Assembly: GCA_034520365.1 (NCBI GenBank)
Contig: JAXHNP010000007.1
Span: forward strand, 62,001-126,000
Reading direction: 5' to 3'
DNA: 64,000 nucleotides
Origin: Desulfobacterales bacterium
GTDB taxonomy: Bacteria > Desulfobacterota > Desulfobacteria > Desulfobacterales > Desulfosalsimonadaceae
A program made the translations under genes and the position numbers. The notes beneath the pieces are model-generated. The model was not told the DNA's origin, searched no databases, and worked only from the letters and a program-made list of their open reading frames with translations. Each line of letters starts with the position of its first letter. Position 1 is the first letter of the stretch. Shown in pieces: positions 1 to 64,000 of this stretch.

Positions 1-548
1 GCCATCTCGGTTCCGTTTACAAATATTTGCATATTCTTATGCGCATTAAATTTTGCAACGATATGGTACCAACGATTGATTCTAATAACTGAATCAAAGG
101 TCTGATAGTTTTGACGATTGGAAGGCGCGGAATATCCCTCCGTATAGCCAATTCCAATTTCTCCGGTTTTATGAATCCCAATAGATAAGCCATAGCGATA
201 ACTGCCGCTGTCGTTCTGATCATTTCTGAAAACTGAAGCATTATCATTTATTTGGTCCAATTTTACCCAAAGGCTAATCGTCGCAGGAAATTGAGGTTTT
301 ACATTATTGCCAATGTCAATGTAGTCATCAATACCATCTAAATTATAAGCACTGTTTGGATTTCCATGCCTATCAGTTGCTAAAGTAGCACCATTTAAGG
401 TCCCATGATTACCGTTCCCGCTTGCATCATTGGCATTGCCATTAAATGGCCAATAGGCAACTAAACCATTATTTAAGTCAGCATGTGCCAGTCCAACAGA
501 TAAAAACAAAAATAAAAAGATAAATACAAATGGTTTGAGACTCCTCAT
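1..548 (-). CDS. secreted LamG-like protein (3' end outside window)
   Basis: The reading frame is open from an ATG at 548 to the window edge, about 182 residues. It starts with a signal peptide (MRSLKPFVFIFLFLF..., cleavage near AHA-D). A ConA-like/LamG sandwich follows: the GLVAYWPFNGNANDASGNGN opening is the classic LamG_3 start, with NLDGIDDYIDIGN, then ATISLWVKLD and RWYHIVAKFN strands. Such domains bind glycans or proteins at the cell surface. A GGGAGGG ribosome site lies just upstream. The C terminus is not visible, so I cannot tell whether it carries the tail motif of its neighbours. Confidence 0.85.
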   Translation of the reverse strand, partial: MRSLKPFVFIFLFLFLSVGLAHADLNNGLVAYWPFNGNANDASGNGNHGTLNGATLATDRHGNPNSAYNLDGIDDYIDIGNNVKPQFPATISLWVKLDQINDNASVFRNDQNDSGSYRYGLSIGIHKTGEIGIGYTEGYSAPSNRQNYQTFDSVIRINRWYHIVAKFNAHKNMQIFVNGTEM

Positions 549-1212
549 CCTTTTGCCCTCCCATACCTTCCTTGAATGCTAAGTTAAAGTTTAAACAAAA
601 CTAACGCTTCCGGGATATGATTATAAAAAGACTTTTTTGGGTAAGATTGATACTATGAGTAGAATAAATGACAGGAGTTTGCATCATCTTTGACTCAAAT
701 GTATTTGAGAAAAGTTCAAATAACATGTAGTTGCCATTGAAAAACGGATTGATAAAATGAAAAACAATTAAAGCAAAAATTTTAGAATAAATAAAGAAAA
801 AAATCGGAAAGATAAAAATTTAAATATTTGACTGAACAAAAAACCTTATCCTGCCCTCAGAATTTGAAGTTCATGGTAAGCACTTTAAAAAGGCCCTGTC
901 AGTTATCCAATTAAAAGGAGAAGCACAAGATGTGGTGGTGGTTTTAGGAGGGCCAGGGTCCCGGATTACTGTCTTTTCTGTTTGACTGTCCGGAGCGGCG
1001 TAGATGCTTGCATAAATATCGTTTTTGCACGGTAAATTTGTTCTATCTATTTTTCAGGCGGGCACGGTGGCCCGCCCTACGCGACAATGCCGACATTTTG
1101 ATAGGGTCGGCCACCGTGCCGACCTTACATGCGAACAACCCCATGGTTATTGTGTTGTTCGCCAGAACAAATTCACCGTGATCGTTTTTGACCGAAGGTT
1201 CACTTTTGATAT
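549..1212. other. intergenic region, AT-rich, with repeat copies
   Basis: I see no gene here. It holds the upstream region of the LamG gene, a decayed copy of the island's leader repeat (about 967-1000, GATTACTGTCTTTTCTGTTT) and a palindromic repeat at 1028-1130. Confidence 0.5.
1028..1130. repeat. ~100-bp palindromic intergenic repeat, copy 1
   Basis: Starts with AAATTTGTTCTATCTATTTT, then CAGGCGGGCACGGTGGCCCG (itself palindromic) and a second arm GGTCGGCCACCGTGCCGACC. The same layout occurs at 17918-18010, 18228-18335 and 36428-36560, always with an AACAAATT border on one side. It has no coding capacity and looks like a MITE or REP-type element. Confidence 0.7.
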
Positions 1213-1242
1213 AAAAAGGCAGGATGGTGAGAGCCCTGCCTT
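1213..1242 (-). terminator. intrinsic terminator of the LVIVD-repeat gene
   Basis: On the minus strand AAGGCAGGGCT and ATCCTGCCTTTTTAT form a hairpin followed by a T-run, 20-50 nt after the stop codon at 1262. Confidence 0.7.
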
Positions 1243-1261
1243 AAACGAGATTTACTATATA

Positions 1262-4162
1262 TTAATCTGATAAAAGCAACATTAGAGCTGGCAAGGCTTT
1301 TGTATTAATATCAGTTTTCAACTCCCATCCACTTGCTCCGCCATTCATCTCATGTTTTACGATCCAACTCCCAGGTGCATAATATTCCTGTTCAAAAACG
1401 GTTCCGCCTAATTTGGAAACATTTAATTTAACAACACCTGAAAATGGGCCGCTACCAGTTCCCAACGAAGGAACCGTGAGGTCGGTTCCAAGCACTTCTT
1501 TAGAGTCCACATCATGTTCGAAAGGATAAAAAACTTGTCCTGCAACTGGGTCGGCTGGCATGGTCAAATAAGCCCCGGCGGCCCCATGCGTTACAGCGAC
1601 TTCATACATGCCATTGTACCCTTTAAGGCTCCAAATGCATTGATCTGTGTCTTCAGCCAACCACGTATAATACCACTCCGTGTCTACATCTGGATCCGGA
1701 TCATTGCCAAAACCGCGGACCATGACTTTTACGCATTCGACTCCGTCCACAATTTCCTTGCCAACTGTTTCTATGTAACGCTCATAACCCGCCAGTGTCC
1801 CAAATCCTTCATATTCCAGTTTTCCACCTATTGTATCGGCACCGGAAGGCATCAATGGATTGGTAAATGTTGCTGAATTAGCGTCAAATGTATGATCCTT
1901 AATATTGGGGTCCCGCTCCCCGGCGTCCACGGCACCATTAAAATTGACATCCTCCTGACCGTCGGTCAGACCATCATAATCGGAGTCCGGATTTAGTGGA
2001 TCAGTGGTCGTGGAACCAGCATCCCCATCTGGTTGAAACACGCCGGAATCCGTATCCGCATGTCCTGTGGTAATGCCCTGTTCGGTGCCATCCTGGATTC
2101 CGTCACCATCTGTGTCGAGATCGCAGGGATCCGTTTCCCCAGCATCAACCACGCCATTGTGATTAACATCTTCATCGCCATCAATGATGCCGTCATTATC
2201 CGTGTCCGCGTCATTTGGATCGGTGCAGACTTGCTGTTCCAGCTCATCGGGGAGTCCGTCACTGTCTGTATCAGAACTGGAACCCGCAGCAGGAAAAATT
2301 ATCAACTTACCGCTATAACCGTCGGCCACATAGGTATATTGATCCTTTACATGCGTTGCCATAGCATAACCTGGCGTGTCATAATTCTTGAAAAGCACCA
2401 TTTCATTCGGGTTGCTTACATCAACAATCTGCAAGCCATATTCTCTGGCGGCCACATATGCAAAGTTGCCTTCCATAAAAACAGAAGCCGCACCATTCAC
2501 TTCCAGATATGAAATTCCGGTAGGACTACCTGGAATGGAGACATCAAAGTTCCGCAAATATCCGCGAGTGCTGACTGGCCCTCTCTCAACAACATAGGCA
2601 TGGTCGCCGTCCACATAGACGCTTTCAACAAAATTACTTGTGGTATATCCTCCAACATATGAGAGATTAGCAGGATTACTTACATTAAAAACTTTAAGGT
2701 CTTGAGTATAACTTGCTACATACGCGTAATTACCTGTTACATAGACATCGAGGGCCCGATTGTAAATAGAATAGTCGTCAACCAATTTTAGAGATGAAGG
2801 ATCTTTGACATCAACAACCTTTAATCCGTCAGTGCCACAAGCGATGAAGGCATATCCATCCATTATATAAACATCAAGTGCCGTTAGTGGTTCCATCTTT
2901 CCAACCGAAATTGGAGTTGTCGGATCTGAAATATCCAATATTTGTAATCCATTTTGAGCATCTGCAATATAAGCGTAATCCCCGTCGATAAAGATCCCAA
3001 CCGCATCCCCCGGCGTCTCATAGGTCCCCGCTAAAATAGGATTGGACGGATTTATAACATTAATAATTTTTAATCCTTCCCTGTTCACCAAGTAAGCATA
3101 GCCATCGCTTGAATAGACATCTACTGCGTCTCCTGATGTGTCGTAAACACCTGTCAAAGCAGGTGTTGACGGATTACTGATATCAATAGCTTTCAACCCA
3201 CCGAAACCATCCGCTAAAAATGCATAGCCTGTGCTTAATCCAACTGACCTTACAGAATCTGCCGTATCATAGGTTCCTGTCAAAGAGGGATTGGCCGGAT
3301 CACTAACATTTATAATTTGCAATCCAGACTCGCCTGACGCGATATATAAATAGTTAGCGGCGCTTGTTAATCGACTGGCATTGTCAGAGACTTCATATGT
3401 TTCCACTAAATCAGGGGTTGCAGGATCACTGATATCAAAAATTTTTACTTTTCGATGGATACCGTCGGAGAGCAGCAAATAGGCATATCCGCAAGAGACA
3501 TGCACTTTTAAAGGTACTTCGGCTAATTCAAATGCCCCGACCTCTACTGGACTGTTCGGATCTTTGATATCGAGCACTCGCAAAATTTGATTTTGGTCGT
3601 CCGTTAAGTAAGCGTAATCACCCTCCACACAAACTCCCCTTATTCCATTTGCCGAGACATCAAACTGATACACTAACAGCGGTTGTGTCGGGTCTTGTAC
3701 TGAAATAATATAAAGGCCTTTATAGTCATGCGCAAGATAAGCATATCCGCCGGAAGCTGCCACATCACTAATAAAATTAACTGTTTGAAGGTAGCCTTCC
3801 AAAGAAGGACTTTCTGGATTACTGATATTGATAACATTTAGGTCTCCTGAAAGGGAGGTAACAAATGCATATTTGCCATCAACGTAAACGTTGTCTGCAT
3901 ATTCAGAAGTGTCACAATTTCCGATTTTTTTTGGGTTTGACGGTTCTCTGATATCAATTATGTCGAGTCCTGCTCCTGCGGCAGCGCAATAGGCATAACC
4001 ACTTTCAACAAAAACATCCTCATAAACACCGGTTCCCCATTCGCCTATTTTTGTAATCGTCATTCCTTCGGCAGCAACTCGAGAATTTATTAAAAAAACC
4101 GCAGCCAATATTGTTAAAATTCCCATCGTCAAACAAAAAATCTTATTGTACGTGTATTTCAT
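1262..4162 (-). CDS. secreted LVIVD-repeat beta-propeller with TSP3 repeats and LPxxxxLLLSD tail
   Basis: 966 aa with a signal peptide (to about residue 31, VAA). About 13 LVIVD-type repeats (pattern GYAYVADGxxGLQIIDISDP, about 42 aa each) fill residues 35-640 and should fold into beta-propellers. Calcium-binding thrombospondin type-3 repeats follow (DxDxDGxxDxxE, residues ~645-770), then a ~180-aa C-terminal domain. The last residues, KALPALMLLLSD, match the tail shared across this island. An AGGAGAGGG ribosome site fixes the start. Probably an extracellular adhesive or ligand-binding protein. The TSP3 module, tail and terminator resemble those of the gene ending at 5408, which suggests a shared 3' module. 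Confidence 0.88.
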   Translation of the reverse strand: MKYTYNKIFCLTMGILTILAAVFLINSRVAAEGMTITKIGEWGTGVYEDVFVESGYAYCAAAGAGLDIIDIREPSNPKKIGNCDTSEYADNVYVDGKYAFVTSLSGDLNVINISNPESPSLEGYLQTVNFISDVAASGGYAYLAHDYKGLYIISVQDPTQPLLVYQFDVSANGIRGVCVEGDYAYLTDDQNQILRVLDIKDPNSPVEVGAFELAEVPLKVHVSCGYAYLLLSDGIHRKVKIFDISDPATPDLVETYEVSDNASRLTSAANYLYIASGESGLQIINVSDPANPSLTGTYDTADSVRSVGLSTGYAFLADGFGGLKAIDISNPSTPALTGVYDTSGDAVDVYSSDGYAYLVNREGLKIINVINPSNPILAGTYETPGDAVGIFIDGDYAYIADAQNGLQILDISDPTTPISVGKMEPLTALDVYIMDGYAFIACGTDGLKVVDVKDPSSLKLVDDYSIYNRALDVYVTGNYAYVASYTQDLKVFNVSNPANLSYVGGYTTSNFVESVYVDGDHAYVVERGPVSTRGYLRNFDVSIPGSPTGISYLEVNGAASVFMEGNFAYVAAREYGLQIVDVSNPNEMVLFKNYDTPGYAMATHVKDQYTYVADGYSGKLIIFPAAGSSSDTDSDGLPDELEQQVCTDPNDADTDNDGIIDGDEDVNHNGVVDAGETDPCDLDTDGDGIQDGTEQGITTGHADTDSGVFQPDGDAGSTTTDPLNPDSDYDGLTDGQEDVNFNGAVDAGERDPNIKDHTFDANSATFTNPLMPSGADTIGGKLEYEGFGTLAGYERYIETVGKEIVDGVECVKVMVRGFGNDPDPDVDTEWYYTWLAEDTDQCIWSLKGYNGMYEVAVTHGAAGAYLTMPADPVAGQVFYPFEHDVDSKEVLGTDLTVPSLGTGSGPFSGVVKLNVSKLGGTVFEQEYYAPGSWIVKHEMNGGASGWELKTDINTKALPALMLLLSD

Positions 4163-4441
4163 TTTTCAACCCTCTCCTCCTGGAAAAATGTGTTATTGAC
4201 TTCCCGTCTACAATCACGACTGAGTTTTTTCTTCTATAAAATGTAATGCGGTGCCTGTAAATTAAAAAATAAAGCTGAAACAGAAAGATATGATGATAGA
4301 TCTTAATTTCATTAGCTTCAGGGGCTGAGTGCTGGGTAGAGATGATTTTAAAGTTTGTTTTTCTCACAAACCCTGAAAATAAAAAAGGCAGGGCCTTCGC
4401 CTGAAGTCGCTTCCGTCCAAATTTGAAACAAAAACCCCTTC
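4163..4441. other. leader region of the LVIVD-repeat gene
   Basis: No credible gene. On the minus strand, about 220 nt before the start codon, a short hairpin (CAGGCGAAGGCCCTG) is followed by CCTTTTTT (4380-4402). It looks like a terminator or attenuator. I could not match it to a known riboswitch. Confidence 0.35.
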
Positions 4442-4732
4442 TCAAACTGTCTCCTCGACGGGAATTTTATCCTTTTTCTGGATTCTATTCGGGTTGGTAC
4501 CCATCCAGAAATCATGAAGTGGGAATGTATAGCTCAGACAGCCCCTTACCTCCTTCCTGTTGCCGCCCACACATTCGAGGCATTGTTCACGAATAATTTT
4601 GCCCGAAGGCCGCCCCCCCTTCCCGGCAGTCTTAAAACCAGCACTGGCCCGTTTCGGGATTCCCCTGATCGCCCAGCATTTTGTGGCCGCCACAGTCGCG
4701 GACCTGATCTGCTGAACCCGCACATTGAACAC
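4442..4732 (-). pseudogene. cysteine-rich phage/plasmid-type small protein, probably decayed
   Basis: 96 aa. The second half reads IIREQCLECVGG, EVRGCLSYTF and GTNPNR, matching a small Cys4-type protein common in prophages and integrated elements (CxxCxGG...EVRxC...C-PL). The fourth expected cysteine is Phe here (LSYTFPLHDF), so the metal site would be incomplete. No exported-protein features. It lies beside another orphan ORF (4975-5262), and both may be remnants of one mobile element. Family assignment is from memory of the pattern. Confidence 0.4.
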
Positions 4733-4974
4733 AAAAACTTCGCACTGCTTTTTTCTGAGTCAATTCCCTGCTACTGTTTTAATCGGGTTGCTCGTTGGAT
4801 CCCTTATTTTGTGAGATGTATTCCGTAACTGCATATGCACGTGACTAAGGTAAACACTACATATTGTGATTACAGAATAGCTTTCGTTGCACACCTTCCC
4901 GCCGGAATTAGCGACATATCCAGTTATATACAGGGCAGACAAAACCACTCGTCCGCGGGTAATTTTCCATGCCC

Positions 4975-5262
4975 TTACACTTCATATAGTGGGTGCCTTA
5001 GACAAGTGCATACCCAGATTCCGTAATTATACACCCGGTCGGCCAGACCACGCTCGGCCAGCCGATTAAACGATTTGACCACAGCCGCGGTGGCGGCGTG
5101 GTAGCGCTTGATGCCGATCTCCGCAAGGCAGAAGACGCCCGGGAGGAGGCGGTCGGATGTCGGGAAGCCGTATATTTCATGGAGCGCCTGGCGATTGGAA
5201 AGCTGGCCCCTGTTCGCCAGCGCTAGGCGCAGGGTTTGCTGTTGGAGTGGTGATAGTTTCAT
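4975..5262 (-). CDS. hypothetical winged-helix-like protein
   Basis: 95 aa with a good ribosome site (AAGGAGCTGCAATC-ATG). The helical start (MKLSPLQQQTLRLALANRGQ) and the VVKSFNRLAERGLADRV segment resemble winged-helix modules of plasmid or phage proteins. The last ~15 residues (WVCTCLRHPLYEV) look like read-through into unrelated DNA, so the gene may be truncated. Family not recognised. Confidence 0.45.
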   Translation of the reverse strand: MKLSPLQQQTLRLALANRGQLSNRQALHEIYGFPTSDRLLPGVFCLAEIGIKRYHAATAAVVKSFNRLAERGLADRVYNYGIWVCTCLRHPLYEV

Positions 5263-5354
5263 GATTGCAGCTCCTTAAACGTGTTTATTTTTTTATAGGA
5301 AAGACAATCACAAAGCTTATGAATATTGAATAGCCGTATGTTCACTTTTGATGA

Positions 5355-5385
5355 GAAAAGGCAGAACCGTGAAGGCTCTGCCTTC
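5355..5385 (-). terminator. intrinsic terminator of the beta-propeller gene
   Basis: On the minus strand AAGGCAGAGCC and GGTTCTGCCTTTTCT pair, about 25 nt after the stop at 5408. It is the sister of the hairpin at 1213-1242; both are flanked by GTTCACTTTTGAT. Confidence 0.7.
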
Positions 5386-5407
5386 TTGAATTAAATTTCA
5401 GCACACC

Positions 5408-7573
5408 TCAATCCGACAGAAGCAGCGGAATCCAGGGCATGGCTCTTCTGGGATTTGGATCTGTTTCGCCTTCATCAACACGACCGTTATAATTGGTATC
5501 TTCCTCCCCATCGGTGAGACCGTCGCCGTCTGTGTCCGGATTTAATGGATCTGTTGTGGTTGGGGGATCGAGGTCGGGTTGAAAAATATTGGTATCGGTA
5601 TCTGCACCTATATCATCTAATGTATAGCCAAGTTCGGTTCCATCCTGAATGCCGTCGCCGTCTGTGTCGGCATTACATGGATCGGTTTCGCCAGGATCTA
5701 CAATGCCATTATGATTTTTATCTTCATCTCCATCGCTTATTCCGTCCTCATCAGAATCCGCATCATCTACATCTGTGCAATAGATATTTTCGAGTGTATC
5801 AGGGAGGCCGTCGCCGTCGGTATCTTCTGGGGTATAATGCAGTATTGTTCCGCAAGCACCAACAGCAAACACATCGCTGTCCGAGCTACCCCAGACACCT
5901 TCTAAATAAGCCGTTCTGTCAGGTTTCTCAGTCCACGAACTGCCATCATAATGTAGAATCGTACAAATGCCGACAGCGTATACGTCAGATCCTGAACTCC
6001 CCCAAATATCTCTAAGTGACACCTGATAAGGATGATACATGGAATTCCAGCTGCTGCCATCATAGTGCAGTATCCTAGAAGTGTTACTCACTACAAAGAC
6101 ATCACTGCCAGAGGTGCCCCAAACGCCCACAAGATAATTTGTGATTCCACTAATCATGGCACTCCAATTGCTGCCGTCATAATGAATGATTGTGCCTCCT
6201 TCACCAACAGCAAATACGTCAGTACTGGAGCTTCCCCACACTCCATAAAGGTAATTGGTCGTTCCACTGCTCATGGCACTCCAGTTGCTGCCATCGTAAT
6301 GCAGGATCGTGCCATTGTCGCCAACAGCAAAGACATTATTGGCAGAGATGCCCCAGACGCTTTGAAGCCGTTCCGTTGTACCACTAATCATGGGGCTCCA
6401 GCTGCTGCCGTCATAATGCAGAATTGTACCATCGGCACCAACGGCATAAATATCATTTCCTGAAATGCACCAAACGCCGTTTAGCGTTTCTGTGGTTCCA
6501 CTATTCATAAAACTACAGTTATTACCATCATAATGTTGGATATTGCCACGCCTGCCGACAGCAAAGACATCCGCTTCGGAACTGCCCCCGACGTCATTAA
6601 AGTATACTGTCGCTCCATTGTTCATTTGACTCCAGTTACTTCCATCATAATTCAGGATGGTGCCGCACGCACCAACAGCAAAGACATTACTGCCCGAGCT
6701 TCCCCAGATCCCAAAAAGTTCACCTGAAGCCGCAGTATCTGAAGAGCTCCAGCTATTACCGTCATAGTGATATAGCCATCCATAGCTGGCAACCGCAAAA
6801 ACATCACTGCCAGAGGTTCCCCACACATCATTCAGAGAAAAGCTATCATTCCCATCATTTGTCATTTCACTCCAGTTGCTGCCATCATAATGGAGTATTG
6901 TGCTTTCACGACCAACAGCAAAGACATCATTGCCCGAACTGCCCCAGACTTCGGAGAGCCAAACTGTTGTGCCGCTACTCATTTCGCTCCAATTGCTGCC
7001 GTCATAATGGAGGATTGTGCCGCCTTCACCGACAGCAAATACGTCACTACCCGAGCTGCCCCAAACGCCGTAAAGATCAGCTGAAGTTCCGCTAACCATT
7101 TCCATCCAATTGCTGCCATCGAAATGCTTGATCGCACCATTGTCACCAACCGCAAACACATCATTGGCAGCACTTCCCCAGACGCCAAAATAAGAGATGC
7201 CTGAACTTTCACTTACCATTTCACTCCAACTACTGCCGTCATAATGCAAGATCGTGCGATTTTTATTCCAAATCGTGCCTTTATTACCAACCGCAAAGAC
7301 ATTATCGGCCGAACTGCCCCAGACGGCCCTGAGATAATGGGTGGCCCCAGTATCCATTGCACTCCAGCTGCTGCCGTCATAATGGAGGATTGTACCACAA
7401 CAACCAGCAGCGAAAACATTATTCGCTGAGGTGCCCCATACATCATTAAGACGATTACCTTGAGGCAGCGGATTTTGCCATTCCCAACCAGCAAACGCAA
7501 AATTGGACATAGATAGAAACCCAGCTAACAGAACCGATAAAAAAACCGACACTTTTAACCGCTTCAATTTCAT
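5408..7573 (-). CDS. secreted beta-propeller repeat protein with TSP3 repeats and MPxxxxLLLSD tail
   Basis: 721 aa with a signal peptide (cleaved near FAFAG, residue 28). Residues 30-590 are about 14 repeats of ~40 aa (DVWGSSGSDVFAVG-GTILHYDG-SWSxM), a bacterial beta-propeller seen in secreted deltaproteobacterial proteins. TSP3 calcium-binding repeats occupy ~590-705 and the protein ends RRAMPWIPLLLSD, the island's tail. GGAGGGAGGG just before ATG supports the start. Repeats are very alike at the DNA level, so copy number may vary. Likely a surface protein; the ligand is unknown. Confidence 0.88.
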   Translation of the reverse strand: MKLKRLKVSVFLSVLLAGFLSMSNFAFAGWEWQNPLPQGNRLNDVWGTSANNVFAAGCCGTILHYDGSSWSAMDTGATHYLRAVWGSSADNVFAVGNKGTIWNKNRTILHYDGSSWSEMVSESSGISYFGVWGSAANDVFAVGDNGAIKHFDGSNWMEMVSGTSADLYGVWGSSGSDVFAVGEGGTILHYDGSNWSEMSSGTTVWLSEVWGSSGNDVFAVGRESTILHYDGSNWSEMTNDGNDSFSLNDVWGTSGSDVFAVASYGWLYHYDGNSWSSSDTAASGELFGIWGSSGSNVFAVGACGTILNYDGSNWSQMNNGATVYFNDVGGSSEADVFAVGRRGNIQHYDGNNCSFMNSGTTETLNGVWCISGNDIYAVGADGTILHYDGSSWSPMISGTTERLQSVWGISANNVFAVGDNGTILHYDGSNWSAMSSGTTNYLYGVWGSSSTDVFAVGEGGTIIHYDGSNWSAMISGITNYLVGVWGTSGSDVFVVSNTSRILHYDGSSWNSMYHPYQVSLRDIWGSSGSDVYAVGICTILHYDGSSWTEKPDRTAYLEGVWGSSDSDVFAVGACGTILHYTPEDTDGDGLPDTLENIYCTDVDDADSDEDGISDGDEDKNHNGIVDPGETDPCNADTDGDGIQDGTELGYTLDDIGADTDTNIFQPDLDPPTTTDPLNPDTDGDGLTDGEEDTNYNGRVDEGETDPNPRRAMPWIPLLLSD

Positions 7574-7607
7574 AACCCTCCCTCCTCCATAAAAAAGAAA
7601 AATGCCG

Positions 7608-7982
7608 CTAAATAAGAATAGGATTAAATGGCTTGCGAACTTTGGAAAAATATTGTTGGAAACATTTAAAGCCAGGGGACAAAGACAACATCAACAAAAT
7701 CTTATTGGTTTGTAAATTGAGAAAAGATTGAGCCCAATTGCATTTAAAGTGAATTCTGAGCATATCTTTCAAAAGGAACCAGCCAGACATATTGATGGTT
7801 GCGGCAAACTCCACCCAATACTCTTCTCCGCCTTCCATAGAACCGGCCCCTGATACAGGCCGGTCCATATTTTCGTTTGGAATACCCGGACCGCTTATAC
7901 GGATTGGTTTTTCCTCGTCCGTGAAATGCGAGAAGTACTCCTCGGATACGGATTCCAGACGGAACTGGAGGTGAAGTGTCAC
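7608..7982 (-). CDS. unrecognised ORF, possibly a gene fragment
   Basis: 124 aa, starting with a non-ATG codon just downstream of the Asp-box gene. The first ~80 residues (ISGPGIPNENMDRPVSGAGS region) have an ordinary composition. The end (KVRKPFNPILI) runs into the leader of the next gene. No signal peptide, no domain I recognise and no tail motif. It may be the decayed 3' part of an exported protein, or not a gene at all. Confidence 0.2.
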   Translation of the reverse strand: MTLHLQFRLESVSEEYFSHFTDEEKPIRISGPGIPNENMDRPVSGAGSMEGGEEYWVEFAATINMSGWFLLKDMLRIHFKCNWAQSFLNLQTNKILLMLSLSPGFKCFQQYFSKVRKPFNPILI

Positions 7983-8008
7983 GTCACCCGAGGCGGTCCG
8001 AGGCTTGT

Positions 8009-9337
8009 TTATTCATCCAGCAGAAGCATCAGTACCCCCGGAAGAAGAGCGGATTCATTCATAAAAAAGACGCCGGAAGAACTGGTACCCAGAAACAAGG
8101 TTCCGCCTTTTCGTGGGGAAAATTCAAGCGCACTGCCTCTGGCGTTTCCCTCCCAGGCGCCCGCCTGCTGCCATGATGCGCCGTCATTAAACGTTTTGAA
8201 AACACCCACAGAATCCATCAGCAGATAATAAGTGCCAGAGGTTTGCGGATGGGCAATGATTCGATCAACAGCGTCATAGGTCGGTGAATAAATGGAGCCA
8301 TAGGGGATGCCCTCGTTCACAGGATCCCATGAAGATCCATCATTATTAGAAAAAAACACTCCTGCGCCGCTGTCCATCCAGGCACTGCCGCTGCCGAACA
8401 TAATATGTCCAGCTTTGTGGGGGTCTGCGGCAAGGGCGGAGGCCGCACCGGGTTCACCCTCCACAGGATTCCAGGTCGCGCCGTAATCATCACTGTAAGC
8501 ATAGCCGTTTATGCGCTCAAATCCGGCGATCAGCCCTGCAAAAATTCTTCCCCCTTTTTCCTGTCCAAAGGCCTTAATATTACGGAACGTATCCGGATCC
8601 GCCACCCGGCTAAATGAAAGGCCGTTGTCTGAACTTCGCCATATGGCATCCCCTAGTGTGCCCGCCAGGATTATACCGGGCGCTCCAGAAACAAACAAAA
8701 TGCTGTCAACCGTGGCCTCGGGGCCTTGGTCGATTTTTGTCCAGTTTTGTCCGCTGTTGACCGTATAATACAGAAACGACGCTTCTCCGCCCGTGGTTTC
8801 GGTCCCTGCAATCAGGTGATTGGAATCAAAAGGATCGACTGCCAGTGTTCGAATCGAAATACCGCGGTTCTCATCCACGTCAAATCCCTGATTGATTTCC
8901 TCCCAGGTCTTGCCGTCATCCAGGGTCCGCCATACTCCGTGTCCATAAAGACCAGCATAAAGCGTTTCAGGTTGAGCCAAAGCAACGCCGATGCTTCGAA
9001 CATATCCGTAGCTGCTCATGCCCTCAGAAGAGTAAGTCCAGGTTGCCCCGTTGTCAGCACTTCGCCAGACACCCCGGCTTTGGCTGCCCAAAAGCAGTTG
9101 GTTGCCTCCCAGATCAAGGAGCGAATATCTGTCAGGCGCTGTGCGCATCCACAAAAGGGACCATGACTGCTGCTGCATATCAAATTCATAAACCCCTCGA
9201 GGTTCAAATACAATCGGGTTGCCCTTTAACCAGGAAGGATAGAGCGGTTTGTCAGGCGATGTTCGGCCGGCACCCCCCTGCCAGTTTTCTCCCCGGTCGG
9301 TGCTGTAATAAAAACTCTCCAATGCATTACAAATCAA
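8009..9337 (-). CDS. Asp-box/BNR beta-propeller protein with LPGVLMLLLD tail, lacking a signal peptide
   Basis: 442 aa. Repeated Asp-box motifs (STDRGENW, SADNGATW, SSDNGLSF, SDDYGATW, SNNDGSSW) define a sialidase/VPS10-type beta-propeller, as in Ycf48-like proteins. The tail ALLPGVLMLLLDE is present. Oddly there is no signal peptide: the frame opens at a TTG eight bases after the previous gene's stop, with an in-frame TGA directly upstream. It may have lost its 5' end or been part of a longer gene. Confidence 0.75.
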   Translation of the reverse strand: MICNALESFYYSTDRGENWQGGAGRTSPDKPLYPSWLKGNPIVFEPRGVYEFDMQQQSWSLLWMRTAPDRYSLLDLGGNQLLLGSQSRGVWRSADNGATWTYSSEGMSSYGYVRSIGVALAQPETLYAGLYGHGVWRTLDDGKTWEEINQGFDVDENRGISIRTLAVDPFDSNHLIAGTETTGGEASFLYYTVNSGQNWTKIDQGPEATVDSILFVSGAPGIILAGTLGDAIWRSSDNGLSFSRVADPDTFRNIKAFGQEKGGRIFAGLIAGFERINGYAYSDDYGATWNPVEGEPGAASALAADPHKAGHIMFGSGSAWMDSGAGVFFSNNDGSSWDPVNEGIPYGSIYSPTYDAVDRIIAHPQTSGTYYLLMDSVGVFKTFNDGASWQQAGAWEGNARGSALEFSPRKGGTLFLGTSSSGVFFMNESALLPGVLMLLLDE

Positions 9338-9344
9338 TCACATT

Positions 9345-10166
9345 TCAGTCCAGCAGCAACATGTAGATGCCGGGATGAATGCCTTTGTTTTCCTCTGAAA
9401 GGGGCAGCGCATTGCCATAGACAATGCCCCCGCTCCCGCCGATGGCCACTTTTCCCTCGCTATCCGAGCCGATACCGCCCAGAGATGAAGACATTCCGGT
9501 GCGCAGCAGGGAAGCTGCCCCGGCCTCTATTTTATAGATAGTACCCTTGTCTGCCCCAATATATGATTGCTCGCCATCGTTTCCGGTATTATGAATGGCC
9601 ACAAATGTTTCTCCGCCGGACCAGGCGATCCCGACAAATTTATTTTCCGCCTTTTCAGAGAGATTGGTCACTGCCTGCCAGGTGCTGCCGTCATTTTTAC
9701 ATACCACGGTCCGGTCCCGGCCGGCTGCGCAAACCCATCCGCCGCCTGCCGCCACGCACGTGAGATCCTTGGTCGTGTGTGAGTTTTCAGCACTCCAAGA
9801 GCCGCCTGAATAGGATACAATGGCGCCTGCCTTTCCGACTGCATATACCTTTCCGTCATCTGCCAGTGCAACAGCCTTGAAATTTTTGCCCCCACCCGTA
9901 TACGTGTCGCCCCCGATGATGCCGGGATATCCGAGATAAGATTCCATGTCGTCATCCCATATCCGATCGGAAATGACATAAACATCAGTACCGGACACAG
10001 CCACATCCAGAAAGTCGACAAGGCTGCCACCGGATGTCACATTTGTCCAGGCAGAGCCGTTATAGCGTTTGGCAAAATATTGAGGACCACCCAGTTGATG
10101 TCCGGCCAAAAAGATATCGTTTTCCCCAAAAACCTTAAAGCAGGTGATCCTTAGCTGCATATCCAC
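9345..10166 (-). CDS. C-terminal half of a frameshifted secreted beta-propeller protein (HPGIYMLLLD tail)
   Basis: 273 aa. The ORF begins inside the end of the upstream ORF, and its first residues (LRITCFKVFGENDIFLAGHQ) continue that propeller naturally. Adding one G to the GGGG run near 10170-10173 joins the two frames as ...SAIDPGVDMQLRIT. Repeats such as GKVYAVGKAGAIVSYSGGSW fit the family of the gene at 5408-7573. It ends GIHPGIYMLLLD, so the tail belongs to the joined protein. Either a sequencing error, a real mutation or slippage explains the break. Confidence 0.7.
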   Translation of the reverse strand: MDMQLRITCFKVFGENDIFLAGHQLGGPQYFAKRYNGSAWTNVTSGGSLVDFLDVAVSGTDVYVISDRIWDDDMESYLGYPGIIGGDTYTGGGKNFKAVALADDGKVYAVGKAGAIVSYSGGSWSAENSHTTKDLTCVAAGGGWVCAAGRDRTVVCKNDGSTWQAVTNLSEKAENKFVGIAWSGGETFVAIHNTGNDGEQSYIGADKGTIYKIEAGAASLLRTGMSSSLGGIGSDSEGKVAIGGSGGIVYGNALPLSEENKGIHPGIYMLLLD

Positions 10167-11332
10167 CCCGGATCAATTGCAGAGAGCTTTGAACCGTTCC
10201 AGGCATAAATTTTATCACCGGTATCCATTTCGCCGGGACAAAGCCAGATTCGCTGGGCGCGCTGGGCAAATTGCCAGTTTTTTCCGGAGGCGATATCAAC
10301 TGTCAGCGGGGTTCGCTCAGCCCCGTCAAATCCGGATATTTTTCCATAATCCATGCCGATATAATATCCGCCGATACCATCGCTTACGATAATATTCTGG
10401 GAATTGTCAGAACCGGAATCAAACAAACGCGTGTAAGTCGATCCGTTCCAGTGATCAAGTTCTCCTCCTGCGCCTGCAAAATACATATTGGTTTCGGATG
10501 AACCGGAAATACTGTATTTGGATGCATCATAAAAAATACTGCCGCTATAAACTGTCTCCCAGGCACCGTCTGACTTTCTATTCAATACCTGGCTGGCATT
10601 TCCCGTAACAAATACATTGTCGGCATCCGGCCCCCACACGTCATAGAGAAGATCATTAGAGCTAAAATCGCATCCACCATCTTCTTCTTCCCGCTCCAGG
10701 CTCCAGTCGCCATTATCATAATGCAGAATGTGCCCGCATTCGCCCGCTGCATAAAAATCCGTGGCAGAAAATCCATAGACGGCATGAAATCCATAATCAG
10801 AATAGACGCCGGTATCCACGTATTCCCATGCCCCGCCAACCGTCCGGGCAATTGCGGTAGTGGATCTAGTCACCGCCCAGATTGTCCCGCCGCCGTCACA
10901 CCAGACATCGCTGAACACAAAATACTGGTCCCAGGTATCTGCGGGCGGGGTTTGAGCTGTCCATTCAGAGCCATCATAATGCAGGATCACTGAACGGCCT
11001 GCCGCCTGAACTTCTGAGTAATAATTGCCGCCAACCGCCCAGATATCATTTATGGATGTCCCGTGAATCCCATACAGGGCGTGATCAGTGGGAGTGGGCA
11101 TTATCGTGAAATCCGAGCCATCAAAAAAGATAATGGTCCCGCCGTCTCCTGCGAAATAAAAATTGTCCCCGTCAGGGCTCCATGCATCATTGATAGTATT
11201 GCCAACAGGCAATGGGTTTAAAAACATCATGTGATCCGCATTTTGACCACAAACCGGCTGAATAAATCCAAAAGCAGCCATCATCAGAACAGACACCGCC
11301 AGAACCCGAATACGTCGAAAAAACAAAATCAT
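10151..11332 (-). CDS. N-terminal half of the frameshifted secreted beta-propeller protein
   Basis: Signal peptide MILFFRRIRVLAVSVLMMAA, then FLNPLPVGNTINDAWSPDGD, which parallels the WQNPLPQGNRLNDVWGTSAN start of the protein at 5408-7573: the two are paralogues. Propeller repeats (GTIIFFDG, SVILHYDG, HILHYDN) run to the break at about 10160. I prefer the ATG at 11332 because GGGAG lies 8 nt before it; an in-frame ATG at 11347 also exists. Joined to the ORF ending at 9345 it would be about 660 aa and carry the tail. Confidence 0.75.
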   Translation of the reverse strand: MILFFRRIRVLAVSVLMMAAFGFIQPVCGQNADHMMFLNPLPVGNTINDAWSPDGDNFYFAGDGGTIIFFDGSDFTIMPTPTDHALYGIHGTSINDIWAVGGNYYSEVQAAGRSVILHYDGSEWTAQTPPADTWDQYFVFSDVWCDGGGTIWAVTRSTTAIARTVGGAWEYVDTGVYSDYGFHAVYGFSATDFYAAGECGHILHYDNGDWSLEREEEDGGCDFSSNDLLYDVWGPDADNVFVTGNASQVLNRKSDGAWETVYSGSIFYDASKYSISGSSETNMYFAGAGGELDHWNGSTYTRLFDSGSDNSQNIIVSDGIGGYYIGMDYGKISGFDGAERTPLTVDIASGKNWQFAQRAQRIWLCPGEMDTGDKIYAWNGSKLSAIDPGWICS

Positions 11333-11347
11333 GCGCATATCTCCCAT

Positions 11348-12045
11348 ACTTTGCTAAATTTTCTGATCACAGCTTCCATGCATGCGGGGCACCCCTCCCG
11401 TTTATCATCAAACCACCTGACGATGATATAACAATTTGATATATATATAATTTTTAATTTTTCTTTGTTTACTGTAAAGTGCGGCTCCAAACAGGTTAGC
11501 CAGCATTGCAGTTGCACTGCCAGAAGAGAAAGATAGAAAGCCCCTGGAATCTGCGATCCTGTTGCAAGAAACCGATTTTTCAAAAAATCATAGAATCAAA
11601 TGACTGAAAAATCAACTTGAAAATAATTAGGGCCTGAACGAAGCTACAAAAATTATTTAACCTGCGGCTGGCCTTGCCCAATGCAACCAACCTTTCCCGG
11701 ACACCGGTCAAACTAAGTGCTACAATAATTCCCAGGAATCCAGGGATTGCGGACGGCAATATTCTCGAGAGGGTTCCCTGCGATGTTTGCGGGGTTTGGC
11801 GGGGTTTCTGTCACTCTCTATAAGTTAATAGGCGCTTTATATTTTGTGGGGTTATTCAAACCCCGCGAAATCCTGCAAACCCCGCACCGCTTCAAGGCGC
11901 CGGCCACAGCCATTTTTTGGAGGTCACAGGGAGGGGACGGTAGCTGCCCCAGAAACCGCTTAACAATAGCCACAACCATCATATGGGTGGCACAGTTAGC
12001 GCTAATTTTCAGTTACTATAACTATACACGACCAAAACAATTCAG
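11348..12045. other. gene-free region with inverted repeats
   Basis: About 700 bp without a convincing gene. At 11775-11900 GTTTGCGGGGTTTGGCGGGG faces AACCCCGCGAAATCCTGCAA, forming a long imperfect inverted repeat. At 11983-12030 GGTGGCACAGTTAGCGCTAA recurs in similar form at 13336, so this may be one edge of an old integrated element. Confidence 0.45.
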
Positions 12046-12585
12046 CTAATCCTTATCTTCCAGCAGTAGTGTATTGGTTGCTGGTAGAGCAGCCGTAGCA
12101 TGCGCATCGATATCAATAAAGCTCCCGGTCAAAGTAATCGTGCCAGCAGAGAAATGCTCGCCGTATTCGAGCGAATTAACATTGAAATCATTGCCTACCG
12201 CATGAAAAGTGCCGTTTAGCGTATCTTTATTAATCTCCATATGGATAACATCAGTATCTCGATTGCCACTTCCATCCGAATGTTTCTGGGTTCCCGACAT
12301 TGACAGGTAAAGCGTATCTCCAATCAAGACACCACCCCCGGCAAATATGACATCTCCATCGTCGGCCAGAGGTATGTATGCTTGCATTGTATAATATGCT
12401 CCACCCATGTGGGTAATGGACCCATTCATTGTCGCACTTTCGGAAGTATCACCTTCATCATTTTTAGTAATAGAGATAGTCCAAGTGGTCTCTCCCAAAT
12501 ATTGGGCTGCAGTTGAAATGGATACGACAGTGAACATCAGAAATACAGACAACAGTAAGCCAAAGATAAGTTTTTTTGTCTTCAT
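12046..12585 (-). CDS. small secreted protein with LPxxxTLLLED tail
   Basis: 179 aa with a signal peptide (MKTKKLIFGLLLSVFLMFTV, cleavage near STAA). The mature part is rich in short beta strands (TTWTISITKND, GSITHMGGAYYTMQAYIPLA, GTITLTGSFIDI), suggesting a small beta-barrel or lipocalin-like fold; I do not recognise the family. It ends AALPATNTLLLEDKD, the tail with four extra residues. GAAAGGAAAG precedes the ATG. Confidence 0.8.
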   Translation of the reverse strand: MKTKKLIFGLLLSVFLMFTVVSISTAAQYLGETTWTISITKNDEGDTSESATMNGSITHMGGAYYTMQAYIPLADDGDVIFAGGGVLIGDTLYLSMSGTQKHSDGSGNRDTDVIHMEINKDTLNGTFHAVGNDFNVNSLEYGEHFSAGTITLTGSFIDIDAHATAALPATNTLLLEDKD

Positions 12586-13096
12586 GAGTCTTTCCTTTCA
12601 TCATTTTTTTGAGGGGGTTATACTTATAGTTTCTCAGTGTTGACCATTAGTTACTGGAGGAATTCAGTTTATCCAAAGCACTTTTATAATTCAAGAAACA
12701 AAATACACCGGAAAACAATAGCATAAGTGATACCTGAATTCTTCAGGTAAACCAACAGAGGTTCCGTTTGTTGGCAACTGAAGTTTTATCGAAAGCAAAT
12801 TTCAATCGATGTATTCAGAATGGTCTGTTCAGTCGACACTCTGATGCATCTAAGATTGGTGCCAATTGACCGAAACTGATGAAAGAGATTGTTGACCGAC
12901 ATGCTTCTGCCAGTTTTCTCCATGAGGTCACGTTCGAAAGGTCACGGTTGATTTGTTTTGAAAGGCAGGCCGAAAAGTTGGAATGAACTTAACCATGGTA
13001 CCTAACCCAAACCATAAGGCCACCCCTTTTCATTTTCTGCCTCCTCCGGGATGCCCCCTACCGCCATGTTTCCGGATTGAAGTCAGCCCATGTTAA
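12586..13096. other. gene-free region
   Basis: No gene, repeat or structured element that I can support; it separates the secreted-protein gene from the AlpA-like gene. Confidence 0.4.
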
Positions 13097-13300
13097 TTAA
13101 CTCATTGCCTCTGGCCATTTTAACCTTTCAGTTCCGTTTTCAATCAGCTTATTAATATCAGATTCACGCCAGCAGGTGGTACGAGGGCCGAGCTTGATGG
13201 GCTGGGGGTAACGACCCTCCTTAACTCCTTTATACCATGAGCTTCTTGAAATGGGAATTATTGCCAGGACTTCTTTGCCCCTCAATAATCTGTCTGTCAT
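13097..13300 (-). CDS. AlpA-family DNA-binding regulator
   Basis: 67 aa. LLRGKEVLAIIPISRSSWYKGVKEGRYPQPIKLGPRTTCW and RESDINKLIE fit the AlpA/excisionase winged-helix family (recognition helix SRSSWYKG, then basic wing). Such proteins control excision genes of P4-like elements. AAAGGAGC lies upstream of the ATG. No integrase or primase remains nearby, so it is probably the last intact gene of a lost integrated element. Confidence 0.85.
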   Translation of the reverse strand: MTDRLLRGKEVLAIIPISRSSWYKGVKEGRYPQPIKLGPRTTCWRESDINKLIENGTERLKWPEAMS

Positions 13301-13744
13301 TGCAAAAGCTCCTTTTGTTTAACGGTTTCATTTTTGGGTGGCACAGGTGGCGCTAATTATAACTTTTTATAACTCTATACACCCTACCCCCATCTCCCCC
13401 AGTTACAAGAAAAAAACGGTTTATATCCATGTCAGAACTATGTGCCACCTGCGCCACCCAGGCGAATCTTGTGACAGGGATTAAGGGGGTGGCGGTTATT
13501 TATGCGTGGGGGGTTGGACACCTGTCCGACACCGGGGGGTGCATCAAATCCCGCCTGATATAGGAATCTTCGAGTCAGGAGGGTGTATATTCTCAATATA
13601 GAGCTGACCTTAATATATGGGGGTCGGCCTTAAATCTGAAAAATCAAATCTGAAAAATCAGGATTTTGTTTGAGAGTGCTGAGCGGCGCAGGTGCCAATA
13701 TAACTGAAGGTTCAATGCAGCGTACTGGCTTAAGTGCGATCAGA
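13301..13744. repeat. inverted GGGTGGCACAGGTGGCGC repeats, remnant of an integrated element
   Basis: GGGTGGCACAGGTGGCGCTA at 13336 faces its inverted partner TGTGCCACCTGCGCCACCCA at 13440; a third, direct copy is at 11983. Dyads of this type sit beside primase/AlpA gene blocks in P4-like elements (my recollection). No gene is visible. Confidence 0.45.
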
Positions 13745-13949
13745 TTATATTAGTGCGCTTATTCCTTTTCTTTCCATAATATCCAATAGTTTTTTGGATG
13801 CACCCGCTGGTTTTTTGCTGCCCTGTTCCCATTTTTGAACGGTTGAAGGGCTAATATTAAAAAGACTGGCAAGCGCCGCTTGGCTTAACCGGAATTTTTT
13901 CCGTATGGAAATAATTCTTTCAGGGGTATATTCCTGTACTTCAGGTACA
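13745..13949 (-). pseudogene. 3' part of a HigA/NadS-type antitoxin gene cut by the IS21 element
   Basis: Encodes the helix-turn-helix half: EVQEYTPERIISIRKKFRLS, then QAALASLFNISPSTVQKWEQ, KKPAGASKKLLDIMERKGIS. The apparent ORF extends to 14020, but its first ~22 residues (MADFVRNRRPKSPGMSGRLR) are just translated IS terminal repeats. Removing 13950-16858 plus one 6-bp repeat rejoins this piece in frame with the start at 16965, giving a 101-aa antitoxin. The chimera might still bind DNA. Confidence 0.85.
13944..13949. repeat. IS21 target-site duplication, left copy (GGTACA)
   Basis: GGTACA directly precedes the TGCGTATTCCGG end of the element and is repeated at 16859-16864. Confidence 0.85.
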
Positions 13950-14114
13950 TGCGTATTCCGGCGAAGTCGGCCACTCATTCCGGGCGATTTCGGCCGCCTG
14001 TTCCGGACGAAGTCGGCCACCTGTTCCGATTGATTCCGGCCACTCGTTCCGGATGATGTCGGCCACTTTTTCGGAGCAAAGCGACGCTGTCTTTTCCTTC
14101 ACAAATTACTCGCT

Positions 14115-14852
14115 TTAAGTCAACTTTCTTTTTTTCTTCCGCATAGAGTCTCCTTTCAGATTGATTTTGTATGCATTGTGAACCAGGCGGTCGAGGATGG
14201 CATCGGCCAGGGTCGGATCATCGATGACCTCGTGCCAATGCGATACCGGCAGCTGGCTGGTGATTACTGTTGAGTGGATCTCACAGCGATCCTCTATGAT
14301 TTCAAGAAAATCCCGCTGCTGCTCCTTGGTAAGGTTTGATAAGCCCCAGTCATCGAGGATTAATAAGTGCGTTTTGGCAAAGCCGGCCAAAAGTTTGCCG
14401 TAACGGCCGTCGCCTTTGGCCAGACTCAGCTCGGAGAACAATTTCGGCACCCGCAGATACAACGCACTGTATCCTTCCAGACAGGCCTTGTGGGCAAGTG
14501 CGCAGGCCAAATACGATTTTCCGATCCCGGTCGGCCCGGTGATAAATACATTGTGACGGGCTTTTAACCATTCGCAGGCGGCAAGCGATAATATGAACTG
14601 CTTATCCAGCCCCCGGGGATAGGTATAATCTATGTCCTCCATACTGGTCTGATGCCGCAGCTTGGCTTTTTTCAGCCGGGTCTTTAGCTGTCTATCCTGC
14701 CTTTCTGTATGTTCTCGATCCACAAGCAGACCCAAGCGTTCTTCAAAGGAGAACTTTTCGATATCAGCCGTCTGCAGTTGCTCTTCAAATGCCTTTCGCA
14801 TGCCGTAGAACTTCATTGCCTGTAATTTGTCCATAATCGGATGGGTCAACAT
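14115..14852 (-). CDS. istB: IS21-family helper ATPase IstB
   Basis: 245 aa, the usual length. AAA+ ATPase with Walker A GPTGIGKS (about residue 108), Walker B LLILDDWG and the IstB N-terminal helical region (MDKLQAMKFYGMRKAFEEQL). It regulates target choice by the IstA transposase. It follows IstA on the minus strand, but with a ~230-bp gap that is unusual for this pair and holds a large palindrome. Confidence 0.95.
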   Translation of the reverse strand: MLTHPIMDKLQAMKFYGMRKAFEEQLQTADIEKFSFEERLGLLVDREHTERQDRQLKTRLKKAKLRHQTSMEDIDYTYPRGLDKQFILSLAACEWLKARHNVFITGPTGIGKSYLACALAHKACLEGYSALYLRVPKLFSELSLAKGDGRYGKLLAGFAKTHLLILDDWGLSNLTKEQQRDFLEIIEDRCEIHSTVITSQLPVSHWHEVIDDPTLADAILDRLVHNAYKINLKGDSMRKKKRKLT

Positions 14853-14964
14853 GATATATTTTCCTTTTTTATCTTTTCAAAGTTTAATGAATAGGCTATA
14901 TTGATATCCGCCTTTGCCGGAGGATAGGGCAACGCTGGGGAGCGACCCGAGCGCCGGCCAGGGT

Positions 14965-15018
14965 GACCGAAGTATGAGGGCCGTACCCTGCGTGCGGCCC
15001 ATCTCTCATACTTTGGTC
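14965..15018. repeat. 54-bp palindrome between istA and istB
   Basis: GACCGAAGTATGAGGGCCGT is mirrored by GCGGCCCATCTCTCATACTTTGGTC-type sequence to 15018, giving a long imperfect hairpin around ACCCTGCG. It sits within the gap between the two IS21 genes and may be a REP-like insertion or a structure regulating istB. Confidence 0.6.
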
Positions 15019-15081
15019 CATAATGCGTTAACCCCCGGGGTTTGGGGGCAGCGCCCCCAATTAAGATCAGATCCATACCTT

Positions 15082-16629
15082 TTACTCGTAATATTTCCCG
15101 CCCCTGATGTTGGCGTGGTCAATCGGCTTCCCCGAAGACTCTTCCTCGGCCAGGGGCTTGCGATCCAGCCCGTTCTTCAGGATGGACTCCACGCTTTTAT
15201 AGCTTTTGCCGCCGATTTGATTGGCCCGACAGGCAGCGGCTTCAAGCCGCTCCTCCCCATAGCTTTTGCCCAGCCGAAGAATGCCCAGACAGCTGCGAAA
15301 GCCCTGCTGAGGATGGATACGAACAGCCATCACTTTTTCGATCAACTCAGCCGTATGGGGGCCGATTTTACCAGCCCAGCGCACCAGGCGCTCAGGCGTC
15401 CATTCCGCATATTGCTGGTGCTTTTTGGGCATATGTTCCTTGAGCGTGGTATGCCGGCCCATCCGGTCGCTTGAGGCATGACTGGCCACCCTTTTGCCCT
15501 TATAAAAGCATTCCACGGTATTGGCGGTTATCCTGACGTCGAGCTGCTTTTTCATAAGCTGGTAAGGCACACTGTAATAATGGCCGTCGACTTCCACATG
15601 ATAATCAACATGCACCCGGGCTTTTTTCCATTGGGCAAACTGATACCGTGCCATGGGCAGCGGTTTTAAAGCCGGCTTGTCCATGGACTCAAACACGCTT
15701 TTTCGGGTTCCCGGCAATTTCTGGAAGGACTTGTTGTTTAGCTCAACCAAAAGCTCATCGATCGCCCGGTTTAACTCGGTGACACTGAAGAACGTCCGGT
15801 TGCGAAGCCTAGCCAAAATCCAGCGTTCCACAATCTGGACGCTGACCTCAGCCTTGGCTTTATCCTTGGGTGCCCGGACCCGGGCCGGGATAACAGCGGT
15901 GTCATAATGATTGGCCATATCCAGATACGTGGGGTTTAGATCCGGCTCATATCGACAGGCCTTGTTCACACCGCTTTTGAGATTATCGGGGATGACCAGC
16001 TCCGGCACACCGCCTAAAAATTCAAATACCCGGACATGGGAATCAATCCAGTCCGACAGGTTTTGACTCAAGCTTGCTTCGGCGTAGGTGTAATTGGAAG
16101 CGCCCATACAGGCGATAAAGATCTGGGCCTCGGAGGTGGTGCCGCTTCCGGAATCGGTAATCGGCACGGTCATGCCGCTGTAGTCGACAAAGAGCTTTTC
16201 TCCTGCCCGGTGGTCCTGGCGCATGACCGGGTCCAGTTTATCGCGCCATTGGCGATAGAGATGACAGAACTGGCTGTATTGATAGCCTTGGGGGTTTTGG
16301 GCTTTATATTCATGCCATAACAGCATGAGGGTCACGCCCTTGCGTTTGAGCTCCTGGTGGACATAGGAGAAATTTAAAGGCGGCCGGTGATCCTTGGACG
16401 TGCAGGGCACCTGGTCAAACAGGATCTTTTCTAATTGCGCATCATCCATATCCTCCGGAAGCGGCCAGCCAAGGCCCGCAGCCTTGACCCGCTGGATATA
16501 ATCGCCTACCGTGCTACGGGCGATGGAAGTACTGTTGGCAATCTTTCGGTTACTGAGTTTGCATTCGAACTTGAGACGTAAAACTTCTTTGATTTTTCGC
16601 ATGGTGATTCGCTCCGCTGGCATTTGCAC
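15082..16629 (-). CDS. istA: IS21-family transposase IstA
   Basis: 515 aa. N-terminal helix-turn-helix (LSNRKIANSTSIARSTVGDY, residues ~23-45) and an rve-type DDE core: Asp in LFVDYSGMTVP, Asp in ELVIPDNLKSG, Glu in KAKAEVSVQIVERW. A C-terminal beta-barrel domain follows (VDYHVEVDGHYYSVPYQL). Catalyses transposition of the element. Intact, preceded by a good ribosome site (GGAGG). Confidence 0.95.
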   Translation of the reverse strand: MQMPAERITMRKIKEVLRLKFECKLSNRKIANSTSIARSTVGDYIQRVKAAGLGWPLPEDMDDAQLEKILFDQVPCTSKDHRPPLNFSYVHQELKRKGVTLMLLWHEYKAQNPQGYQYSQFCHLYRQWRDKLDPVMRQDHRAGEKLFVDYSGMTVPITDSGSGTTSEAQIFIACMGASNYTYAEASLSQNLSDWIDSHVRVFEFLGGVPELVIPDNLKSGVNKACRYEPDLNPTYLDMANHYDTAVIPARVRAPKDKAKAEVSVQIVERWILARLRNRTFFSVTELNRAIDELLVELNNKSFQKLPGTRKSVFESMDKPALKPLPMARYQFAQWKKARVHVDYHVEVDGHYYSVPYQLMKKQLDVRITANTVECFYKGKRVASHASSDRMGRHTTLKEHMPKKHQQYAEWTPERLVRWAGKIGPHTAELIEKVMAVRIHPQQGFRSCLGILRLGKSYGEERLEAAACRANQIGGKSYKSVESILKNGLDRKPLAEEESSGKPIDHANIRGGKYYE

Positions 16630-16858
16630 CTCCTTTGAATGATTAAAAGAGGCACAACTTACCGCTAATAATTTTTGTTCACCAGCGAAGCTTTGCTCAA
16701 AAAATTACTTGTGATGGGTGGCCGAAATGGATCGGAATCACCGGCCGACTTCCGTCGGAATCGGTGGCCGAAATCAATCGGAATCACTGGCCGGAATCAT
16801 CCGGAATTGGTGGCCGAGATGAATCGGAATTGGTGGCCGAAATCATCCGGAATATGCA

Positions 16859-16965
16859 GGTACACAAAGATTTTCGATATTTTTCATTGTAATATCATCT
16901 ACTAAACCACTTTTATGTAGGTCTTTTACAGTATTTGTAATTGATTTTGCGATGGATTTTCTCAT
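16859..16965 (-). pseudogene. 5' part of the antitoxin gene split by the IS21 element
   Basis: Starts with ATG at 16965 and reads MRKSIAKSITNTVKDLHKSG, LVDDITMKNIENLCV, the typical N-terminal helix pair of NadS/HigA-type antitoxins, then runs into the insertion sequence. Its ATG overlaps the toxin stop (ATGA at 16962-16965), so the operon was toxin first, antitoxin second. The first six bases (16859-16864) are the right target duplication. Confidence 0.88.
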
Positions 16966-17330
16966 GATTTCACCTCAATTAAGTCTTTATTGTCTATGGC
17001 TATTGTTATCTCTTCAGGTGTTAGCCTCAGCAAAATTTTTGATAATTCTTTGAAAGCAATAAGTTCCTTTTTTGATAAATTTGATTTTTCATTTTTAGCA
17101 AAACCATGAATAAAAATTGCCCGATCGCCTTTTTTATAACAAATAATGGTTCGTCCGCCACTGCTTTTGCCTTGACCCGCAAAACGGATTCTTTTTTTAT
17201 AAAGGTAACCGCCAAGATTTGCTTCGAAGTTCCCGGCAATAACCTCTGTCAATGCATTGGCAAGTTCTTGCTTCGGAATTTTCTGTTTGGCTGCCCATCT
17301 TGAAAAATGTTTTGTCATTAGTTTTTTCAT
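16962..17330 (-). CDS. RelE/HigB-type toxin with disrupted antitoxin partner
   Basis: Encodes MTKHFSRWAAKQKIPKQELA, then EANLGGYLYKKRIRFAGQGK and IFIHGFAKNEKSNLSKKELI: the RelE-superfamily toxin usually paired with a NadS-like antitoxin, an mRNA interferase by family. I choose the start at 17330 (MKKLMTKH) because a 21-bp operator-like palindrome lies just upstream at 17339-17359; a start at 17369 would run through it. The antitoxin gene is split by an IS21 element, so either the toxin is inactive or silent, or the chimeric antitoxin still neutralises it. No obvious mutation is seen in the toxin. Confidence 0.82.
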   Translation of the reverse strand: MKKLMTKHFSRWAAKQKIPKQELANALTEVIAGNFEANLGGYLYKKRIRFAGQGKSSGGRTIICYKKGDRAIFIHGFAKNEKSNLSKKELIAFKELSKILLRLTPEEITIAIDNKDLIEVKS

Positions 17331-17338
17331 TAATCTTA

Positions 17339-17359
17339 ATATAGCACTTAGTGATATAT
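17339..17359. promoter_or_regulatory. operator-like palindrome of the toxin-antitoxin operon
   Basis: ATATAGCACTTAGTGATATA-T is a 21-bp dyad with one mismatched pair. It covers a TATATT -10-like box on the minus strand and fits autorepression by the HTH antitoxin. Confidence 0.6.
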
Positions 17360-17499
17360 TTTCAACCAAATATTTTTCCCACCAGAATATGGCTATGGCA
17401 TTTTAATATGAAGAGGTTGCCAAACATTCAGTATTATAGAAAGTTTTAGTGGTGGGAATAACGATAACATTCTTGACCAATATTGCCTGCTTATCAGTA

Positions 17500-17620
17500 A
17501 GGAATGTAAAAAGAATCCGTCAGCTATCCTGTAAAAATGGGGCATACAATATGTGATAGTAACCTGCGGCGGACCAAAGGCCGGCATTACTGTCTTTTCT
17601 GTTTGACAGTCTTCACCTTG
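17500..17620 (+). repeat. leader repeat, copy without riboswitch
   Basis: GCTATCCTGTAAAAATGGGG, CATACAATATGTG and GGCGGACCAAAGGCCGGCAT recur at 27975-28075 (before riboswitch B) and in part at 23545-23600 (before riboswitch A) and 25640-25690. Here the downstream promoter and aptamer are missing. Confidence 0.65.
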
Positions 17621-17917
17621 CTGTTTTCAACAATTTGTAGAGATTGATACTTGTCGGTTTTTTTTCACTCTGGCGAACATGGAAGCCTTTCTTATAAACA
17701 CTCACATTATCGAACATAGGATATTGATTTATCGTTATAGTATTTTTATTTATTTGGCACTACCTTTTGGGGGCACAGAAAATTTCAATTCATAGAAATA
17801 CAGGCACTTATGCGTCGCAGAGGGCTAAAATCGGATGTCAACTGTTAAAGATCAGCCCCATTTTTCAACGCACGGCTAATTTGTTCTAACCGCAAAACCC
17901 ATAACCACGGTCCTGTT

Positions 17918-18010
17918 AACGGACAATTAGTCGGCACGGTGGCCGACTCTACGACGCATGTGGCCGTAGGGCAGGCCACCGTGCCTGCCTAAGAAAAGAC
18001 AGAACAAATT
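17918..18010. repeat. palindromic intergenic repeat, copy 2
   Basis: GTCGGCACGGTGGCCGACTC and GTAGGGCAGGCCACCGTGCC arms, ending in AGACAGAACAAATTTG. Confidence 0.65.
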
Positions 18011-18227
18011 TGCCCATTTTTTCAACGCTTCTTACTTGATTTTGCAATGCAATTTCTGTAAACTTCCTTTTGACGGGTTTCTTTTTTTTGTATGCTGCAA
18101 TAAAATTATAGGTGTATCAATTCAGCAATGATGCAGGGGGAAAGCATCATCGCGCATCCTGACCTTCTAAGTAACTTCACGGGTATTAGGTTTTGGGTAT
18201 TAGGTATTAGGTTAATGGAATCAAGAA

Positions 18228-18335
18228 TTTATGGTCGCACGGTGGCCGACCATACTACGATGAATCGGGTTTTTCCCCATTCGTAGGGCGGGCCACCGTG
18301 CCCGCCTGAAAAATAGATAGAACAAATTTACCGTG
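18228..18335. repeat. palindromic intergenic repeat, copy 3
   Basis: GGTCGCACGGTGGCCGACCA arm, then CGTAGGGCGGGCCACCGTGC and CTGAAAAATAGATAGAACAA: the reverse orientation of copy 1. Confidence 0.7.
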
Positions 18336-18496
18336 TTTCAGTGCCTTTAAAGTTATTTATAGGCTCGGTCCCGGGCGCACGGCCCGGGGGGAATACTTCC
18401 AAAGGCAAAACACCCCGGGCAAATTCATAAACGGGTAAGTGCCGGTTTTTCCCAGTGGAACAGTAGAAAGGCGGAAACGATAAAAAGGGGAGCAGC

Positions 18497-21400
18497 ATGA
18501 AAACGAGACACGATAGCAATGCACGGTGGCCGGGCTCGCATCGCCGGTGGGGCTCACTGGCGGGTATAACCGCCCTGATTTTTTTACTACTCACCCTGCT
18601 TCCGGGCATGGCCCTGGCGGCTGGAGGGGAGTTTGCCGACGACGATGGCACGGCCGCAACCGCCGGTGAACCCATCCCCTGGTCGGAGCTCGGCGAGCAC
18701 GCCGCCGGCCTCTCCGGGCATGGCGATGCGCTGGAGGTCACCGCCACGCCGGAGGGCGCAAGCCTGCGCACTGACTACCAGCAACTGCGCGGGGAGGTGA
18801 CGGCGCGGGGCCTGCGGCTCCAGTCCGGCGCCGAGGGCGCGGACTTTGCCGTGCGTGCCGCGTCGCTCGGGCGAATGACCGCTGCCACCGTTGCGTTCGC
18901 ATCCGAAGGGGCCGTGGAGGTTGACGGGGATCGGGTGCGCTGGCTGCGCCCGGGGGTGACAGAGGAGTACTTCGTGAGCGTGGACGGCGTGCGTCAGGAC
19001 TTCGTGCTCCATCAGCGGCCGGCCGGCGATGGCGAACTGGTGCTGGAGCTGGCGCTGGAAGGCGTGCGCGCCGAGCCCGCCGGCGCCGGGGCGCGGCTGA
19101 AAATCGAAGGCAGTGGCCGCACGCTGGCCTACCAACGCCTCGAGGTGTCAGATGCCCATGGTCGCGCACTGCCGGCGAGCATGGTCGTAACCGACAGCGG
19201 CGGCCTCGCCATCACGGTGGCGGATGCCGGCGCAGCCTGGCCGATCCGCATCGATCCCACCTTCAGCAACGAGAACTGGCGCGGTTTCCCGCACGGCGGC
19301 GGGGTGGATGCTGTTGTCTTCGCCCTGGCGCCGGACGGCAATGGCGGAGTCTATGTTGGGGGGGGCTTCGAAGAAGCCAACGGTAAGCCCGGGTTCACGC
19401 GCATCGCCCACTGGGACGGCAACGACTGGTCAGCGCTCGGCGGGGGCCTGGATCGCAACGTCCTGGCCCTGCTGGCGGACGGCAACGGCGGGGTCTATGC
19501 CGGGGGGAGCTTCGACACCGCCGGCGGCGAGACGGTGAACTCCATCGCCCACTGGGACCCGAATACCGCCACCTGGTCAGCGCTCGGCGACGGCGTGGGC
19601 GGCGGCGGAATCTCTGCCCTGCTGGCGGACGGCAACGGCGGGCTCTACGCCGGGGGGCGGTTCGACACCGCCGGCGGCGTGTCCGCCAACAACATTGCCC
19701 ACTGGGACGGCAGCACCTGGTCGGCGCTCGGCGACGGCACCGGCACAGGCACGTTTCCAGATGTCAACGCCCTGGCATTGGACGGCAGCGGCGGGGTCTA
19801 TGCCGGGGGCACCTTCACCACCACCTACGGCGCGCCCGCCAGCTACATCGCCCACTGGGACGGCACCACCTGGTCACCGCTCGGCGACGAATGGGATCAT
19901 GGCTCCCAGCATGTTAGAGCCCTGCTGGCGGACGGCAGCGGCGGGGTCTACGTCGGGGGCACCTTCAGCATCGCCAACGGCGCGCCCGCCGACTACATCG
20001 CCCACTGGGACGGCAGCACCTGGTCGGCGCTCGGCGACGGCGTGGACTGGCGCGTCTATGCCCTGGCCCCGGACGGCAGCGGCGGACTCTACGCCGGGGG
20101 GCGCTACGGCACCAACTATATCGCCCACTGGGACCCGGATACCGCCACCTGGTCGGTGCTCGGCGACGGCGTCAATGACACAGTCGAGGCCCTGCTGGCG
20201 GACGGCAGCGGCGGGGTCTACGCCGGGGGGTACTTCGATACCGCCGGCGGCGCGCCCGCCAACGCCATCGCCCACTGGGACGGCAGCGCCTGGTCAATCT
20301 TCGGCGGCGGCGTGGGCAGCTCCGTCTTCGACCTGGCGCCGGACGGCAACGGCGGGATCTACGCCGGGGGGTGGTTCACCACCGCCGGCGGCGCGCCCGC
20401 CAACCACATCGCCCACCGGGACGGCAGTGCCTGGTCAGCGCTCGGCGAGGGCGTGCTGATAGACAGCTCCAGAGGCCCCGTCCACGCCCTGCTGGTGGAC
20501 GGCAATGGCGGGGTCTACGCCGGGGGGTACTTCGATACTGCCGACGGCGAGACTGCCCACAACATCGCCCACTGGGACCCGAATACCGCCACCTGGTCAG
20601 CGCTCGGCAGCGGCGTCAATGGCATGGTCCGGGCTCTGGCATCGGACGGCAACGGCGGGCTCTATGCCGGGGGGTGGTTCACCGCCGCCGGCGGCGCGTC
20701 CGCCAGCTACATCGCCCACTGGGACCCGGATACCGCCACCTGGTCGCCCCTCGGAAGCGGCTTGGATGATGACGTCGAGGCCCTGCTGGCGGACGGCAAC
20801 GGCGGGGTCTACGCCGGGGGAGACTTCACCGCCGCCGGCGGCGCGTCCGCCAACCGCATCGCCCACTGGGACCCGAATACCGCCACCTGGTCGGCGCTCG
20901 GCGACGACCAGGGCAACGGCGTACAAGACACAAACAGTACAGATGCGTACGTCAAAGCCCTGGCGCTAGACGGCAATGGCGGGCTCTACGCCGGGGGTAA
21001 ATTCAACACCGCCGGCAGCGTGTCCGCAATCGACGTCGCCCACTGGAACGGCAGCGCCTGGTCCGCCCTGGGCAGCGGGACCGACGACGTAAATACTGGA
21101 GAGGTCGAAGCCCTGGCGCCGGACGGCAATGGCGGGGTCTACGCCGGGGGAGAATTCACCACCGCCGGCGGCGAGCCAGCCAACCGCATCGCCCACTGGG
21201 ACGGCACCACCTGGTCACCCCTCGGCGACGGCGTCAATGACAAGGTCTACGCCCTGGCGCGGGACGCCAACGGCGTGATCCACGCCGGGGGTACCTTCGA
21301 CACCGCCGGTGGGCAACCGGCGGAGCGCGTGGCGCTCATCCGGCCCGAGTATGCGCTGAGCTATGCCGCCGGCGAAAACGGCACCGTCACCGGCGCCCTG

Positions 21401-22255
21401 GACCAGACCGTCCTCGCCGGCGGGGACGGCACCGAGGTGACCGCCGTGCCCAATGCCGACTACGCCTTCACCGGCTGGAGCGACGGTGTCGCCACGGCCA
21501 GCCGGACCGAGACCGGCGTGGCAGCCGATCTCAGCGTCACCGCCAGCTTCGCCTGGGCCTACACTGTCACCCCTTTGGCCGGAGCCGGCGGCAGCATCGA
21601 CCCGGACACCCCGCAGACCGTGGGCGAAGGCAGCACCACGAGCTACACTGTCACCCCGGATGACGGCTACAGCATTGACTCGGTGACCGGCTGCGGCGGA
21701 ACGCTTAACGGCACCACCTACACCACCGGCCCGGTCAGCGCAGACTGCACGGTGGAGGCGACATTTGCGCTCAAAACCGGCGATCTGCAGCTCAACATAA
21801 ATCCGGCCGAGGGCCAATGGCGGCTGGAAGGAGAAGATACGTGGTATACTTCCGGACATACCCTCTCCGAGCTGCCGCATGGAGAATACAATGTCATCTT
21901 CAGTAGAGTGCCAGGTTGGAACACCAGAGGCGATGAGAGCTATCTTGTCCATGCAGAGGCGCTCAACGCCTATACAGTGGAATACACCGAAAACAGCACC
22001 GAATACCAGGTTTCGGCCACTACGGCCGATGCGAACGGCACTGTGGAAGGGTCATCCACTTATGTTCACAACGCCCGGGCAACCCTTAGCGCCCGTCCAG
22101 AACCGGGCTACGCCTTCAGCCACTGGACGGAAAACGGACAGAAAATAGAAGGCGCCGGTGCCATCTATGAATTTTACGTCACCGCCGATCGCAGCGTGGC
22201 CGCCCATTTCCGAAAAATCAATGCCCTTCCAGGCTTGCTGCTGCTGCTGGACTAA
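18497..22255 (+). CDS. giant GC-rich secreted beta-propeller protein with LPGLLLLLD tail
   Basis: 1252 aa. Signal peptide (GITALIFLLLTLLPGMALAA), an N-terminal ~230-aa beta domain, then about 16 propeller repeats (IAHWDGSTWSALGDGV, ALLADGNGGVYAGG, residues ~255-950), then InlB/Flg_new-like bacterial repeats (GYAFTGWSDG, GYAFSHWTENG). Ends KINALPGLLLLLD. Base composition is strikingly GC-rich and unlike its neighbours up to about 21780, then falls to the local level for the last ~155 codons. That suggests a foreign passenger joined to a resident tail module. AGGGGAG precedes the ATG. Confidence 0.9.
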   Translation: MKTRHDSNARWPGSHRRWGSLAGITALIFLLLTLLPGMALAAGGEFADDDGTAATAGEPIPWSELGEHAAGLSGHGDALEVTATPEGASLRTDYQQLRGEVTARGLRLQSGAEGADFAVRAASLGRMTAATVAFASEGAVEVDGDRVRWLRPGVTEEYFVSVDGVRQDFVLHQRPAGDGELVLELALEGVRAEPAGAGARLKIEGSGRTLAYQRLEVSDAHGRALPASMVVTDSGGLAITVADAGAAWPIRIDPTFSNENWRGFPHGGGVDAVVFALAPDGNGGVYVGGGFEEANGKPGFTRIAHWDGNDWSALGGGLDRNVLALLADGNGGVYAGGSFDTAGGETVNSIAHWDPNTATWSALGDGVGGGGISALLADGNGGLYAGGRFDTAGGVSANNIAHWDGSTWSALGDGTGTGTFPDVNALALDGSGGVYAGGTFTTTYGAPASYIAHWDGTTWSPLGDEWDHGSQHVRALLADGSGGVYVGGTFSIANGAPADYIAHWDGSTWSALGDGVDWRVYALAPDGSGGLYAGGRYGTNYIAHWDPDTATWSVLGDGVNDTVEALLADGSGGVYAGGYFDTAGGAPANAIAHWDGSAWSIFGGGVGSSVFDLAPDGNGGIYAGGWFTTAGGAPANHIAHRDGSAWSALGEGVLIDSSRGPVHALLVDGNGGVYAGGYFDTADGETAHNIAHWDPNTATWSALGSGVNGMVRALASDGNGGLYAGGWFTAAGGASASYIAHWDPDTATWSPLGSGLDDDVEALLADGNGGVYAGGDFTAAGGASANRIAHWDPNTATWSALGDDQGNGVQDTNSTDAYVKALALDGNGGLYAGGKFNTAGSVSAIDVAHWNGSAWSALGSGTDDVNTGEVEALAPDGNGGVYAGGEFTTAGGEPANRIAHWDGTTWSPLGDGVNDKVYALARDANGVIHAGGTFDTAGGQPAERVALIRPEYALSYAAGENGTVTGALDQTVLAGGDGTEVTAVPNADYAFTGWSDGVATASRTETGVAADLSVTASFAWAYTVTPLAGAGGSIDPDTPQTVGEGSTTSYTVTPDDGYSIDSVTGCGGTLNGTTYTTGPVSADCTVEATFALKTGDLQLNINPAEGQWRLEGEDTWYTSGHTLSELPHGEYNVIFSRVPGWNTRGDESYLVHAEALNAYTVEYTENSTEYQVSATTADANGTVEGSSTYVHNARATLSARPEPGYAFSHWTENGQKIEGAGAIYEFYVTADRSVAAHFRKINALPGLLLLLD

Positions 22256-22299
22256 GCGTTCGCAACTTCGCCACAAAGGCACGGACCAGTTTGCTTTCG

Positions 22300-22338
22300 A
22301 CCGGCACAGACGGTCACCTGGTTCGTGCCGGGGCTTTT
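22300..22338 (+). terminator. possible terminator after the giant propeller gene
   Basis: CGGCAC ... GTGCCG pair around a 17-nt loop, followed by GGGCTTTT. The T-run is short. Confidence 0.35.
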
Positions 22339-22465
22339 GCAAAGCGTTATACACCCCCGTCTTTGCGCTGAACTTTGGTCATGGGCCGGAAAATCAAGGA
22401 TTTGTTTCGGGATTGCTCCATTTGCAAACAGCGCCTTGCATGCATTGGCAACGGATAGTCGGCGG

Positions 22466-22640
22466 CACCCTCATGAGCAAATCATGTTCCATGGTATCAA
22501 AGAAAGCCTTGAGATCCATATCCAACCACCCACGGCCGCGGCCGGCAGCGTTTCCTGGCTTTGGATAAAACCTGATGCGCAGACTTGCCGGGGCAATATC
22601 CGCAGGAATCCGGGTGAAATATCCGGTCCTGGATATCGTT
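22466..22640 (-). pseudogene. fossil of a group II intron reverse transcriptase
   Basis: The minus strand reads IFHPDSCGYCPGKSAHQVLS, KARKRCRPRPWVV in one frame, then DMDLKAFFDTMEHDLLMRV in the next. These are the conserved RT blocks of group II intron maturases (usually DSYGYRPGKSAHQAL ... WVVDIDLKxFFDxxxHdxLM). A 1-nt shift near 22526 and loss of both ends show it is dead. Confidence 0.7.
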
Positions 22641-22701
22641 CCGCATAACCGGCTGGCACACTGGAGCGCAGCGGAATTGCCAGTCCGAGATGAGGCGGTC
22701 G

Positions 22702-22974
22702 TTAGCTGTTTTTTGACTTTAAATCTCCTTCAATATAACGATGAATAATGCCGGAAATAAGCGTTTGGTATGGTACACCCATTTGAAGTGCTTTTTTTTG
22801 GATGCCTTTATAGTCGTGATCATACAAGCGAATAGTTACACGCTTGTCTTTTTTAAAGGTGCTTTCAGCAGCAGTCTTTACAGCCTCAATTTCTTTTTTG
22901 GAAGGCTTTGATAATTTGATTTGACCAGAGTCATAGGCTTCCAATATATCATTTTCTTCTTTATCGTAATTCAT
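22702..22974 (-). CDS. CopG/BrnA-type antitoxin
   Basis: 90 aa. Acidic N-terminus (YDKEENDILEAYDSGQ), then a ribbon-helix-helix (KDKRVTIRLYDHDYKGIQKK, ALQMGVPYQTLISGIIHRYI), the CopG antitoxin layout. Its ATG overlaps the toxin stop by 4 nt (ATGA at 22971-22974), so the two are translationally coupled. Neutralises the toxin encoded upstream and probably represses the operon through the palindrome at 23276-23287. Confidence 0.85.
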   Translation of the reverse strand: MNYDKEENDILEAYDSGQIKLSKPSKKEIEAVKTAAESTFKKDKRVTIRLYDHDYKGIQKKALQMGVPYQTLISGIIHRYIEGDLKSKNS

Positions 22975-23255
22975 GATAGCCCTTCCTTTTCTCCCAAATA
23001 TTCATTGGTTGCCTTTCTGCTTGGGATGATTGTTTTGAGAAATATGTAGTTATTTTGGAGAACATGGGGAACAATATAAATATAGTTGTCAATGATAACA
23101 AAATATAGCTTTTGGCCAGGATATTTATCTTGATTTGGATGATCTGATGTTCCCCAAATATCCCCTTGCCCCAAATGAAAAATTATTTGCTCAAATGAGA
23201 TGTCGCGATTTTTTTTCAACCATTCATTTTTGTCAGAATTCCATTCGAATTTCAT
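22971..23255 (-). CDS. BrnT-like toxin (DUF497 family)
   Basis: From MKFEWNSDKNEWLKKNRDIS, the typical BrnT opening, with SFEQIIFHLGQGDIW and YIYIVPHVLQNNYIFLKTII. An RNase-type toxin by family. I take the ATG at 23255 rather than an upstream one at 23285, because the latter lies in the -35 box of a perfect-spacing promoter. The promoter would give a very short or no leader. Confidence 0.78.
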   Translation of the reverse strand: MKFEWNSDKNEWLKKNRDISFEQIIFHLGQGDIWGTSDHPNQDKYPGQKLYFVIIDNYIYIVPHVLQNNYIFLKTIIPSRKATNEYLGEKEGLS

Positions 23256-23575
23256 TGACAGATTGTACATCCAATACATGTACATGTCAAGGAGAATGTC
23301 TTTTCAACAGCTAAGCGGAACGGCTTTTTTGCGTCCGCTGAAGCGCCATGTTCAAGCAAATATGCAAGATAACCACCAAAATGAGTCTGATTATCATTAA
23401 TACCCTGGACTACCTTTTTCGACATCGGCCGGGTTTTTTGTATCATGGCCCCGGCCATCTGGATGATTCTTTGCAAGGCATCGATAAATTTGAGATTTTC
23501 TAGCTCATTATTGCAAATCCGGAACAAGTCGCCAAAGGACCTGTGGTCGACCTGCGGCGGACCAAAGGCCGGCAT
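23252..23575 (-). pseudogene. unrecognised ORF overlapping repeat DNA
   Basis: 107 aa whose first residues (MPAFGPPQV) come from the leader repeat and whose end runs into the toxin promoter. The middle (ICNNELENLKFIDALQRIIQ, MAGAMIQKTRPMSKKVVQGI) is helical and could be a remnant of a mobile-element protein. I cannot name it. Confidence 0.2.
23262..23290 (-). promoter_or_regulatory. promoter and operator of the BrnT-like/CopG operon
   Basis: On the minus strand TTGACA, 17 nt, TACAAT. The spacer contains the perfect palindrome ACATGTACATGT (23276-23287), placed for autorepression by the ribbon-helix-helix antitoxin. Confidence 0.75.
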
Positions 23576-23691
23576 TACTGCCTTTTCTGTTTGACTGTTT
23601 TCACCATATCAACCGGAACAAATGGTGAGTAAAGATAGCCGAGCTGCACTTTTGAAGCCCGCACTATTTTATAGAAATTCCGGGAAATTAT
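23545..23691 (+). repeat. leader repeat upstream of riboswitch A
   Basis: Nearly identical to 28018-28165, covering GGCGGACCAAAGGCCGGCAT, AACCGGAACAAATGGTGAGT and GAGCTGCACTTTTGAAGCCC. The promoter and aptamer follow in both, so the whole regulatory block of ~310 bp is duplicated. Confidence 0.8.
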
Positions 23692-23720
23692 TTGACTTTG
23701 AGTTTTGGCCACGGCATTGT
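23692..23720 (+). promoter_or_regulatory. promoter of riboswitch A
   Basis: TTGACT, 17 nt, CATTGT. The same spacing and -35 box are found before riboswitches B and C, and the start would fall just before the aptamer. Confidence 0.6.
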
Positions 23721-23726
23721 AAAAAT

Positions 23727-23827
23727 ATGATAAAGCCAAACCAATGGTGAGATTGGGACGGAAAGTCACGGGTCTTTTCGGTACTGGTTTTTTCCCTCGA
23801 TTCTGTTCAAAGACAGCCGGGCTGCCA
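23727..23827 (+). ncRNA. GEMM-I (cyclic-di-GMP-I type) riboswitch A
   Basis: The aptamer core is read directly: GATAAAGCCAAACC, a hairpin CCAAT-GGTGAG-ATTGG with a GTGA (GNRA) loop, GGGACGGAAAGTCACGGG, a variable hairpin, then ACAGCCGGGCTGCC. Compared with the textbook V. cholerae aptamer, the G-C pair formed by AGGGC and GACGC is swapped to C-G here, a covariation. The 3' strand also forms the terminator's 5' arm, so ligand binding should permit read-through. Controls the S74 adhesin gene at 23973. Confidence 0.85.
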
Positions 23828-23851
23828 AAATCTAGTGGTCCGGCTTTTTTT
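23815..23851 (+). terminator. riboswitch A expression-platform terminator
   Basis: AGCCGG ... CCGGCT followed by seven T. Its 5' arm is part of the aptamer's last strand (AGCCGGGCTGCC), so the two structures exclude one another. Confidence 0.8.
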
Positions 23852-23972
23852 GTTGCAGGGGGCTTGCTCAAATTGATTTCAGGCCCTGCAAACGGTTATT
23901 GAACAAGGCCATAATGCGGAAAATGGTAAAAGAAACTATAGGGATACACCAAAAGACAGGGAGGGAAATCCG

Positions 23973-25028
23973 ATGAGAAAGACAGCAGTGATATTAATTC
24001 TATGGATGGGGATATGCGTTTCGTTTACCGGCCAGGTTTTAGGGTGGGAAGAAGGGCCGAGCAACACACTTTTCGGCGATGGCGCAGGAACAAATTTAGA
24101 TTCGAGTCAGGCCGCCACGTTTATAGGTTTTAGAGCCGGCTACGCCAACACCACTGGCTACGCCAACACCTTTCTCGGGTACGCCGCCGGCTCCTACAAC
24201 ACCAGCGGCTACTACAACATCTTTCTCGGGTACTTCGCCGGCGGTTCCAACACCGCAGGCTACCACAACACCTTTCTCGGGAACTATGCCGGCTACTCCA
24301 ACACCACCGGCTACTACAACACCTTTCTCGGGTACAATGCCGGCTACGCCAACACCACCGGCACCCGCAACACCTTTCTCGGGAATTATGCCGGCTACAA
24401 AAACACTGAAGGCGCTTCCAATGTTTTTATTGGCTACAGGGCAGGTTACAACGAAACCGGCTCAAACAAGCTGTATATCGACAATATGGGAACTGCTACC
24501 CCTCTGATTTACGGTGAATTCGACAATGACCTGGTCAAAATCCACGGCACCCTGGAAATGGCAGAATCCCTTTCGATAATATCAGATGTGCGCATGAAAA
24601 AGGATATACAGCCCCTTGAATCTTGTCTTAATAAAGTCTCAATGCTTGCAGGGGTGTCATTTGATTGGAAAACAGAGGAGTATTCCGGTATGGGCTTTTC
24701 CAATAAAAGGCAAATCGGGCTGATCGCCCAGGAGGTGGAAAAAGTGGTTCCTGAACTGGTAAAAACCGGAGCAGACGGCTATAAGTCGTTATCCTATGCT
24801 AAGCTGACAGCGGTGCTGGTTGAGGCCGTCAAGGAACTCAAGAATGAGAATAATGAATTCAAAAGTCAGAATAATGCAGCTATCGAGCAGCTCAAGGATG
24901 AGAACAAGGCGCTCAAAGCGCAAATGAAAAAACAACAGGCAATGCTTGAAGCGATTTTAAAAAACAGGGATTATTCATCATTGTCCAGCAACAGCAGCAT
25001 CTGTATGGCAGAAGGCGGCGCCCAATAG
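23973..25028 (+). CDS. secreted repeat adhesin with S74 intramolecular chaperone domain
   Basis: 351 aa. Signal peptide, then about seven 18-aa repeats (FLGYAAGSYNTSGYYN), as in trimeric fibre or adhesin stalks. The S74/endosialidase-type chaperone domain follows (SDVRMKKDIQPLESCLNKVS, IGLIAQEVEKVVPELVKTGA, SLSYAKLTAVLVEAVKELK); in this family a Ser-Lys dyad cleaves the chaperone off after trimerisation. A coiled coil ends it. It lacks the tail motif. Its last 58 bp overlap the 3' end of the convergent gene. Preceded by riboswitch A and a GGGAGGG ribosome site. Confidence 0.88.
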   Translation: MRKTAVILILWMGICVSFTGQVLGWEEGPSNTLFGDGAGTNLDSSQAATFIGFRAGYANTTGYANTFLGYAAGSYNTSGYYNIFLGYFAGGSNTAGYHNTFLGNYAGYSNTTGYYNTFLGYNAGYANTTGTRNTFLGNYAGYKNTEGASNVFIGYRAGYNETGSNKLYIDNMGTATPLIYGEFDNDLVKIHGTLEMAESLSIISDVRMKKDIQPLESCLNKVSMLAGVSFDWKTEEYSGMGFSNKRQIGLIAQEVEKVVPELVKTGADGYKSLSYAKLTAVLVEAVKELKNENNEFKSQNNAAIEQLKDENKALKAQMKKQQAMLEAILKNRDYSSLSSNSSICMAEGGAQ

Positions 25029-25483
25029 ACAGCCGTAAGGGTGCTGTCCAGAAAATCCGGCACGCCATCACTGTTGGCATCGTGAAATCCTTCCTGCATA
25101 TCCGAGACGCCATCGCCATCTGTGTCACCGGCGCCCCTGACATAATGCTGGACATCGCATCCCTGAACAAAGGATATTGTGCTGGTGCTGCTTTTTTGAA
25201 AGGCACTGTTGTTTTCCCATGTGCCGCACAAGGTCATCTCACCTGATCCGTCAATGAATGCGGCACCTTTTTCAAGCGTAAAATGGCGGCAATAATCAAT
25301 CAGGCCTTGCCCCAGGTTGAGGTTCCCGCCGTCTTCAACCGTGAGGTCGGTGCAGTTCATTTTAATTGTCTGGCCGTTTAGCTTAATTGTTCCGCCGGAG
25401 CCGATGATGATGCCGCTTGCCGATACAGGGAGCGCATAGAGAAAGAAAAACAGGAGCGTAATTGATAAAACGAGCTTTTTCAT
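24971..25483 (-). CDS. small secreted protein with TSP3-like repeat and LLLLD tail
   Basis: 170 aa from the ATG at 25483 (CAGGAGG upstream; the longer frame to 25606 has no ribosome site and no signal peptide at its start). Signal peptide MKKLVLSITLLFFFLYALPV, a short beta-solenoid-like region (GSGGTIKLNGQTIKMN, LTVEDGGNLNLGQG), an EF-hand/TSP3-like stretch (DTDGDGVSDMQEGF), and the end PPSAIQMLLLLDNDE, a variant of the shared tail. Family otherwise unknown. Confidence 0.8.
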   Translation of the reverse strand: MKKLVLSITLLFFFLYALPVSASGIIIGSGGTIKLNGQTIKMNCTDLTVEDGGNLNLGQGLIDYCRHFTLEKGAAFIDGSGEMTLCGTWENNSAFQKSSTSTISFVQGCDVQHYVRGAGDTDGDGVSDMQEGFHDANSDGVPDFLDSTLTAVYWAPPSAIQMLLLLDNDE

Positions 25484-25925
25484 ATCTTGCCTCCTGGTTA
25501 TGGGGTTGGCTTTCAAAGATTGGGTATATGTCTTTATTTGTATCATAACGCCCTGCCAAGTCCAGACTTTTTTAATATTACGATTCCGGACAACTTGCCA
25601 ATACATTCATCAGCGGAGCCAGCCTCATAAATCAACATTGTAAAAAGGCTCCAGCAGCTATCCTGTTAAAATGCGGCATACAATATGTGGTGTTTTTTTC
25701 AGATAAGAAAATGCTTTTCCTATGGAAAGGCCCCGGCTTGTCAACTTTGGCCCTGATTGCCGGGACTTTTCTTTTTTTATGGATGGGGCTGGCTGGTCGG
25801 TGGGGTGTGTTATTCTGGTTTTATAGGATTGACAATTGCTGGGGTTCCGGCTCTGACGATTAAAGGAACATGATATATGAAGGGCTGATTTAGAAGATTG
25901 TGGATATTGATTGATGTGGCTGCTA
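25484..25925. other. gene-free region with a leader-repeat fragment and an orphan hairpin
   Basis: GCAGCTATCCTGTTAAAATG and GGCATACAATATGTGG (25650-25690) match the leader repeat. At 25731-25778 CCCCGGC pairs with GCCGGGA and is followed by TTTTCTTTTTTT, a terminator on the plus strand. It could be what is left of a fourth riboswitch platform; no aptamer is present. Confidence 0.45.
25731..25778 (+). terminator. orphan intrinsic terminator
   Basis: GCCCCGGC ... GCCGGGAC hairpin followed by a T-rich run, with no gene directly upstream on this strand. Confidence 0.5.
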
Positions 25926-26282
25926 TTAACCTACTCTAAATTGTAACCTCAAAAACATTTTTTTCTGAGAATAACTATATTTCAATATGTGCTTGATGCT
26001 TATTTTCTCAAAATTCCTTTTCCAGTCTTCCCATGCCGCGGCATCCCAACTGTCGGTGATAAAGACAGCAAAATTGGTTTTACGAACGCATAACCCCTGC
26101 ATGCTGAACAATTCTTTCCATAGCTGACCGGCAATTCAGGTGCCCCATCCCTTGGCTTTGAAAATGCCTGCCTTATTGAGCAGGCTGCCAATTTTGCATT
26201 CAGAAAAGAAATCAGCAAGAATGCCAAGACGTTCAGTATTTACTGTTTGATTTTGTTTCGCAGCAAAGCTATGGTCATTCAT
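25926..26282 (-). pseudogene. fragment of an IS4-like transposase
   Basis: From ATG at 26282: MNDHSFAAKQNQTVNTERLG, SLLNKAGIFKAKGWGT, an in-frame TGA, then QLWKELFSMQGLCVRKTNFA and WKRNFEKISIKH. The order resembles the start of IS4-type transposases. One nonsense codon and loss of the catalytic part make it dead. Confidence 0.5.
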
Positions 26283-26444
26283 GATGGGTTTCTTTTCTTT
26301 GTCTTTGTGTTGTTTGGTTGCAATCAAAGTGTCAAAGAAAGCGAGGTTCGTCAAAAATAATAATTTCAATGCTTTATTCCTTTAGCTCCTTTAACTAATG
26401 CCCCAGAAAGTTGAGTGCCTTAACTTAAAAGCAGGAGACGTAAA

Positions 26445-27575
26445 ATGAAAACAAATGCTATTATTTTCATTGGCTTATTTGTACTTCTGGTCCATCCCTT
26501 TGAATGTATTTATGCTTCTGACCTTTTTGTTGACAGCGGGCAGACCCTTCAGGATTCGGGATCATCCGGGTATAGCGCCCACGTTGTCCTTTCTGATCTC
26601 AATGGAGACGGGGATCTGGATGCCTACGTGACCAAAAGTGACGGATGGCGCGACAAGATTTGGCTGAACAACGGCCGAGGGGTTTTTTCACTGGCATCTT
26701 CTGCGCCTTTAAATGTTTATGCGCGGCAGGCTGCTTTAGAAGACCTGGATGGTGATGGGGATCCGGATTTGTTCAGTATAAACTATAACGGCGCAAATTC
26801 AGTGTATCTGAACGACGGGCAGGGCCAGTTCTCAGACAGCGAACAAAGTCTCGGATCGTCACATAGCTATGGTGTGGCTCTTGGCGATCTGGATGGTGAC
26901 GGGGATTTTGATGCCTTTGTATCCAATGACACCGCCAATATGGTATGGCTAAATGACGGTCTTGCCAACTTTTCTGACACAGGCCAGACACTGGGGTCAT
27001 ATGACAGCAGACGGTCAAGCCTGGGGGACCTGGACGGCGACGGCGATCTCGATGCCTTTTGTGTCAATTGGGGCTTCAACCTGGTCTGGATAAACGACGG
27101 ATCCGGGGTTTTCGAAGACAGCGGTCAAAGCTATGGAAGCAGTAAAAGCGAATGTGTCGCCCTGGGAGATGTCGATGGAGACGGGGATCTGGATGCATAT
27201 GTTGCCAACATAGACAGTGCCGACAAAGTCTGGCTGAATAACGGGGCCGCCGTTTTTACGAGTGGTGAGAATCTGGGGCTCGGAGGGAGCAGAGACGTGG
27301 CCCTTGGTGATGTGGACGGCGACGGCAATGTAGATGCCTTTGTCGCCAAAAGCGATACAGATAGCGGTGTAAATATTGTCTATTTAAACAATGACGCAGG
27401 CAGCGTTCTTCTGTTGGGTGACTCCAATACCCGGAGCGTCGCCTTAGGTGATGTGGATGGAGACGGCGACCTGGACGCATTTACCACCAACCGTGTTGAA
27501 GCGGATAAGGTCTGGCTGAACACATCAATTAAAAAGGGATTTATGCCGGCTGTTCTCTTGATTCTCGATGAGTAA
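26445..27575 (+). CDS. secreted VCBS/FG-GAP repeat protein with MPAVLLILDE tail
   Basis: 376 aa. Signal peptide, then seven repeats of about 48 aa with a calcium-binding loop (LGDLDGDGDLDAFVSN, followed by KVWLNDG). These form an integrin-alpha-like seven-bladed propeller. It ends KKGFMPAVLLILDE, the island's tail. GCAGGAG precedes the ATG. Probably cell-surface, ligand unknown. No riboswitch was found in the ~150 bp upstream. Confidence 0.9.
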   Translation: MKTNAIIFIGLFVLLVHPFECIYASDLFVDSGQTLQDSGSSGYSAHVVLSDLNGDGDLDAYVTKSDGWRDKIWLNNGRGVFSLASSAPLNVYARQAALEDLDGDGDPDLFSINYNGANSVYLNDGQGQFSDSEQSLGSSHSYGVALGDLDGDGDFDAFVSNDTANMVWLNDGLANFSDTGQTLGSYDSRRSSLGDLDGDGDLDAFCVNWGFNLVWINDGSGVFEDSGQSYGSSKSECVALGDVDGDGDLDAYVANIDSADKVWLNNGAAVFTSGENLGLGGSRDVALGDVDGDGNVDAFVAKSDTDSGVNIVYLNNDAGSVLLLGDSNTRSVALGDVDGDGDLDAFTTNRVEADKVWLNTSIKKGFMPAVLLILDE

Positions 27576-28165
27576 AACGGATTTGCAAATATGATAAAAG
27601 GGAATCCAAGGGATATTGAAACCCCCAAAGCCCACTTTAAAAAATAGGATTTTGCTTTTGAGGCTCAATTGTAAATCAAAAATCCCACTTTTGTGTAAAG
27701 TCTTTATTGCCCCTTTATCTTGTATGCGGCCAAAGGGAAGCTGGTCAGGTATGGATTTTTTCCCCTGTGGCAGCCGTGCTTAACTTGTCTTTTCTTTTCA
27801 TGGTAGCGTAGAGTTATCCTGGCGCCAATAATCGACAGAACAAGGTCGTTTAGCTTCACTTTGATCGGTGATCCTTTTTAGCTCCATATCGTCAGGGGAG
27901 CAGGTCGTTGGGTGCAGCATACTTGCCAAATATCCTGCCTAAAGACTTACAACCTCGAGTAAGGATTGTAAAAAGAACCCGTCAACTATCCTGTAATAAT
28001 GGGGCATACAATATGTGGTAGTGACCTGTGGCGGACCAAAGGCCGGCATTACTGTTTTTTCTGTTTGACTGTCTTCACCATATCAACCGGAACAAATGGT
28101 GAGTAAAGATAGCCGAGCTGCACTTTTGAAGCCCGCACTATTTTTCAGAAATTCCGGGAAATTAT
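27576..28165. other. gene-free region leading to riboswitch B
   Basis: The first ~380 bp show nothing I recognise. From 27965 on it is the leader repeat: CTATCCTGTAATAATGGGGC, then GGCGGACCAAAGGCCGGCAT and the block shared with 23545-23691. Confidence 0.5.
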
Positions 28166-28194
28166 TTGACTTTAAGTTCCCACCCATGCATTAT
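28166..28194 (+). promoter_or_regulatory. promoter of riboswitch B
   Basis: TTGACT, 17 nt, CATTAT (overlapping TTATAA). The layout is the same as at riboswitches A and C. Confidence 0.6.
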
Positions 28195-28200
28195 AAAAAC

Positions 28201-28296
28201 ATGATAAAGCCAAACCAGTCCTGAGGTTGGGACGGGAAGTCACGGGTCTTTTCGGTAGCGCTTTTTTTGATTCGGTTTTTAGATAGCCGGACTGCC
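28201..28296 (+). ncRNA. GEMM-I (cyclic-di-GMP-I type) riboswitch B
   Basis: GATAAAGCCAAACC, a short hairpin with CTGA, GGGACGGGAAGTCACGGG, a variable hairpin and ATAGCCGGACTGCC. It controls the DUF1566 gene starting at 28523 about 200 nt downstream. Confidence 0.85.
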
Positions 28297-28324
28297 ATTT
28301 ATCAGGAGCGGTCCGGCTTTTTTT
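28285..28324 (+). terminator. riboswitch B expression-platform terminator
   Basis: AGCCGGAC pairs with GTCCGGCT, followed by TTTTTTT; the 5' arm is shared with the aptamer. Confidence 0.85.
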
Positions 28325-28522
28325 GTTTTGGAGGGCTCAATGTTGAGGCTTAGGAAAAAATCAATATTACTATGCGAGGAGAAAAAATATGATCCGCTCT
28401 TTGCCCTTTCATGCCAAAAGATGCTGCCTGCTCCCGCTAATAATCTGCCTTCAGGTTTTTCTGACAGCTCAGACATTTGCAGATATAATCTATATCGACA
28501 AATCCAGCCCAGGGAGGGTGTA

Positions 28523-29743
28523 ATGAAAAAGACGGCCATGATTCTGACAGCTATAATAATATGCCTGTCGTGGCCTGATTTTATCCGGGCTTATCAGTCT
28601 TTCCCGGATACCGGTCAGAGCAAATGCTACAACAACACAGAAGAAATCACCTGCCCCGACTCAGGCCCTTTTTACGGCCAGGATGCCCATTACCAGCCCA
28701 GAGTGCCCCAGTCCTATACAAAGCTTGGTTACGGCGGGGAGGTGTTGGCCGACAACGCAGTCCACGTTGACGATGGCGGCCCGTGGATTATGACCCGAGA
28801 CAATGTAACCGGGCTTATCTGGGAGGTGAAAACAGAAGAAAGCGGTCTTAGAAACAATAATAACACTTACACCTGGTATGACCCGGATCCTGAAATAAAC
28901 AAAGGTGATGCGGGCGAACAAAACGGAGGCCAATGCAGCGGCAGCGATTGTGATACATACAGTTATATCCAGGCTCTTAATCAACAATCTTTCGGAGGGT
29001 GTTCAGACTGGCGGATGCCCGGGCGGCAAGAGCTTTCCTCACTTGCAAACAGGGATGATTATGCACCGTCTATTGATACGCAATGGTTTCCGCATACCCG
29101 GGCTTCAAATTACTGGACGGGTGATACATTTGCCATGAACAATGTAGGCGCGTGGCGCGTTGATTTCTTTCATGCTCTTGTGGGAGGTGCTGACAAGCGA
29201 GGTGCTGACAAGCCAGTCGTTTATCATGCCAGAGCGGTCCGCGGAGGGCCCTCAGAGTTTTTGCCTCATCTGACAGACAATCAAGACGGCACGGTTACAG
29301 ACCACAACACAGGACTTGTGTGGCAGAAATGCAGCCATGGGCAAACATGGGATGAAGCAACAAACGAATGCAGCGGAACGCCAACCGCTTATAACTGGCA
29401 GGACGCCCTGGCTGCTGCTGAAAGCCTCAGGTGGGCAAATCATACCGACTGGCGGCTGCCCGACATTAATGAACTGCAGACCCTGATTGATGACACAACA
29501 TCCAATCCGGCAATTTTGGACATTTTAGCCGATGATACCATCTCCGGTTATTACTGGTCGTCGACAACCTATCCCGGCAGCATGGACCGCGCCTGGAGCG
29601 TTTATTTCCTTAACGGATTTATTGCCCCCCGTATTAAAACCAACGAAAACAATTATTATGTCCGGGCTGTACGCGGCGGAGACACCTTCATTTATTCGGA
29701 AGCTAAAGCCCTGCCCGGACTTTTCATGCTGTTATTCGATTAG
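28523..29743 (+). CDS. secreted DUF1566 protein with LPGLFMLLFD tail
   Basis: 406 aa from the ATG at 28523 (AGGGAGGG upstream; an earlier in-frame ATG at 28328 overlaps the terminator and lacks a signal peptide). Signal peptide MKKTAMILTAIIICLSWPDF. Two DUF1566/Lcl-type domains (VTGLIWEVKTEE ... GCSDWRMPGRQELSSL ... YWTGD; then TGLVWQKCSHG ... TDWRLPDINELQTL ... YYWSSTTYPG), a fold related to C-type lectin/FGE domains. Ends EAKALPGLFMLLFD. Its stop overlaps that of the convergent beta-helix gene by 4 bp. Confidence 0.88.
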   Translation: MKKTAMILTAIIICLSWPDFIRAYQSFPDTGQSKCYNNTEEITCPDSGPFYGQDAHYQPRVPQSYTKLGYGGEVLADNAVHVDDGGPWIMTRDNVTGLIWEVKTEESGLRNNNNTYTWYDPDPEINKGDAGEQNGGQCSGSDCDTYSYIQALNQQSFGGCSDWRMPGRQELSSLANRDDYAPSIDTQWFPHTRASNYWTGDTFAMNNVGAWRVDFFHALVGGADKRGADKPVVYHARAVRGGPSEFLPHLTDNQDGTVTDHNTGLVWQKCSHGQTWDEATNECSGTPTAYNWQDALAAAESLRWANHTDWRLPDINELQTLIDDTTSNPAILDILADDTISGYYWSSTTYPGSMDRAWSVYFLNGFIAPRIKTNENNYYVRAVRGGDTFIYSEAKALPGLFMLLFD

Positions 29744-32700
29744 AATGGTGTGTCTTCCAGCAGCAGTAACAATACCCCGGGCATTATTTGCTGCTCAGGC
29801 CTAAATGCAACGGAAACGCTTTTATTACTGTCCATCGTGACAGTATTCGTTTGGGCAGTGGAGCTGTCGTCATCGGTGCCGCTCCAGGCGGCCACCTGAT
29901 AGCCGGCATCCGGATCAGCCGTCAGATCCACCACTATCCCGGCATCATAAACATGAGAACCCTCTGCCGGCGATATTGTGCCGCTGCCTGATTTCGTTAC
30001 GGTCAACGTGTACTGCGTCACTGGAATGGTCTCAAATGACACGCTCACGCTCTTATCACCCGTCATCGTCACCGTATTGCTCCCGGCAGTGGAGCTGTCG
30101 TCATCGGTGCCGCTCCAGGAAGCCACCTGGTAGCCGGCATCCGGATCAGCCGTCAGATCCACCACTGTCCCGGCATCATAAACATGAGAACCCTCTGCCG
30201 GCGATATTGTGCCGCTGCCTGATTTCGTTACGGTCAACGTGTACTGCGTCACTGGAATGGTCTCAAATGACACGCTCACGCTCTTATCACCCGTCATCGT
30301 CACCGTATTGCTCCCGGCAGTGGAGCTGTCGTCATCGGTGCCGCTCCAGGAAGCCACCTGGTAGCCGGCATCCGGATCAGCCGTCAGATCCACCACTATC
30401 CCGGCATCATAAACATGAGAACCCTCTGCCGGCGAGATTGTGCCGCTGCCTGATTTCGTTACGGTCAACGTGTACTGCGTCACTGGAATGGTCTCAAATG
30501 ACACGCTCACGCTCTTATCACCCGTCATCGTCACCGTATTGCTCCCGGCAGTGGAGCTGTCGTCATCGGTGCCGCTCCAGGAAGCCACCTGGTAGCCGGC
30601 ATCCGGATCAGCCGTCAGGGAAACAACTGTGCCTTCGAAATAATCACCGCTTGTGGGAGATACAGTGCCTGAACCGCTGATAACACTTGCCGTCAATGTG
30701 TAAATTGGCGTGGTAACCAGATATTCATAGGCGCCCAGATCATAACCCATGCCCTGGGGACGGGATGTGCCATCAAGGTCATCGGACGGGGCTGTCAAAT
30801 TAAATGTGGCATCAGATGCAATGCCTTCATCTATCACCGGCGAGGACGGGCTGAGATGGTAATCGCTGTCTCCGCCGGCAAGGGGATCATTATCCGGGCC
30901 ATCGTAATCGACAAAATCGGGGCTGACCCCCATGTTCCCGGTCTTATAGGGGGCACCGGCATTGTGCCAGCTTTCGTCAAGCATCGAAAAATCATTGTAA
31001 AGCAATCTCAAGTTGTTGAAACTTGATCCGGTCAGACCCCCATAATAAACAAAATAAATATCGGAATATCCGCCCCCATCCAGCACATTGCCCATAAAAA
31101 TGCAATTCATGACATAGGCGTAGCTATTCCGATAGGCCAAATAGAGACCTGCGCCATAAGTGGCGGCCGTATTGCCGGCGATTGTGCAGTTGAAAATATC
31201 CGAATTGCTGGCTTCGTCACTGTAGATCCCCCCGCCGTAAACCGCATGATTGTTAGCAATCACACAATTGATAATATCAGGCCGGGAGTAGTTGGTACTG
31301 CCGTTTTGCCCGCTGTAAATCCCCCCGCCCCGGTTCGAAGCCTCATTCAGGGTAATGGTGCACGCAAAAATACGGGCTTCATTTCTTTCATTATTGTGGA
31401 TGCCGCCGCCATGCCCGGCGGTTGAATTGCCGCGAATAATGCAGTTCTCAATCAGCGGTGAAAAACCCCCGTCGTTGTAAATACCCCCGCCGCCGCCGTC
31501 TGTGCTGCGATCCGCAGTGTTTCCTGCAATCAAACAGTTGCTGACCGTGGTGCTGCTACTGGAAATGGTGTAAATGCCGCCGCCGCTTTGGCCGGCTGAG
31601 TTGTTCAGAATGGAGCAGTCGTTTAAATATGTGGTTCGGCCGCAGTAAATGCCACCCCCATACTCTGCGCTGCAGTTCTGGATGATGCTGTTTGCAATGG
31701 TCGCGCCGCTTGCCGAAGCAAGTATTCCTCCGCCATTGACGGCAATTCCGTTGGTAAAGGTGAATCCGTCCACTTTCGCAGCGCCAGTAATGTATAGGCA
31801 CTGAAAGGTGCTCTGCCCGTTGATGATAGTGGGGTTGGCCAGCCAGTTGCGGCTGTTTCGCTGGATCTCGGTGCCGGCAAACCCCCCGTAAATAAAAAGC
31901 ACTTTATCGACATTAACCGGGGAAGTTAAATCATAATTACCCCCTCTAACCCAGATTTCGTTGTTTTCAGCTGCCGCGCCAATGGCCGCCTGAAGGCTGG
32001 CCTTGGCGGCTGCCCAGGTTGTGCCGTCATTCAAATCATCCCCGTCGATTCCATCCACATACAGGTCCGCATAATAATCCTGGCTCGGATCAAATTCATC
32101 AGCCCCGATATCGACGATGACCGATCCGTTTGAATCGCCGTCCAGCTGACGCGGATCTCCGTCAATATCTATAGGCAGCAGCCCGACAGAAGATGTTCCC
32201 TGGTCAATACACGGGGAACCGGGGGCGATGTGGTAGTTGCCGTTGTCCGGATCAATGATAAGCGGGTCTGTATAAACCTGAGCGGAGCCGACATAACTAG
32301 AGCAGCAATTATTGCTGCCATCAGGCCAGTCAGTTGACGAAAATCGTACCTCCAAATCAGATCCCGTCGTGTTGGTGTTCCCCCAGAGAATAGAATTGTA
32401 GATCCTGTGCTTAATGTCCGTATCGCCCAATATGTATACAGCGCCGCCCGTATAGGCGGTGTTGCGGGTAAAGGTACAGTTAATAAGAAGCATCGAGCCG
32501 CTTCCCGCATTAATGGCGCCGCCGTAGTCCAAAGCTGTATTCTGGGCAAAAACACAGTTGTTAAATACAGGCTTGGCGTAACTCAACCAAACTGCCCCGC
32601 CGCCGTAATAGCCTTCACTTCCCCCGGTTCCGGTTGACGCGTTGTGGGTAAACTTACAGTTCAAAATATTCGGCTCACTCCCGCTTTCCGAAATTACCAT

Positions 32701-33165
32701 GGCTCCGGCCCTGGAATCGCTGCCGTTGGTAAAGGTAAAACCGTCTAATGTCGCCGATGCAGACACGTTCATGATCCGAATGGCATCGCCGCCATCGACA
32801 ATGGTTTCATTTGACACGAAATTGCGCTGAGAAGCCTCGGTTTCAAAACCTTCGAAGCCACCCAGCAGGATAACAGCCTTTGTAACCCATATGGTCGATG
32901 CTGGAGAATACGTTCCCGCCTGAACCCAAATGTCATCGCCGGCTGTTGCAGCGCTGACTGCCTCGGCAATACCAGTAAAGGCCTCGCTCCAGCTGGTTCC
33001 GTCGCCGGATACGGCAAGATCTGAACGTACAAACCAGGTTGCTGCAAAAGCGCTCGAACCAAATGATAAAATAAAAACGAATATAAGCGTAAAAGCAGCG
33101 ATCTTTATTAATGCACCATACGTTAAATACTCTATTTTTTTCTGACAAACAGGTCCAAGCAACAT
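29740..33165 (-). CDS. large secreted right-handed beta-helix protein with four InlB-type repeats and MPGVLLLLLED tail
   Basis: 1141 aa. Signal peptide (hydrophobic to FAATW, about residue 42), then two parallel beta-helix regions with polymorphic membrane protein-like turns (GGGIYNDGG, GGAVYILGD, NCIFMGN; residues ~45-370 and ~370-820). Four bacterial repeats of 77 aa follow (YTLTVTKSGSGTISPAEGSH, VDLTADPDAGYQVASWSGTD). The first three are almost identical in DNA (period 231 bp). Ends QQIMPGVLLLLLEDTPF, the tail plus three residues. AAAGGAG precedes the ATG. Transcribed from riboswitch C. Confidence 0.9.
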   Translation of the reverse strand: MLLGPVCQKKIEYLTYGALIKIAAFTLIFVFILSFGSSAFAATWFVRSDLAVSGDGTSWSEAFTGIAEAVSAATAGDDIWVQAGTYSPASTIWVTKAVILLGGFEGFETEASQRNFVSNETIVDGGDAIRIMNVSASATLDGFTFTNGSDSRAGAMVISESGSEPNILNCKFTHNASTGTGGSEGYYGGGAVWLSYAKPVFNNCVFAQNTALDYGGAINAGSGSMLLINCTFTRNTAYTGGAVYILGDTDIKHRIYNSILWGNTNTTGSDLEVRFSSTDWPDGSNNCCSSYVGSAQVYTDPLIIDPDNGNYHIAPGSPCIDQGTSSVGLLPIDIDGDPRQLDGDSNGSVIVDIGADEFDPSQDYYADLYVDGIDGDDLNDGTTWAAAKASLQAAIGAAAENNEIWVRGGNYDLTSPVNVDKVLFIYGGFAGTEIQRNSRNWLANPTIINGQSTFQCLYITGAAKVDGFTFTNGIAVNGGGILASASGATIANSIIQNCSAEYGGGIYCGRTTYLNDCSILNNSAGQSGGGIYTISSSSTTVSNCLIAGNTADRSTDGGGGGIYNDGGFSPLIENCIIRGNSTAGHGGGIHNNERNEARIFACTITLNEASNRGGGIYSGQNGSTNYSRPDIINCVIANNHAVYGGGIYSDEASNSDIFNCTIAGNTAATYGAGLYLAYRNSYAYVMNCIFMGNVLDGGGYSDIYFVYYGGLTGSSFNNLRLLYNDFSMLDESWHNAGAPYKTGNMGVSPDFVDYDGPDNDPLAGGDSDYHLSPSSPVIDEGIASDATFNLTAPSDDLDGTSRPQGMGYDLGAYEYLVTTPIYTLTASVISGSGTVSPTSGDYFEGTVVSLTADPDAGYQVASWSGTDDDSSTAGSNTVTMTGDKSVSVSFETIPVTQYTLTVTKSGSGTISPAEGSHVYDAGIVVDLTADPDAGYQVASWSGTDDDSSTAGSNTVTMTGDKSVSVSFETIPVTQYTLTVTKSGSGTISPAEGSHVYDAGTVVDLTADPDAGYQVASWSGTDDDSSTAGSNTVTMTGDKSVSVSFETIPVTQYTLTVTKSGSGTISPAEGSHVYDAGIVVDLTADPDAGYQVAAWSGTDDDSSTAQTNTVTMDSNKSVSVAFRPEQQIMPGVLLLLLEDTPF
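29850..30690 (-). repeat. near-identical 231-bp coding repeats
   Basis: TACTGCGTCACTGGAATGGT recurs at 30011, 30242 and 30473; intervening DNA is almost identical. They encode the 77-aa InlB-type repeats and could change in number by recombination. Confidence 0.85.
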
Positions 33166-33390
33166 TGATATCTCCTTTTTCAGAATGGGATAAGGAATTG
33201 CGCTAACAAAGACTTCTCTCTACCACTCGAAATGACAGCATCAAGGCGTTTTACGCCAGTTTTTCAATTTTTACTGAGTTAAATTAGTAGAGACTGCGGC
33301 TCTTGGGCTGACATCCGCATATACTTCTGGTGCGTCCGTTTTTGCCTAAAAGGTAAGACCTGAAATACGGTTGGGCATGCTGCTTGCCAT

Positions 33391-33425
33391 AAAAAAAGCC
33401 GGACTAGCACCCCTGCAGTCCGGCT
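33391..33425 (-). terminator. riboswitch C expression-platform terminator
   Basis: On the minus strand AGCCGGACT-GCA and TGC-T-AGTCCGGCT pair almost perfectly, followed by TTTTTTT. Confidence 0.88.
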
Positions 33426-33508
33426 ATCTATTAGACCAAAATTAAAAATCGGCATCGAAAAGACCCGTGACTTTCCGTCCCAATCTCACAATTGGTTTGG
33501 CTCTTTTA
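33412..33508 (-). ncRNA. GEMM-I (cyclic-di-GMP-I type) riboswitch C
   Basis: On the minus strand AAGAGCCAAACC, hairpin CCAAT-TGTGAG-ATTGG, GGGACGGAAAGTCACGGGTC, variable hairpin, ATAGCCGGACTGC. The core is the same as in A and B, but the upstream leader is unrelated. It controls the beta-helix gene starting at 33165. Confidence 0.87.
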
Positions 33509-33509
33509 G

Positions 33510-33538
33510 ACCATGTGTTAACAGAACACAAAAGTCAA
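33510..33538 (-). promoter_or_regulatory. promoter of riboswitch C
   Basis: On the minus strand TTGACT, 17 nt, CATGGT. The -10 box is weak, but its distance matches A and B exactly. Confidence 0.5.
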
Positions 33539-33813
33539 AAGATTTTTTAACCTCACAGCGAAAAAGAGACTGATATCTATGCTGTATTGCCGGCGATTAT
33601 AACATCTGGGCGGGAATAACGGTTATGGCCTGAGACGGGCACAGGTTAGCCTGGTACATTCAAAAAATCTTGATTTTTCTGAAAATAGTTTTGTTTTTTA
33701 TTGCAAAAAATAAATCCCTATTTTAAAGTTTAACACACCCATTATTTTGCATCTTGACCATATCGAAATTTTTATTCTTGATTCCATCCTTATATGAAGG
33801 AGGGAGGGAGGGC
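33539..33813. other. intergenic region between divergent beta-helix genes
   Basis: No gene seen. Upstream of the plus-strand beta-helix gene it is AT-rich, and no riboswitch is present. Confidence 0.35.
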
Positions 33814-36414
33814 ATGATGAAAACAAATTTCCGATGGCTTAATTTGGTTTTAATTGTCTGTATGATCATGGGTTTGAGTGCCCTTCATCCCTGCAACGCC
33901 AAAGCAGCAGATCTCACCGTAGGCAGCTTCTGTACTTATTCCACAATCAGCGCCGCCATTGATGCAGCGAGTGCCGGGGACAGACTACTGATCGAAGGCG
34001 GGGTGACATTTGCCGAAAATCTCATCATCAACAAAAATCTGACCCTGCAAGGCGGGCACGCCGCCTGCGGCAGTGCTTCGTCAGACCCAACGACCATCAA
34101 TGGCGGCGGCAGCGACAAGGTAGTAACCATTGAAGCTAAATCCACTGTTACGTTGGTCAATCTCTATATCACCAATGGTAATGGTATAGGTGGCGGGGTT
34201 TGTGCCTTAACTAGCAGCCAAGTCACTTTGGACAATGTTCGCATCTTCGGCAACACCGGTACCTATGGCGCGGGGCTGTATGTCAGCTCCACCGCCGAGG
34301 TGACCCTCACAAACGGCAGCAATATTGACAATAATACCGCCACCATTGCCGGCGGCGGCGCGCGCGTGTGGGGAATCTTGACCAGTCAGGACACGAAATC
34401 GGATATCAATGATAATTCAGCGCCCCACGGCGGCGGTGTTTCGGTGAAGGGGGGAGAGCTGCACCTTATTGATGCGGATATGAGCGGCAACCAGGCCACT
34501 GCCGCGGATGGCAGGGGTGGCGCTATCTTATTGGAAGAAGGCGCGATCGCCACGATGACGGGGAGGGTCTGGATTTACAATGGGAACCAGGCCTACGACG
34601 GGGCCGGCATTTATGCTGACGATTCCGAGATATTCCTGGGAAAAGTTACCATCGGAGGGAATACGGCGTCAAATGGGGGCGGCGGCATTTACCTAACCAA
34701 CAATAGTTCGCTGTCCGCGTCCAACGCCACAGTCGGCAATGATACTTTGCCCTATGGCAACGAAGCCGCCATGGGCGCAGGTATTTACGCCTCCGGCAGC
34801 ACCGTTGACTTTGGCGGCAATATCTTCAACAATATCGCGACAATTCAAGGGGCCGGCATTTATGCAGAAGACAGCACAATCAATCTGACCGACGTCAACG
34901 TGGGCGGAACCGATGCAAGCCAGGCCAATCAACTGGGACCGGGTGGACACACGGGAGCGGGTCTATACTTTGCAAACGCTACCCAAGCGACGCTCAACAA
35001 CACCGTGGTTTCCGGCAACGCCTTTCAGACCACCGGCTTTGCCTATGGCGGCGGCGCGTATGTATCAAGCGGCAGCCTGTTGACGCTGACCAACAGCACT
35101 ATTGAAAACCATCTGGCGCCTTCAGAAACCGACGGCCGGGGCGCTGGCATATACATCAATGACAGTACGGTCACGGTTGACAATAGCCAGGTCGTATCGA
35201 ACACCGCCGGTCAATCCGGCGGCGGCGTGCGTCTGTGGCAAACCAGCACACTAAACGTCCTAAACGATTCCGTCATTGCCGACAACCACGCGCTAAACGG
35301 CCATGGCGGGGCGATTGCGGCAGGCGATACACCAACCATCAACATCTCTGATGCCACCCTGCTCGACAACAGCGCCGCCACTCACGGCGGGGCGATCTAT
35401 CTGGACGCGGGCACTTTAAATGTCGCATACACCCGCCTGCACGGCAACAGTGCTGCGCGCGGCGGGGCCATCTTTCAAACTGGGACTTCGGCATCGGAGG
35501 TTTCCAACAGCCTGATTTACAGCAACACTGCCACTACCGGATTTGGCGCAGGTATCCGCACCGAGGGTGGCGAGTTCACCCTGACCCATGTCACGCTGGC
35601 CGACAACTTCAACGGGGCGGGATATTCACAGTCTAATACCGAAGGGCATGCTGCAAACAGCATCGCCTGGGGCAATGATGAGGGTGGCTTCTGGATCACC
35701 AGCGGTAATCTCACCGGAACATGCAACATCGACCAGAGCGGAAATGTCGGATCAGCCAGTAATCCCCGTTTCGTGGATGCCGCCAGCGGCGATTTCCATC
35801 TGCTCGGCGATTCTCCGGCCATCGATACCTGCAGCACCGGCCTCTCGCCTGATCTGGATAATATTTCCCGTCCTTTTGGTGACGGCTACGACATGGGCGC
35901 ATATGAGTTCTATGTGGAGCATGCCGTGGAAGCAGTCACCAATCCCGAAGGGGCCGGCACAGTATCCGGCACGGGCACTTATATTTCAGGCTCGACCGTT
36001 TCCGTGACTGCATCAGCCGAGCCCGGATATGTTTTCAGTCATTGGGCGGTTGATAACATGGTCGCCGCCTGCAGCGCTTCGTATTCTTTTCCAGCAACCG
36101 ACGATGTTACCCTTCAGGCTAACTTCAGCCAGGAGCAGAGCCAATACGACATCACTTGCTCTGCAAGCCCCGTGAACTATGGATCCGTGACAGGAGCAGG
36201 CTCTTACAGCCATGGCGCGGATGCAACCGTCAGCGCCTCCCCGGATTCCGGATATGCCTTTGTCCACTGGATCGAAACCTGGGATGGATTTGAGGGAAGC
36301 TGTGTTGTTTCCACGGAAGAAGTGTATACCTTCACAGCAGAAAGAGACAGAAACCTTACGGCAATCATCAGGCCGAAAGCTCTGCCTGGAGTCATGATGC
36401 TGCTCCTGGATTAA
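33814..36414 (+). CDS. secreted right-handed beta-helix protein with LPGVMMLLLD tail
   Basis: 866 aa from the ATG at 33814 (GGAGGGAGGGAGGG upstream; an in-frame ATG at 33754 lacks these features). Signal peptide MKTNFRWLNLVLIVCMIMGL. A long pectate-lyase-like beta-helix follows (LTVGSFCTYSTISAAIDAAS; repeated GAGIYASGS, GGGVRLWQTS, GGAIYLDAGT; to about residue 690), then two InlB-type repeats (GYVFSHWAVDN, GYAFVHWIETW). Ends RPKALPGVMMLLLD. Likely a surface glycan-binding or adhesive protein; no catalytic motif is evident. Confidence 0.9.
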   Translation: MMKTNFRWLNLVLIVCMIMGLSALHPCNAKAADLTVGSFCTYSTISAAIDAASAGDRLLIEGGVTFAENLIINKNLTLQGGHAACGSASSDPTTINGGGSDKVVTIEAKSTVTLVNLYITNGNGIGGGVCALTSSQVTLDNVRIFGNTGTYGAGLYVSSTAEVTLTNGSNIDNNTATIAGGGARVWGILTSQDTKSDINDNSAPHGGGVSVKGGELHLIDADMSGNQATAADGRGGAILLEEGAIATMTGRVWIYNGNQAYDGAGIYADDSEIFLGKVTIGGNTASNGGGGIYLTNNSSLSASNATVGNDTLPYGNEAAMGAGIYASGSTVDFGGNIFNNIATIQGAGIYAEDSTINLTDVNVGGTDASQANQLGPGGHTGAGLYFANATQATLNNTVVSGNAFQTTGFAYGGGAYVSSGSLLTLTNSTIENHLAPSETDGRGAGIYINDSTVTVDNSQVVSNTAGQSGGGVRLWQTSTLNVLNDSVIADNHALNGHGGAIAAGDTPTINISDATLLDNSAATHGGAIYLDAGTLNVAYTRLHGNSAARGGAIFQTGTSASEVSNSLIYSNTATTGFGAGIRTEGGEFTLTHVTLADNFNGAGYSQSNTEGHAANSIAWGNDEGGFWITSGNLTGTCNIDQSGNVGSASNPRFVDAASGDFHLLGDSPAIDTCSTGLSPDLDNISRPFGDGYDMGAYEFYVEHAVEAVTNPEGAGTVSGTGTYISGSTVSVTASAEPGYVFSHWAVDNMVAACSASYSFPATDDVTLQANFSQEQSQYDITCSASPVNYGSVTGAGSYSHGADATVSASPDSGYAFVHWIETWDGFEGSCVVSTEEVYTFTAERDRNLTAIIRPKALPGVMMLLLD

Positions 36415-36427
36415 GGTTAGCCGGAGT

Positions 36428-36560
36428 AAATTTGTTTTATTTTTGAGGCCGGCGCGGTGGCCTGCCCTTCTAAAAAGGCAACACCGCGCTTTTTTTTCGT
36501 CAGCCACCGCGCCGACTGCCCCTCCGATAAGTAGGGGCGGCCACTGCGCCGACCGGCCGT
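36428..36560. repeat. palindromic intergenic repeat, copy 4 (diverged)
   Basis: AAATTTGTTTTATTTTTGAG, GCCGGCGCGGTGGCCTGCCC, then GTCAGCCACCGCGCCGACTG and GTAGGGGCGGCCACTGCGCC arms. Same plan as copy 1 with substitutions. Confidence 0.6.
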
Positions 36561-36680
36561 GCTTACAGCAGAATTCAGCCTTATTAAACAAAACCCTTTA
36601 TCAATTGAACAGGATGATCTGTGAACGCATAAAACATGGCTGCTCGAAAAAAATATTTGAAAAAAATCAAAAAATTATTC

Positions 36681-36708
36681 TTGACATTGAGTTTTTTCGG
36701 GCTACCCT
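36681..36708 (+). promoter_or_regulatory. promoter of the subtilisin-like protease gene
   Basis: TTGACA, 16 nt, TACCCT, leaving a leader of about 165 nt before the ATG at 36879. Confidence 0.5.
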
Positions 36709-36878
36709 TAGAAGTACAAGAGTATAAATCTACTATTTTCTTTCTTGCTATTACTCTAAATTTGCAGCTTCTTCGGCGTTTTTTCCGGTATCAGCCAAAG
36801 AGGATCTCCCCGCCTCAAACAGCCGAATAATGCTTCGCCCCTTGGATTAAATTAAAATTTTCAAAAAGGAGAAGCAGA

Positions 36879-38858
36879 ATGAGATCAGTTACAATATTAT
36901 TTATTGCCATTTGCGTCATCATTTCTTCTTCGGCATTGGCTGCTGACAATACAGCCCCCGCACTTGACCCTTCAATTATAAAAGAAACCGAAGCGAAGGC
37001 CAAACCCAGCCCCCAGGATAAAAACCAGTTCGAAAAACGCGGCATTTTAAAAGATGGGGAATTCATCGAAGATCCAGAACCCAAAAATTACGCACCACGC
37101 GAATTGCTGGTAAAATATAAAACCCTTGTTAACGATGAAACCACGACTGAAGAAAAATATCGAAGGAATTATGGGATTGTTCCAATAAAAAAATTTCGTT
37201 CCATAGGGGTACAGCACGTAAAACTCCCGGAGGATCTCCCTGTTGAAGCAGCTCTTAAAATTTATGAACAGGATCCGGCCGTGGAATACGCCGAACCCAA
37301 TTACATCCGCAAGATTGATGCTACGACACCCGATGATTTGGATAACCGACTCTGGGGTTTGCACAATACCGGACAAAATGTGAACGGGACTGGAGGTACT
37401 GCGGATGCGGATATTGATGCCCCTGAAGCCTGGGACCTATGCACAGGATCCAACGACGTTGTTGTTGCCGTGATTGACACAGGCGTGGATTATAACCACC
37501 CCGACCTGGCTGAGAATACATGGACAAATCCTTCTGAATCAGAAAACGGCATAGATGATGACGGCAACGGCTATGTGGATGATGTGATGGGATGGGATTG
37601 GGTTGATGATGACAATAACCCGATGGACTACAATAATCACGGCACGCATTGCGCCGGCACCATTGCGGCCAAAGGAAATAACAGCGAAGGGATAACCGGT
37701 GTATGCTGGACGGCAAACATAATGCCGCTCAGAAGTCACAGCACATTGGGTGCCGGATCTGACGCCGATATTATTTCAGCCATCCAATACGCTTGTTCAA
37801 ACAATGCGGACATAATCAATATAAGTTCAGGGGGCGAAAGTTATTCCCAAAGTTATAAAGATGCCATATGTGAAAGCTCGGCGCTTGTTGTCTGTTCCGC
37901 TGGAAATTCTGGAAAAGATAATGATAGTGCGCCTCATTACCCGTCCAATTATGAATGCCCAAACATTATCTCAGTAGCAGCCACTGACCAGAATGACGAA
38001 CTCGCCTCATTCTCAAATTTCGGAGCCACTACAGTGGACGTGGCCGCGCCCGGGGTCAACATCTACAGCGGGCACCCGGCAAGACAAACAATATGGAGCG
38101 ATAATTTCGATGACGGCACTCTCGCTCCCTGGGTAACCGGGGGCTCAAGCGGCGGCCCGTTTGGCCTTACATCTTATGTTTATACAACCCCCAGCTTCTC
38201 CTTGACAGACAGCCCCGGTTCAACACTTGATGATTGGGCGTACTACGGAAATAATGACGACCATTATGTCCAGGTTCTTGCAAACAGTAACTTCACTTCC
38301 TATGAAGGCACAAAACTGCAATATCACTTTGTTGGCATATCCGAACCGGGATATGATTTTTTCCGTGTCCGTGTCGGTTCAGGTTCATATGCTATAGCGC
38401 ATGGATTTTCTGGCTACTTCACAGAGGGCTGGCATTTAGGCGTTATAGATATGAAAAGGCTTGAAGCCGAGGGAGACGACAATCTATATGTCCAATGTGA
38501 GTTTGAAAGCGATTATTCCGGTTATAGCGATGGCTTTTATGTCGACACATTTAATATGACAGCGTGGTCACCTAATCCGGCTGATTCCGGGTATAGATTT
38601 GCTAACGGAACTTCCATGGCCGCCCCGCATGTTTCCGGACTTGCCGCACTTGCCAAGGCATACAACATGGCCATGCCCGACACCCAACCCTTAACCAACA
38701 GACAGATCAAATCCGCAATAACCAGAGGTGTCGACCGCATTGCATCATTGAGCGATAAGTTAAAAAGCGGTGGGAGAATTAATGCATATAACACGCTTAA
38801 ACTGATTGAGCAGGGGCCTGCCATGCCCGCAATTAACCTGCTGCTGCTTGAAGACTAA
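36879..38858 (+). CDS. secreted subtilisin-like serine protease (S8) with MPAINLLLLED tail
   Basis: 659 aa. Signal peptide, a fervidolysin-like propeptide (APRELLVKYKTL ... AVEYAEPNYIRKI, residues ~75-145), then the S8 catalytic triad: Asp in AVIDTGVDYNHPDL, His in NNHGTHCAGTIAA, Ser in FANGTSMAAPHVSG. The oxyanion Asn lies in VVCSAGNSGKDN. Unusually, a ~180-aa beta-sandwich-like insert (IWSDNFDDGTLAPWVTGG to FYVDTFNMTAW) separates the Asn and Ser motifs. Ends GPAMPAINLLLLED. It is the only tail-bearing enzyme in the window and might process other exported proteins. Confidence 0.93.
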   Translation: MRSVTILFIAICVIISSSALAADNTAPALDPSIIKETEAKAKPSPQDKNQFEKRGILKDGEFIEDPEPKNYAPRELLVKYKTLVNDETTTEEKYRRNYGIVPIKKFRSIGVQHVKLPEDLPVEAALKIYEQDPAVEYAEPNYIRKIDATTPDDLDNRLWGLHNTGQNVNGTGGTADADIDAPEAWDLCTGSNDVVVAVIDTGVDYNHPDLAENTWTNPSESENGIDDDGNGYVDDVMGWDWVDDDNNPMDYNNHGTHCAGTIAAKGNNSEGITGVCWTANIMPLRSHSTLGAGSDADIISAIQYACSNNADIINISSGGESYSQSYKDAICESSALVVCSAGNSGKDNDSAPHYPSNYECPNIISVAATDQNDELASFSNFGATTVDVAAPGVNIYSGHPARQTIWSDNFDDGTLAPWVTGGSSGGPFGLTSYVYTTPSFSLTDSPGSTLDDWAYYGNNDDHYVQVLANSNFTSYEGTKLQYHFVGISEPGYDFFRVRVGSGSYAIAHGFSGYFTEGWHLGVIDMKRLEAEGDDNLYVQCEFESDYSGYSDGFYVDTFNMTAWSPNPADSGYRFANGTSMAAPHVSGLAALAKAYNMAMPDTQPLTNRQIKSAITRGVDRIASLSDKLKSGGRINAYNTLKLIEQGPAMPAINLLLLED

Positions 38859-38879
38859 ATCAATGCGTTTAAAGATTCC

Positions 38880-39003
38880 ATCTACCCTCTTCTCCCCCTG
38901 GGAGAAGACCGGGTTCCATCTTACCCCCTTCTCCCCTGGGAGAAGGTCGGGTTCCATCTTGCCCCCCTTCTCCCCCTGGGAGAAGGTCGGGATGAGGGTA
39001 AAA
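38880..39003. repeat. tandem CCTTCTCCC...GGGAGAAGG hairpin repeats
   Basis: Three copies of a ~38-bp unit (CTTCTCCCCCTGGGAGAAGG, then TCGGGTTCCATCTTACC) right after the protease gene. A REP-like repeat of this kind is common in proteobacterial genomes and may also act as the gene's terminator. Confidence 0.7.
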
Positions 39004-39077
39004 ATGGTTTAAGTGAATGGCATTAAGATCAAATCAACTCCTTATTAAAAAAAATTTCTTGTTGCGGAGTTTTCAGC

Positions 39078-39109
39078 TTGACATGGCCTCACGATTAAAG
39101 GATTATAAT
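39078..39109 (+). promoter_or_regulatory. promoter of the STN-like gene
   Basis: TTGACA with TATAAT 20 nt later, or GATTAT at 17 nt. About 36 nt before the ATG. Confidence 0.5.
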
Positions 39110-39144
39110 AGTAAATAAAAATTCACACACCAAGATTTTCCATC

Positions 39145-39822
39145 ATGCAAAAATTTTTCATCATAACCCTTGCGATATTGCTTTTTGTGCCGGGATTGAG
39201 TCCGGCAACGCCAGATGAAAAGCTGCGGGAGATTAATAATTCAAACCAAAACAATTTCATATGTATAGACAAAAAAGAACAAACATTTGGCCAAGTGCTT
39301 GAAGATATTGGCCAGCAAACCAATTTAAACATAAAAACCAGGGGGAACGAACCCGCTGTGACCAAGGATATATCCTTTTCAGAAATTTCTTTGAAAGAGG
39401 CTTTAAGCAAAATCCTCAAACTTTACGATGTTCGCAACCATGCAGCCATATACAATTCTGAAAAGGCAACGCTTACACTTTACCTTTTTGAATCGTATTA
39501 CCATATAGCGGGTTTACCTTCTCAGAGTGAAACCCAATCAGATTTGACATTCATAGAACCCTTAACCCAGGAACAAATTGATCAGCTTATCCCGGAAAAA
39601 GAACACGAACCTTTAACTCAGGAACAAATTGATCAGCTTATCCCGGAAAAAGAACACGAACCTTTAACTCAGGAACAAATTGATCAACTTATTCCGGAAA
39701 AAGAACACAAACCTTTAACCCCGGAACAAACGGCTCAACTTATTCCGGAAAAAGAACATAAACCTTTAACTCAGGAACAAATTAATCAACTTATTCCGGC
39801 GGAAATCCCCCCGGAAAGGTGA
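39145..39822 (+). CDS. secreted STN-like domain protein with 17-aa tandem repeats
   Basis: 225 aa. Signal peptide (MQKFFIITLAILLFVPGLSP), then a domain resembling the short secretin/TonB N-terminal (STN) fold (FICIDKKEQTFGQVLEDIGQ, ISFSEISLKEALSKILKLYD). Five 17-aa repeats of EPLTQEQIDQLIPEKEH follow, encoded by nearly identical 51-bp units (about 39559-39800). The repeat region is acidic and helical. It has no tail motif. It could be a periplasmic partner of a secretin or outer-membrane transporter, but no such gene is nearby. Confidence 0.75.
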   Translation: MQKFFIITLAILLFVPGLSPATPDEKLREINNSNQNNFICIDKKEQTFGQVLEDIGQQTNLNIKTRGNEPAVTKDISFSEISLKEALSKILKLYDVRNHAAIYNSEKATLTLYLFESYYHIAGLPSQSETQSDLTFIEPLTQEQIDQLIPEKEHEPLTQEQIDQLIPEKEHEPLTQEQIDQLIPEKEHKPLTPEQTAQLIPEKEHKPLTQEQINQLIPAEIPPER

Positions 39823-39878
39823 TATGGTGCAACATAAACTGACCAATATCCAAAACAATTAAATTTAAGGAGGCTCTC

Positions 39879-40202
39879 ATGAAATCTAACTTTTTTAAAC
39901 TATTAGCTTGCAGTTTTATCGTAACAGCTTTATTTCTTTTTGTTCCTGTCAGCTCATCTTTTGCTGCAGGATATGCTGATGGCACCTGCACTATTGACAA
40001 AGTTGGGGCAGCAGCTAACTATAACTTCGTTTTTGTAACTAACCCTACCGCCGGATATGATAATCAGTGGTTTAAATTGGATAACACCAACAGGAAAGAG
40101 CTCTTAGCGACATTATTAACAGCATATTCCATGAATGCAGAAGTTGAAATATATATTGAAGATGATGGTGCCACCATTTCAAGAATAAGAATGGTTAACT
40201 AA
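39879..40202 (+). CDS. small secreted protein, unknown function
   Basis: 107 aa with a clear signal peptide (FFKLLACSFIVTALFLFVPV, cleavage near SFAAG). The mature part of ~75 aa is predicted beta/alpha (CTIDKVGAAANYNFVFVTNP, ELLATLLTAYSMNAEVEIYI). AAGGAGG precedes the ATG, and a terminator follows at 40299. No tail motif and no family recognised. It lies 57 bp after the STN-like gene and may share its transcript. Confidence 0.8.
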   Translation: MKSNFFKLLACSFIVTALFLFVPVSSSFAAGYADGTCTIDKVGAAANYNFVFVTNPTAGYDNQWFKLDNTNRKELLATLLTAYSMNAEVEIYIEDDGATISRIRMVN

Positions 40203-40298
40203 TAGCTTATTAATAACCACCCGATTAGTCAAATTGAGATGACTTTTGAAGTATTCCCCCGGCCACGGCGATAGCTGCGCCTGTAAATTGTTTTTTTG

Positions 40299-40327
40299 AC
40301 CCCTCCCCCAATTTTGGGGAGGGGTTT
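40299..40327 (+). terminator. intrinsic terminator
   Basis: ACCCCTCCCC-CAATTTTG-GGGAGGGGTTT. Marks the end of the secreted-protein island. Confidence 0.65.
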
Positions 40328-40373
40328 CGGGTTGGGAGCTTACAAAGAAGGACTGGGCATCAAAGCGGAATAA

Positions 40374-41066
40374 CTATATAAAATTTTTCCATAACTGCCT
40401 ATAACGGAACTCTATATTTAAGAGCCACGGATGCCGATCTCTCAAGCTTGAAAGATTGGGGGGTATGTCTTTTTCTCCCAAAACCTCTTCAGATGCTTTT
40501 TTCTGCTGACGATCTAAAGGATTTACCACGTACCAGTTATTAATAAAATTTATTGCTTGATCCCTTATATTTACCGGACTCTCCAAAAAATCGATCATCT
40601 TGTCTAAGTTAAACATTTCCGGCTCATTAATATTTACAGCGAATAGTCTTTTTTGGCGATCTAAAAATTCATAAAAGACCAAGTCGCAAACATAAGCATT
40701 CAATATTCTCCTCTCTGTCCACCCCCATGTTTTTAAGTTGTAGTGCGAGATTATAATTTCATCGATTGAGCGAAATGATGTAATCCATTTAGAGCTTGGG
40801 AATGCAGCGCTAAGGTCATAGGATAAAATATCCGCCGATGGGGACTCCACTTTAATGTATTTAAAGCTGTTTTCTTTGATATAGTCAATTTCCTTGCCTT
40901 CACTAATTTTTTCTTGAAAAATTTTTGATTTCTCATTTTCCCGGTTCAGCATCCTGCCGGGTGTTAGTGAAATGAGGGATTGATAATTTACATTCAATAA
41001 CAAGCGAGTTAATTTTATTACGAACTCACTGCCTGAACGTGGCATTGTAGCAAAAAAAATGTTCAT
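40374..41066 (-). CDS. sulfotransferase-like protein
   Basis: 230 aa. FFATMPRSGSEFVIKLTRLL is a 5'-phosphosulfate-binding loop of the PAPS-dependent sulfotransferase type (PRSGS/T). WITSFRSIDEIIISHYN fits the 3'-phosphate-binding segment. Probably transfers sulfate to a sugar of the glycan made by this locus. GAAGGAGAG precedes the ATG. Cytoplasmic, no signal peptide. Last gene of the minus-strand cluster. Confidence 0.8.
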   Translation of the reverse strand: MNIFFATMPRSGSEFVIKLTRLLLNVNYQSLISLTPGRMLNRENEKSKIFQEKISEGKEIDYIKENSFKYIKVESPSADILSYDLSAAFPSSKWITSFRSIDEIIISHYNLKTWGWTERRILNAYVCDLVFYEFLDRQKRLFAVNINEPEMFNLDKMIDFLESPVNIRDQAINFINNWYVVNPLDRQQKKASEEVLGEKDIPPNLSSLRDRHPWLLNIEFRYRQLWKNFI

Positions 41067-41270
41067 TTACTCTCCTTCTCCTCTTTACACTGCAACACAA
41101 AATTGATCATTCTTTTTAACACTATAAAATGTAGCGGCCTTAACCGATTTGATATTATTAGATGGCAAAATTTAAGCTGTTTTGGGATTGATAAAAAATG
41201 GCGATTGAAAAATAGACTTTTAGCTTTTATCCATCCAAAGATTGGTTTTTATCCCTAGAACATAATTGAA

Positions 41271-42202
41271 TTAATCTATATCTTTATTCTCCATACAAGT
41301 TTCAGTTTTTGCCATATCTGTCACAAGCATTTTATTTTCTTTATTATATCTACTAATTAAAGATTCCCTTTGCTCGCTTGTTAAAAGAAACGGGGCGGGA
41401 TATTCATCCAGTGGGAAGGACTCTTTCAGCACCTTTTGGAATTTATTCCGCTCTTGGGAAGTCAAGTATGGGAATACAATGCCGTAAATTTCCATCGCTT
41501 TGACAGAAAAGCTGGGATTAATTGTTTTCTCATACAATTTGATATCTTTTAAGTCGCTAAATATTTGAAAAAAATCTTGAATAAAATAATCCAAATTTTC
41601 TCTTATTAAACCATAATTTTTGATAATCACACAATCTTCACTAAAATCTGAAACAAAGGGATCCACGACGTTTCGCCAAGATAAACGCTCCAATTTTAAG
41701 CCTTGATAAAAGGACTCAAAGTCATGCTTGGGGCCTTGTTCACGGAAATATTGAAGGTACGAAGACTCTACCAACTCATCTTGATTGCGGATATATAGGA
41801 TAATAGTAGTTTCATAATTCAAGTCAAAAAGGAGCTTCCTTAAAAATTCAGATGCATACCTGGCCTTTGGATACAAGGTTGAAGTATAACCTAATATCGA
41901 ACCCAATAAACGCTCATCCGAGTATATAAAGTTATTATTTTTCAACGCCATAATTCGGCTCTTAAGCGCAATCTCAGCTTCAATACAATCCGCGTCTTCC
42001 ACGACCAACCTGCCAACTTGATATGATTTATGAAGCATTCTGTTGTAAGGCTTTAAAAAATCTTCCTTATAATTTTCTTTAGCCAAGAGAATACGAATAT
42101 TCTCCTCCCCAAGACGCTTTTTGTTATACATTAAGTTTCGCTGAAGATATGAGGACGCTGTTTTATGCGCCCCTATATGGATCCAACACTTTTTTTACTC
42201 AT
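41271..42202 (-). CDS. sulfotransferase-like protein with a frameshifted start
   Basis: The long frame (to 42131) encodes ~286 aa. Upstream, the same frame reads WIHIGAHKTASSYLQRNL, the expected PAPS-binding loop, up to an in-frame TAA in an A7 tract (42190-42196). The only plausible start, ATG at 42202, is out of frame by one base; eight A instead of seven would give MSKKKCWIHIGAHKTASS. So the enzyme is off as sequenced, through an assembly error, a mutation or slipped-strand phase variation. The rest (ETTIILYIRNQDELVESSYL) fits the family. Confidence 0.75.
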
Positions 42203-42507
42203 TAATAGCCTCAAAAAATCATTTACTTTTCAAATCTGGGAATATTGTCAAAATTTGACTCCAATCATGAAAGTCACTACCAACAAGTTGTTGAAAACCT
42301 ATTTTCTATTTAATAATTTAATAATTTAATAATGTATATACCGGATTGCTTTTATTACATAGCTGGTAGAAAAAAACGCCGATTATCGATGAGTGCCAAA
42401 AAAATAAGTAAAATGCCCTATTCATTTGCATCTCCCTTTAGGAGCGCACGCGGCAAAATCATCTTCGGCGATACAATCGTTTCCTATACTTATATCCTTA
42501 AAATCAC
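42203..42507. other. gene-free region
   Basis: About 300 AT-rich bases between two sulfotransferase genes with no recognisable element; it may hold the promoter of the downstream minus-strand gene. Confidence 0.35.
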
Positions 42508-43491
42508 TTAGAAAACATAATTGAATGAAATAATATCATTGCTGTATCGCTCTCCTACCATATTAATTGCGTCATTACTATCATAATAGTCTTTATATGA
42601 TCTATTCTTGAAATTTGTGACATTAAATTTTTTTAGCTGCTGAAGGTCTAAACCGGATATATCTCTTATTGCAGAGATATCCTTCTGTAAGGTCTCAAAC
42701 TTAGCCACATAATCAACTAAGGATTTGGTGTTAGAATATATTTTTGGATACTGTGCGATAAAGTGATTATCAGCATGACTGTCAGGAACAGAAGAAATAA
42801 TTCTAATTACATCGCTTATTTTTAAATCTTCCTTGTCAAGAAAAACAGCAAATGGATGCCTCCATTTGCTATAATTTTGGTGATTATTCCCTTTATCTAT
42901 TTTGTCACGATAAAATGAAGCGACCCTGTCCCATGGATTTCTTACTATAGTAAATTTAAAATAATCAGCAAATGCCGGATCTTTCATTTCGATTCTAGTG
43001 TTCAACCCCGCACTTGTCTTTGGGGCATTTTCAAATTCAGGATAATTTTTCCGAAAATATTCTCTGATTGAGCTGTACAGCACCTTATAATTTGGCAAGA
43101 AGATAATTTTATTCATGTGAGAAACGATACAAGTTCTTTCCCAAGAGTCAGACTGAAAAAGCCTGAGGATAACAAAATGCTTAAAACCCATTTCAATATA
43201 ATAATGCAATGAGTTAATCCAATTAGGAAAGTTTACCACTAAAACATTATTTTTATTAAGTTTACATGTATTATTAGGCGCATAGACATTTGATTTCTCT
43301 GTCAGTGCTACATTTTCAGGGCTAACGAAACATACAAAATCAATATTATTTTTATTCAATTTTCTCCCTAACTTGACACTTCTCTTATCAAGCCCTGTAA
43401 TACATATGTCGTAATTAGAGTATTGTTTTAGATCATCTATACTATCAATAAATTCAATCTTTACTAAAGGTAATTCCACTGTCTTTATCAT
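42508..43491 (-). CDS. carbohydrate sulfotransferase (Sulfotransfer_2-like)
   Basis: 327 aa. Residues ~150-300 resemble Golgi-type carbohydrate sulfotransferases: NKIIFLPNYKVLYSSIREYF in place of the usual hhhxxPKxxxTS loop, then FTIVRNPWDRVASFYRDKID, a canonical 3'-phosphate-binding motif. HADNHFIAQYPKIY and VAKFETLQKD also fit. The 5' loop lacks the usual Lys-Ser/Thr pattern. Residues 1-145 form an extra domain (YDICITGLDKRSVKLGRKLN) that I do not recognise. It starts 14 bp after the giant glycosyltransferase gene, so it is probably co-transcribed. Confidence 0.8.
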   Translation of the reverse strand: MIKTVELPLVKIEFIDSIDDLKQYSNYDICITGLDKRSVKLGRKLNKNNIDFVCFVSPENVALTEKSNVYAPNNTCKLNKNNVLVVNFPNWINSLHYYIEMGFKHFVILRLFQSDSWERTCIVSHMNKIIFLPNYKVLYSSIREYFRKNYPEFENAPKTSAGLNTRIEMKDPAFADYFKFTIVRNPWDRVASFYRDKIDKGNNHQNYSKWRHPFAVFLDKEDLKISDVIRIISSVPDSHADNHFIAQYPKIYSNTKSLVDYVAKFETLQKDISAIRDISGLDLQQLKKFNVTNFKNRSYKDYYDSNDAINMVGERYSNDIISFNYVF

Positions 43492-43504
43492 GTTCAGTTA
43501 CTTT

Positions 43505-46500
43505 CTAATTAAAATCCACATCGTAATTATACATTTTCCACTTATACACATTTTTTTCTTCTGACATGACCTTTTTCTGACCAGTCTTATCAGAAATATC
43601 ACTTTCACTGACATCTTGAATCAATAGATTTGGATAACAGGTCAGGCACTTTTCCGGGTATATGGCCTTTGGTTTATGCAGTGGGCCCTCGTCATATGGC
43701 AGATCAAAACGCAGACAATGATTTAACACTAAAGGAATGACGGATTTGCGCATCCCCACGGCATGAGATCCAAGACTTGAACCATTGCACATATAAAGAT
43801 TTTCGGAATACCACTTGATCCAATCCTCACTCCAGTGATATTGTAGGGCTCCTAACTGAATAATCAACCAGTCATTGGGTACCTGCTCAATAATTTTGGC
43901 AAACAGCGAATGTAAATCTTTATGAAAAAAGACGTCATCATCCAGCACAAGAATCTGCTCATACTCATTCTTCAGAGCATCCTCCAAAATATGGATCATG
44001 GTCAGTAAATAACCCCATGCACCTGGGCTGCCAATGGCCTTGGATCGATTTCTTTTTTCGAGATATGCTACTCGACTCATATCGCAGGGATACTTTCGAT
44101 AGAGTTCAAAATTGGTACTTATCTCAAGGGCTTTTGGAACTTTGATATAATCTTGCCGGGCATATAATTGGTATTCATCAGCATGGGGTGGCTTACTGCC
44201 ATCAATAGCCGTAAACCGCTCCAGGTTGATACCGAACTTGTCTGCACTATTTTTCGCTCGCTCCCATCTATCAGGACGTCGGTCGAGATTGAGGACATAG
44301 ATATTATCAAAAAAAGCATTCAGTGTCGTCTCTCTCTCCCGACTTTCAGATCTTGCCGAAGCCGGTCGAGCGACATAAATCCTGCTTTCATCTCGCATCA
44401 CAGCAAACCGCCGGTTCAACTCCTCTGGATTTTTTGTTTTTTTATACTCCTCTCCCCAGGGAAGGGCGCAACGGTAACAATCCGCTTTGTAATTCTGAAT
44501 TTCAATATATTCGTTGCTTCCGATAGCGTCAAAAAGGTTGCTCATATCATTACAGCCGGCCCGGCAGCATCGAAGATGATAGTCACCATGCCATTGCCCG
44601 CGGATCGGAAAGTTTTTTTCATCGCAATACCCGACGCGCTTCAATGTATCTGGTGTAAATGTAAACAAACTACCCGTACCCAAATCAAACCAAGCGTCAC
44701 CATATGCCACACACTTTTGAGAAGTATCATAAGCGGGTGGTGGCAGCTCGAAATCCGGATTGTCTCTTTTCTTTAAATTCGTCGCATGCACTAAATGCCT
44801 GTGGACCAGATGGCTATAGCCACTTGATTTGATAGCATTGATATAAAGTTGGTCCCAGCCGTGCTTGGTGAAAAACATGTCATCGTCTACACTAAACCCG
44901 TAATCAAAACCGATCTTTTTGCAAAGGCCAAAAATTGTATTTGTCTGCCCAGGTGCGTAGCGACGATTATTTTTGATAATATGAAACTCGTGCGGTATTG
45001 TTAACTTTTCCAGATATTCCAAGGTGCCATCGGTTGAGCCATCGTCAGCAACAATAACCACCCATTCAAAATCCAGGCTTCGTGTTGCAAGAAAAGATCC
45101 AAGACATTCAGCAAGATATTCCTTTCGGTTGTAAGTCTTTATGGCAAATACCACTTTCGGCTTAACTCTCTGCGGCGGAAACAGAGTTACGGGATGCATT
45201 CTCCGGACGACACTAGTCTGAATGCTTTGGGTATTTAGACTACTCAAAATATTATCAAAAGAATGTTTGTAGATGCTTTGCTTAACCACTTGGTCTTGGG
45301 GCATTATCCAGTTATGTGGCCGAGGGATGGATATGAGTGGGATATTTTCTTCCTGGGCTTTTTTGGCCAACCATATATCGGCCATGTTTCGGAACTGAAA
45401 ATCATTCCGGGAAAGTTTAACGTGCTCAGTATGATGGGCTATGGCACCTGTTCCCAACACATGACAGGCATATTCTCTGGTATTTTGATGGCGGTAATGT
45501 GCGACATGTCGCGAATTTTTATCATAATAATTTTGCAGGGGCTGCTTTAATAAAATGCCGTGTATGCCGACAACCGCTTTATTATTGTATTTTTGGAGTT
45601 CCTGGATCATCCTGTAAGCATAATCTGCCGGATACACAATATCGTCATCACAGATAAGCCTGTAGCCAGGTGGGGGATCATCTGCCCAGAAGAATTTGCC
45701 GGTATCTCCGTCATCTCCCCATACCTGGGATCTTTCGACTTTTATCCGGCGGTCATTTTTCAGAAACGAGGGTACCGACTCGTACCCGTTAAGAAACACC
45801 CTGATTTCATCAACCTGAAAATACAGGCTCCTAACGACATCCTCTAAAACTTTTTTGCGGCTGGGAATCGAAGCCAATGAGGCAATGACTTTTTCAGAAG
45901 CCAAAATATCGGGTTTCACGCAAGCCTCTTCCGGCAAAAGCCGGCTTAGTTTAATATTCTTTACGTGTATCTGATCATCCACCTGGGCATTTCTCAAAAA
46001 TAGATATAGGTCAATTTTAGAGGTTTGACAAAAACTTCGAAAAACAATCGATGCCTCTTTCCACGTCTCTGAACATGGCTCGTGCATTACAACCGGGGCA
46101 ATGCTTCCTTTATAATAACTTAATTTACCGTCTATCCTGTTATCCCTTACTATCCAATACAGTTCGCCCTTTTTCGTAAATGATTTATATTTAAAATGAA
46201 GCTTATAATAATTATCAGAGCTTATATTAATCTCCGGCTTTACAGCACATTGTAAGACCCCACTTTTACGGCATTTTAAAATGCCGTCTTTTATCATTTC
46301 AAAATTCTCACCGATTTTCCAATCTTCCAGGCTGTTATAAGAAATAGAATCTTCAAAAATGACCTCTAAATCCTTTTGTTTGGCACAAAGCGTTTCAAAA
46401 TTGTTGTCAATGTCTTTATTTACCATTGATCTATCAATATCAGCATATGGCAATGAACTTTTTACCATATTCAACTCGTGTTGGTTGTTAATCTGCGGTA

Positions 46501-47065
46501 TAAAATCAAGGCCCTTAACCTTATAATCATAACCGTATGCAGGGGTACCTATTTTCTTAAAATCATCTTTGCGGCAAAGCAGACACACTCCTTCTTGAGT
46601 CTCAAAAAAAATATCCTCAGCAGCATTATTACTTCTTTCCCTGCTATTACAAAACAGAAAATTTTTAAGGGTTTCCCAGGGTTTTTGAAGAAGGTTAATT
46701 TCTTTTTCACCCTGATGGGTCGTAAATACAAAAGCTTGGTTTGCTGCAGGAATATTTTTCGTGGCTTTTAAAAAAAGACCCTCCGGGTGATCAACTTCAG
46801 GCACCAGAAAAAATAAATATGGATTTTTGGCTCTGGCTGCACCGTAGTTGCAATACTGAAAAAAGGAAGTTTTCACGGGCATCTTGATGTAGCGTATAAG
46901 CCCCCTGGTGACGTGTTTGGCTATGATCTGGTGCCTATCAAATGCATTATAGGAATCGATGATAATTAGCTCCACAGGATATTCGATTTCCAATGCAAAA
47001 AAAGAAAATAACAAACTGTCAAGATCTTTAATAGAAGCATGAACAGGAAGAATTACCGAAAACAT
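43505..47065 (-). CDS. four-domain glycosyltransferase (GT2-like, sugar-binding-like, GT2, GT25)
   Basis: 1186 aa. Order: a GT2-like domain (MFSVILPVHASIKDLDSLLF, ~1-215); a beta-sandwich like a carbohydrate-binding module (~228-378); a glycosyltransferase domain with YRLICDDDIVYP (~388-600); a GT2 domain (FAIKTYNRKEYLAECLGSFL, IVADDGSTDG, FSVDDDMFF; ~628-870); and a GT25 LPS-type domain (YVLNLDRRPDRWERAKNSAD, ILVLDDDVFF; ~926-1130). It could add several sugars in sequence. Cytoplasmic, no membrane segments. Co-oriented with sulfotransferase genes on both sides. Confidence 0.88.
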   Translation of the reverse strand: MFSVILPVHASIKDLDSLLFSFFALEIEYPVELIIIDSYNAFDRHQIIAKHVTRGLIRYIKMPVKTSFFQYCNYGAARAKNPYLFFLVPEVDHPEGLFLKATKNIPAANQAFVFTTHQGEKEINLLQKPWETLKNFLFCNSRERSNNAAEDIFFETQEGVCLLCRKDDFKKIGTPAYGYDYKVKGLDFIPQINNQHELNMVKSSLPYADIDRSMVNKDIDNNFETLCAKQKDLEVIFEDSISYNSLEDWKIGENFEMIKDGILKCRKSGVLQCAVKPEINISSDNYYKLHFKYKSFTKKGELYWIVRDNRIDGKLSYYKGSIAPVVMHEPCSETWKEASIVFRSFCQTSKIDLYLFLRNAQVDDQIHVKNIKLSRLLPEEACVKPDILASEKVIASLASIPSRKKVLEDVVRSLYFQVDEIRVFLNGYESVPSFLKNDRRIKVERSQVWGDDGDTGKFFWADDPPPGYRLICDDDIVYPADYAYRMIQELQKYNNKAVVGIHGILLKQPLQNYYDKNSRHVAHYRHQNTREYACHVLGTGAIAHHTEHVKLSRNDFQFRNMADIWLAKKAQEENIPLISIPRPHNWIMPQDQVVKQSIYKHSFDNILSSLNTQSIQTSVVRRMHPVTLFPPQRVKPKVVFAIKTYNRKEYLAECLGSFLATRSLDFEWVVIVADDGSTDGTLEYLEKLTIPHEFHIIKNNRRYAPGQTNTIFGLCKKIGFDYGFSVDDDMFFTKHGWDQLYINAIKSSGYSHLVHRHLVHATNLKKRDNPDFELPPPAYDTSQKCVAYGDAWFDLGTGSLFTFTPDTLKRVGYCDEKNFPIRGQWHGDYHLRCCRAGCNDMSNLFDAIGSNEYIEIQNYKADCYRCALPWGEEYKKTKNPEELNRRFAVMRDESRIYVARPASARSESRERETTLNAFFDNIYVLNLDRRPDRWERAKNSADKFGINLERFTAIDGSKPPHADEYQLYARQDYIKVPKALEISTNFELYRKYPCDMSRVAYLEKRNRSKAIGSPGAWGYLLTMIHILEDALKNEYEQILVLDDDVFFHKDLHSLFAKIIEQVPNDWLIIQLGALQYHWSEDWIKWYSENLYMCNGSSLGSHAVGMRKSVIPLVLNHCLRFDLPYDEGPLHKPKAIYPEKCLTCYPNLLIQDVSESDISDKTGQKKVMSEEKNVYKWKMYNYDVDFN

Positions 47066-47129
47066 CTTTCAATCCCATGATTTGTTTAAATTAAATATTA
47101 CTCGTCTCAGAAACGACGCCCTTGATTTA

Positions 47130-49415
47130 TTATTCGAAATATTTTTCTTTAAAAGCAGCTGCCTTTGTTTTTTTTTCAAGATATTCAATAAGTTTATTCA
47201 TATGAAAAGGATTGTCTCTAGACAAAAAAACAAAGGTCGGCGTCCAATTAGTAACTTCAAAATAGAAATAGTTAAACTTAAATAATATATTTTTAACTCG
47301 CTCTAATTGAGAGCGCCCGTTACATTCTACACCGATCGCAGGAAGCGATTGCGAGATTACGCGAACCGCACCCTCCAAGACATCGGTCTCCATGCCTTCT
47401 ACATCTATCTTTATAATTGCTACAGGGTTCGTAATCTTCAAATCATCCAAGGATTGATCAATGGTTTTAACAGGGCTACTTATACTAAAAGAATCCTTTA
47501 ATTCTTCGTTGGTAGTCGTTAGTTCCGGATCTCCTGAGAATGATCCAAAATTTTTATCTATAATCATTTGTAAATCTACATAGCCGTTATTTTTCCCAAG
47601 CCCGTACCTTATAGGGTAAACTTTATCCTGAATATTATTAATAGCTATATTGACCACAAGGCACACAGCATTATGTGGTTCGGGCTCAAAAGCCAATACG
47701 TTCGCCTCTAGAATTTTTGCAAAATATATTGCGTGATTTCCGATGTTAGCGCCGCAATCTATGACGAACTCACCTTTTTGATAAAAATTTTTAAGTATTT
47801 CGAGGTATTCAAGTTCATAGAATGAGCCGGATTTTACAATATTTTTGGGAATATGATCGTCTGTCACATGCAACAAGTAAAACAAACACAGGCTGCTATT
47901 AATTTTACTCAATGACAATTTAAAATCATCAAATTTGCCTGTGATACTCTGGATAATCTCTTCAACCTGATGCAAAGCTTCTTCGCGTTCTTTAGACCTC
48001 GCATTCAACAGTTTATTTGAAATAGTGCTTAAAAACTGCTCAGTTAATTCAGAATAATCGGGCATTCCCGGGATATAATCATTGACGAACTTGGGAAAGT
48101 TATCATGTAAAATTCGGTTAGAAATATATTCCAAGGCTTTGGTTTGCAGATTTAAGTATTTCCTTATTAGCTCCTGAGATCTGCTGGCCTTAATCCATAT
48201 AATCAAATCCAGGGGAAAATCTCTAATAAAATGAGGCTTGGGGAAACTAATCCGGGGCTCGCTTCCAGTGATGAGCAATGTTAGATTAGCCTCATCTGGA
48301 AGCTTTATAGCATGACCCTTTATATGCAAAGCATCGATAAGAGATTGGCCCTCGAGACTCCAAAGCACTTGGGCTGTGGCCTTATTGACTATGGCTATAG
48401 AAGCAATGGATATGATCCCGTTTGTATTCAAGGGCCTTAAAATTATCTGAGAATACTGGATAGAAGGAAATTCAGGTACCACCAAACCAATTTTTTGCCA
48501 CTGCTCTTCTTTCAAGTCTACAATTTCCACCGTCTCTTCAGCTCCACCGGATGCAGCCAAAATGATGCTGGCCTGCAGGGGCGATTCAGTAGAGGGGGCT
48601 GGTTTTCGGGCCTGCACGTCTGTTTGGTTTTCCTGTTGTCCCGCCGTTGCAAGAAGGCTGTCCACCAGCGGCAATAATGTATTTGTATCCGTGTAAAAGC
48701 TGTGTTCAGTGTTCTGGTAACTGGCTGTACGGATCTGCTGGTAAAAGCGTTCGTATGGCTCGAAAGTCTGCCTGTTTTGTTCGCTCATATCACCTGCGTG
48801 GTGGTGCTTCAGGGAAGACTGAATAAACTTGAGTAGATTATAAGTTGTCGATTGTAAGTTGTGGGTTTTATGTTTAAGGGCATTCAGGGTTGATATTGGG
48901 TCTGCCAAGAGTTGGTCAAAAGTTATCAGGGTGTGGTCTTCGCCTTCCAGGGCCCGCTGGGCATCGCGGGTATAGGATATCCAAGTGAGATGAGCCCTTG
49001 TGAAGTTTAGATTTTCAGTAGCGGAAAGGGATCGCGCTGTTTCAAAAGGATGACGAAGCATAAGGAGGAATACTGGATCAATTTCTATTTGCTTCCAAAC
49101 ATTCTGCCACAACGGAAGTACCCTGCAGAGCAGAGGGTCGAATATAAAATAATCTTTATCAGACGTTGATAGCTCTTCCAAAAGGTTCTCAATACGGACC
49201 CCGGCGATTCGGGCTGCATCTGTCGTGAGCCAGTCCTTGGATAAAGGGGCTGCCGTAAGCGGTGAAAGCCCCAAATCTTGAAAAAGCAGGGCATTTATTG
49301 TTTCAGCATCCGGCTGATGATTAGGTGGTTCAATGCCCAAGAGACTCAGACAGCCGGTAAGCGCCGTAAGCCCGCTTCGCGGAGGGGCCATGCATATGTA
49401 TAACTTGGCTCGCAT
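47130..49415 (-). CDS. sulfotransferase - beta domain - FkbM methyltransferase fusion
   Basis: 761 aa. N-terminal sulfotransferase (MAPPRSGLTALTGCLSLLGI loop; FDPLLCRVLPLWQ; LLMLRHPFETARSL), closely matching the separate protein at 61214-62170. The middle (~280-410) is a beta domain (IILRPLNTNGIISIASIAIV, ISFPKPHFIRDFPLDLIIWI) also found in the coiled-coil protein at 59365-61143. The C-terminal FkbM methyltransferase (~540-745) has VIDCGANIGNHAIYFAKILE, VLAFEPEPHN and IIKIDVEGMETDVLEGA. It would both sulfate and O-methylate a glycan. An insertion sequence lies just upstream. Confidence 0.9.
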   Translation of the reverse strand: MRAKLYICMAPPRSGLTALTGCLSLLGIEPPNHQPDAETINALLFQDLGLSPLTAAPLSKDWLTTDAARIAGVRIENLLEELSTSDKDYFIFDPLLCRVLPLWQNVWKQIEIDPVFLLMLRHPFETARSLSATENLNFTRAHLTWISYTRDAQRALEGEDHTLITFDQLLADPISTLNALKHKTHNLQSTTYNLLKFIQSSLKHHHAGDMSEQNRQTFEPYERFYQQIRTASYQNTEHSFYTDTNTLLPLVDSLLATAGQQENQTDVQARKPAPSTESPLQASIILAASGGAEETVEIVDLKEEQWQKIGLVVPEFPSIQYSQIILRPLNTNGIISIASIAIVNKATAQVLWSLEGQSLIDALHIKGHAIKLPDEANLTLLITGSEPRISFPKPHFIRDFPLDLIIWIKASRSQELIRKYLNLQTKALEYISNRILHDNFPKFVNDYIPGMPDYSELTEQFLSTISNKLLNARSKEREEALHQVEEIIQSITGKFDDFKLSLSKINSSLCLFYLLHVTDDHIPKNIVKSGSFYELEYLEILKNFYQKGEFVIDCGANIGNHAIYFAKILEANVLAFEPEPHNAVCLVVNIAINNIQDKVYPIRYGLGKNNGYVDLQMIIDKNFGSFSGDPELTTTNEELKDSFSISSPVKTIDQSLDDLKITNPVAIIKIDVEGMETDVLEGAVRVISQSLPAIGVECNGRSQLERVKNILFKFNYFYFEVTNWTPTFVFLSRDNPFHMNKLIEYLEKKTKAAAFKEKYFE

Positions 49416-49565
49416 ATTAACTGCCTATTATCTTGACAGTCCAAAGTTCTGTTTAAAGTTGCAAAATGTTCGATTTATGTATTTTATATAATACGTACTC
49501 AAATTTTTTTGATTATTGCTTGTTTCAAGGAGTTTTAAAAAGTTTTAAACTTACGTAAAAAATTA

Positions 49566-49594
49566 TTGACATACGTCTTTTTGCCCTGTATCCT
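49566..49594 (+). promoter_or_regulatory. promoter of the insertion sequence
   Basis: TTGACA, 17 nt, TATCCT, about 34 nt before the HTH gene, with AAAGGAGG as ribosome site. Confidence 0.75.
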
Positions 49595-49627
49595 CCAATT
49601 CATCAACAATCGAAAGGAGGATGCAAA

Positions 49628-49966
49628 ATGGACCAATTTGACGATTATTTGAAGTATCAAAAAGAGGTTGCAGAAGCAACACTCAAAATCATTGACCGAT
49701 TTCAGGGGCGGGCTAAAGAGAAGCCCAAAAAACGTACGTCAAATATTGAAATCATTCGGCACGTACTCAGCACCGCCGATCGCCCCTTACATGTCTCTGA
49801 AATCATCGATCTGGCTGAAACCCAGTTCCAGGTCACACTTGAAAGGGATTCGGTGGTCTCCGCTATCCTGAAAAAGATTAAAGCCGGTAAAATGTTTATT
49901 AAAACCGGGCCCAACACATTTACGGTAAAACAAGCGCCCTCCAAGGAAACAGGAGGGCTATCATGA
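49628..49966 (+). CDS. HARE-HTH-like accessory protein of the insertion sequence
   Basis: 112 aa. Helical start, then SNIEIIRHVLSTADRPLHVS, EIIDLAETQFQVTLERDSVV, SAILKKIKAGKMFIKTGPNT. This winged-helix pattern recalls HARE-HTH domains (DNA-binding, seen with nucleases and methylases). It lies inside the IS ends, has its own promoter and overlaps the transposase start by 4 nt (ATGA). It probably helps or regulates transposition. Confidence 0.75.
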   Translation: MDQFDDYLKYQKEVAEATLKIIDRFQGRAKEKPKKRTSNIEIIRHVLSTADRPLHVSEIIDLAETQFQVTLERDSVVSAILKKIKAGKMFIKTGPNTFTVKQAPSKETGGLS

Positions 49967-51400
49967 TAGATGTCATCAGCCATATGTTATCTGCTTTTCG
50001 CAGCTGCTTTGCCCGAAAGGCGGCGTTTAACTGGTTCGTCGTCGTTATTTTCGGCTTCATGGTCCGGCTCGACCATTATGGCGTGAGCTCCTTTGTGCGG
50101 TGGCTCCAACTGAAACCGTCATTCTATACCTCCATGCTGGCGTTCTTCAGAGCCACTTCCTGGAAGCTCACCGACATTTTACAGAAATGGTGGCAACTTG
50201 TTCTCTCGCATTGCCCGTTGATCTATATCAAAGATCGCATGCTCCTTGCCGGCGACGGCATCAAAATCAGCAAAGAGGCCGAAAAGATGCCGGGGATTAA
50301 AAAACTGCACCAGGAATCGGATAACTCCGGCAAAGCCCCGTATATTTACGGCCATCATTATGGGGCCATCGGGCTCATGGCCGGCTGGGTAAAAAAAAAT
50401 CTTTTGCATCCCCCTTTGTGCAGAGCTGCATGAAGGGGTAGAAGAGCTCCGAGAGTTCCAGAGTAAACCAGCGCCGCTGGTCAATGGCCGGCCAAGGGTC
50501 AGTGTGACGAGCCTGATGGCCAAAATGGCCGTCGATATAACCAGGCGCATGGGCAAGAAAGCGATCATCGTTCTGGACGCCTATTTTGCCGTGGGTCCTG
50601 TATTTTCGATCGTGAGGCAACTCGTGGATGACAATGGCCACCGCCTGCTTCATGTGATTACCATGGCCAAAAGTAACGTTGTTGGCTACGAGCCGCCGCC
50701 GCCAAGCACCGGCAAACGCGGCAGGCCCCGGACATATGGCCCCAAGCGAAAGCTTGTGGATTTGTTCGAAACCGAAGTATTCGAGCAGGTGCGCCTTGAG
50801 ATATATGGGCAAAGCAAAATCATATCCGTTTTATGCCTTGACCTGATCTGGCGGCCCATTCAGGAGAAAGTCCGATTTGTGCTTGTTTGCGATGGCGACC
50901 AACGATTTATTCTGATGTGCTCGGATTTAGAGCTTCCGGCAGCCGATATCATCCGGGCCTACAGCTATCGATTCAAGATCGAGGTCAGTTTTAAAGTTCT
51001 CAAGCATCTGATCGGTGCTTTTTATTATCGGTTTTGGACCAGTGTGTGGCCGCGGGCCGGAAGGCAAACCAAAAGTGATTTGTCGGCAATCGACAACCCT
51101 CGGTCTAAACGCTTGGTTCGGGAAGCAATTGATGCGCTTGAAGCTTTTGTTAATTTTGGCTGTATCGCCACCGGCATGCTTCAGATCCTGGCATTGAATT
51201 GCCACCAATCGATCTGGAAGAAATACCAAGGATGGCTGCGAACCGTCACTTCGGCGATACCATCGGAAGAAGTGGTGCAGGCCGTCATCCAGATGGAATA
51301 CTACCATAATTTTCGCTTTTTCAGGAATAGCGCGATTTACCGAATAATTATGTCAAAGAGCAAAAAGGCCAATGATTGCGAAATGCCGCTTGCGGCATAA
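49963..51400 (+). pseudogene. DDE transposase (IS4/IS701-like) with a frameshift in an A9 tract
   Basis: Frame 1 (49963-50433) holds MIDVISHMLSAFRSCFARKA and the first catalytic Asp (LLAGDGIKISKEAEK). Frame 2 (to 51400) holds MGKKAIIVLDAYFAVGPVFS and the C-terminal part with YSYRFKIEVSFKVLKHLIGA (Glu). They join at 50391-50399: eight A instead of nine would restore GWVKKIFCIPLCAELHEGVE. Either the copy is dead, the run is misread, or slippage makes the full protein. Confidence 0.8.
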
Positions 51401-51428
51401 GGCATTTAAACTTTAGACTGTTGAGATA

Positions 51429-52547
51429 TTATTTATTGGCTGTAAATGTTTTCCTTGCCAATTTTTTAAAAAAATGAATTATCTTATCGATATTTTTGCC
51501 TTCAAGCCTGCCGGATTCATAAAAGGACTTCTTTAAATAAAGCCCTTTCAACGCTAACTCCGCTTTCAACGCTTCCGGAATTTCTGGTATCCTAGGATTT
51601 GTGTTGTTCTTTAACGACGGAAACAGCGGATCTTGCCTTTGGGGAAAATAACGTTTGCAAATCTTTTCGTTTTCTTCTGCAAAAAGGGCAAGAAATTTCT
51701 CTCTGGCGCGGTGGTTTTCCCATAAATCATATTTTTTGTTTGGGTAGTAACTGTCAAGCAGACCTTGTACTTCAGGGCTATGTATGCAGTCTATAACTTC
51801 ACGATTTTGTTTTTTGGAGTCGATCACCCGGTTTAGAAAAATTTTCAATACGGTTTCAGGGGCACTTAGGCTTTTACGCACAATGCCGACCTGGGCCATA
51901 TTACAAGTATCGACACACAAGCTTGAAAAAAAATTCGTGCACAATTGCCCGTCTTTTATTAAATCCTCATAGATCAACACTTTTATACCCGGAAAAACCT
52001 CTTCAAACAAAAGCAGGTTCTGGTAGAATCTTTTTTGAATTTCGCTTTTTTCAAAATTTTTCAAAAATGCTGAAAACGGCTGCCGACCCGCCGGCGCATT
52101 TTTCATGACATGCTCTTGAAACAAAGACTTGACATAATCATCCTGCCGGCGAAGCACCAATAACACTTTGATATCAAATGCTGATAACACACCTGCCAAG
52201 TTTTTTAAATAGGCCTTTCGCTTGCCGTGCCAGGTTCCGGGTCTTTTATCGTCAACGTGGCGGGATATGGATTCTGAGCTTAAAAACAGCGTAAGGTTTT
52301 CATTATCAGCTATTTTAGCCCAGTGCCTTGCTAATTGTCTGGCTTGCCCCTCGCTCAGGCGCTTGCCCTTGCCGGCAATGGTGTGGGCAAAATCATGATG
52401 GGCTTCATATGGTTTGCTTAATGCCGGGCTGTAATCGGGGTATAAAAACCCTTGCTTGAACAGGGCTTTTCGATTTTTGGCCGCAAATGCCTGTATGGCG
52501 GTGGTTCCGGTTTTATGAAGGCCTGCGTGGAGAATGAGTTTGGGCAT
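51429..52547 (-). CDS. sulfotransferase-like protein
   Basis: 372 aa. ILHAGLHKTGTTAIQAFAAK is the standard PAPS-binding loop of sulfotransferase-like proteins in surface-glycan loci. VLLVLRRQDDYVKSLFQEHV fits the 3'-phosphate site. The last ~60 residues are helical. Its stop codon lies in the right end of the insertion sequence, so the natural C terminus may have been slightly changed. Divergent from the ABC-like gene at 52816. Confidence 0.88.
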   Translation of the reverse strand: MPKLILHAGLHKTGTTAIQAFAAKNRKALFKQGFLYPDYSPALSKPYEAHHDFAHTIAGKGKRLSEGQARQLARHWAKIADNENLTLFLSSESISRHVDDKRPGTWHGKRKAYLKNLAGVLSAFDIKVLLVLRRQDDYVKSLFQEHVMKNAPAGRQPFSAFLKNFEKSEIQKRFYQNLLLFEEVFPGIKVLIYEDLIKDGQLCTNFFSSLCVDTCNMAQVGIVRKSLSAPETVLKIFLNRVIDSKKQNREVIDCIHSPEVQGLLDSYYPNKKYDLWENHRAREKFLALFAEENEKICKRYFPQRQDPLFPSLKNNTNPRIPEIPEALKAELALKGLYLKKSFYESGRLEGKNIDKIIHFFKKLARKTFTANK

Positions 52548-52815
52548 AATGAACTTATTCTCTGGTTATGGATGATGCATGCAGCTGGCAAAATGGACGG
52601 ATGCCGTCATGGGGGTAAAATAAGGGGATAATTGCTCCCGGCGTAGGGATATACTGAGATTTGATATCTGGTATAAGGCCATGTTTGACTTTAACGACAT
52701 AATATTAATACCTTGTACCTTTACAAACAATATAACATCGTGTAGCGTGAGTTTCGGTGTATCAACAAATTAAAAATATGCCTAAAATCCAGATCTTTTG
52801 CAAGATTTTTGTCTG
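52548..52815. other. divergent intergenic region
   Basis: Separates the minus-strand sulfotransferase gene from the plus-strand ABC-like gene and must hold both promoters; I cannot fix the boxes with confidence. Confidence 0.35.
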
Positions 52816-54660
52816 ATGAAATTTAATATACTGAATTTGTTTTTATACCGGCTGAAAGAAGCCCTGTACCATTTCCCGGCGTATCGCGATGCCCTGTTAT
52901 GGCTATTGCGTGATATATGTATGGCCTTTCCCCGGGCGATGATCAGTCTTGTCGCTTTTTCCATGATCGGCGCATCACTGCAGGGTTTTGCCCTGGTTGC
53001 AGCCCTCAAGTATGTGAGTTACCTGGAAAGAAGTGTGGAGATCACCCTGGCAGGCATAAACTTTGCCGCCCGAAGTGGTGAAGTGCTTTTTCTGGCAGCT
53101 TTTTCTTTTTTTGCACTCTTATCTTTCAGTGCCTGGCTCTTATACATGGCCGGAGCAGTTGCCTCCCGGCTGATTGCCAGATACCAGATCTATCTTTTAA
53201 AACGCGCCATTGCCTTGTTCGGGACGGTGGTGCCGGGCGCGTCCACCCCGAAAAGCGCGTCTGATGCATTGCAAGTGATACCCAAAACCATAATAAAGGA
53301 TGTGCAAAAATCAGCAATGCTGGTGCGTTTCATGGCAACGACGCTGCCGAACATCGTCATGCTGATGTATGCTTTCCCCATTCTCGTATATATTGACCTC
53401 AGCCTGACACTGGGGTTGATGTGCCTGGTGGTATTGTTTTTACCTTTTTTTTATCAGGCAAACATAATGGCCTATGAAAGCGATCTCATGGCCAAGCGCT
53501 CCGGCAGCGAGGCCACAAAAACAATTGTGTCGCTTATGGAAGATATCAAGGACTTCCAGTATATTTCTCCCAAACAGACCAAGGCTATCAACAAGGCTTT
53601 TGACAAGGGGGGCTTGAAAGACAAAATGCATTCCACGGCGGTTTATTTTCTTTCTATCTCTAAAACCGATTTATGGGGCAACATACTGCTGGGAATGTGC
53701 GTGAGCTTGGTAATTGTCATCCAGGTGCCGGCGGCTTTAGGCGGCACCACCACTTGGGCAAGCTTGGTTGCATACCTGACATTTCTTCGGCTGGGGGTGA
53801 ACTCTTTTAAAGGGATAATGTCTTTTTTGACCAAGTTTTCGCGGTTTTATCCATATATCCATCGGTACCAACATTTTGTGCAAAGCGCTGAATCCAAACC
53901 GAATAAAGAAGATCGGCTAGTGATAAAAACGGCTGCCCATGGAATCTATGAGCAAAGTGCTGAAATCGAAATCCGGGAACCCGTACGCATGGCCCTGGTG
54001 ACTGGTGTCCCCCTTTCGCGTTATTCCTTCCCCTACATGGTGAGGCTCGGGAGCAAGGCTGACAACGGGATATTTGTATCCCCCCGGGAGTGTTTTTTTA
54101 TTGGGTGCAAGGGTCTGCCCCAACGCGACGGTTCTTTGCGCAGTATGCTCAATCTGCCGGAGGGATTTTCCCCAAAAGACTTGGAGCAGGCCATGCCGAG
54201 GGACGTGTATGAAGAAGTGCACAAACATATCGGTACGAATTTAGACAAAAACATTGGGGAAGACAAATGGGAGAAGCTTTATTTAGCCCACCGTGTGGAG
54301 CTGGGCATTGTGGCGGCGATGCTAAACCAGGCTAAGGTTGTGATCATAGATCAAAACACGCTGGCCCAGATTCCCGAAGCAAAGCGCAAAGAGGTACTCG
54401 CTCAATTGAAAAAGCATAAAACACTGACCGTTATCAGTTATTCCGAAGACAGCTTGAAAGCTGATGCGCCGGGTCAGCGCTTTGGCGAAGATCTCTGCGC
54501 GGTAGCCGGATGCACTGGCAACCTACTAGCTCTGGGTTCGCCTCGATGGGTTGAAGAGAAGCGGGAGAAGATACTGAATTTACTGGTTAAAGAAGAGGTG
54601 CGGCTTACGCAGGGTATGGATGACGATACGATTGATGAAGAGGTGGAAACAGACGACTAG
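52816..54660 (+). CDS. ABC-exporter-like protein with a degenerate ATPase domain
   Basis: 614 aa from the ATG at 52816 (the frame also opens at a TTG at 52798). Residues ~30-345 are a type-1 ABC exporter membrane domain of about six helices. Residues ~370-590 align with an ATP-binding domain but lack its motifs. The Walker A position reads ALVTGVPLSRYSFPYMV (~393), without GKS/T. No LSGGQ signature precedes LGIVAAMLNQAKVVIIDQNT, where the Walker B Glu is Gln (IIDQ, ~512). The switch His region is TVISYSEDS. A pseudo-ATPase transporter, perhaps a scaffold, a heterodimer partner, or an inactive flippase. An acidic tail (DDDTIDEEVETDD) ends it. Confidence 0.85.
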   Translation: MKFNILNLFLYRLKEALYHFPAYRDALLWLLRDICMAFPRAMISLVAFSMIGASLQGFALVAALKYVSYLERSVEITLAGINFAARSGEVLFLAAFSFFALLSFSAWLLYMAGAVASRLIARYQIYLLKRAIALFGTVVPGASTPKSASDALQVIPKTIIKDVQKSAMLVRFMATTLPNIVMLMYAFPILVYIDLSLTLGLMCLVVLFLPFFYQANIMAYESDLMAKRSGSEATKTIVSLMEDIKDFQYISPKQTKAINKAFDKGGLKDKMHSTAVYFLSISKTDLWGNILLGMCVSLVIVIQVPAALGGTTTWASLVAYLTFLRLGVNSFKGIMSFLTKFSRFYPYIHRYQHFVQSAESKPNKEDRLVIKTAAHGIYEQSAEIEIREPVRMALVTGVPLSRYSFPYMVRLGSKADNGIFVSPRECFFIGCKGLPQRDGSLRSMLNLPEGFSPKDLEQAMPRDVYEEVHKHIGTNLDKNIGEDKWEKLYLAHRVELGIVAAMLNQAKVVIIDQNTLAQIPEAKRKEVLAQLKKHKTLTVISYSEDSLKADAPGQRFGEDLCAVAGCTGNLLALGSPRWVEEKREKILNLLVKEEVRLTQGMDDDTIDEEVETDD

Positions 54661-54678
54661 GGCTATAGACTAGGGCGA

Positions 54679-57219
54679 TTAAAATGATTTTTGCCGCTTC
54701 TGATCCGGGTTTTGTCTTTTTGAAATTTTTTCCACCCTTAAAGCATGTCTGGTATAGCCGAAAGTCTTTTCAACATAATCATATGCTTTCTTAACCTGTG
54801 TCTTATAATGCTCAGGATTGCTCATAAGATCATCGATTTTCCGACTTACCTCTAAAGGTTCCGCGTAAATGGCAGCGTCTGCGAACAACTCCCTATAGCT
54901 CGGAGGGATCACAACAGGTACGCCGACGGCCATGGCTTCCAGTATAACACGGCCAAAGGATTCAATACAGTCTGGATGAATATAATAAACAAAAACATCC
55001 AGTTTAGCCAAAAAGTCTTTGGGATGCATGGCTCCAAATTCAAATACGATCCAGTTGTCAGGCAGGCTTCCAAGCATATTTTTCGGTGTTTGCGCGCCTC
55101 CAAGCACATATACTTCATATGGACCGGCATCAGGATAAATGGAAAGTAATGTGCCAGGATCTGCAGGCCATTTGACATATTGGTCCCTCGAATGCCTGCC
55201 GATTCGAATTTTAGATCTTTGAGGCGGACGATCGGTTCGCCTCCATTTTTGTGCATCAATGATATTTGTCCAGTCTTCGTCTGAAAAATTGACATAGGAC
55301 AGTTCATCAAAGTGATGGTCATAAAGCATTTTGCGAAGTTGTGGACCGATGGGATGCCAGATACCGGACCGGCCAAAATAATGTTTAAGGTTTTCGGAAC
55401 AGCGCTTAATCTCATAATAGCGCAAACCGGCGCCGGTATAATCTTTTTTGGGGGACTGATTTACAATAACCCTGACATCATTAGCTTTAACCGCGGGAAG
55501 AAACCGTTGCCGGTCCTGAAGTACAAGTGGATGGCGCAAGATTAATAGATCACATGAAACTTTCTCGCCATAAACCAGCATCTGTACCATTTTGCCATCC
55601 AACATCTCTCTGATTTTTGAATTGATTGTTCCTTCTGTATCCAGGTCATACCGGTACATCTGGATCAGGCCGGTTCGCAGCCCCATTTTTTTATGGACTT
55701 TTATTTCTTCCAGGTTGGACATGGTGGTCCCCCCCGGCAGACGAAACTCAGAGGCAATAATCACATCAAAATACCGAGTGGACGATCGCCTGGCTTCCCG
55801 CTGGGGCCACATGGGCTCGGGCACAGGAAAGGGGCGGAATTTCTGCGGGAACTCGTAGCGCAGGCAAGTCGCGATATCATGGTAGTAGTTAGAGGCTTCA
55901 AAATATTCTTTACGGGCCCCCATAAAAAAACCATGATACCCAAAATGCGGATCTCCGGTCAGTGAGTTCGGAGACTGCCTTTGAAAGGAAAGCGGACCTG
56001 TTGATAGCCGAATAACGGAATCATCTCCAAAGGCTCGCCTCGCGCGTCGCACAAATTCCCCGTCAGCCCCGAAGCGCACACAATCCCAAGCCCCCAAAGA
56101 ATCAAGTAAAAGCTGGCGGCGAAACATCATTGAAGACATGTTAATATGTATATAAAAACCTGGATTACCACGCCGGTAAAACTTGAGGTCGCTAGTGGCT
56201 CGGGCCTGCTCCGAGATGTTGGCAACAATAAAAGGATTTTCCAAAAGATGTTGCGCCTGCTTTTCTATTTTTACCGGATGGGACCAGTCATCAGCATCAT
56301 TCGTGGTCACAAAGTCACCACAAGCCTCTTTTAACGCGATGTTGCGAGCCACATATGGACCACTGTTTATATTTGTTTTCAGTAATTTAATTCTAGGGTC
56401 TTTATCTGCATATTCTTTGACGATTGCTGCTGTAAGGTCTGAACTGCAATCATCTACCACCAGAATCTCCAGGTTACTCCATGTCTGCGCAAGCATGGAA
56501 TCAAGAGCAGTTCCAATGGTATCTTGCGAATTATATGCGGGAATAATAACGGTAACCTTTGGGTTGCCGTTCGTCTTTAAAGGCTGAAGGGCTTTTGTCG
56601 GTGCAAGACGATCATAGGGCGGGATATCCGAAACTTTTTCTAGTGTGACGGGGGCAAGCTCATATAGCGCCAGGGCCTTATTAATCCATACCAATCGCTT
56701 ATCAAGTTGGTCTTCCAGATTTGCGGCAGCCAAGTAAAGATCCGCATGAAGGCTCATGTTAAGTTGTTTTTTAACCGTTTTAAAACCTCCTGCTCTGTCT
56801 GCCAAAATATCATGACATTCCGCTTTGAGCACTGTTGCCCTGATCAGCCGAACAGAATCTTTCTCGCCCTTTGTCACAATGGGGAGAAGGCTCAGGCAGC
56901 GCCAAGCGCTCGCAGGCGTATATTGATTGGCTTCCCATAGAGCCAGTTCCCATGCTGCCGTCCTCTTCTGGAATGGTTGAGATTTATCCTCAAGCATTTC
57001 ATGCAATTCCATTAGCGGACGATCTGTGAACCCCAATTGGTGTAGGCAACGTTTAGCGCGCTCTACCCTGCGCAGCGTATATTGCTCACCTGGGGAAAGC
57101 AGTTTCTGCAAAACACTTTGCCCGTATGGGGGAATTTTATTCCAGATAATTTCTTTTTGCTCTGGTGTTAGTCTTTTAACAATAAGCCACTCAACCAAAT
57201 CAGCTAATTTGGGAATCAA
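54679..57219 (-). CDS. GT2-GT4 bifunctional glycosyltransferase
   Basis: 846 aa, TTG start preceded by AAGGATT. An N-terminal helical region (~1-215) is followed by a GT-A GT2 domain (PKVTVIIPAYNSQDTIGTAL, ILVVDDCSSD, FVTTNDADDW; ~222-430). The GT-B GT4 domain (~485-840) has RYFDVIIASEFRLPGGTTMS and the C-terminal donor-binding ESFGRVILEAMAVGVPVVIP. It could add two sugars to the growing glycan. It lies alone on the minus strand between the ABC-like gene and the toxin-antitoxin pair. Confidence 0.9.
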   Translation of the reverse strand: MIPKLADLVEWLIVKRLTPEQKEIIWNKIPPYGQSVLQKLLSPGEQYTLRRVERAKRCLHQLGFTDRPLMELHEMLEDKSQPFQKRTAAWELALWEANQYTPASAWRCLSLLPIVTKGEKDSVRLIRATVLKAECHDILADRAGGFKTVKKQLNMSLHADLYLAAANLEDQLDKRLVWINKALALYELAPVTLEKVSDIPPYDRLAPTKALQPLKTNGNPKVTVIIPAYNSQDTIGTALDSMLAQTWSNLEILVVDDCSSDLTAAIVKEYADKDPRIKLLKTNINSGPYVARNIALKEACGDFVTTNDADDWSHPVKIEKQAQHLLENPFIVANISEQARATSDLKFYRRGNPGFYIHINMSSMMFRRQLLLDSLGAWDCVRFGADGEFVRRARRAFGDDSVIRLSTGPLSFQRQSPNSLTGDPHFGYHGFFMGARKEYFEASNYYHDIATCLRYEFPQKFRPFPVPEPMWPQREARRSSTRYFDVIIASEFRLPGGTTMSNLEEIKVHKKMGLRTGLIQMYRYDLDTEGTINSKIREMLDGKMVQMLVYGEKVSCDLLILRHPLVLQDRQRFLPAVKANDVRVIVNQSPKKDYTGAGLRYYEIKRCSENLKHYFGRSGIWHPIGPQLRKMLYDHHFDELSYVNFSDEDWTNIIDAQKWRRTDRPPQRSKIRIGRHSRDQYVKWPADPGTLLSIYPDAGPYEVYVLGGAQTPKNMLGSLPDNWIVFEFGAMHPKDFLAKLDVFVYYIHPDCIESFGRVILEAMAVGVPVVIPPSYRELFADAAIYAEPLEVSRKIDDLMSNPEHYKTQVKKAYDYVEKTFGYTRHALRVEKISKRQNPDQKRQKSF

Positions 57220-57368
57220 TTGTAATCCTTTTTTCTTGTCCTTATAGAAAATCTAAAAAAATAACAAACCAATAAAACTTTGTATGACTTCATATCATTT
57301 TATACAAACGTTTATCAACCGCTTCAACGAGGCTTTTAACCAGTGAGAATTAAATGAGTGCTTCAATC

Positions 57369-57415
57369 TTGCAATACCTGTTTACAATGGCTATAATGTA
57401 TGACAATTAAATACA
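57369..57415 (+). promoter_or_regulatory. promoter and operator of the RelB/RelE-type operon
   Basis: TTGCAA, 17 nt, TATAAT (57392-57397). The inverted repeat ATGTAT-N9-ATACAT overlaps the start region and is a likely antitoxin binding site. Confidence 0.75.
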
Positions 57416-57427
57416 TGGGAGAATCAT

Positions 57428-57646
57428 ATGAACAAAGCCATTTCCGTTCGGATTCCAGATGAACTGGCTTCAAGATTGAATGAAATATCGGTGGAAACGC
57501 AGCGATCCAAATCATTTCATGTCCAAAAAGCCATTGAAGCTTACCTGGCTGAAATGGCGGATCTGCAGGTGGCTCTTGACCGGCTGCAGGACCCTTCTGA
57601 TGCGGTTGTTTCCCTTGACGACATAAGGCAGGAACTTGACCTGTAA
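57428..57646 (+). CDS. RelB/CopG-type antitoxin
   Basis: 72 aa. Ribbon-helix-helix: KAISVRIPDELASRLNEISV, SKSFHVQKAIEAYLAEM, then an acidic toxin-binding tail (DPSDAVVSLDDIRQELDL). GGGAG precedes the ATG. It overlaps the toxin gene by 11 nt. Represses its own promoter by family precedent. Confidence 0.88.
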   Translation: MNKAISVRIPDELASRLNEISVETQRSKSFHVQKAIEAYLAEMADLQVALDRLQDPSDAVVSLDDIRQELDL

Positions 57647-57887
57647 AATCGCCTTTAAAAAGTCGGTTGCCCGGGATCTGAAAAAAATCGACAAGGCTCA
57701 GGCAGAAAGGATTCTGCAAAAAATTGAACAGGAACTGCCCTCAAAAGCAAAAACGCTCCCCGTACTCACCGGTCAATTTGCCGGCCTGCGAAAGTTTCGG
57801 GCCGGTGAATACCGCGTGATCTTTTCAATTGTTGGCGACACTGCGCTGGTGTTGAGGATCAGACACCGGCGGGATGTTTACCGATAG
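57636..57887 (+). CDS. RelE/ParE-family toxin
   Basis: 83 aa, TTG start inside the antitoxin gene. KIAFKKSVARDLKKIDKAQA, LTGQFAGLRKFRAGEYRVIF and LVLRIRHRRDVYR follow the RelE pattern closely (basic surface, final RxxxxY). An mRNA interferase by family. No damage seen. Confidence 0.88.
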   Translation: MTCKIAFKKSVARDLKKIDKAQAERILQKIEQELPSKAKTLPVLTGQFAGLRKFRAGEYRVIFSIVGDTALVLRIRHRRDVYR

Positions 57888-57922
57888 CACCTGCATCTCC
57901 AGCAAGAAAAATCAAAACGCCA

Positions 57923-59365
57923 TTATTTGCCGCCTTTTAGCAGGCTCCCCAGGCGGCGGGACAAACGGCGGCCGATTATTGCGCGAAAGACGTGGGCCAG
58001 GCCGGCGGTAAAGCTGGGCTTGTCCGGGTTCATGCCTTTTGCCCACTCGGCAAAGCCGCCGATAATGGGGGGTGCAGCCGGGTCGTCTTCAAGGAGCCTG
58101 CGGCCGTGATAGGCGATGGCGGAGAGTTCCGAGCCGATGCGGGCGCGCTGACTTTCGGTCAGGGTTTGGGGCTCCAGGCTTTCGATTAACTGGCGGGCCT
58201 GCTGGATGCGCTTTAAAGTGCGCTTGGGGGCGTTTTGTTCCCGGTGCTCGATTTGGAGCTGGTCCAGGATATCCAAAAGTGTGCGGGTCAGGCGGACGGC
58301 ATCCGAGGTACGGGACAGAACGGCGGCCAGCTCCTTTCGGGTGGATTTGGGCAGGTCAGGATCATCTTTGAGTTGTTTTTCGGTTATCAATTCTTCTTCC
58401 GCGGCCAGGCGCTGAAGGGCGCGCACCGGTAAATGGGCCGGCTTGGGCGGGATAAAGGGAAAATAGCTGCACAGGTCCGCATCCATTTCTCCCCGGGCGG
58501 AGATCATGGCGAACCCGGCCAGTTGCCACAGGCGGCGGTCATTTTCCGGTAATTGATGGAGGTTGGCGCACAGGCCGACAAACAGCTTTTCCGCGTCCTC
58601 GACCAAATTATAATGCCCGGGCTGCCCGAGCATGTTTTCCAGATATTCTTCGGCCAGGGCGAGCTCTGCAAGTTCACGGTCAAGGTCGGCCGCGCTTTCC
58701 AGGCGGTAACTTTCCAGAATCCGGGAGACGGGGAGTTTGAGCTCAAAGCGCTGCCGTCGGAGCTTGAGCCGCCGGTTGATCCAGCTATAAGCCAGCTTGG
58801 TCTCCGGGGCCAGCTGCAGGGCAGCTTCTATGTATTCAATGTCTTCGGGCCGGGTGTCATCCGGAAGGATCGCCACCCGCACCTCCTGAAATTTGCGGTA
58901 ACGGTCCGGATTTTCAGAAAGCAGGGCCCGCATGGCCGCCAGCCGGCGGTTGCCGTTGACAACGATACCGTCTGCGGTTATCAGGAGGGGTTCGGTTTGC
59001 TGGGCCTGGCGGGAGAGCTCATGATAGATGGGGCCGCGGGGATCTTTGGACATTTTCAGGAGCAGGGAGTGGAGCTCTGCCTGGACCTCCGGGCTTTCCT
59101 GGTTGGCGGCAAAATAGCCCGGCGGCAGCTGCCGGGTGCGCTCCAGCTCCTGAAGCTGGGTAATCAGACGGCCGTTTTCCGGCCTGTAGAAAAGCAGATC
59201 CGCCGACAGGCGGGCGATGGGCAACCGTCTGTATTCTCCCCTGAAAAATACAAAATGGCCGCCTTCGGCCTCATCAATGCCAGCGGCGATATATTCCGCT
59301 CGCCGGGCGGAATCGAGTTCAAAGGCTTTGGGCTGGCCCTCCTGTAAATCCGCTTGTGAATCCAT
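57923..59365 (-). CDS. ParB-like domain protein
   Basis: 480 aa from the ATG at 59365, which overlaps the coiled-coil gene's TAA by one base (TAATG); a longer frame exists but would read through that gene. Residues ~110-200 contain LLITADGIVVNGNRRLAAMR, the ParB/Srx-type signature (nucleotide- or DNA-binding), preceded by an acidic helical region. The rest is helical. The role is unclear: a ParB fold tightly coupled to a glycan gene is unexpected. Candidates include CTP/ATP-dependent regulation or phosphoryl chemistry. No parA or dnd genes lie nearby. Confidence 0.75.
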   Translation of the reverse strand: MDSQADLQEGQPKAFELDSARRAEYIAAGIDEAEGGHFVFFRGEYRRLPIARLSADLLFYRPENGRLITQLQELERTRQLPPGYFAANQESPEVQAELHSLLLKMSKDPRGPIYHELSRQAQQTEPLLITADGIVVNGNRRLAAMRALLSENPDRYRKFQEVRVAILPDDTRPEDIEYIEAALQLAPETKLAYSWINRRLKLRRQRFELKLPVSRILESYRLESAADLDRELAELALAEEYLENMLGQPGHYNLVEDAEKLFVGLCANLHQLPENDRRLWQLAGFAMISARGEMDADLCSYFPFIPPKPAHLPVRALQRLAAEEELITEKQLKDDPDLPKSTRKELAAVLSRTSDAVRLTRTLLDILDQLQIEHREQNAPKRTLKRIQQARQLIESLEPQTLTESQRARIGSELSAIAYHGRRLLEDDPAAPPIIGGFAEWAKGMNPDKPSFTAGLAHVFRAIIGRRLSRRLGSLLKGGK

Positions 59366-61143
59366 TAGTTGTTCTTCGCCCAATCCTCGTATGCTGCTGA
59401 AATCTTTAAGGCATGATCCATGGCGGTTTTCTTTTTCCACCTGAAAGTCAACAGGTCGATAATTGAAACAAGCCGGTTGCCTGTGCGCCATCGCACGGAA
59501 TTTCTGATGGCGTGGAAATCGTTTTTCGCCTGGCGGAGCCATGATTTCAGTTTTTTGGTATTTTGCACCCGGCTTCCCGCTGACTCATCTTGATATTCTT
59601 GAAAAATCTGCCCCAGGTGATCAATGGCCATGGTTTTTTTGCGCCTGAAGGCCAGAAGTTCCAGAAAACGGATCAGGGCATTTCCCAGCTTCCATCTCAT
59701 TGAATTTTTGAGCAGTTCATAGTCGTTGTTCAACTGGCGCAGCCAATTATTCAGCATTTTAATGGATTCAGAATCATGGAATGGAGATGGGGCGGCGAGC
59801 GGGATATTGAATTTTTCTGCTGTATGCCCCTTTTGTTCAAGCCGGTTAAGCGTCTCGTTCATATGGTCAACAGCCAGGGGCTGTTTTTTCCGAAACAGCA
59901 GAATCTCAATCAGCCGAACAAGGAAATTGCCCCACCGCCACCTGGCGGAGGAGATGAGGGCCTGATAGTCCCTGCGCAGCTGGCTGATCAACTTTCCGTT
60001 TTCCTTGTTTTGTAATTCTGCCGTGTCGGCCCGCTCCTCAGTGGCGGCCAGCCGGTCCTGAACATGCACTAGCTGGCTTTCGGATTTTGACAACTCGGTG
60101 AAGTACTGGCGGGTAAGATCCTCCTGGTTGTCGAGCTTGTCCTGAAGGTTCTGCAATTCCTGCTGCAGTCTTTCCAGATCGCTTTCTCTGTCTGTAACTT
60201 TATCCCGGATATGCTTTAATTCCTGTTCATTTCCGGCGAGCGCCTCGTCCTGCCGAGCGATTTTTTCCTGAAGCCGAGTTACCTCCTCGGCCCGGCTTTT
60301 GGCTTTCCGAGCGTTTTCCTCTGCTTCTTGAGCCTTTTCTTCTACTTCAATGGCCAATTGCTGCTTATGTTCCTCCTTTTCCTGGAGGTATTGTTCCAGG
60401 CTTTGTTTTTCCGCTTCTAATTCAGCCTGCTTTTGAATAACACTCTCTTTTTTTGCCAACTTAGCTTCAAGCTGCTGCAAGTCCTGCTGAAAATTTTGTT
60501 TTTCCGCCTCCAGCGTCTTTTTCTTTTCTTCCCGTACCTGGATCATTCTTTCCTTTTCCGTCAATTTTTCCCTTAACGCCTGTTTTTCCTGTTCCCACTC
60601 GGTTTTGGACTGTTCGGTCTGTCGTGCCAGCTCATCTTTCTGTTTTTGGGTTGCCTCGATCTCCGTTTTCAGCTTCTTGATGGTTTGGTCTTTCTGGGTC
60701 CACAAATCTGTTATTTGGTCCAGATTCCGGCCGGCTTTCAGCCATACTTCAAAACGAAGCGGCGCATCCGGCAAATCGGGGAAGGCGGGGAGAAAAATCC
60801 GTGGCGTATTGCCTGTCGCGCACATAACCAGTCCCTCCTGGCGGTCAAGCACAAGCGCCTGGCCTTCAACGGAGCACTGATCAAAACCGGCGGAATCCGG
60901 AGCAGACCAGACCGCCTGATCCGTGGCCGCGTTTATAAGGGCGAGGGATTGAATCCGGATCATGCCCCTTGTGTTCAGGGGGTCAAAGCGGAGCCGGTTT
61001 TGACGCAGTACATCCGGATTATTGATCTCCATGGAAATCTTCTGCCACTCTTCAGGGGCCAGAAGAATTTTTTTTGTGTTTTCGGAAGGGTGCATATTTT
61101 GGTCATTATCTGCCGAGGGAAGGCAGATTTGTGCATAAAGCAT
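59365..61143 (-). CDS. coiled-coil protein with beta domain and three SxRWRxGN repeats
   Basis: 592 aa. Residues ~25-140: beta domain (RLRFDPLNTRGMIRIQSLAL, RIFLPAFPDLPDAPLRFEVW) shared with the sulfotransferase-FkbM fusion. Residues ~150-385: long coiled coil. Residues ~386-592: three ~60-aa repeats (SSARWRWGNFLVRLIEILLF, NSMRWKLGNALIRFLELLAF, NSVRWRTGNRLVSIIDLLTF, each then KK-x3-A-x-DH). The coiled coil may measure chain length, as in WbdD-type rulers (inference). The frame continues upstream of the ATG to a TGA at the sulfotransferase's end, so the true start may be a non-ATG codon. Confidence 0.82.
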   Translation of the reverse strand: MLYAQICLPSADNDQNMHPSENTKKILLAPEEWQKISMEINNPDVLRQNRLRFDPLNTRGMIRIQSLALINAATDQAVWSAPDSAGFDQCSVEGQALVLDRQEGLVMCATGNTPRIFLPAFPDLPDAPLRFEVWLKAGRNLDQITDLWTQKDQTIKKLKTEIEATQKQKDELARQTEQSKTEWEQEKQALREKLTEKERMIQVREEKKKTLEAEKQNFQQDLQQLEAKLAKKESVIQKQAELEAEKQSLEQYLQEKEEHKQQLAIEVEEKAQEAEENARKAKSRAEEVTRLQEKIARQDEALAGNEQELKHIRDKVTDRESDLERLQQELQNLQDKLDNQEDLTRQYFTELSKSESQLVHVQDRLAATEERADTAELQNKENGKLISQLRRDYQALISSARWRWGNFLVRLIEILLFRKKQPLAVDHMNETLNRLEQKGHTAEKFNIPLAAPSPFHDSESIKMLNNWLRQLNNDYELLKNSMRWKLGNALIRFLELLAFRRKKTMAIDHLGQIFQEYQDESAGSRVQNTKKLKSWLRQAKNDFHAIRNSVRWRTGNRLVSIIDLLTFRWKKKTAMDHALKISAAYEDWAKNN

Positions 61144-61213
61144 CGGCTCCTGATGATCGGCTTCCAGCAGAAGCCGCTGCCGCTTGATTTCCGTATTGAG
61201 TTCGGCCTGTTCA

Positions 61214-62170
61214 TCAGGAGCGGATCAGGCCCAGCAGGTTGTCGAACATTTCTGCCGCATGTGAGGTGTCCACGGCGGTTTTCTGGGCTTTGGGGGCTTT
61301 CGGGACCAGGGGAAAAACGGCCAGGTTCTGCACGGCTGTTTTAGCTGAAAACACAGCTTCATCTGAGGCCTGCGTCTGCGCCGGGGATGCCAGGTGCCGG
61401 GTTTCATTGAGGCGAAACTGACCATAGAGCCAGGCGTAATGGGCAAAAATATTTTTCCCCTTTTCGCCGGTATCAGCATGGGAATTATGCGCGTGCTTGA
61501 GTTCCGGCCGGATATAAGCGATAAGGTCCTGGTATCCGTCGGCCAAGCCGATGGGAAAGCTCAGGTTTAGCTCGCGGCCGATGGTTTCCAGGCAGGAAAC
61601 CGGATCAGCCAAAAGCCGGTCATAGGTAATAATGGCGTGGTCGTATTCGCGCAGCCGCGACAGTGCCTGGCGATTGGAAGAGAGCCACAGCAGATGACCT
61701 TTTAACAGGTCAAAGCCGTGCCGGTTCTGCAGGGAGACGGCCACCTCGTAGGGATGTCGGACCATGAACACAATACGCGGCGTTAGACCCTTTTCTGAAA
61801 ATATATCCAGCCACAGGGGCAGGAATTTGCACAGGCGGGGGTCACTGATCACCCAGGGGGCGCTGGATGCAAATTCGCGTTCAATAAGGTTTTCGATTTT
61901 TTCCCGGGCATTGGCCGCCGCCCTGCTCTGAAGCCAGTTCTCCGGCAGGGTGCCGATCATGTCCCAGCGGCAGTTAAGATCCCGCAAGAGGATGTCATGG
62001 ATGAGGATGATGCTGCTGTTTTCAGGATAATCACGGGCTTCTTCAGATCCATCGGCGGCACCCAGGCTCGGCCCGAGGTTAACGCCCAGCAGGCGCAGAC
62101 ATCCAGCCAGAACGGAAGTCCCGCTTTGGTACGCGCCCAGTATTACAACAGGATTGGTCTGCTCACTCAT
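61214..62170 (-). CDS. sulfotransferase-like protein
   Basis: 318 aa. VVILGAYQSGTSVLAGCLRL is the PAPS-binding loop. ISDPRLCKFLPLWLD and IVFMVRHPYEVAVSLQNRHG follow. It is close to the N-terminal third of the fusion at 47130-49415, and the next gene downstream carries that fusion's middle domain, so the two loci are split and fused versions of one architecture. First gene of a three-gene operon (sulfotransferase, coiled coil, ParB-like). Confidence 0.9.
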   Translation of the reverse strand: MSEQTNPVVILGAYQSGTSVLAGCLRLLGVNLGPSLGAADGSEEARDYPENSSIILIHDILLRDLNCRWDMIGTLPENWLQSRAAANAREKIENLIEREFASSAPWVISDPRLCKFLPLWLDIFSEKGLTPRIVFMVRHPYEVAVSLQNRHGFDLLKGHLLWLSSNRQALSRLREYDHAIITYDRLLADPVSCLETIGRELNLSFPIGLADGYQDLIAYIRPELKHAHNSHADTGEKGKNIFAHYAWLYGQFRLNETRHLASPAQTQASDEAVFSAKTAVQNLAVFPLVPKAPKAQKTAVDTSHAAEMFDNLLGLIRS

Positions 62171-62550
62171 GCCATTACCCCGAAAAAAAATTGTAAAATT
62201 TTTAGATAGATAGATGGTTTCATGCCTCTATTGCCCGGAAAGCCTTAAAGACAAAGCAACCACTTGACAACCACTGTCATGAACTTAGCTCCTCCCGAAT
62301 GTCATTTCGAGGAGCGATAGCGACGAGAAATCTAAAAAAATCATGCAATTGAAAGATTTCTCGCTGCCGCTCGAAATGACAGCCGCGCTCATTTTAAGGC
62401 TTAAGTTAATGGCATTGACTTGACAACAAACTTGTTTTTTATCCGCATAACCGGTAAAAACAATTTATTTAACATCCCAACAGGTTGCATAAAAACAGAT
62501 AAAAATCAAGCCAGAGAATACACCATCAGATAGGGGTAGCTCTTTTCCGA
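62171..62550. repeat. divergent intergenic region with an inverted repeat
   Basis: GTCATTTCGAGGAGCGATAG at 62300 faces CTCGCTGCCGCTCGAAATGA ending near 62392, with AGAAATCT/AGATTTCT inside: a ~90-bp palindromic repeat. Fragments of the same repeat occur at 33215-33240 and 63480-63512. No gene. Confidence 0.6.
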
Positions 62551-63453
62551 ATGCCTGAAAAAAGACCATTTGTATCCATTATTATCCCTGTCTGCCATGA
62601 CTGGGAGCGGCTTAGCCTGGCCCTGGACGCCCTTGAGCGGCAGACCTGGCCAAGAGAGCGGTTCGAAGTCATCGTGATAAACAATGACCCGGCCGATCCC
62701 TTTCCGGATGAATATGCAAACCGGCCGGGTCTGCGTTTGGACAGCGAGGCAAAGAAGGGCTCCTATGCGGCCCGAAACCGCGCGATACAGATGAGCCGGG
62801 GGGATGTGCTGGGATTCTGCGATGCGGACTGCATCCCGAATACGGATTGGATCGAAAAGGCAGTGGCGTTTTTGGTGGAGAATCCGGGCTGCTTTCGGAT
62901 GGCGGGCAGGATTGAACTGGTATACGGGGATAGTGAAAAACGCACCTGGGCGGAAATGCACGAACGCATTTTTGCCTTCATGCAGGACGAGTATGCGAGA
63001 AATGGAAGCTCCACCACGGCGAACATGTTTGCGTGGGGATGCGTGTTTGACGCGGTGGGGGGATTTGATGAAACGCTGGTATCCGGCGGGGATCTGGAGT
63101 GGGGCAAACGGGCGGATGCGGCCGGGTTCAGCATCGGCTACTGCGAAAATGCTGTTGTTCGGCATCCGGCAAGAAGCACCATGCCTGAATTAATGGAAAA
63201 GGCCAGGCGGGTGTGCAGCGGCTATATCCGGGTCAATGAAGCAGATATCCGGAAAAACCCGTTAAGTGCCCTCTATCACGGTCTTTGCATGATCAAGCCG
63301 CCGGTAAAGGGCGGATCCATGATTTTTGCCAGCAAAGACCTCAGGCCTGCCCAAAAAATGGGGGTGTATTTTCTTGAGTATTTACTGAAGCTCGTGCAGT
63401 TCGGGGAATATGTGCGGTGTCAGACAAAAGTTGTCCGCGGGCATCAATTTTGA
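62551..63453 (+). CDS. GT2-family glycosyltransferase
   Basis: 300 aa, cytoplasmic. GT-A fold with VSIIIPVCHDWERLSLALDA, VIVINND, SYAARNRAIQMSRGDVLGFC, the metal-binding DAD (CDADC) and GGFDETLVSGGDLEWGKRAD (acceptor-side Asp/Glu). Transfers a single sugar to the glycan or to a protein; the acceptor is unknown. Lies between divergent or convergent minus-strand genes and is transcribed alone. Confidence 0.92.
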   Translation: MPEKRPFVSIIIPVCHDWERLSLALDALERQTWPRERFEVIVINNDPADPFPDEYANRPGLRLDSEAKKGSYAARNRAIQMSRGDVLGFCDADCIPNTDWIEKAVAFLVENPGCFRMAGRIELVYGDSEKRTWAEMHERIFAFMQDEYARNGSSTTANMFAWGCVFDAVGGFDETLVSGGDLEWGKRADAAGFSIGYCENAVVRHPARSTMPELMEKARRVCSGYIRVNEADIRKNPLSALYHGLCMIKPPVKGGSMIFASKDLRPAQKMGVYFLEYLLKLVQFGEYVRCQTKVVRGHQF

Positions 63454-63520
63454 TTAAACCATTCATTGCCATTTCATTTGATCGAGGAATGCGAGCGAGG
63501 AGAAATCTTCCCGCGAAAAA

Positions 63521-64000
63521 TTACAGAGGATCAACATTGGATATCAGCGCTTCAAACACTTTCTTCCAGTCAAACCGCCCGGCAAAGCGGCGGGCGGCGG
63601 CAGGATCGAATTCCTGCGGGTGAATGGCTTTCTGCACAAGGCTTACAAACTCCCGGGCATTGTCATAGAACCATACCGGGCCGCCTATCTCTTCAACCTC
63701 GGGCCACCGGGCGGAGATTGCGGGCAGGCCGGCGGCCATGTACTCGAATAGTTTCAGGGGGCGGATGCCTTTGATGGCACCCATCTGGTTGTTTACGTCA
63801 AAAGGAATCAAGCCGGCCACAGCAGAGCGCATCAAATCCGGCAAAGCAGGATGCGGTACCGGACCGATGGGGTAAACATTGGCGGGCAAGTCTGACAAGC
63901 CGTTGGCCGCCTCGGCCGGTCCGGCCAGCACGAAAGAAACGCGGGGCAATTGTTTTGCAGCGGTTTTAATAACGTTGAAATCGATGCGGGAGTCGATTAT
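63521..64000 (-). CDS. GT4-type glycosyltransferase, C-terminal part (5' end outside window)
   Basis: The frame is open to the window edge (IIDSRIDFNVIKTAAKQL, then PRVSFVLAGPAEAANGLSDL). GT-B C-terminal domain with NVYPIGPVPHPALPDLMRSA and the donor-binding PLKLFEYMAAGLPAISARWP (Glu-x7-Glu region). Ends at 63521, convergent with the GT2 gene. The length and acceptor domain cannot be seen. Confidence 0.88.
   Translation of the reverse strand: MIDSRIDFNVIKTAAKQLPRVSFVLAGPAEAANGLSDLPANVYPIGPVPHPALPDLMRSAVAGLIPFDVNNQMGAIKGIRPLKLFEYMAAGLPAISARWPEVEEIGGPVWFYDNAREFVSLVQKAIHPQEFDPAAARRFAGRFDWKKVFEALISNVDPL

Follow-up and report, generated by a model that had tools for sequence, protein, structure and literature searches.

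The gene at positions 52816-54660 (plus strand) of the studied window, a 64,000-nucleotide stretch of a Desulfobacterales genome (hereafter G000), encodes a 614-aa protein, P0001, that by descent is a type IV ABC exporter, a membrane domain followed by a nucleotide-binding domain (NBD). Judged by its motifs, it fails the test for an ATP-driven pump at Walker A, the signature, the Walker B Glu and the H-switch. The loss is real, ancestral to a clade of related proteins and apparently selected, and the family is unnamed in the libraries searched. Given its placement among surface-sugar genes, the family probably handles those sugars without ATP. Our leading, still tentative reading is an ATP-independent flippase or holder of a lipid-linked, often sulfated glycan, derived from an exporter that lost its ATPase once.

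Domain composition of P0001

The frame runs from an ATG to the stop codon at 54660, and an in-frame TTG lies upstream of the ATG, at 52798. As a reference we used 26 Walker A-bearing exporters from the genomes holding the family. These were left from 29 ORFs after dropping L049, which is the family member L006, and L045 and L050, which are cut by the locus end. Residues 1-350 (52816-53865, plus strand) make up the type IV ABC-exporter membrane domain; its exporter type, part of the original prediction, was confirmed by an HMM built from the 26 exporters, by NCBIfam and by Foldseek. The exporter HMM matches residues 60-373 (E 9e-6 in a set of seven sequences), and NCBIfam NF045998 matches residues 170-365 at E 1.3e-8, far under its cut-off; the top NCBIfam score of P0001 is 33.7 bits against a cut-off of 500. 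Other sub-threshold NCBIfam matches at approximately residues 455-541 are to a glucan exporter (E 0.008) and MsbA (E 0.02), while Pfam returns nothing for P0001 even at E 10. For a model of the whole protein (pLDDT 44.5), the best 50 of 1069 Foldseek matches are all MsbA/BmrA/TM287-type exporters, and 35 matches have E ≤ 0.001.

The remainder, except for the last residues, is a pseudo-NBD, that is, an ATPase-dead ABC nucleotide-binding domain fold, with its linkers (53866-54612, plus strand), assigned by a profile, the MsbA match, Foldseek, VIA-align and homology to the relative L067. The position-specific NBD profile, built from the 26 exporters of the same genomes, gives the C-terminal part a local score of 59.2, where shuffled sequences average 28.4 (z 8.1; 0/300 shuffles reach it), and the best of 80 neighboring control ORFs scores 44.2. 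The top PDB sequence match of P0001 is MsbA, over the NBD, at only E 0.058. AlphaFold2, run on the single sequence of residues 360-586, gives a model of low confidence (mean pLDDT 50.1). The best 50 of its 1331 Foldseek matches are all ABC proteins, and VIA-align yields Z up to 7.5 (under 8; 140 residues at 5.1 Å), a Z that taken alone proves nothing, so that the fold matches of the model serve as support only. The predicted identity of the C-terminal half as an ABC NBD is supported above chance.

Alignment to the Walker A-bearing exporters places the former Walker A loop, ALVTGVPLSRYSF, at residues 393-405 (53992-54030), and LYLAH replaces the LSGGQ signature at residues 488-492 (54277-54291). 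The Walker B strand, VVIIDQ (residues 508-513, 54337-54354), keeps its Asp and has Gln for the catalytic Glu; the D-loop region reads NTLAQIP; the former H-switch, VISYS (54430-54444), has Tyr for His; and GSPRW stands near the NBD end at the G-T-H position of the exporters (all on the plus strand). The replacements of Walker A, the signature and the Walker B Glu (IIDQ) that were originally predicted therefore stand, and the list is extended by the D-loop and the switch His, with the Walker B Asp retained. Since the P-loop, the signature, the catalytic Glu and the switch His are all gone, ATP hydrolysis by P0001 is very unlikely. The clean reading frame likewise held: 52816-54660 is open, the pseudo-NBD has 0 stops in 249 codons against a mean of 12.5 in shuffled DNA (stop-free shuffles, 0/5000), and a check of the five remaining frames of the gene for a frameshift uncovered neither a Walker A nor LSGGQ/E.

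Loss of the ATPase motifs across the family

Nine sequences constitute the family: P0001, L002, L003, L005, L006, L007, L008, L010 and L067. Walker A, inspected by eye, is absent in all seven that have a C-terminal domain (P0001, L002, L003, L006, L007, L008 and L067). L005 stops shortly behind its membrane domain, with a contig end 0.4 kb away, and L010 is cut by the end of contig G120:C39, the extra piece L067 being the probable 3' half of the same gene.

The nearest relative of P0001 is L067, from a genome (G120) of another family of the order, at 30% identity, and its replacements are as in P0001. At the Walker A position ALVTGVPLSRYSF of P0001 aligns with VVTPFKLNQYSM of L067, reading TGVPLSRYSF and TPFKLNQYSM, respectively; the H-switch is Tyr in both, and the Walker B of L067 is still WIVVDE. 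No homologue of P0001 closer than about 30% identity was found. Within this limit of nearness, no near homologue with normal motifs turned up, and related open frames from further genomes of the order, which share about 16-30% identity with P0001, have the same losses.

The C-terminal domains themselves have diverged strongly. Pairwise Smith-Waterman comparison against shuffles gives z 16.6 for P0001-L067, 7.9 for L007-L008, 5.3 for L002-L067 and 3.6 for L003-L006, and z ≤ 2.4 for the remaining 17 of the 21 pairs. Applied sequence by sequence, the NBD profile is borderline for L002 (z 3.2, with the score inside the control range) and gives nothing for L003, L006, L007, L008 and L067. An hhalign comparison of all C-terminal domains with NBDs returned a probability of 0.2, probably owing to poor alignment of divergent domains. 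NBD ancestry is thus shown by sequence only for P0001 and, via P0001, for L067; for the other members we infer it from position and clade. With the exporter HMM, five of the seven members score E 1.2e-7 to 5e-6 in the set of seven, mainly over the membrane domain, but L003 (E 0.016) and L005 (E 5.4) are missed by it on their own, which counts against exporter descent.

The predicted retention of length and element order thus holds for P0001, whose C-terminal half keeps the order of the Walker A-bearing exporters in the alignment, and fails for the family: C-terminal domains are shorter than that of P0001 in several relatives (e.g. L007 and L008), L005 lacks a C-terminal domain, and the family also has an acidic tail. 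As far as the sequences tell, loss of the ATPase motifs is ancestral to the clade and is not recent decay, and one single loss fits best. Selection for a non-hydrolysing role, as originally proposed, is well supported by the motif-less homologues, which form one clade. Recent decay or a frameshift was considered and rejected in view of these homologues, the related pseudo-NBDs and the open frame.

Distribution of the family

Among 60 relatives including G000, homologues occur in two, the other genome having two genes with 21-22% identity over the matched stretches. A three-row profile applied to 389 genomes drawn from the same order found 8 loci in 6 genomes, and the "class" genome draw gave the same family result. 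An eight-row profile over the 389 genomes matched in 18 genomes at E 1e-6; the twelve extra matches are ordinary exporters, with Walker A in 12/12, and were excluded from the family. The phylum draw yielded one of 395 genomes at E 1e-10, G000 itself. Searches of the families of G334 (1/30), G211 (1/6) and G036 (1/1) returned only genomes that were already known. G000 holds a single copy of the gene, and the three further genomes of its genus that were searched have none. No member was found in the plasmids searched. None was found in genome_contigs and viral_contigs either, where the peptide patterns were few and poor, so that absence means little. The family is rare and patchy in the order, as genes of surface-glycan loci often are.

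The family is not named by any Pfam or NCBIfam model. Across eight members the best NCBIfam match has E 1.3e-8, and no curated named family of either library fits. PF00664 at E 0.01 matches one of the eight (E 4.2e-4), and the PF00664 score of L006 is 22.3 bits against a cut-off of 28. Titles and abstract beginnings of the open-licence papers listed by the literature searches contained no description of a motif-less ABC exporter family or of its sulfotransferase loci.

Phylogeny and conservation of the membrane domain

On the membrane-domain tree the eight family rows lie on one side of a branch and the 26 exporters on the other (support 96/99). Without four long rows, one of them from the family, seven family rows are separated from 23 exporters with support of 100/100. 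The nearest exporter in the first tree, rooted at the midpoint, is the Walker A-bearing L044 of G000 (99/99); since L044 sits on a long branch, the kinship is tentative. Double-length ABCB-type transporters head the PDB matches of L044; among the single-half exporters listed PglK ranks first, matched over the full length at E 1.8e-72. L044 itself is encoded inside a glycosyltransferase/sulfotransferase locus.

The residues common to every member belong to the membrane domain, TM6 above all. The TM6 family motif of P0001, delineated from the alignment of members, consists of W314, R325 and SRFYP at residues 342-346 (53749-53865, plus strand). W314 is found in all eight rows of the A2 alignment and in none (0/26) of the Walker A-bearing exporters. 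The position of R325 is occupied by R or K in all eight covering members (K in L005); the exporters have R in 6/26 and K in 0/26, and this presence of R in six ordinary exporters counts against the glycan-flippase reading. Further on, [SN]R[FL][YF] is found in all eight covering members, followed by P in 6/8.

Measured by shuffle z, which favors the longer, hydrophobic domain, conservation is higher in the membrane domain than in the C-terminal domain for 10 of the 11 pairs compared. By percent identity the membrane domain leads in just four of the same pairs, which argues against a flippase or holder. The pseudo-NBD of P0001 and L067 is 30% identical and their membrane domain 22%, and for L003/L006 the C-terminal domain is ahead by z too. 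These values also fit a binding or scaffold role for the pseudo-NBD, which in P0001/L067 is as well conserved as the membrane domain.

The acidic tail

P0001 ends with the tail GMDDDTIDEEVETDD (54613-54657, plus strand), in which D/E make up 8 of the final 12 residues. Six of seven members have 6-9 D/E in the last 12 residues and L005 has 4; L067, which is outside this count, is likewise acidic at its end (KDTDEELEDF). The control set of 106 neighboring ORFs of at least 150 aa, selected mechanically and possibly including spurious ORFs, has at most 4 D/E at the same place. The strongly acidic tail is a gained feature of the family.

Glycan and sulfotransferase surroundings

The P0001 gene is alone on the plus strand between a divergent and a convergent neighbor. 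The divergent one (51429-52547, minus strand) resembles by eye a P-loop sulfotransferase at its N-terminus, HAGLHKTGTTAIQ, and has no Pfam or NCBIfam match at E 0.001. The convergent one (54679-57219, minus strand) is a fusion of GT2 and GT1/4-type glycosyltransferases (PF00535, E 4e-34; PF00534, E 3.3e-8). A Pfam sulfotransferase lies in the window at 42508-43491, with FkbM, GT2 and GT25 domain proteins between.

Several other genes of the region deserve mention. A very large fused protein of 1186 aa with GT2 and GT25 domains is encoded at 43505-47065 (minus strand), and at 47130-49415 (minus strand) an N-terminal part that is sulfotransferase-like by eye is fused to an FkbM methyltransferase domain. 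Near the pseudo-ABC gene, a transposase-like gene (by eye) occupies 49963-51400 (plus strand) in two frames, 49963-50433 and 50504-51400, the second without a Pfam match. Two 568-aa ORFs, transposase-like by eye and alike in sequence at both ends, lie 2.5 kb apart downstream of the window (L022:5234-6937 and L022:9459-11162). The gene at 59365-61143 (minus strand) encodes a coiled-coil-like protein whose C-terminal segment is tripled, by eye, as SARWRWGNFLVRLIEILLFRKK, NSMRWKLGNALIRFLELLAFRRKK and NSVRWRTGNRLVSIIDLLTFRWKK. The stretch 18497-36414 contains genes of three very large Flg_new_2 (InlB B-repeat-like) proteins, two of them with propeller or beta-helix repeats. Elsewhere in the genome, L069 (G000:C3:391500-411400) is another large glycan locus with five PF13469 sulfotransferase matches and a NeuB-like gene (by eye); L069:16349-18187 encodes a Walker A-bearing PglK-like exporter.

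Glycan genes accompany other family members as well. The pseudo-ABC gene follows a sulfotransferase gene with operon-like spacing at L018, a UDP-sulfoquinovose-synthase-like gene directly at L016 (L016:13426-14640, minus strand; NCBIfam E 5e-103, under the cut-off), and GT4 genes, with PglH as their best NCBIfam match (below the cut-off), at L020 and L021; at L017 it is downstream of a PF03567 protein. The synthase-like gene hints at sulfonated sugars besides sulfated ones. L016:9930-10691 and L020:3422-4141 are sulfotransferase-like by eye and have no Pfam match.

We counted sulfotransferases as PF13469 and PF03567 matches, of which the six genomes have 47. Within 5 kb of the family genes there are 7 at five of the eight loci, against 0.12 expected from the genome density with an even spread; within 10 kb, 8 at six loci against 0.21; and within 15 kb, 12 at seven loci against 0.29. 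As a null, the even spread is lenient, given that sulfotransferase genes are clustered with those of glycosyltransferases. Because the PF13469 match at L022:17203-17766 is missing from the genome-wide matches, the genome totals must be read as minimum values. The enrichment shows that the family lives in sulfotransferase/glycosyltransferase clusters, and not that it is in contact with sulfotransferases. Two of the eight loci have no sulfotransferase within 10 kb and the nearest Pfam-classified one at the G000 locus is more than 9 kb away, both of which count against the association. With these provisos, the glycan context originally proposed was corroborated and narrowed to sulfotransferase-bearing loci.

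Possible role of the family

We infer the mechanism, substrate, driving force, dimer and role of the tail as follows. An ancestral type IV ABC exporter of the order would have lost its ATPase once, and its descendants would have persisted in glycan-building loci, many of which carry sulfotransferase genes, as a membrane component that works without ATP. Two copies would make the usual exporter body. The conserved positive residue of the membrane domain, together with the glycan loci, suggests that an anionic lipid-linked glycan is bound, the Trp and Arg of TM6 and the SRFYP residues possibly lining the cavity. With NBDs incapable of ATP hydrolysis, flipping or holding of the glycan would proceed without ATP, driven either by an ion gradient or by polymerisation or ligation that pulls the glycan away on the far side. 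The paired pseudo-NBDs could give the dimer a rigid base in the cytoplasm, with a partner, perhaps a glycosyltransferase or sulfotransferase, docking at the acidic tail. More speculative is the fuller version, in which an unnamed family that lost its ATPase independently of SbmA, with a fossil NBD and an acidic docking tail, acts on sulfated lipid-linked glycans independently of ATP, moving them as a flippase or presenting them as a platform for glycan synthesis. A Wzx-like gene adjoins the family gene at the G211 locus (by eye; weak NCBIfam match, E 0.00089), and flipping there may thus be performed by another protein. If the family does handle sulfated glycans, it would provide bacterial sulfated polysaccharides with a membrane step. 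For finding partners, the acidic tail offers a simple, testable handle.

A dead exporter might instead act as a membrane scaffold or regulator, gathering glycosyltransferases and sulfotransferases via the pseudo-NBD and the tail, or sensing their products in the manner of SUR. We consider this rather unlikely, even though the tail is kept where the C-terminal domains are mutually unrecognisable, the pseudo-NBD is conserved between P0001 and L067, and spacing is operon-like with the sulfotransferase gene at L018, the UDP-sulfoquinovose-synthase-like gene at L016 and the GT4 gene at L020. The residues kept in every member are those of the membrane domain, TM6 above all, and no neighboring gene family accompanies every one of the eight loci; the most widespread, an epimerase-type group, is found at five.

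Partnership with another ABC half, suggested in the original prediction, has been weakened. Many exporters are heterodimers in which one of the ATP sites is impaired, and an active partner could be encoded elsewhere, G000 having four further ABC_membrane proteins, all on another contig. Still, the 10 kb on either side of the eight loci yielded no other ABC_membrane (PF00664) gene, six of the loci being cut by a contig end within that distance (G000 and G334 alone have the full 10 kb on both sides). Of the 29 ABC_membrane ORFs, 28 have a Walker A and only L006, itself a family member, lacks it, and to our knowledge the impaired exporter halves described still keep Walker A and bind ATP. We therefore regard an ATPase-dead half of a heterodimer as improbable. 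The conserved Arg/Lys of TM6 and the lost ATPase motifs would also suit a gated channel or facilitator in an exporter body, with CFTR-like logic, passing a small anion or a nucleotide-sugar-like solute, but the glycan locus suggests a larger substrate and makes this a very doubtful option. Finally, a functionless gene in decay, with a frame open by chance or recently disabled, is hardly credible given the stop-free pseudo-NBD (0/5000 shuffles), the divergent open frames with the same losses and the kept tail, in spite of the single copy in G000, its absence from the three congeneric genomes searched, and the gain and loss suggested by rarity and by L005 without a C-terminal domain.

Comparison with known systems

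The flippase or holder that we favor shares a common exporter membrane-domain ancestry and the glycan-locus context with the PglK/Wzk flippases, which are type IV ABC exporters. The link to PglK comes from L044, the nearest exporter on the tree, which matches PglK over its length, and it depends on a long branch. The exporter Wzk is reported to be able to replace the flippase MurJ in an E. coli strain depleted of it (PMC4990322). PglK-type proteins carry full ATPase motifs, whereas P0001 has lost all of them but the Walker B Asp and has an acidic tail added. Heterodimers of the TM287/288 and CydDC type resemble the family in having impaired ATPase motifs in an exporter chain; they differ in that no linked partner was detected here and Walker A itself is gone in the family. 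SUR, an ABC protein that regulates a channel, and CFTR are exporter bodies doing something other than pumping, and both keep nucleotide binding. Among the best Foldseek and VIA-align matches listed, they are just ABC proteins among others.

The closest functional precedent belongs to a different family. SbmA transports with an ABC-exporter body and without ATP, and the SLiPTs to which it and BacA belong have no NBD and no coupling helices, an extra TM0 and a glutamate ladder (PMC13316013). P0001 may work like a SLiPT, with an exporter body that functions without ATP hydrolysis. It is not a SLiPT itself, because an NBD-like domain is kept in P0001, as in L067, while SLiPTs are devoid of NBDs. 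In the alignment to exporters, the intracellular-loop stretches of the family show no visible deletion that would remove the coupling helices, which may thus be retained; SbmA-type proteins lack them, and this speaks against the flippase reading.

ABC exporters are defined by their ATPase, and the clade described here combines the exporter body with a dead motor at stages of shrinkage: P0001 is full-length, L007 and L008 are shorter, and L005 ends after the membrane domain. It offers a natural series for the question of how a primary pump turns ATP-independent, which so far has been asked of the SbmA lineage (PMC13316013).
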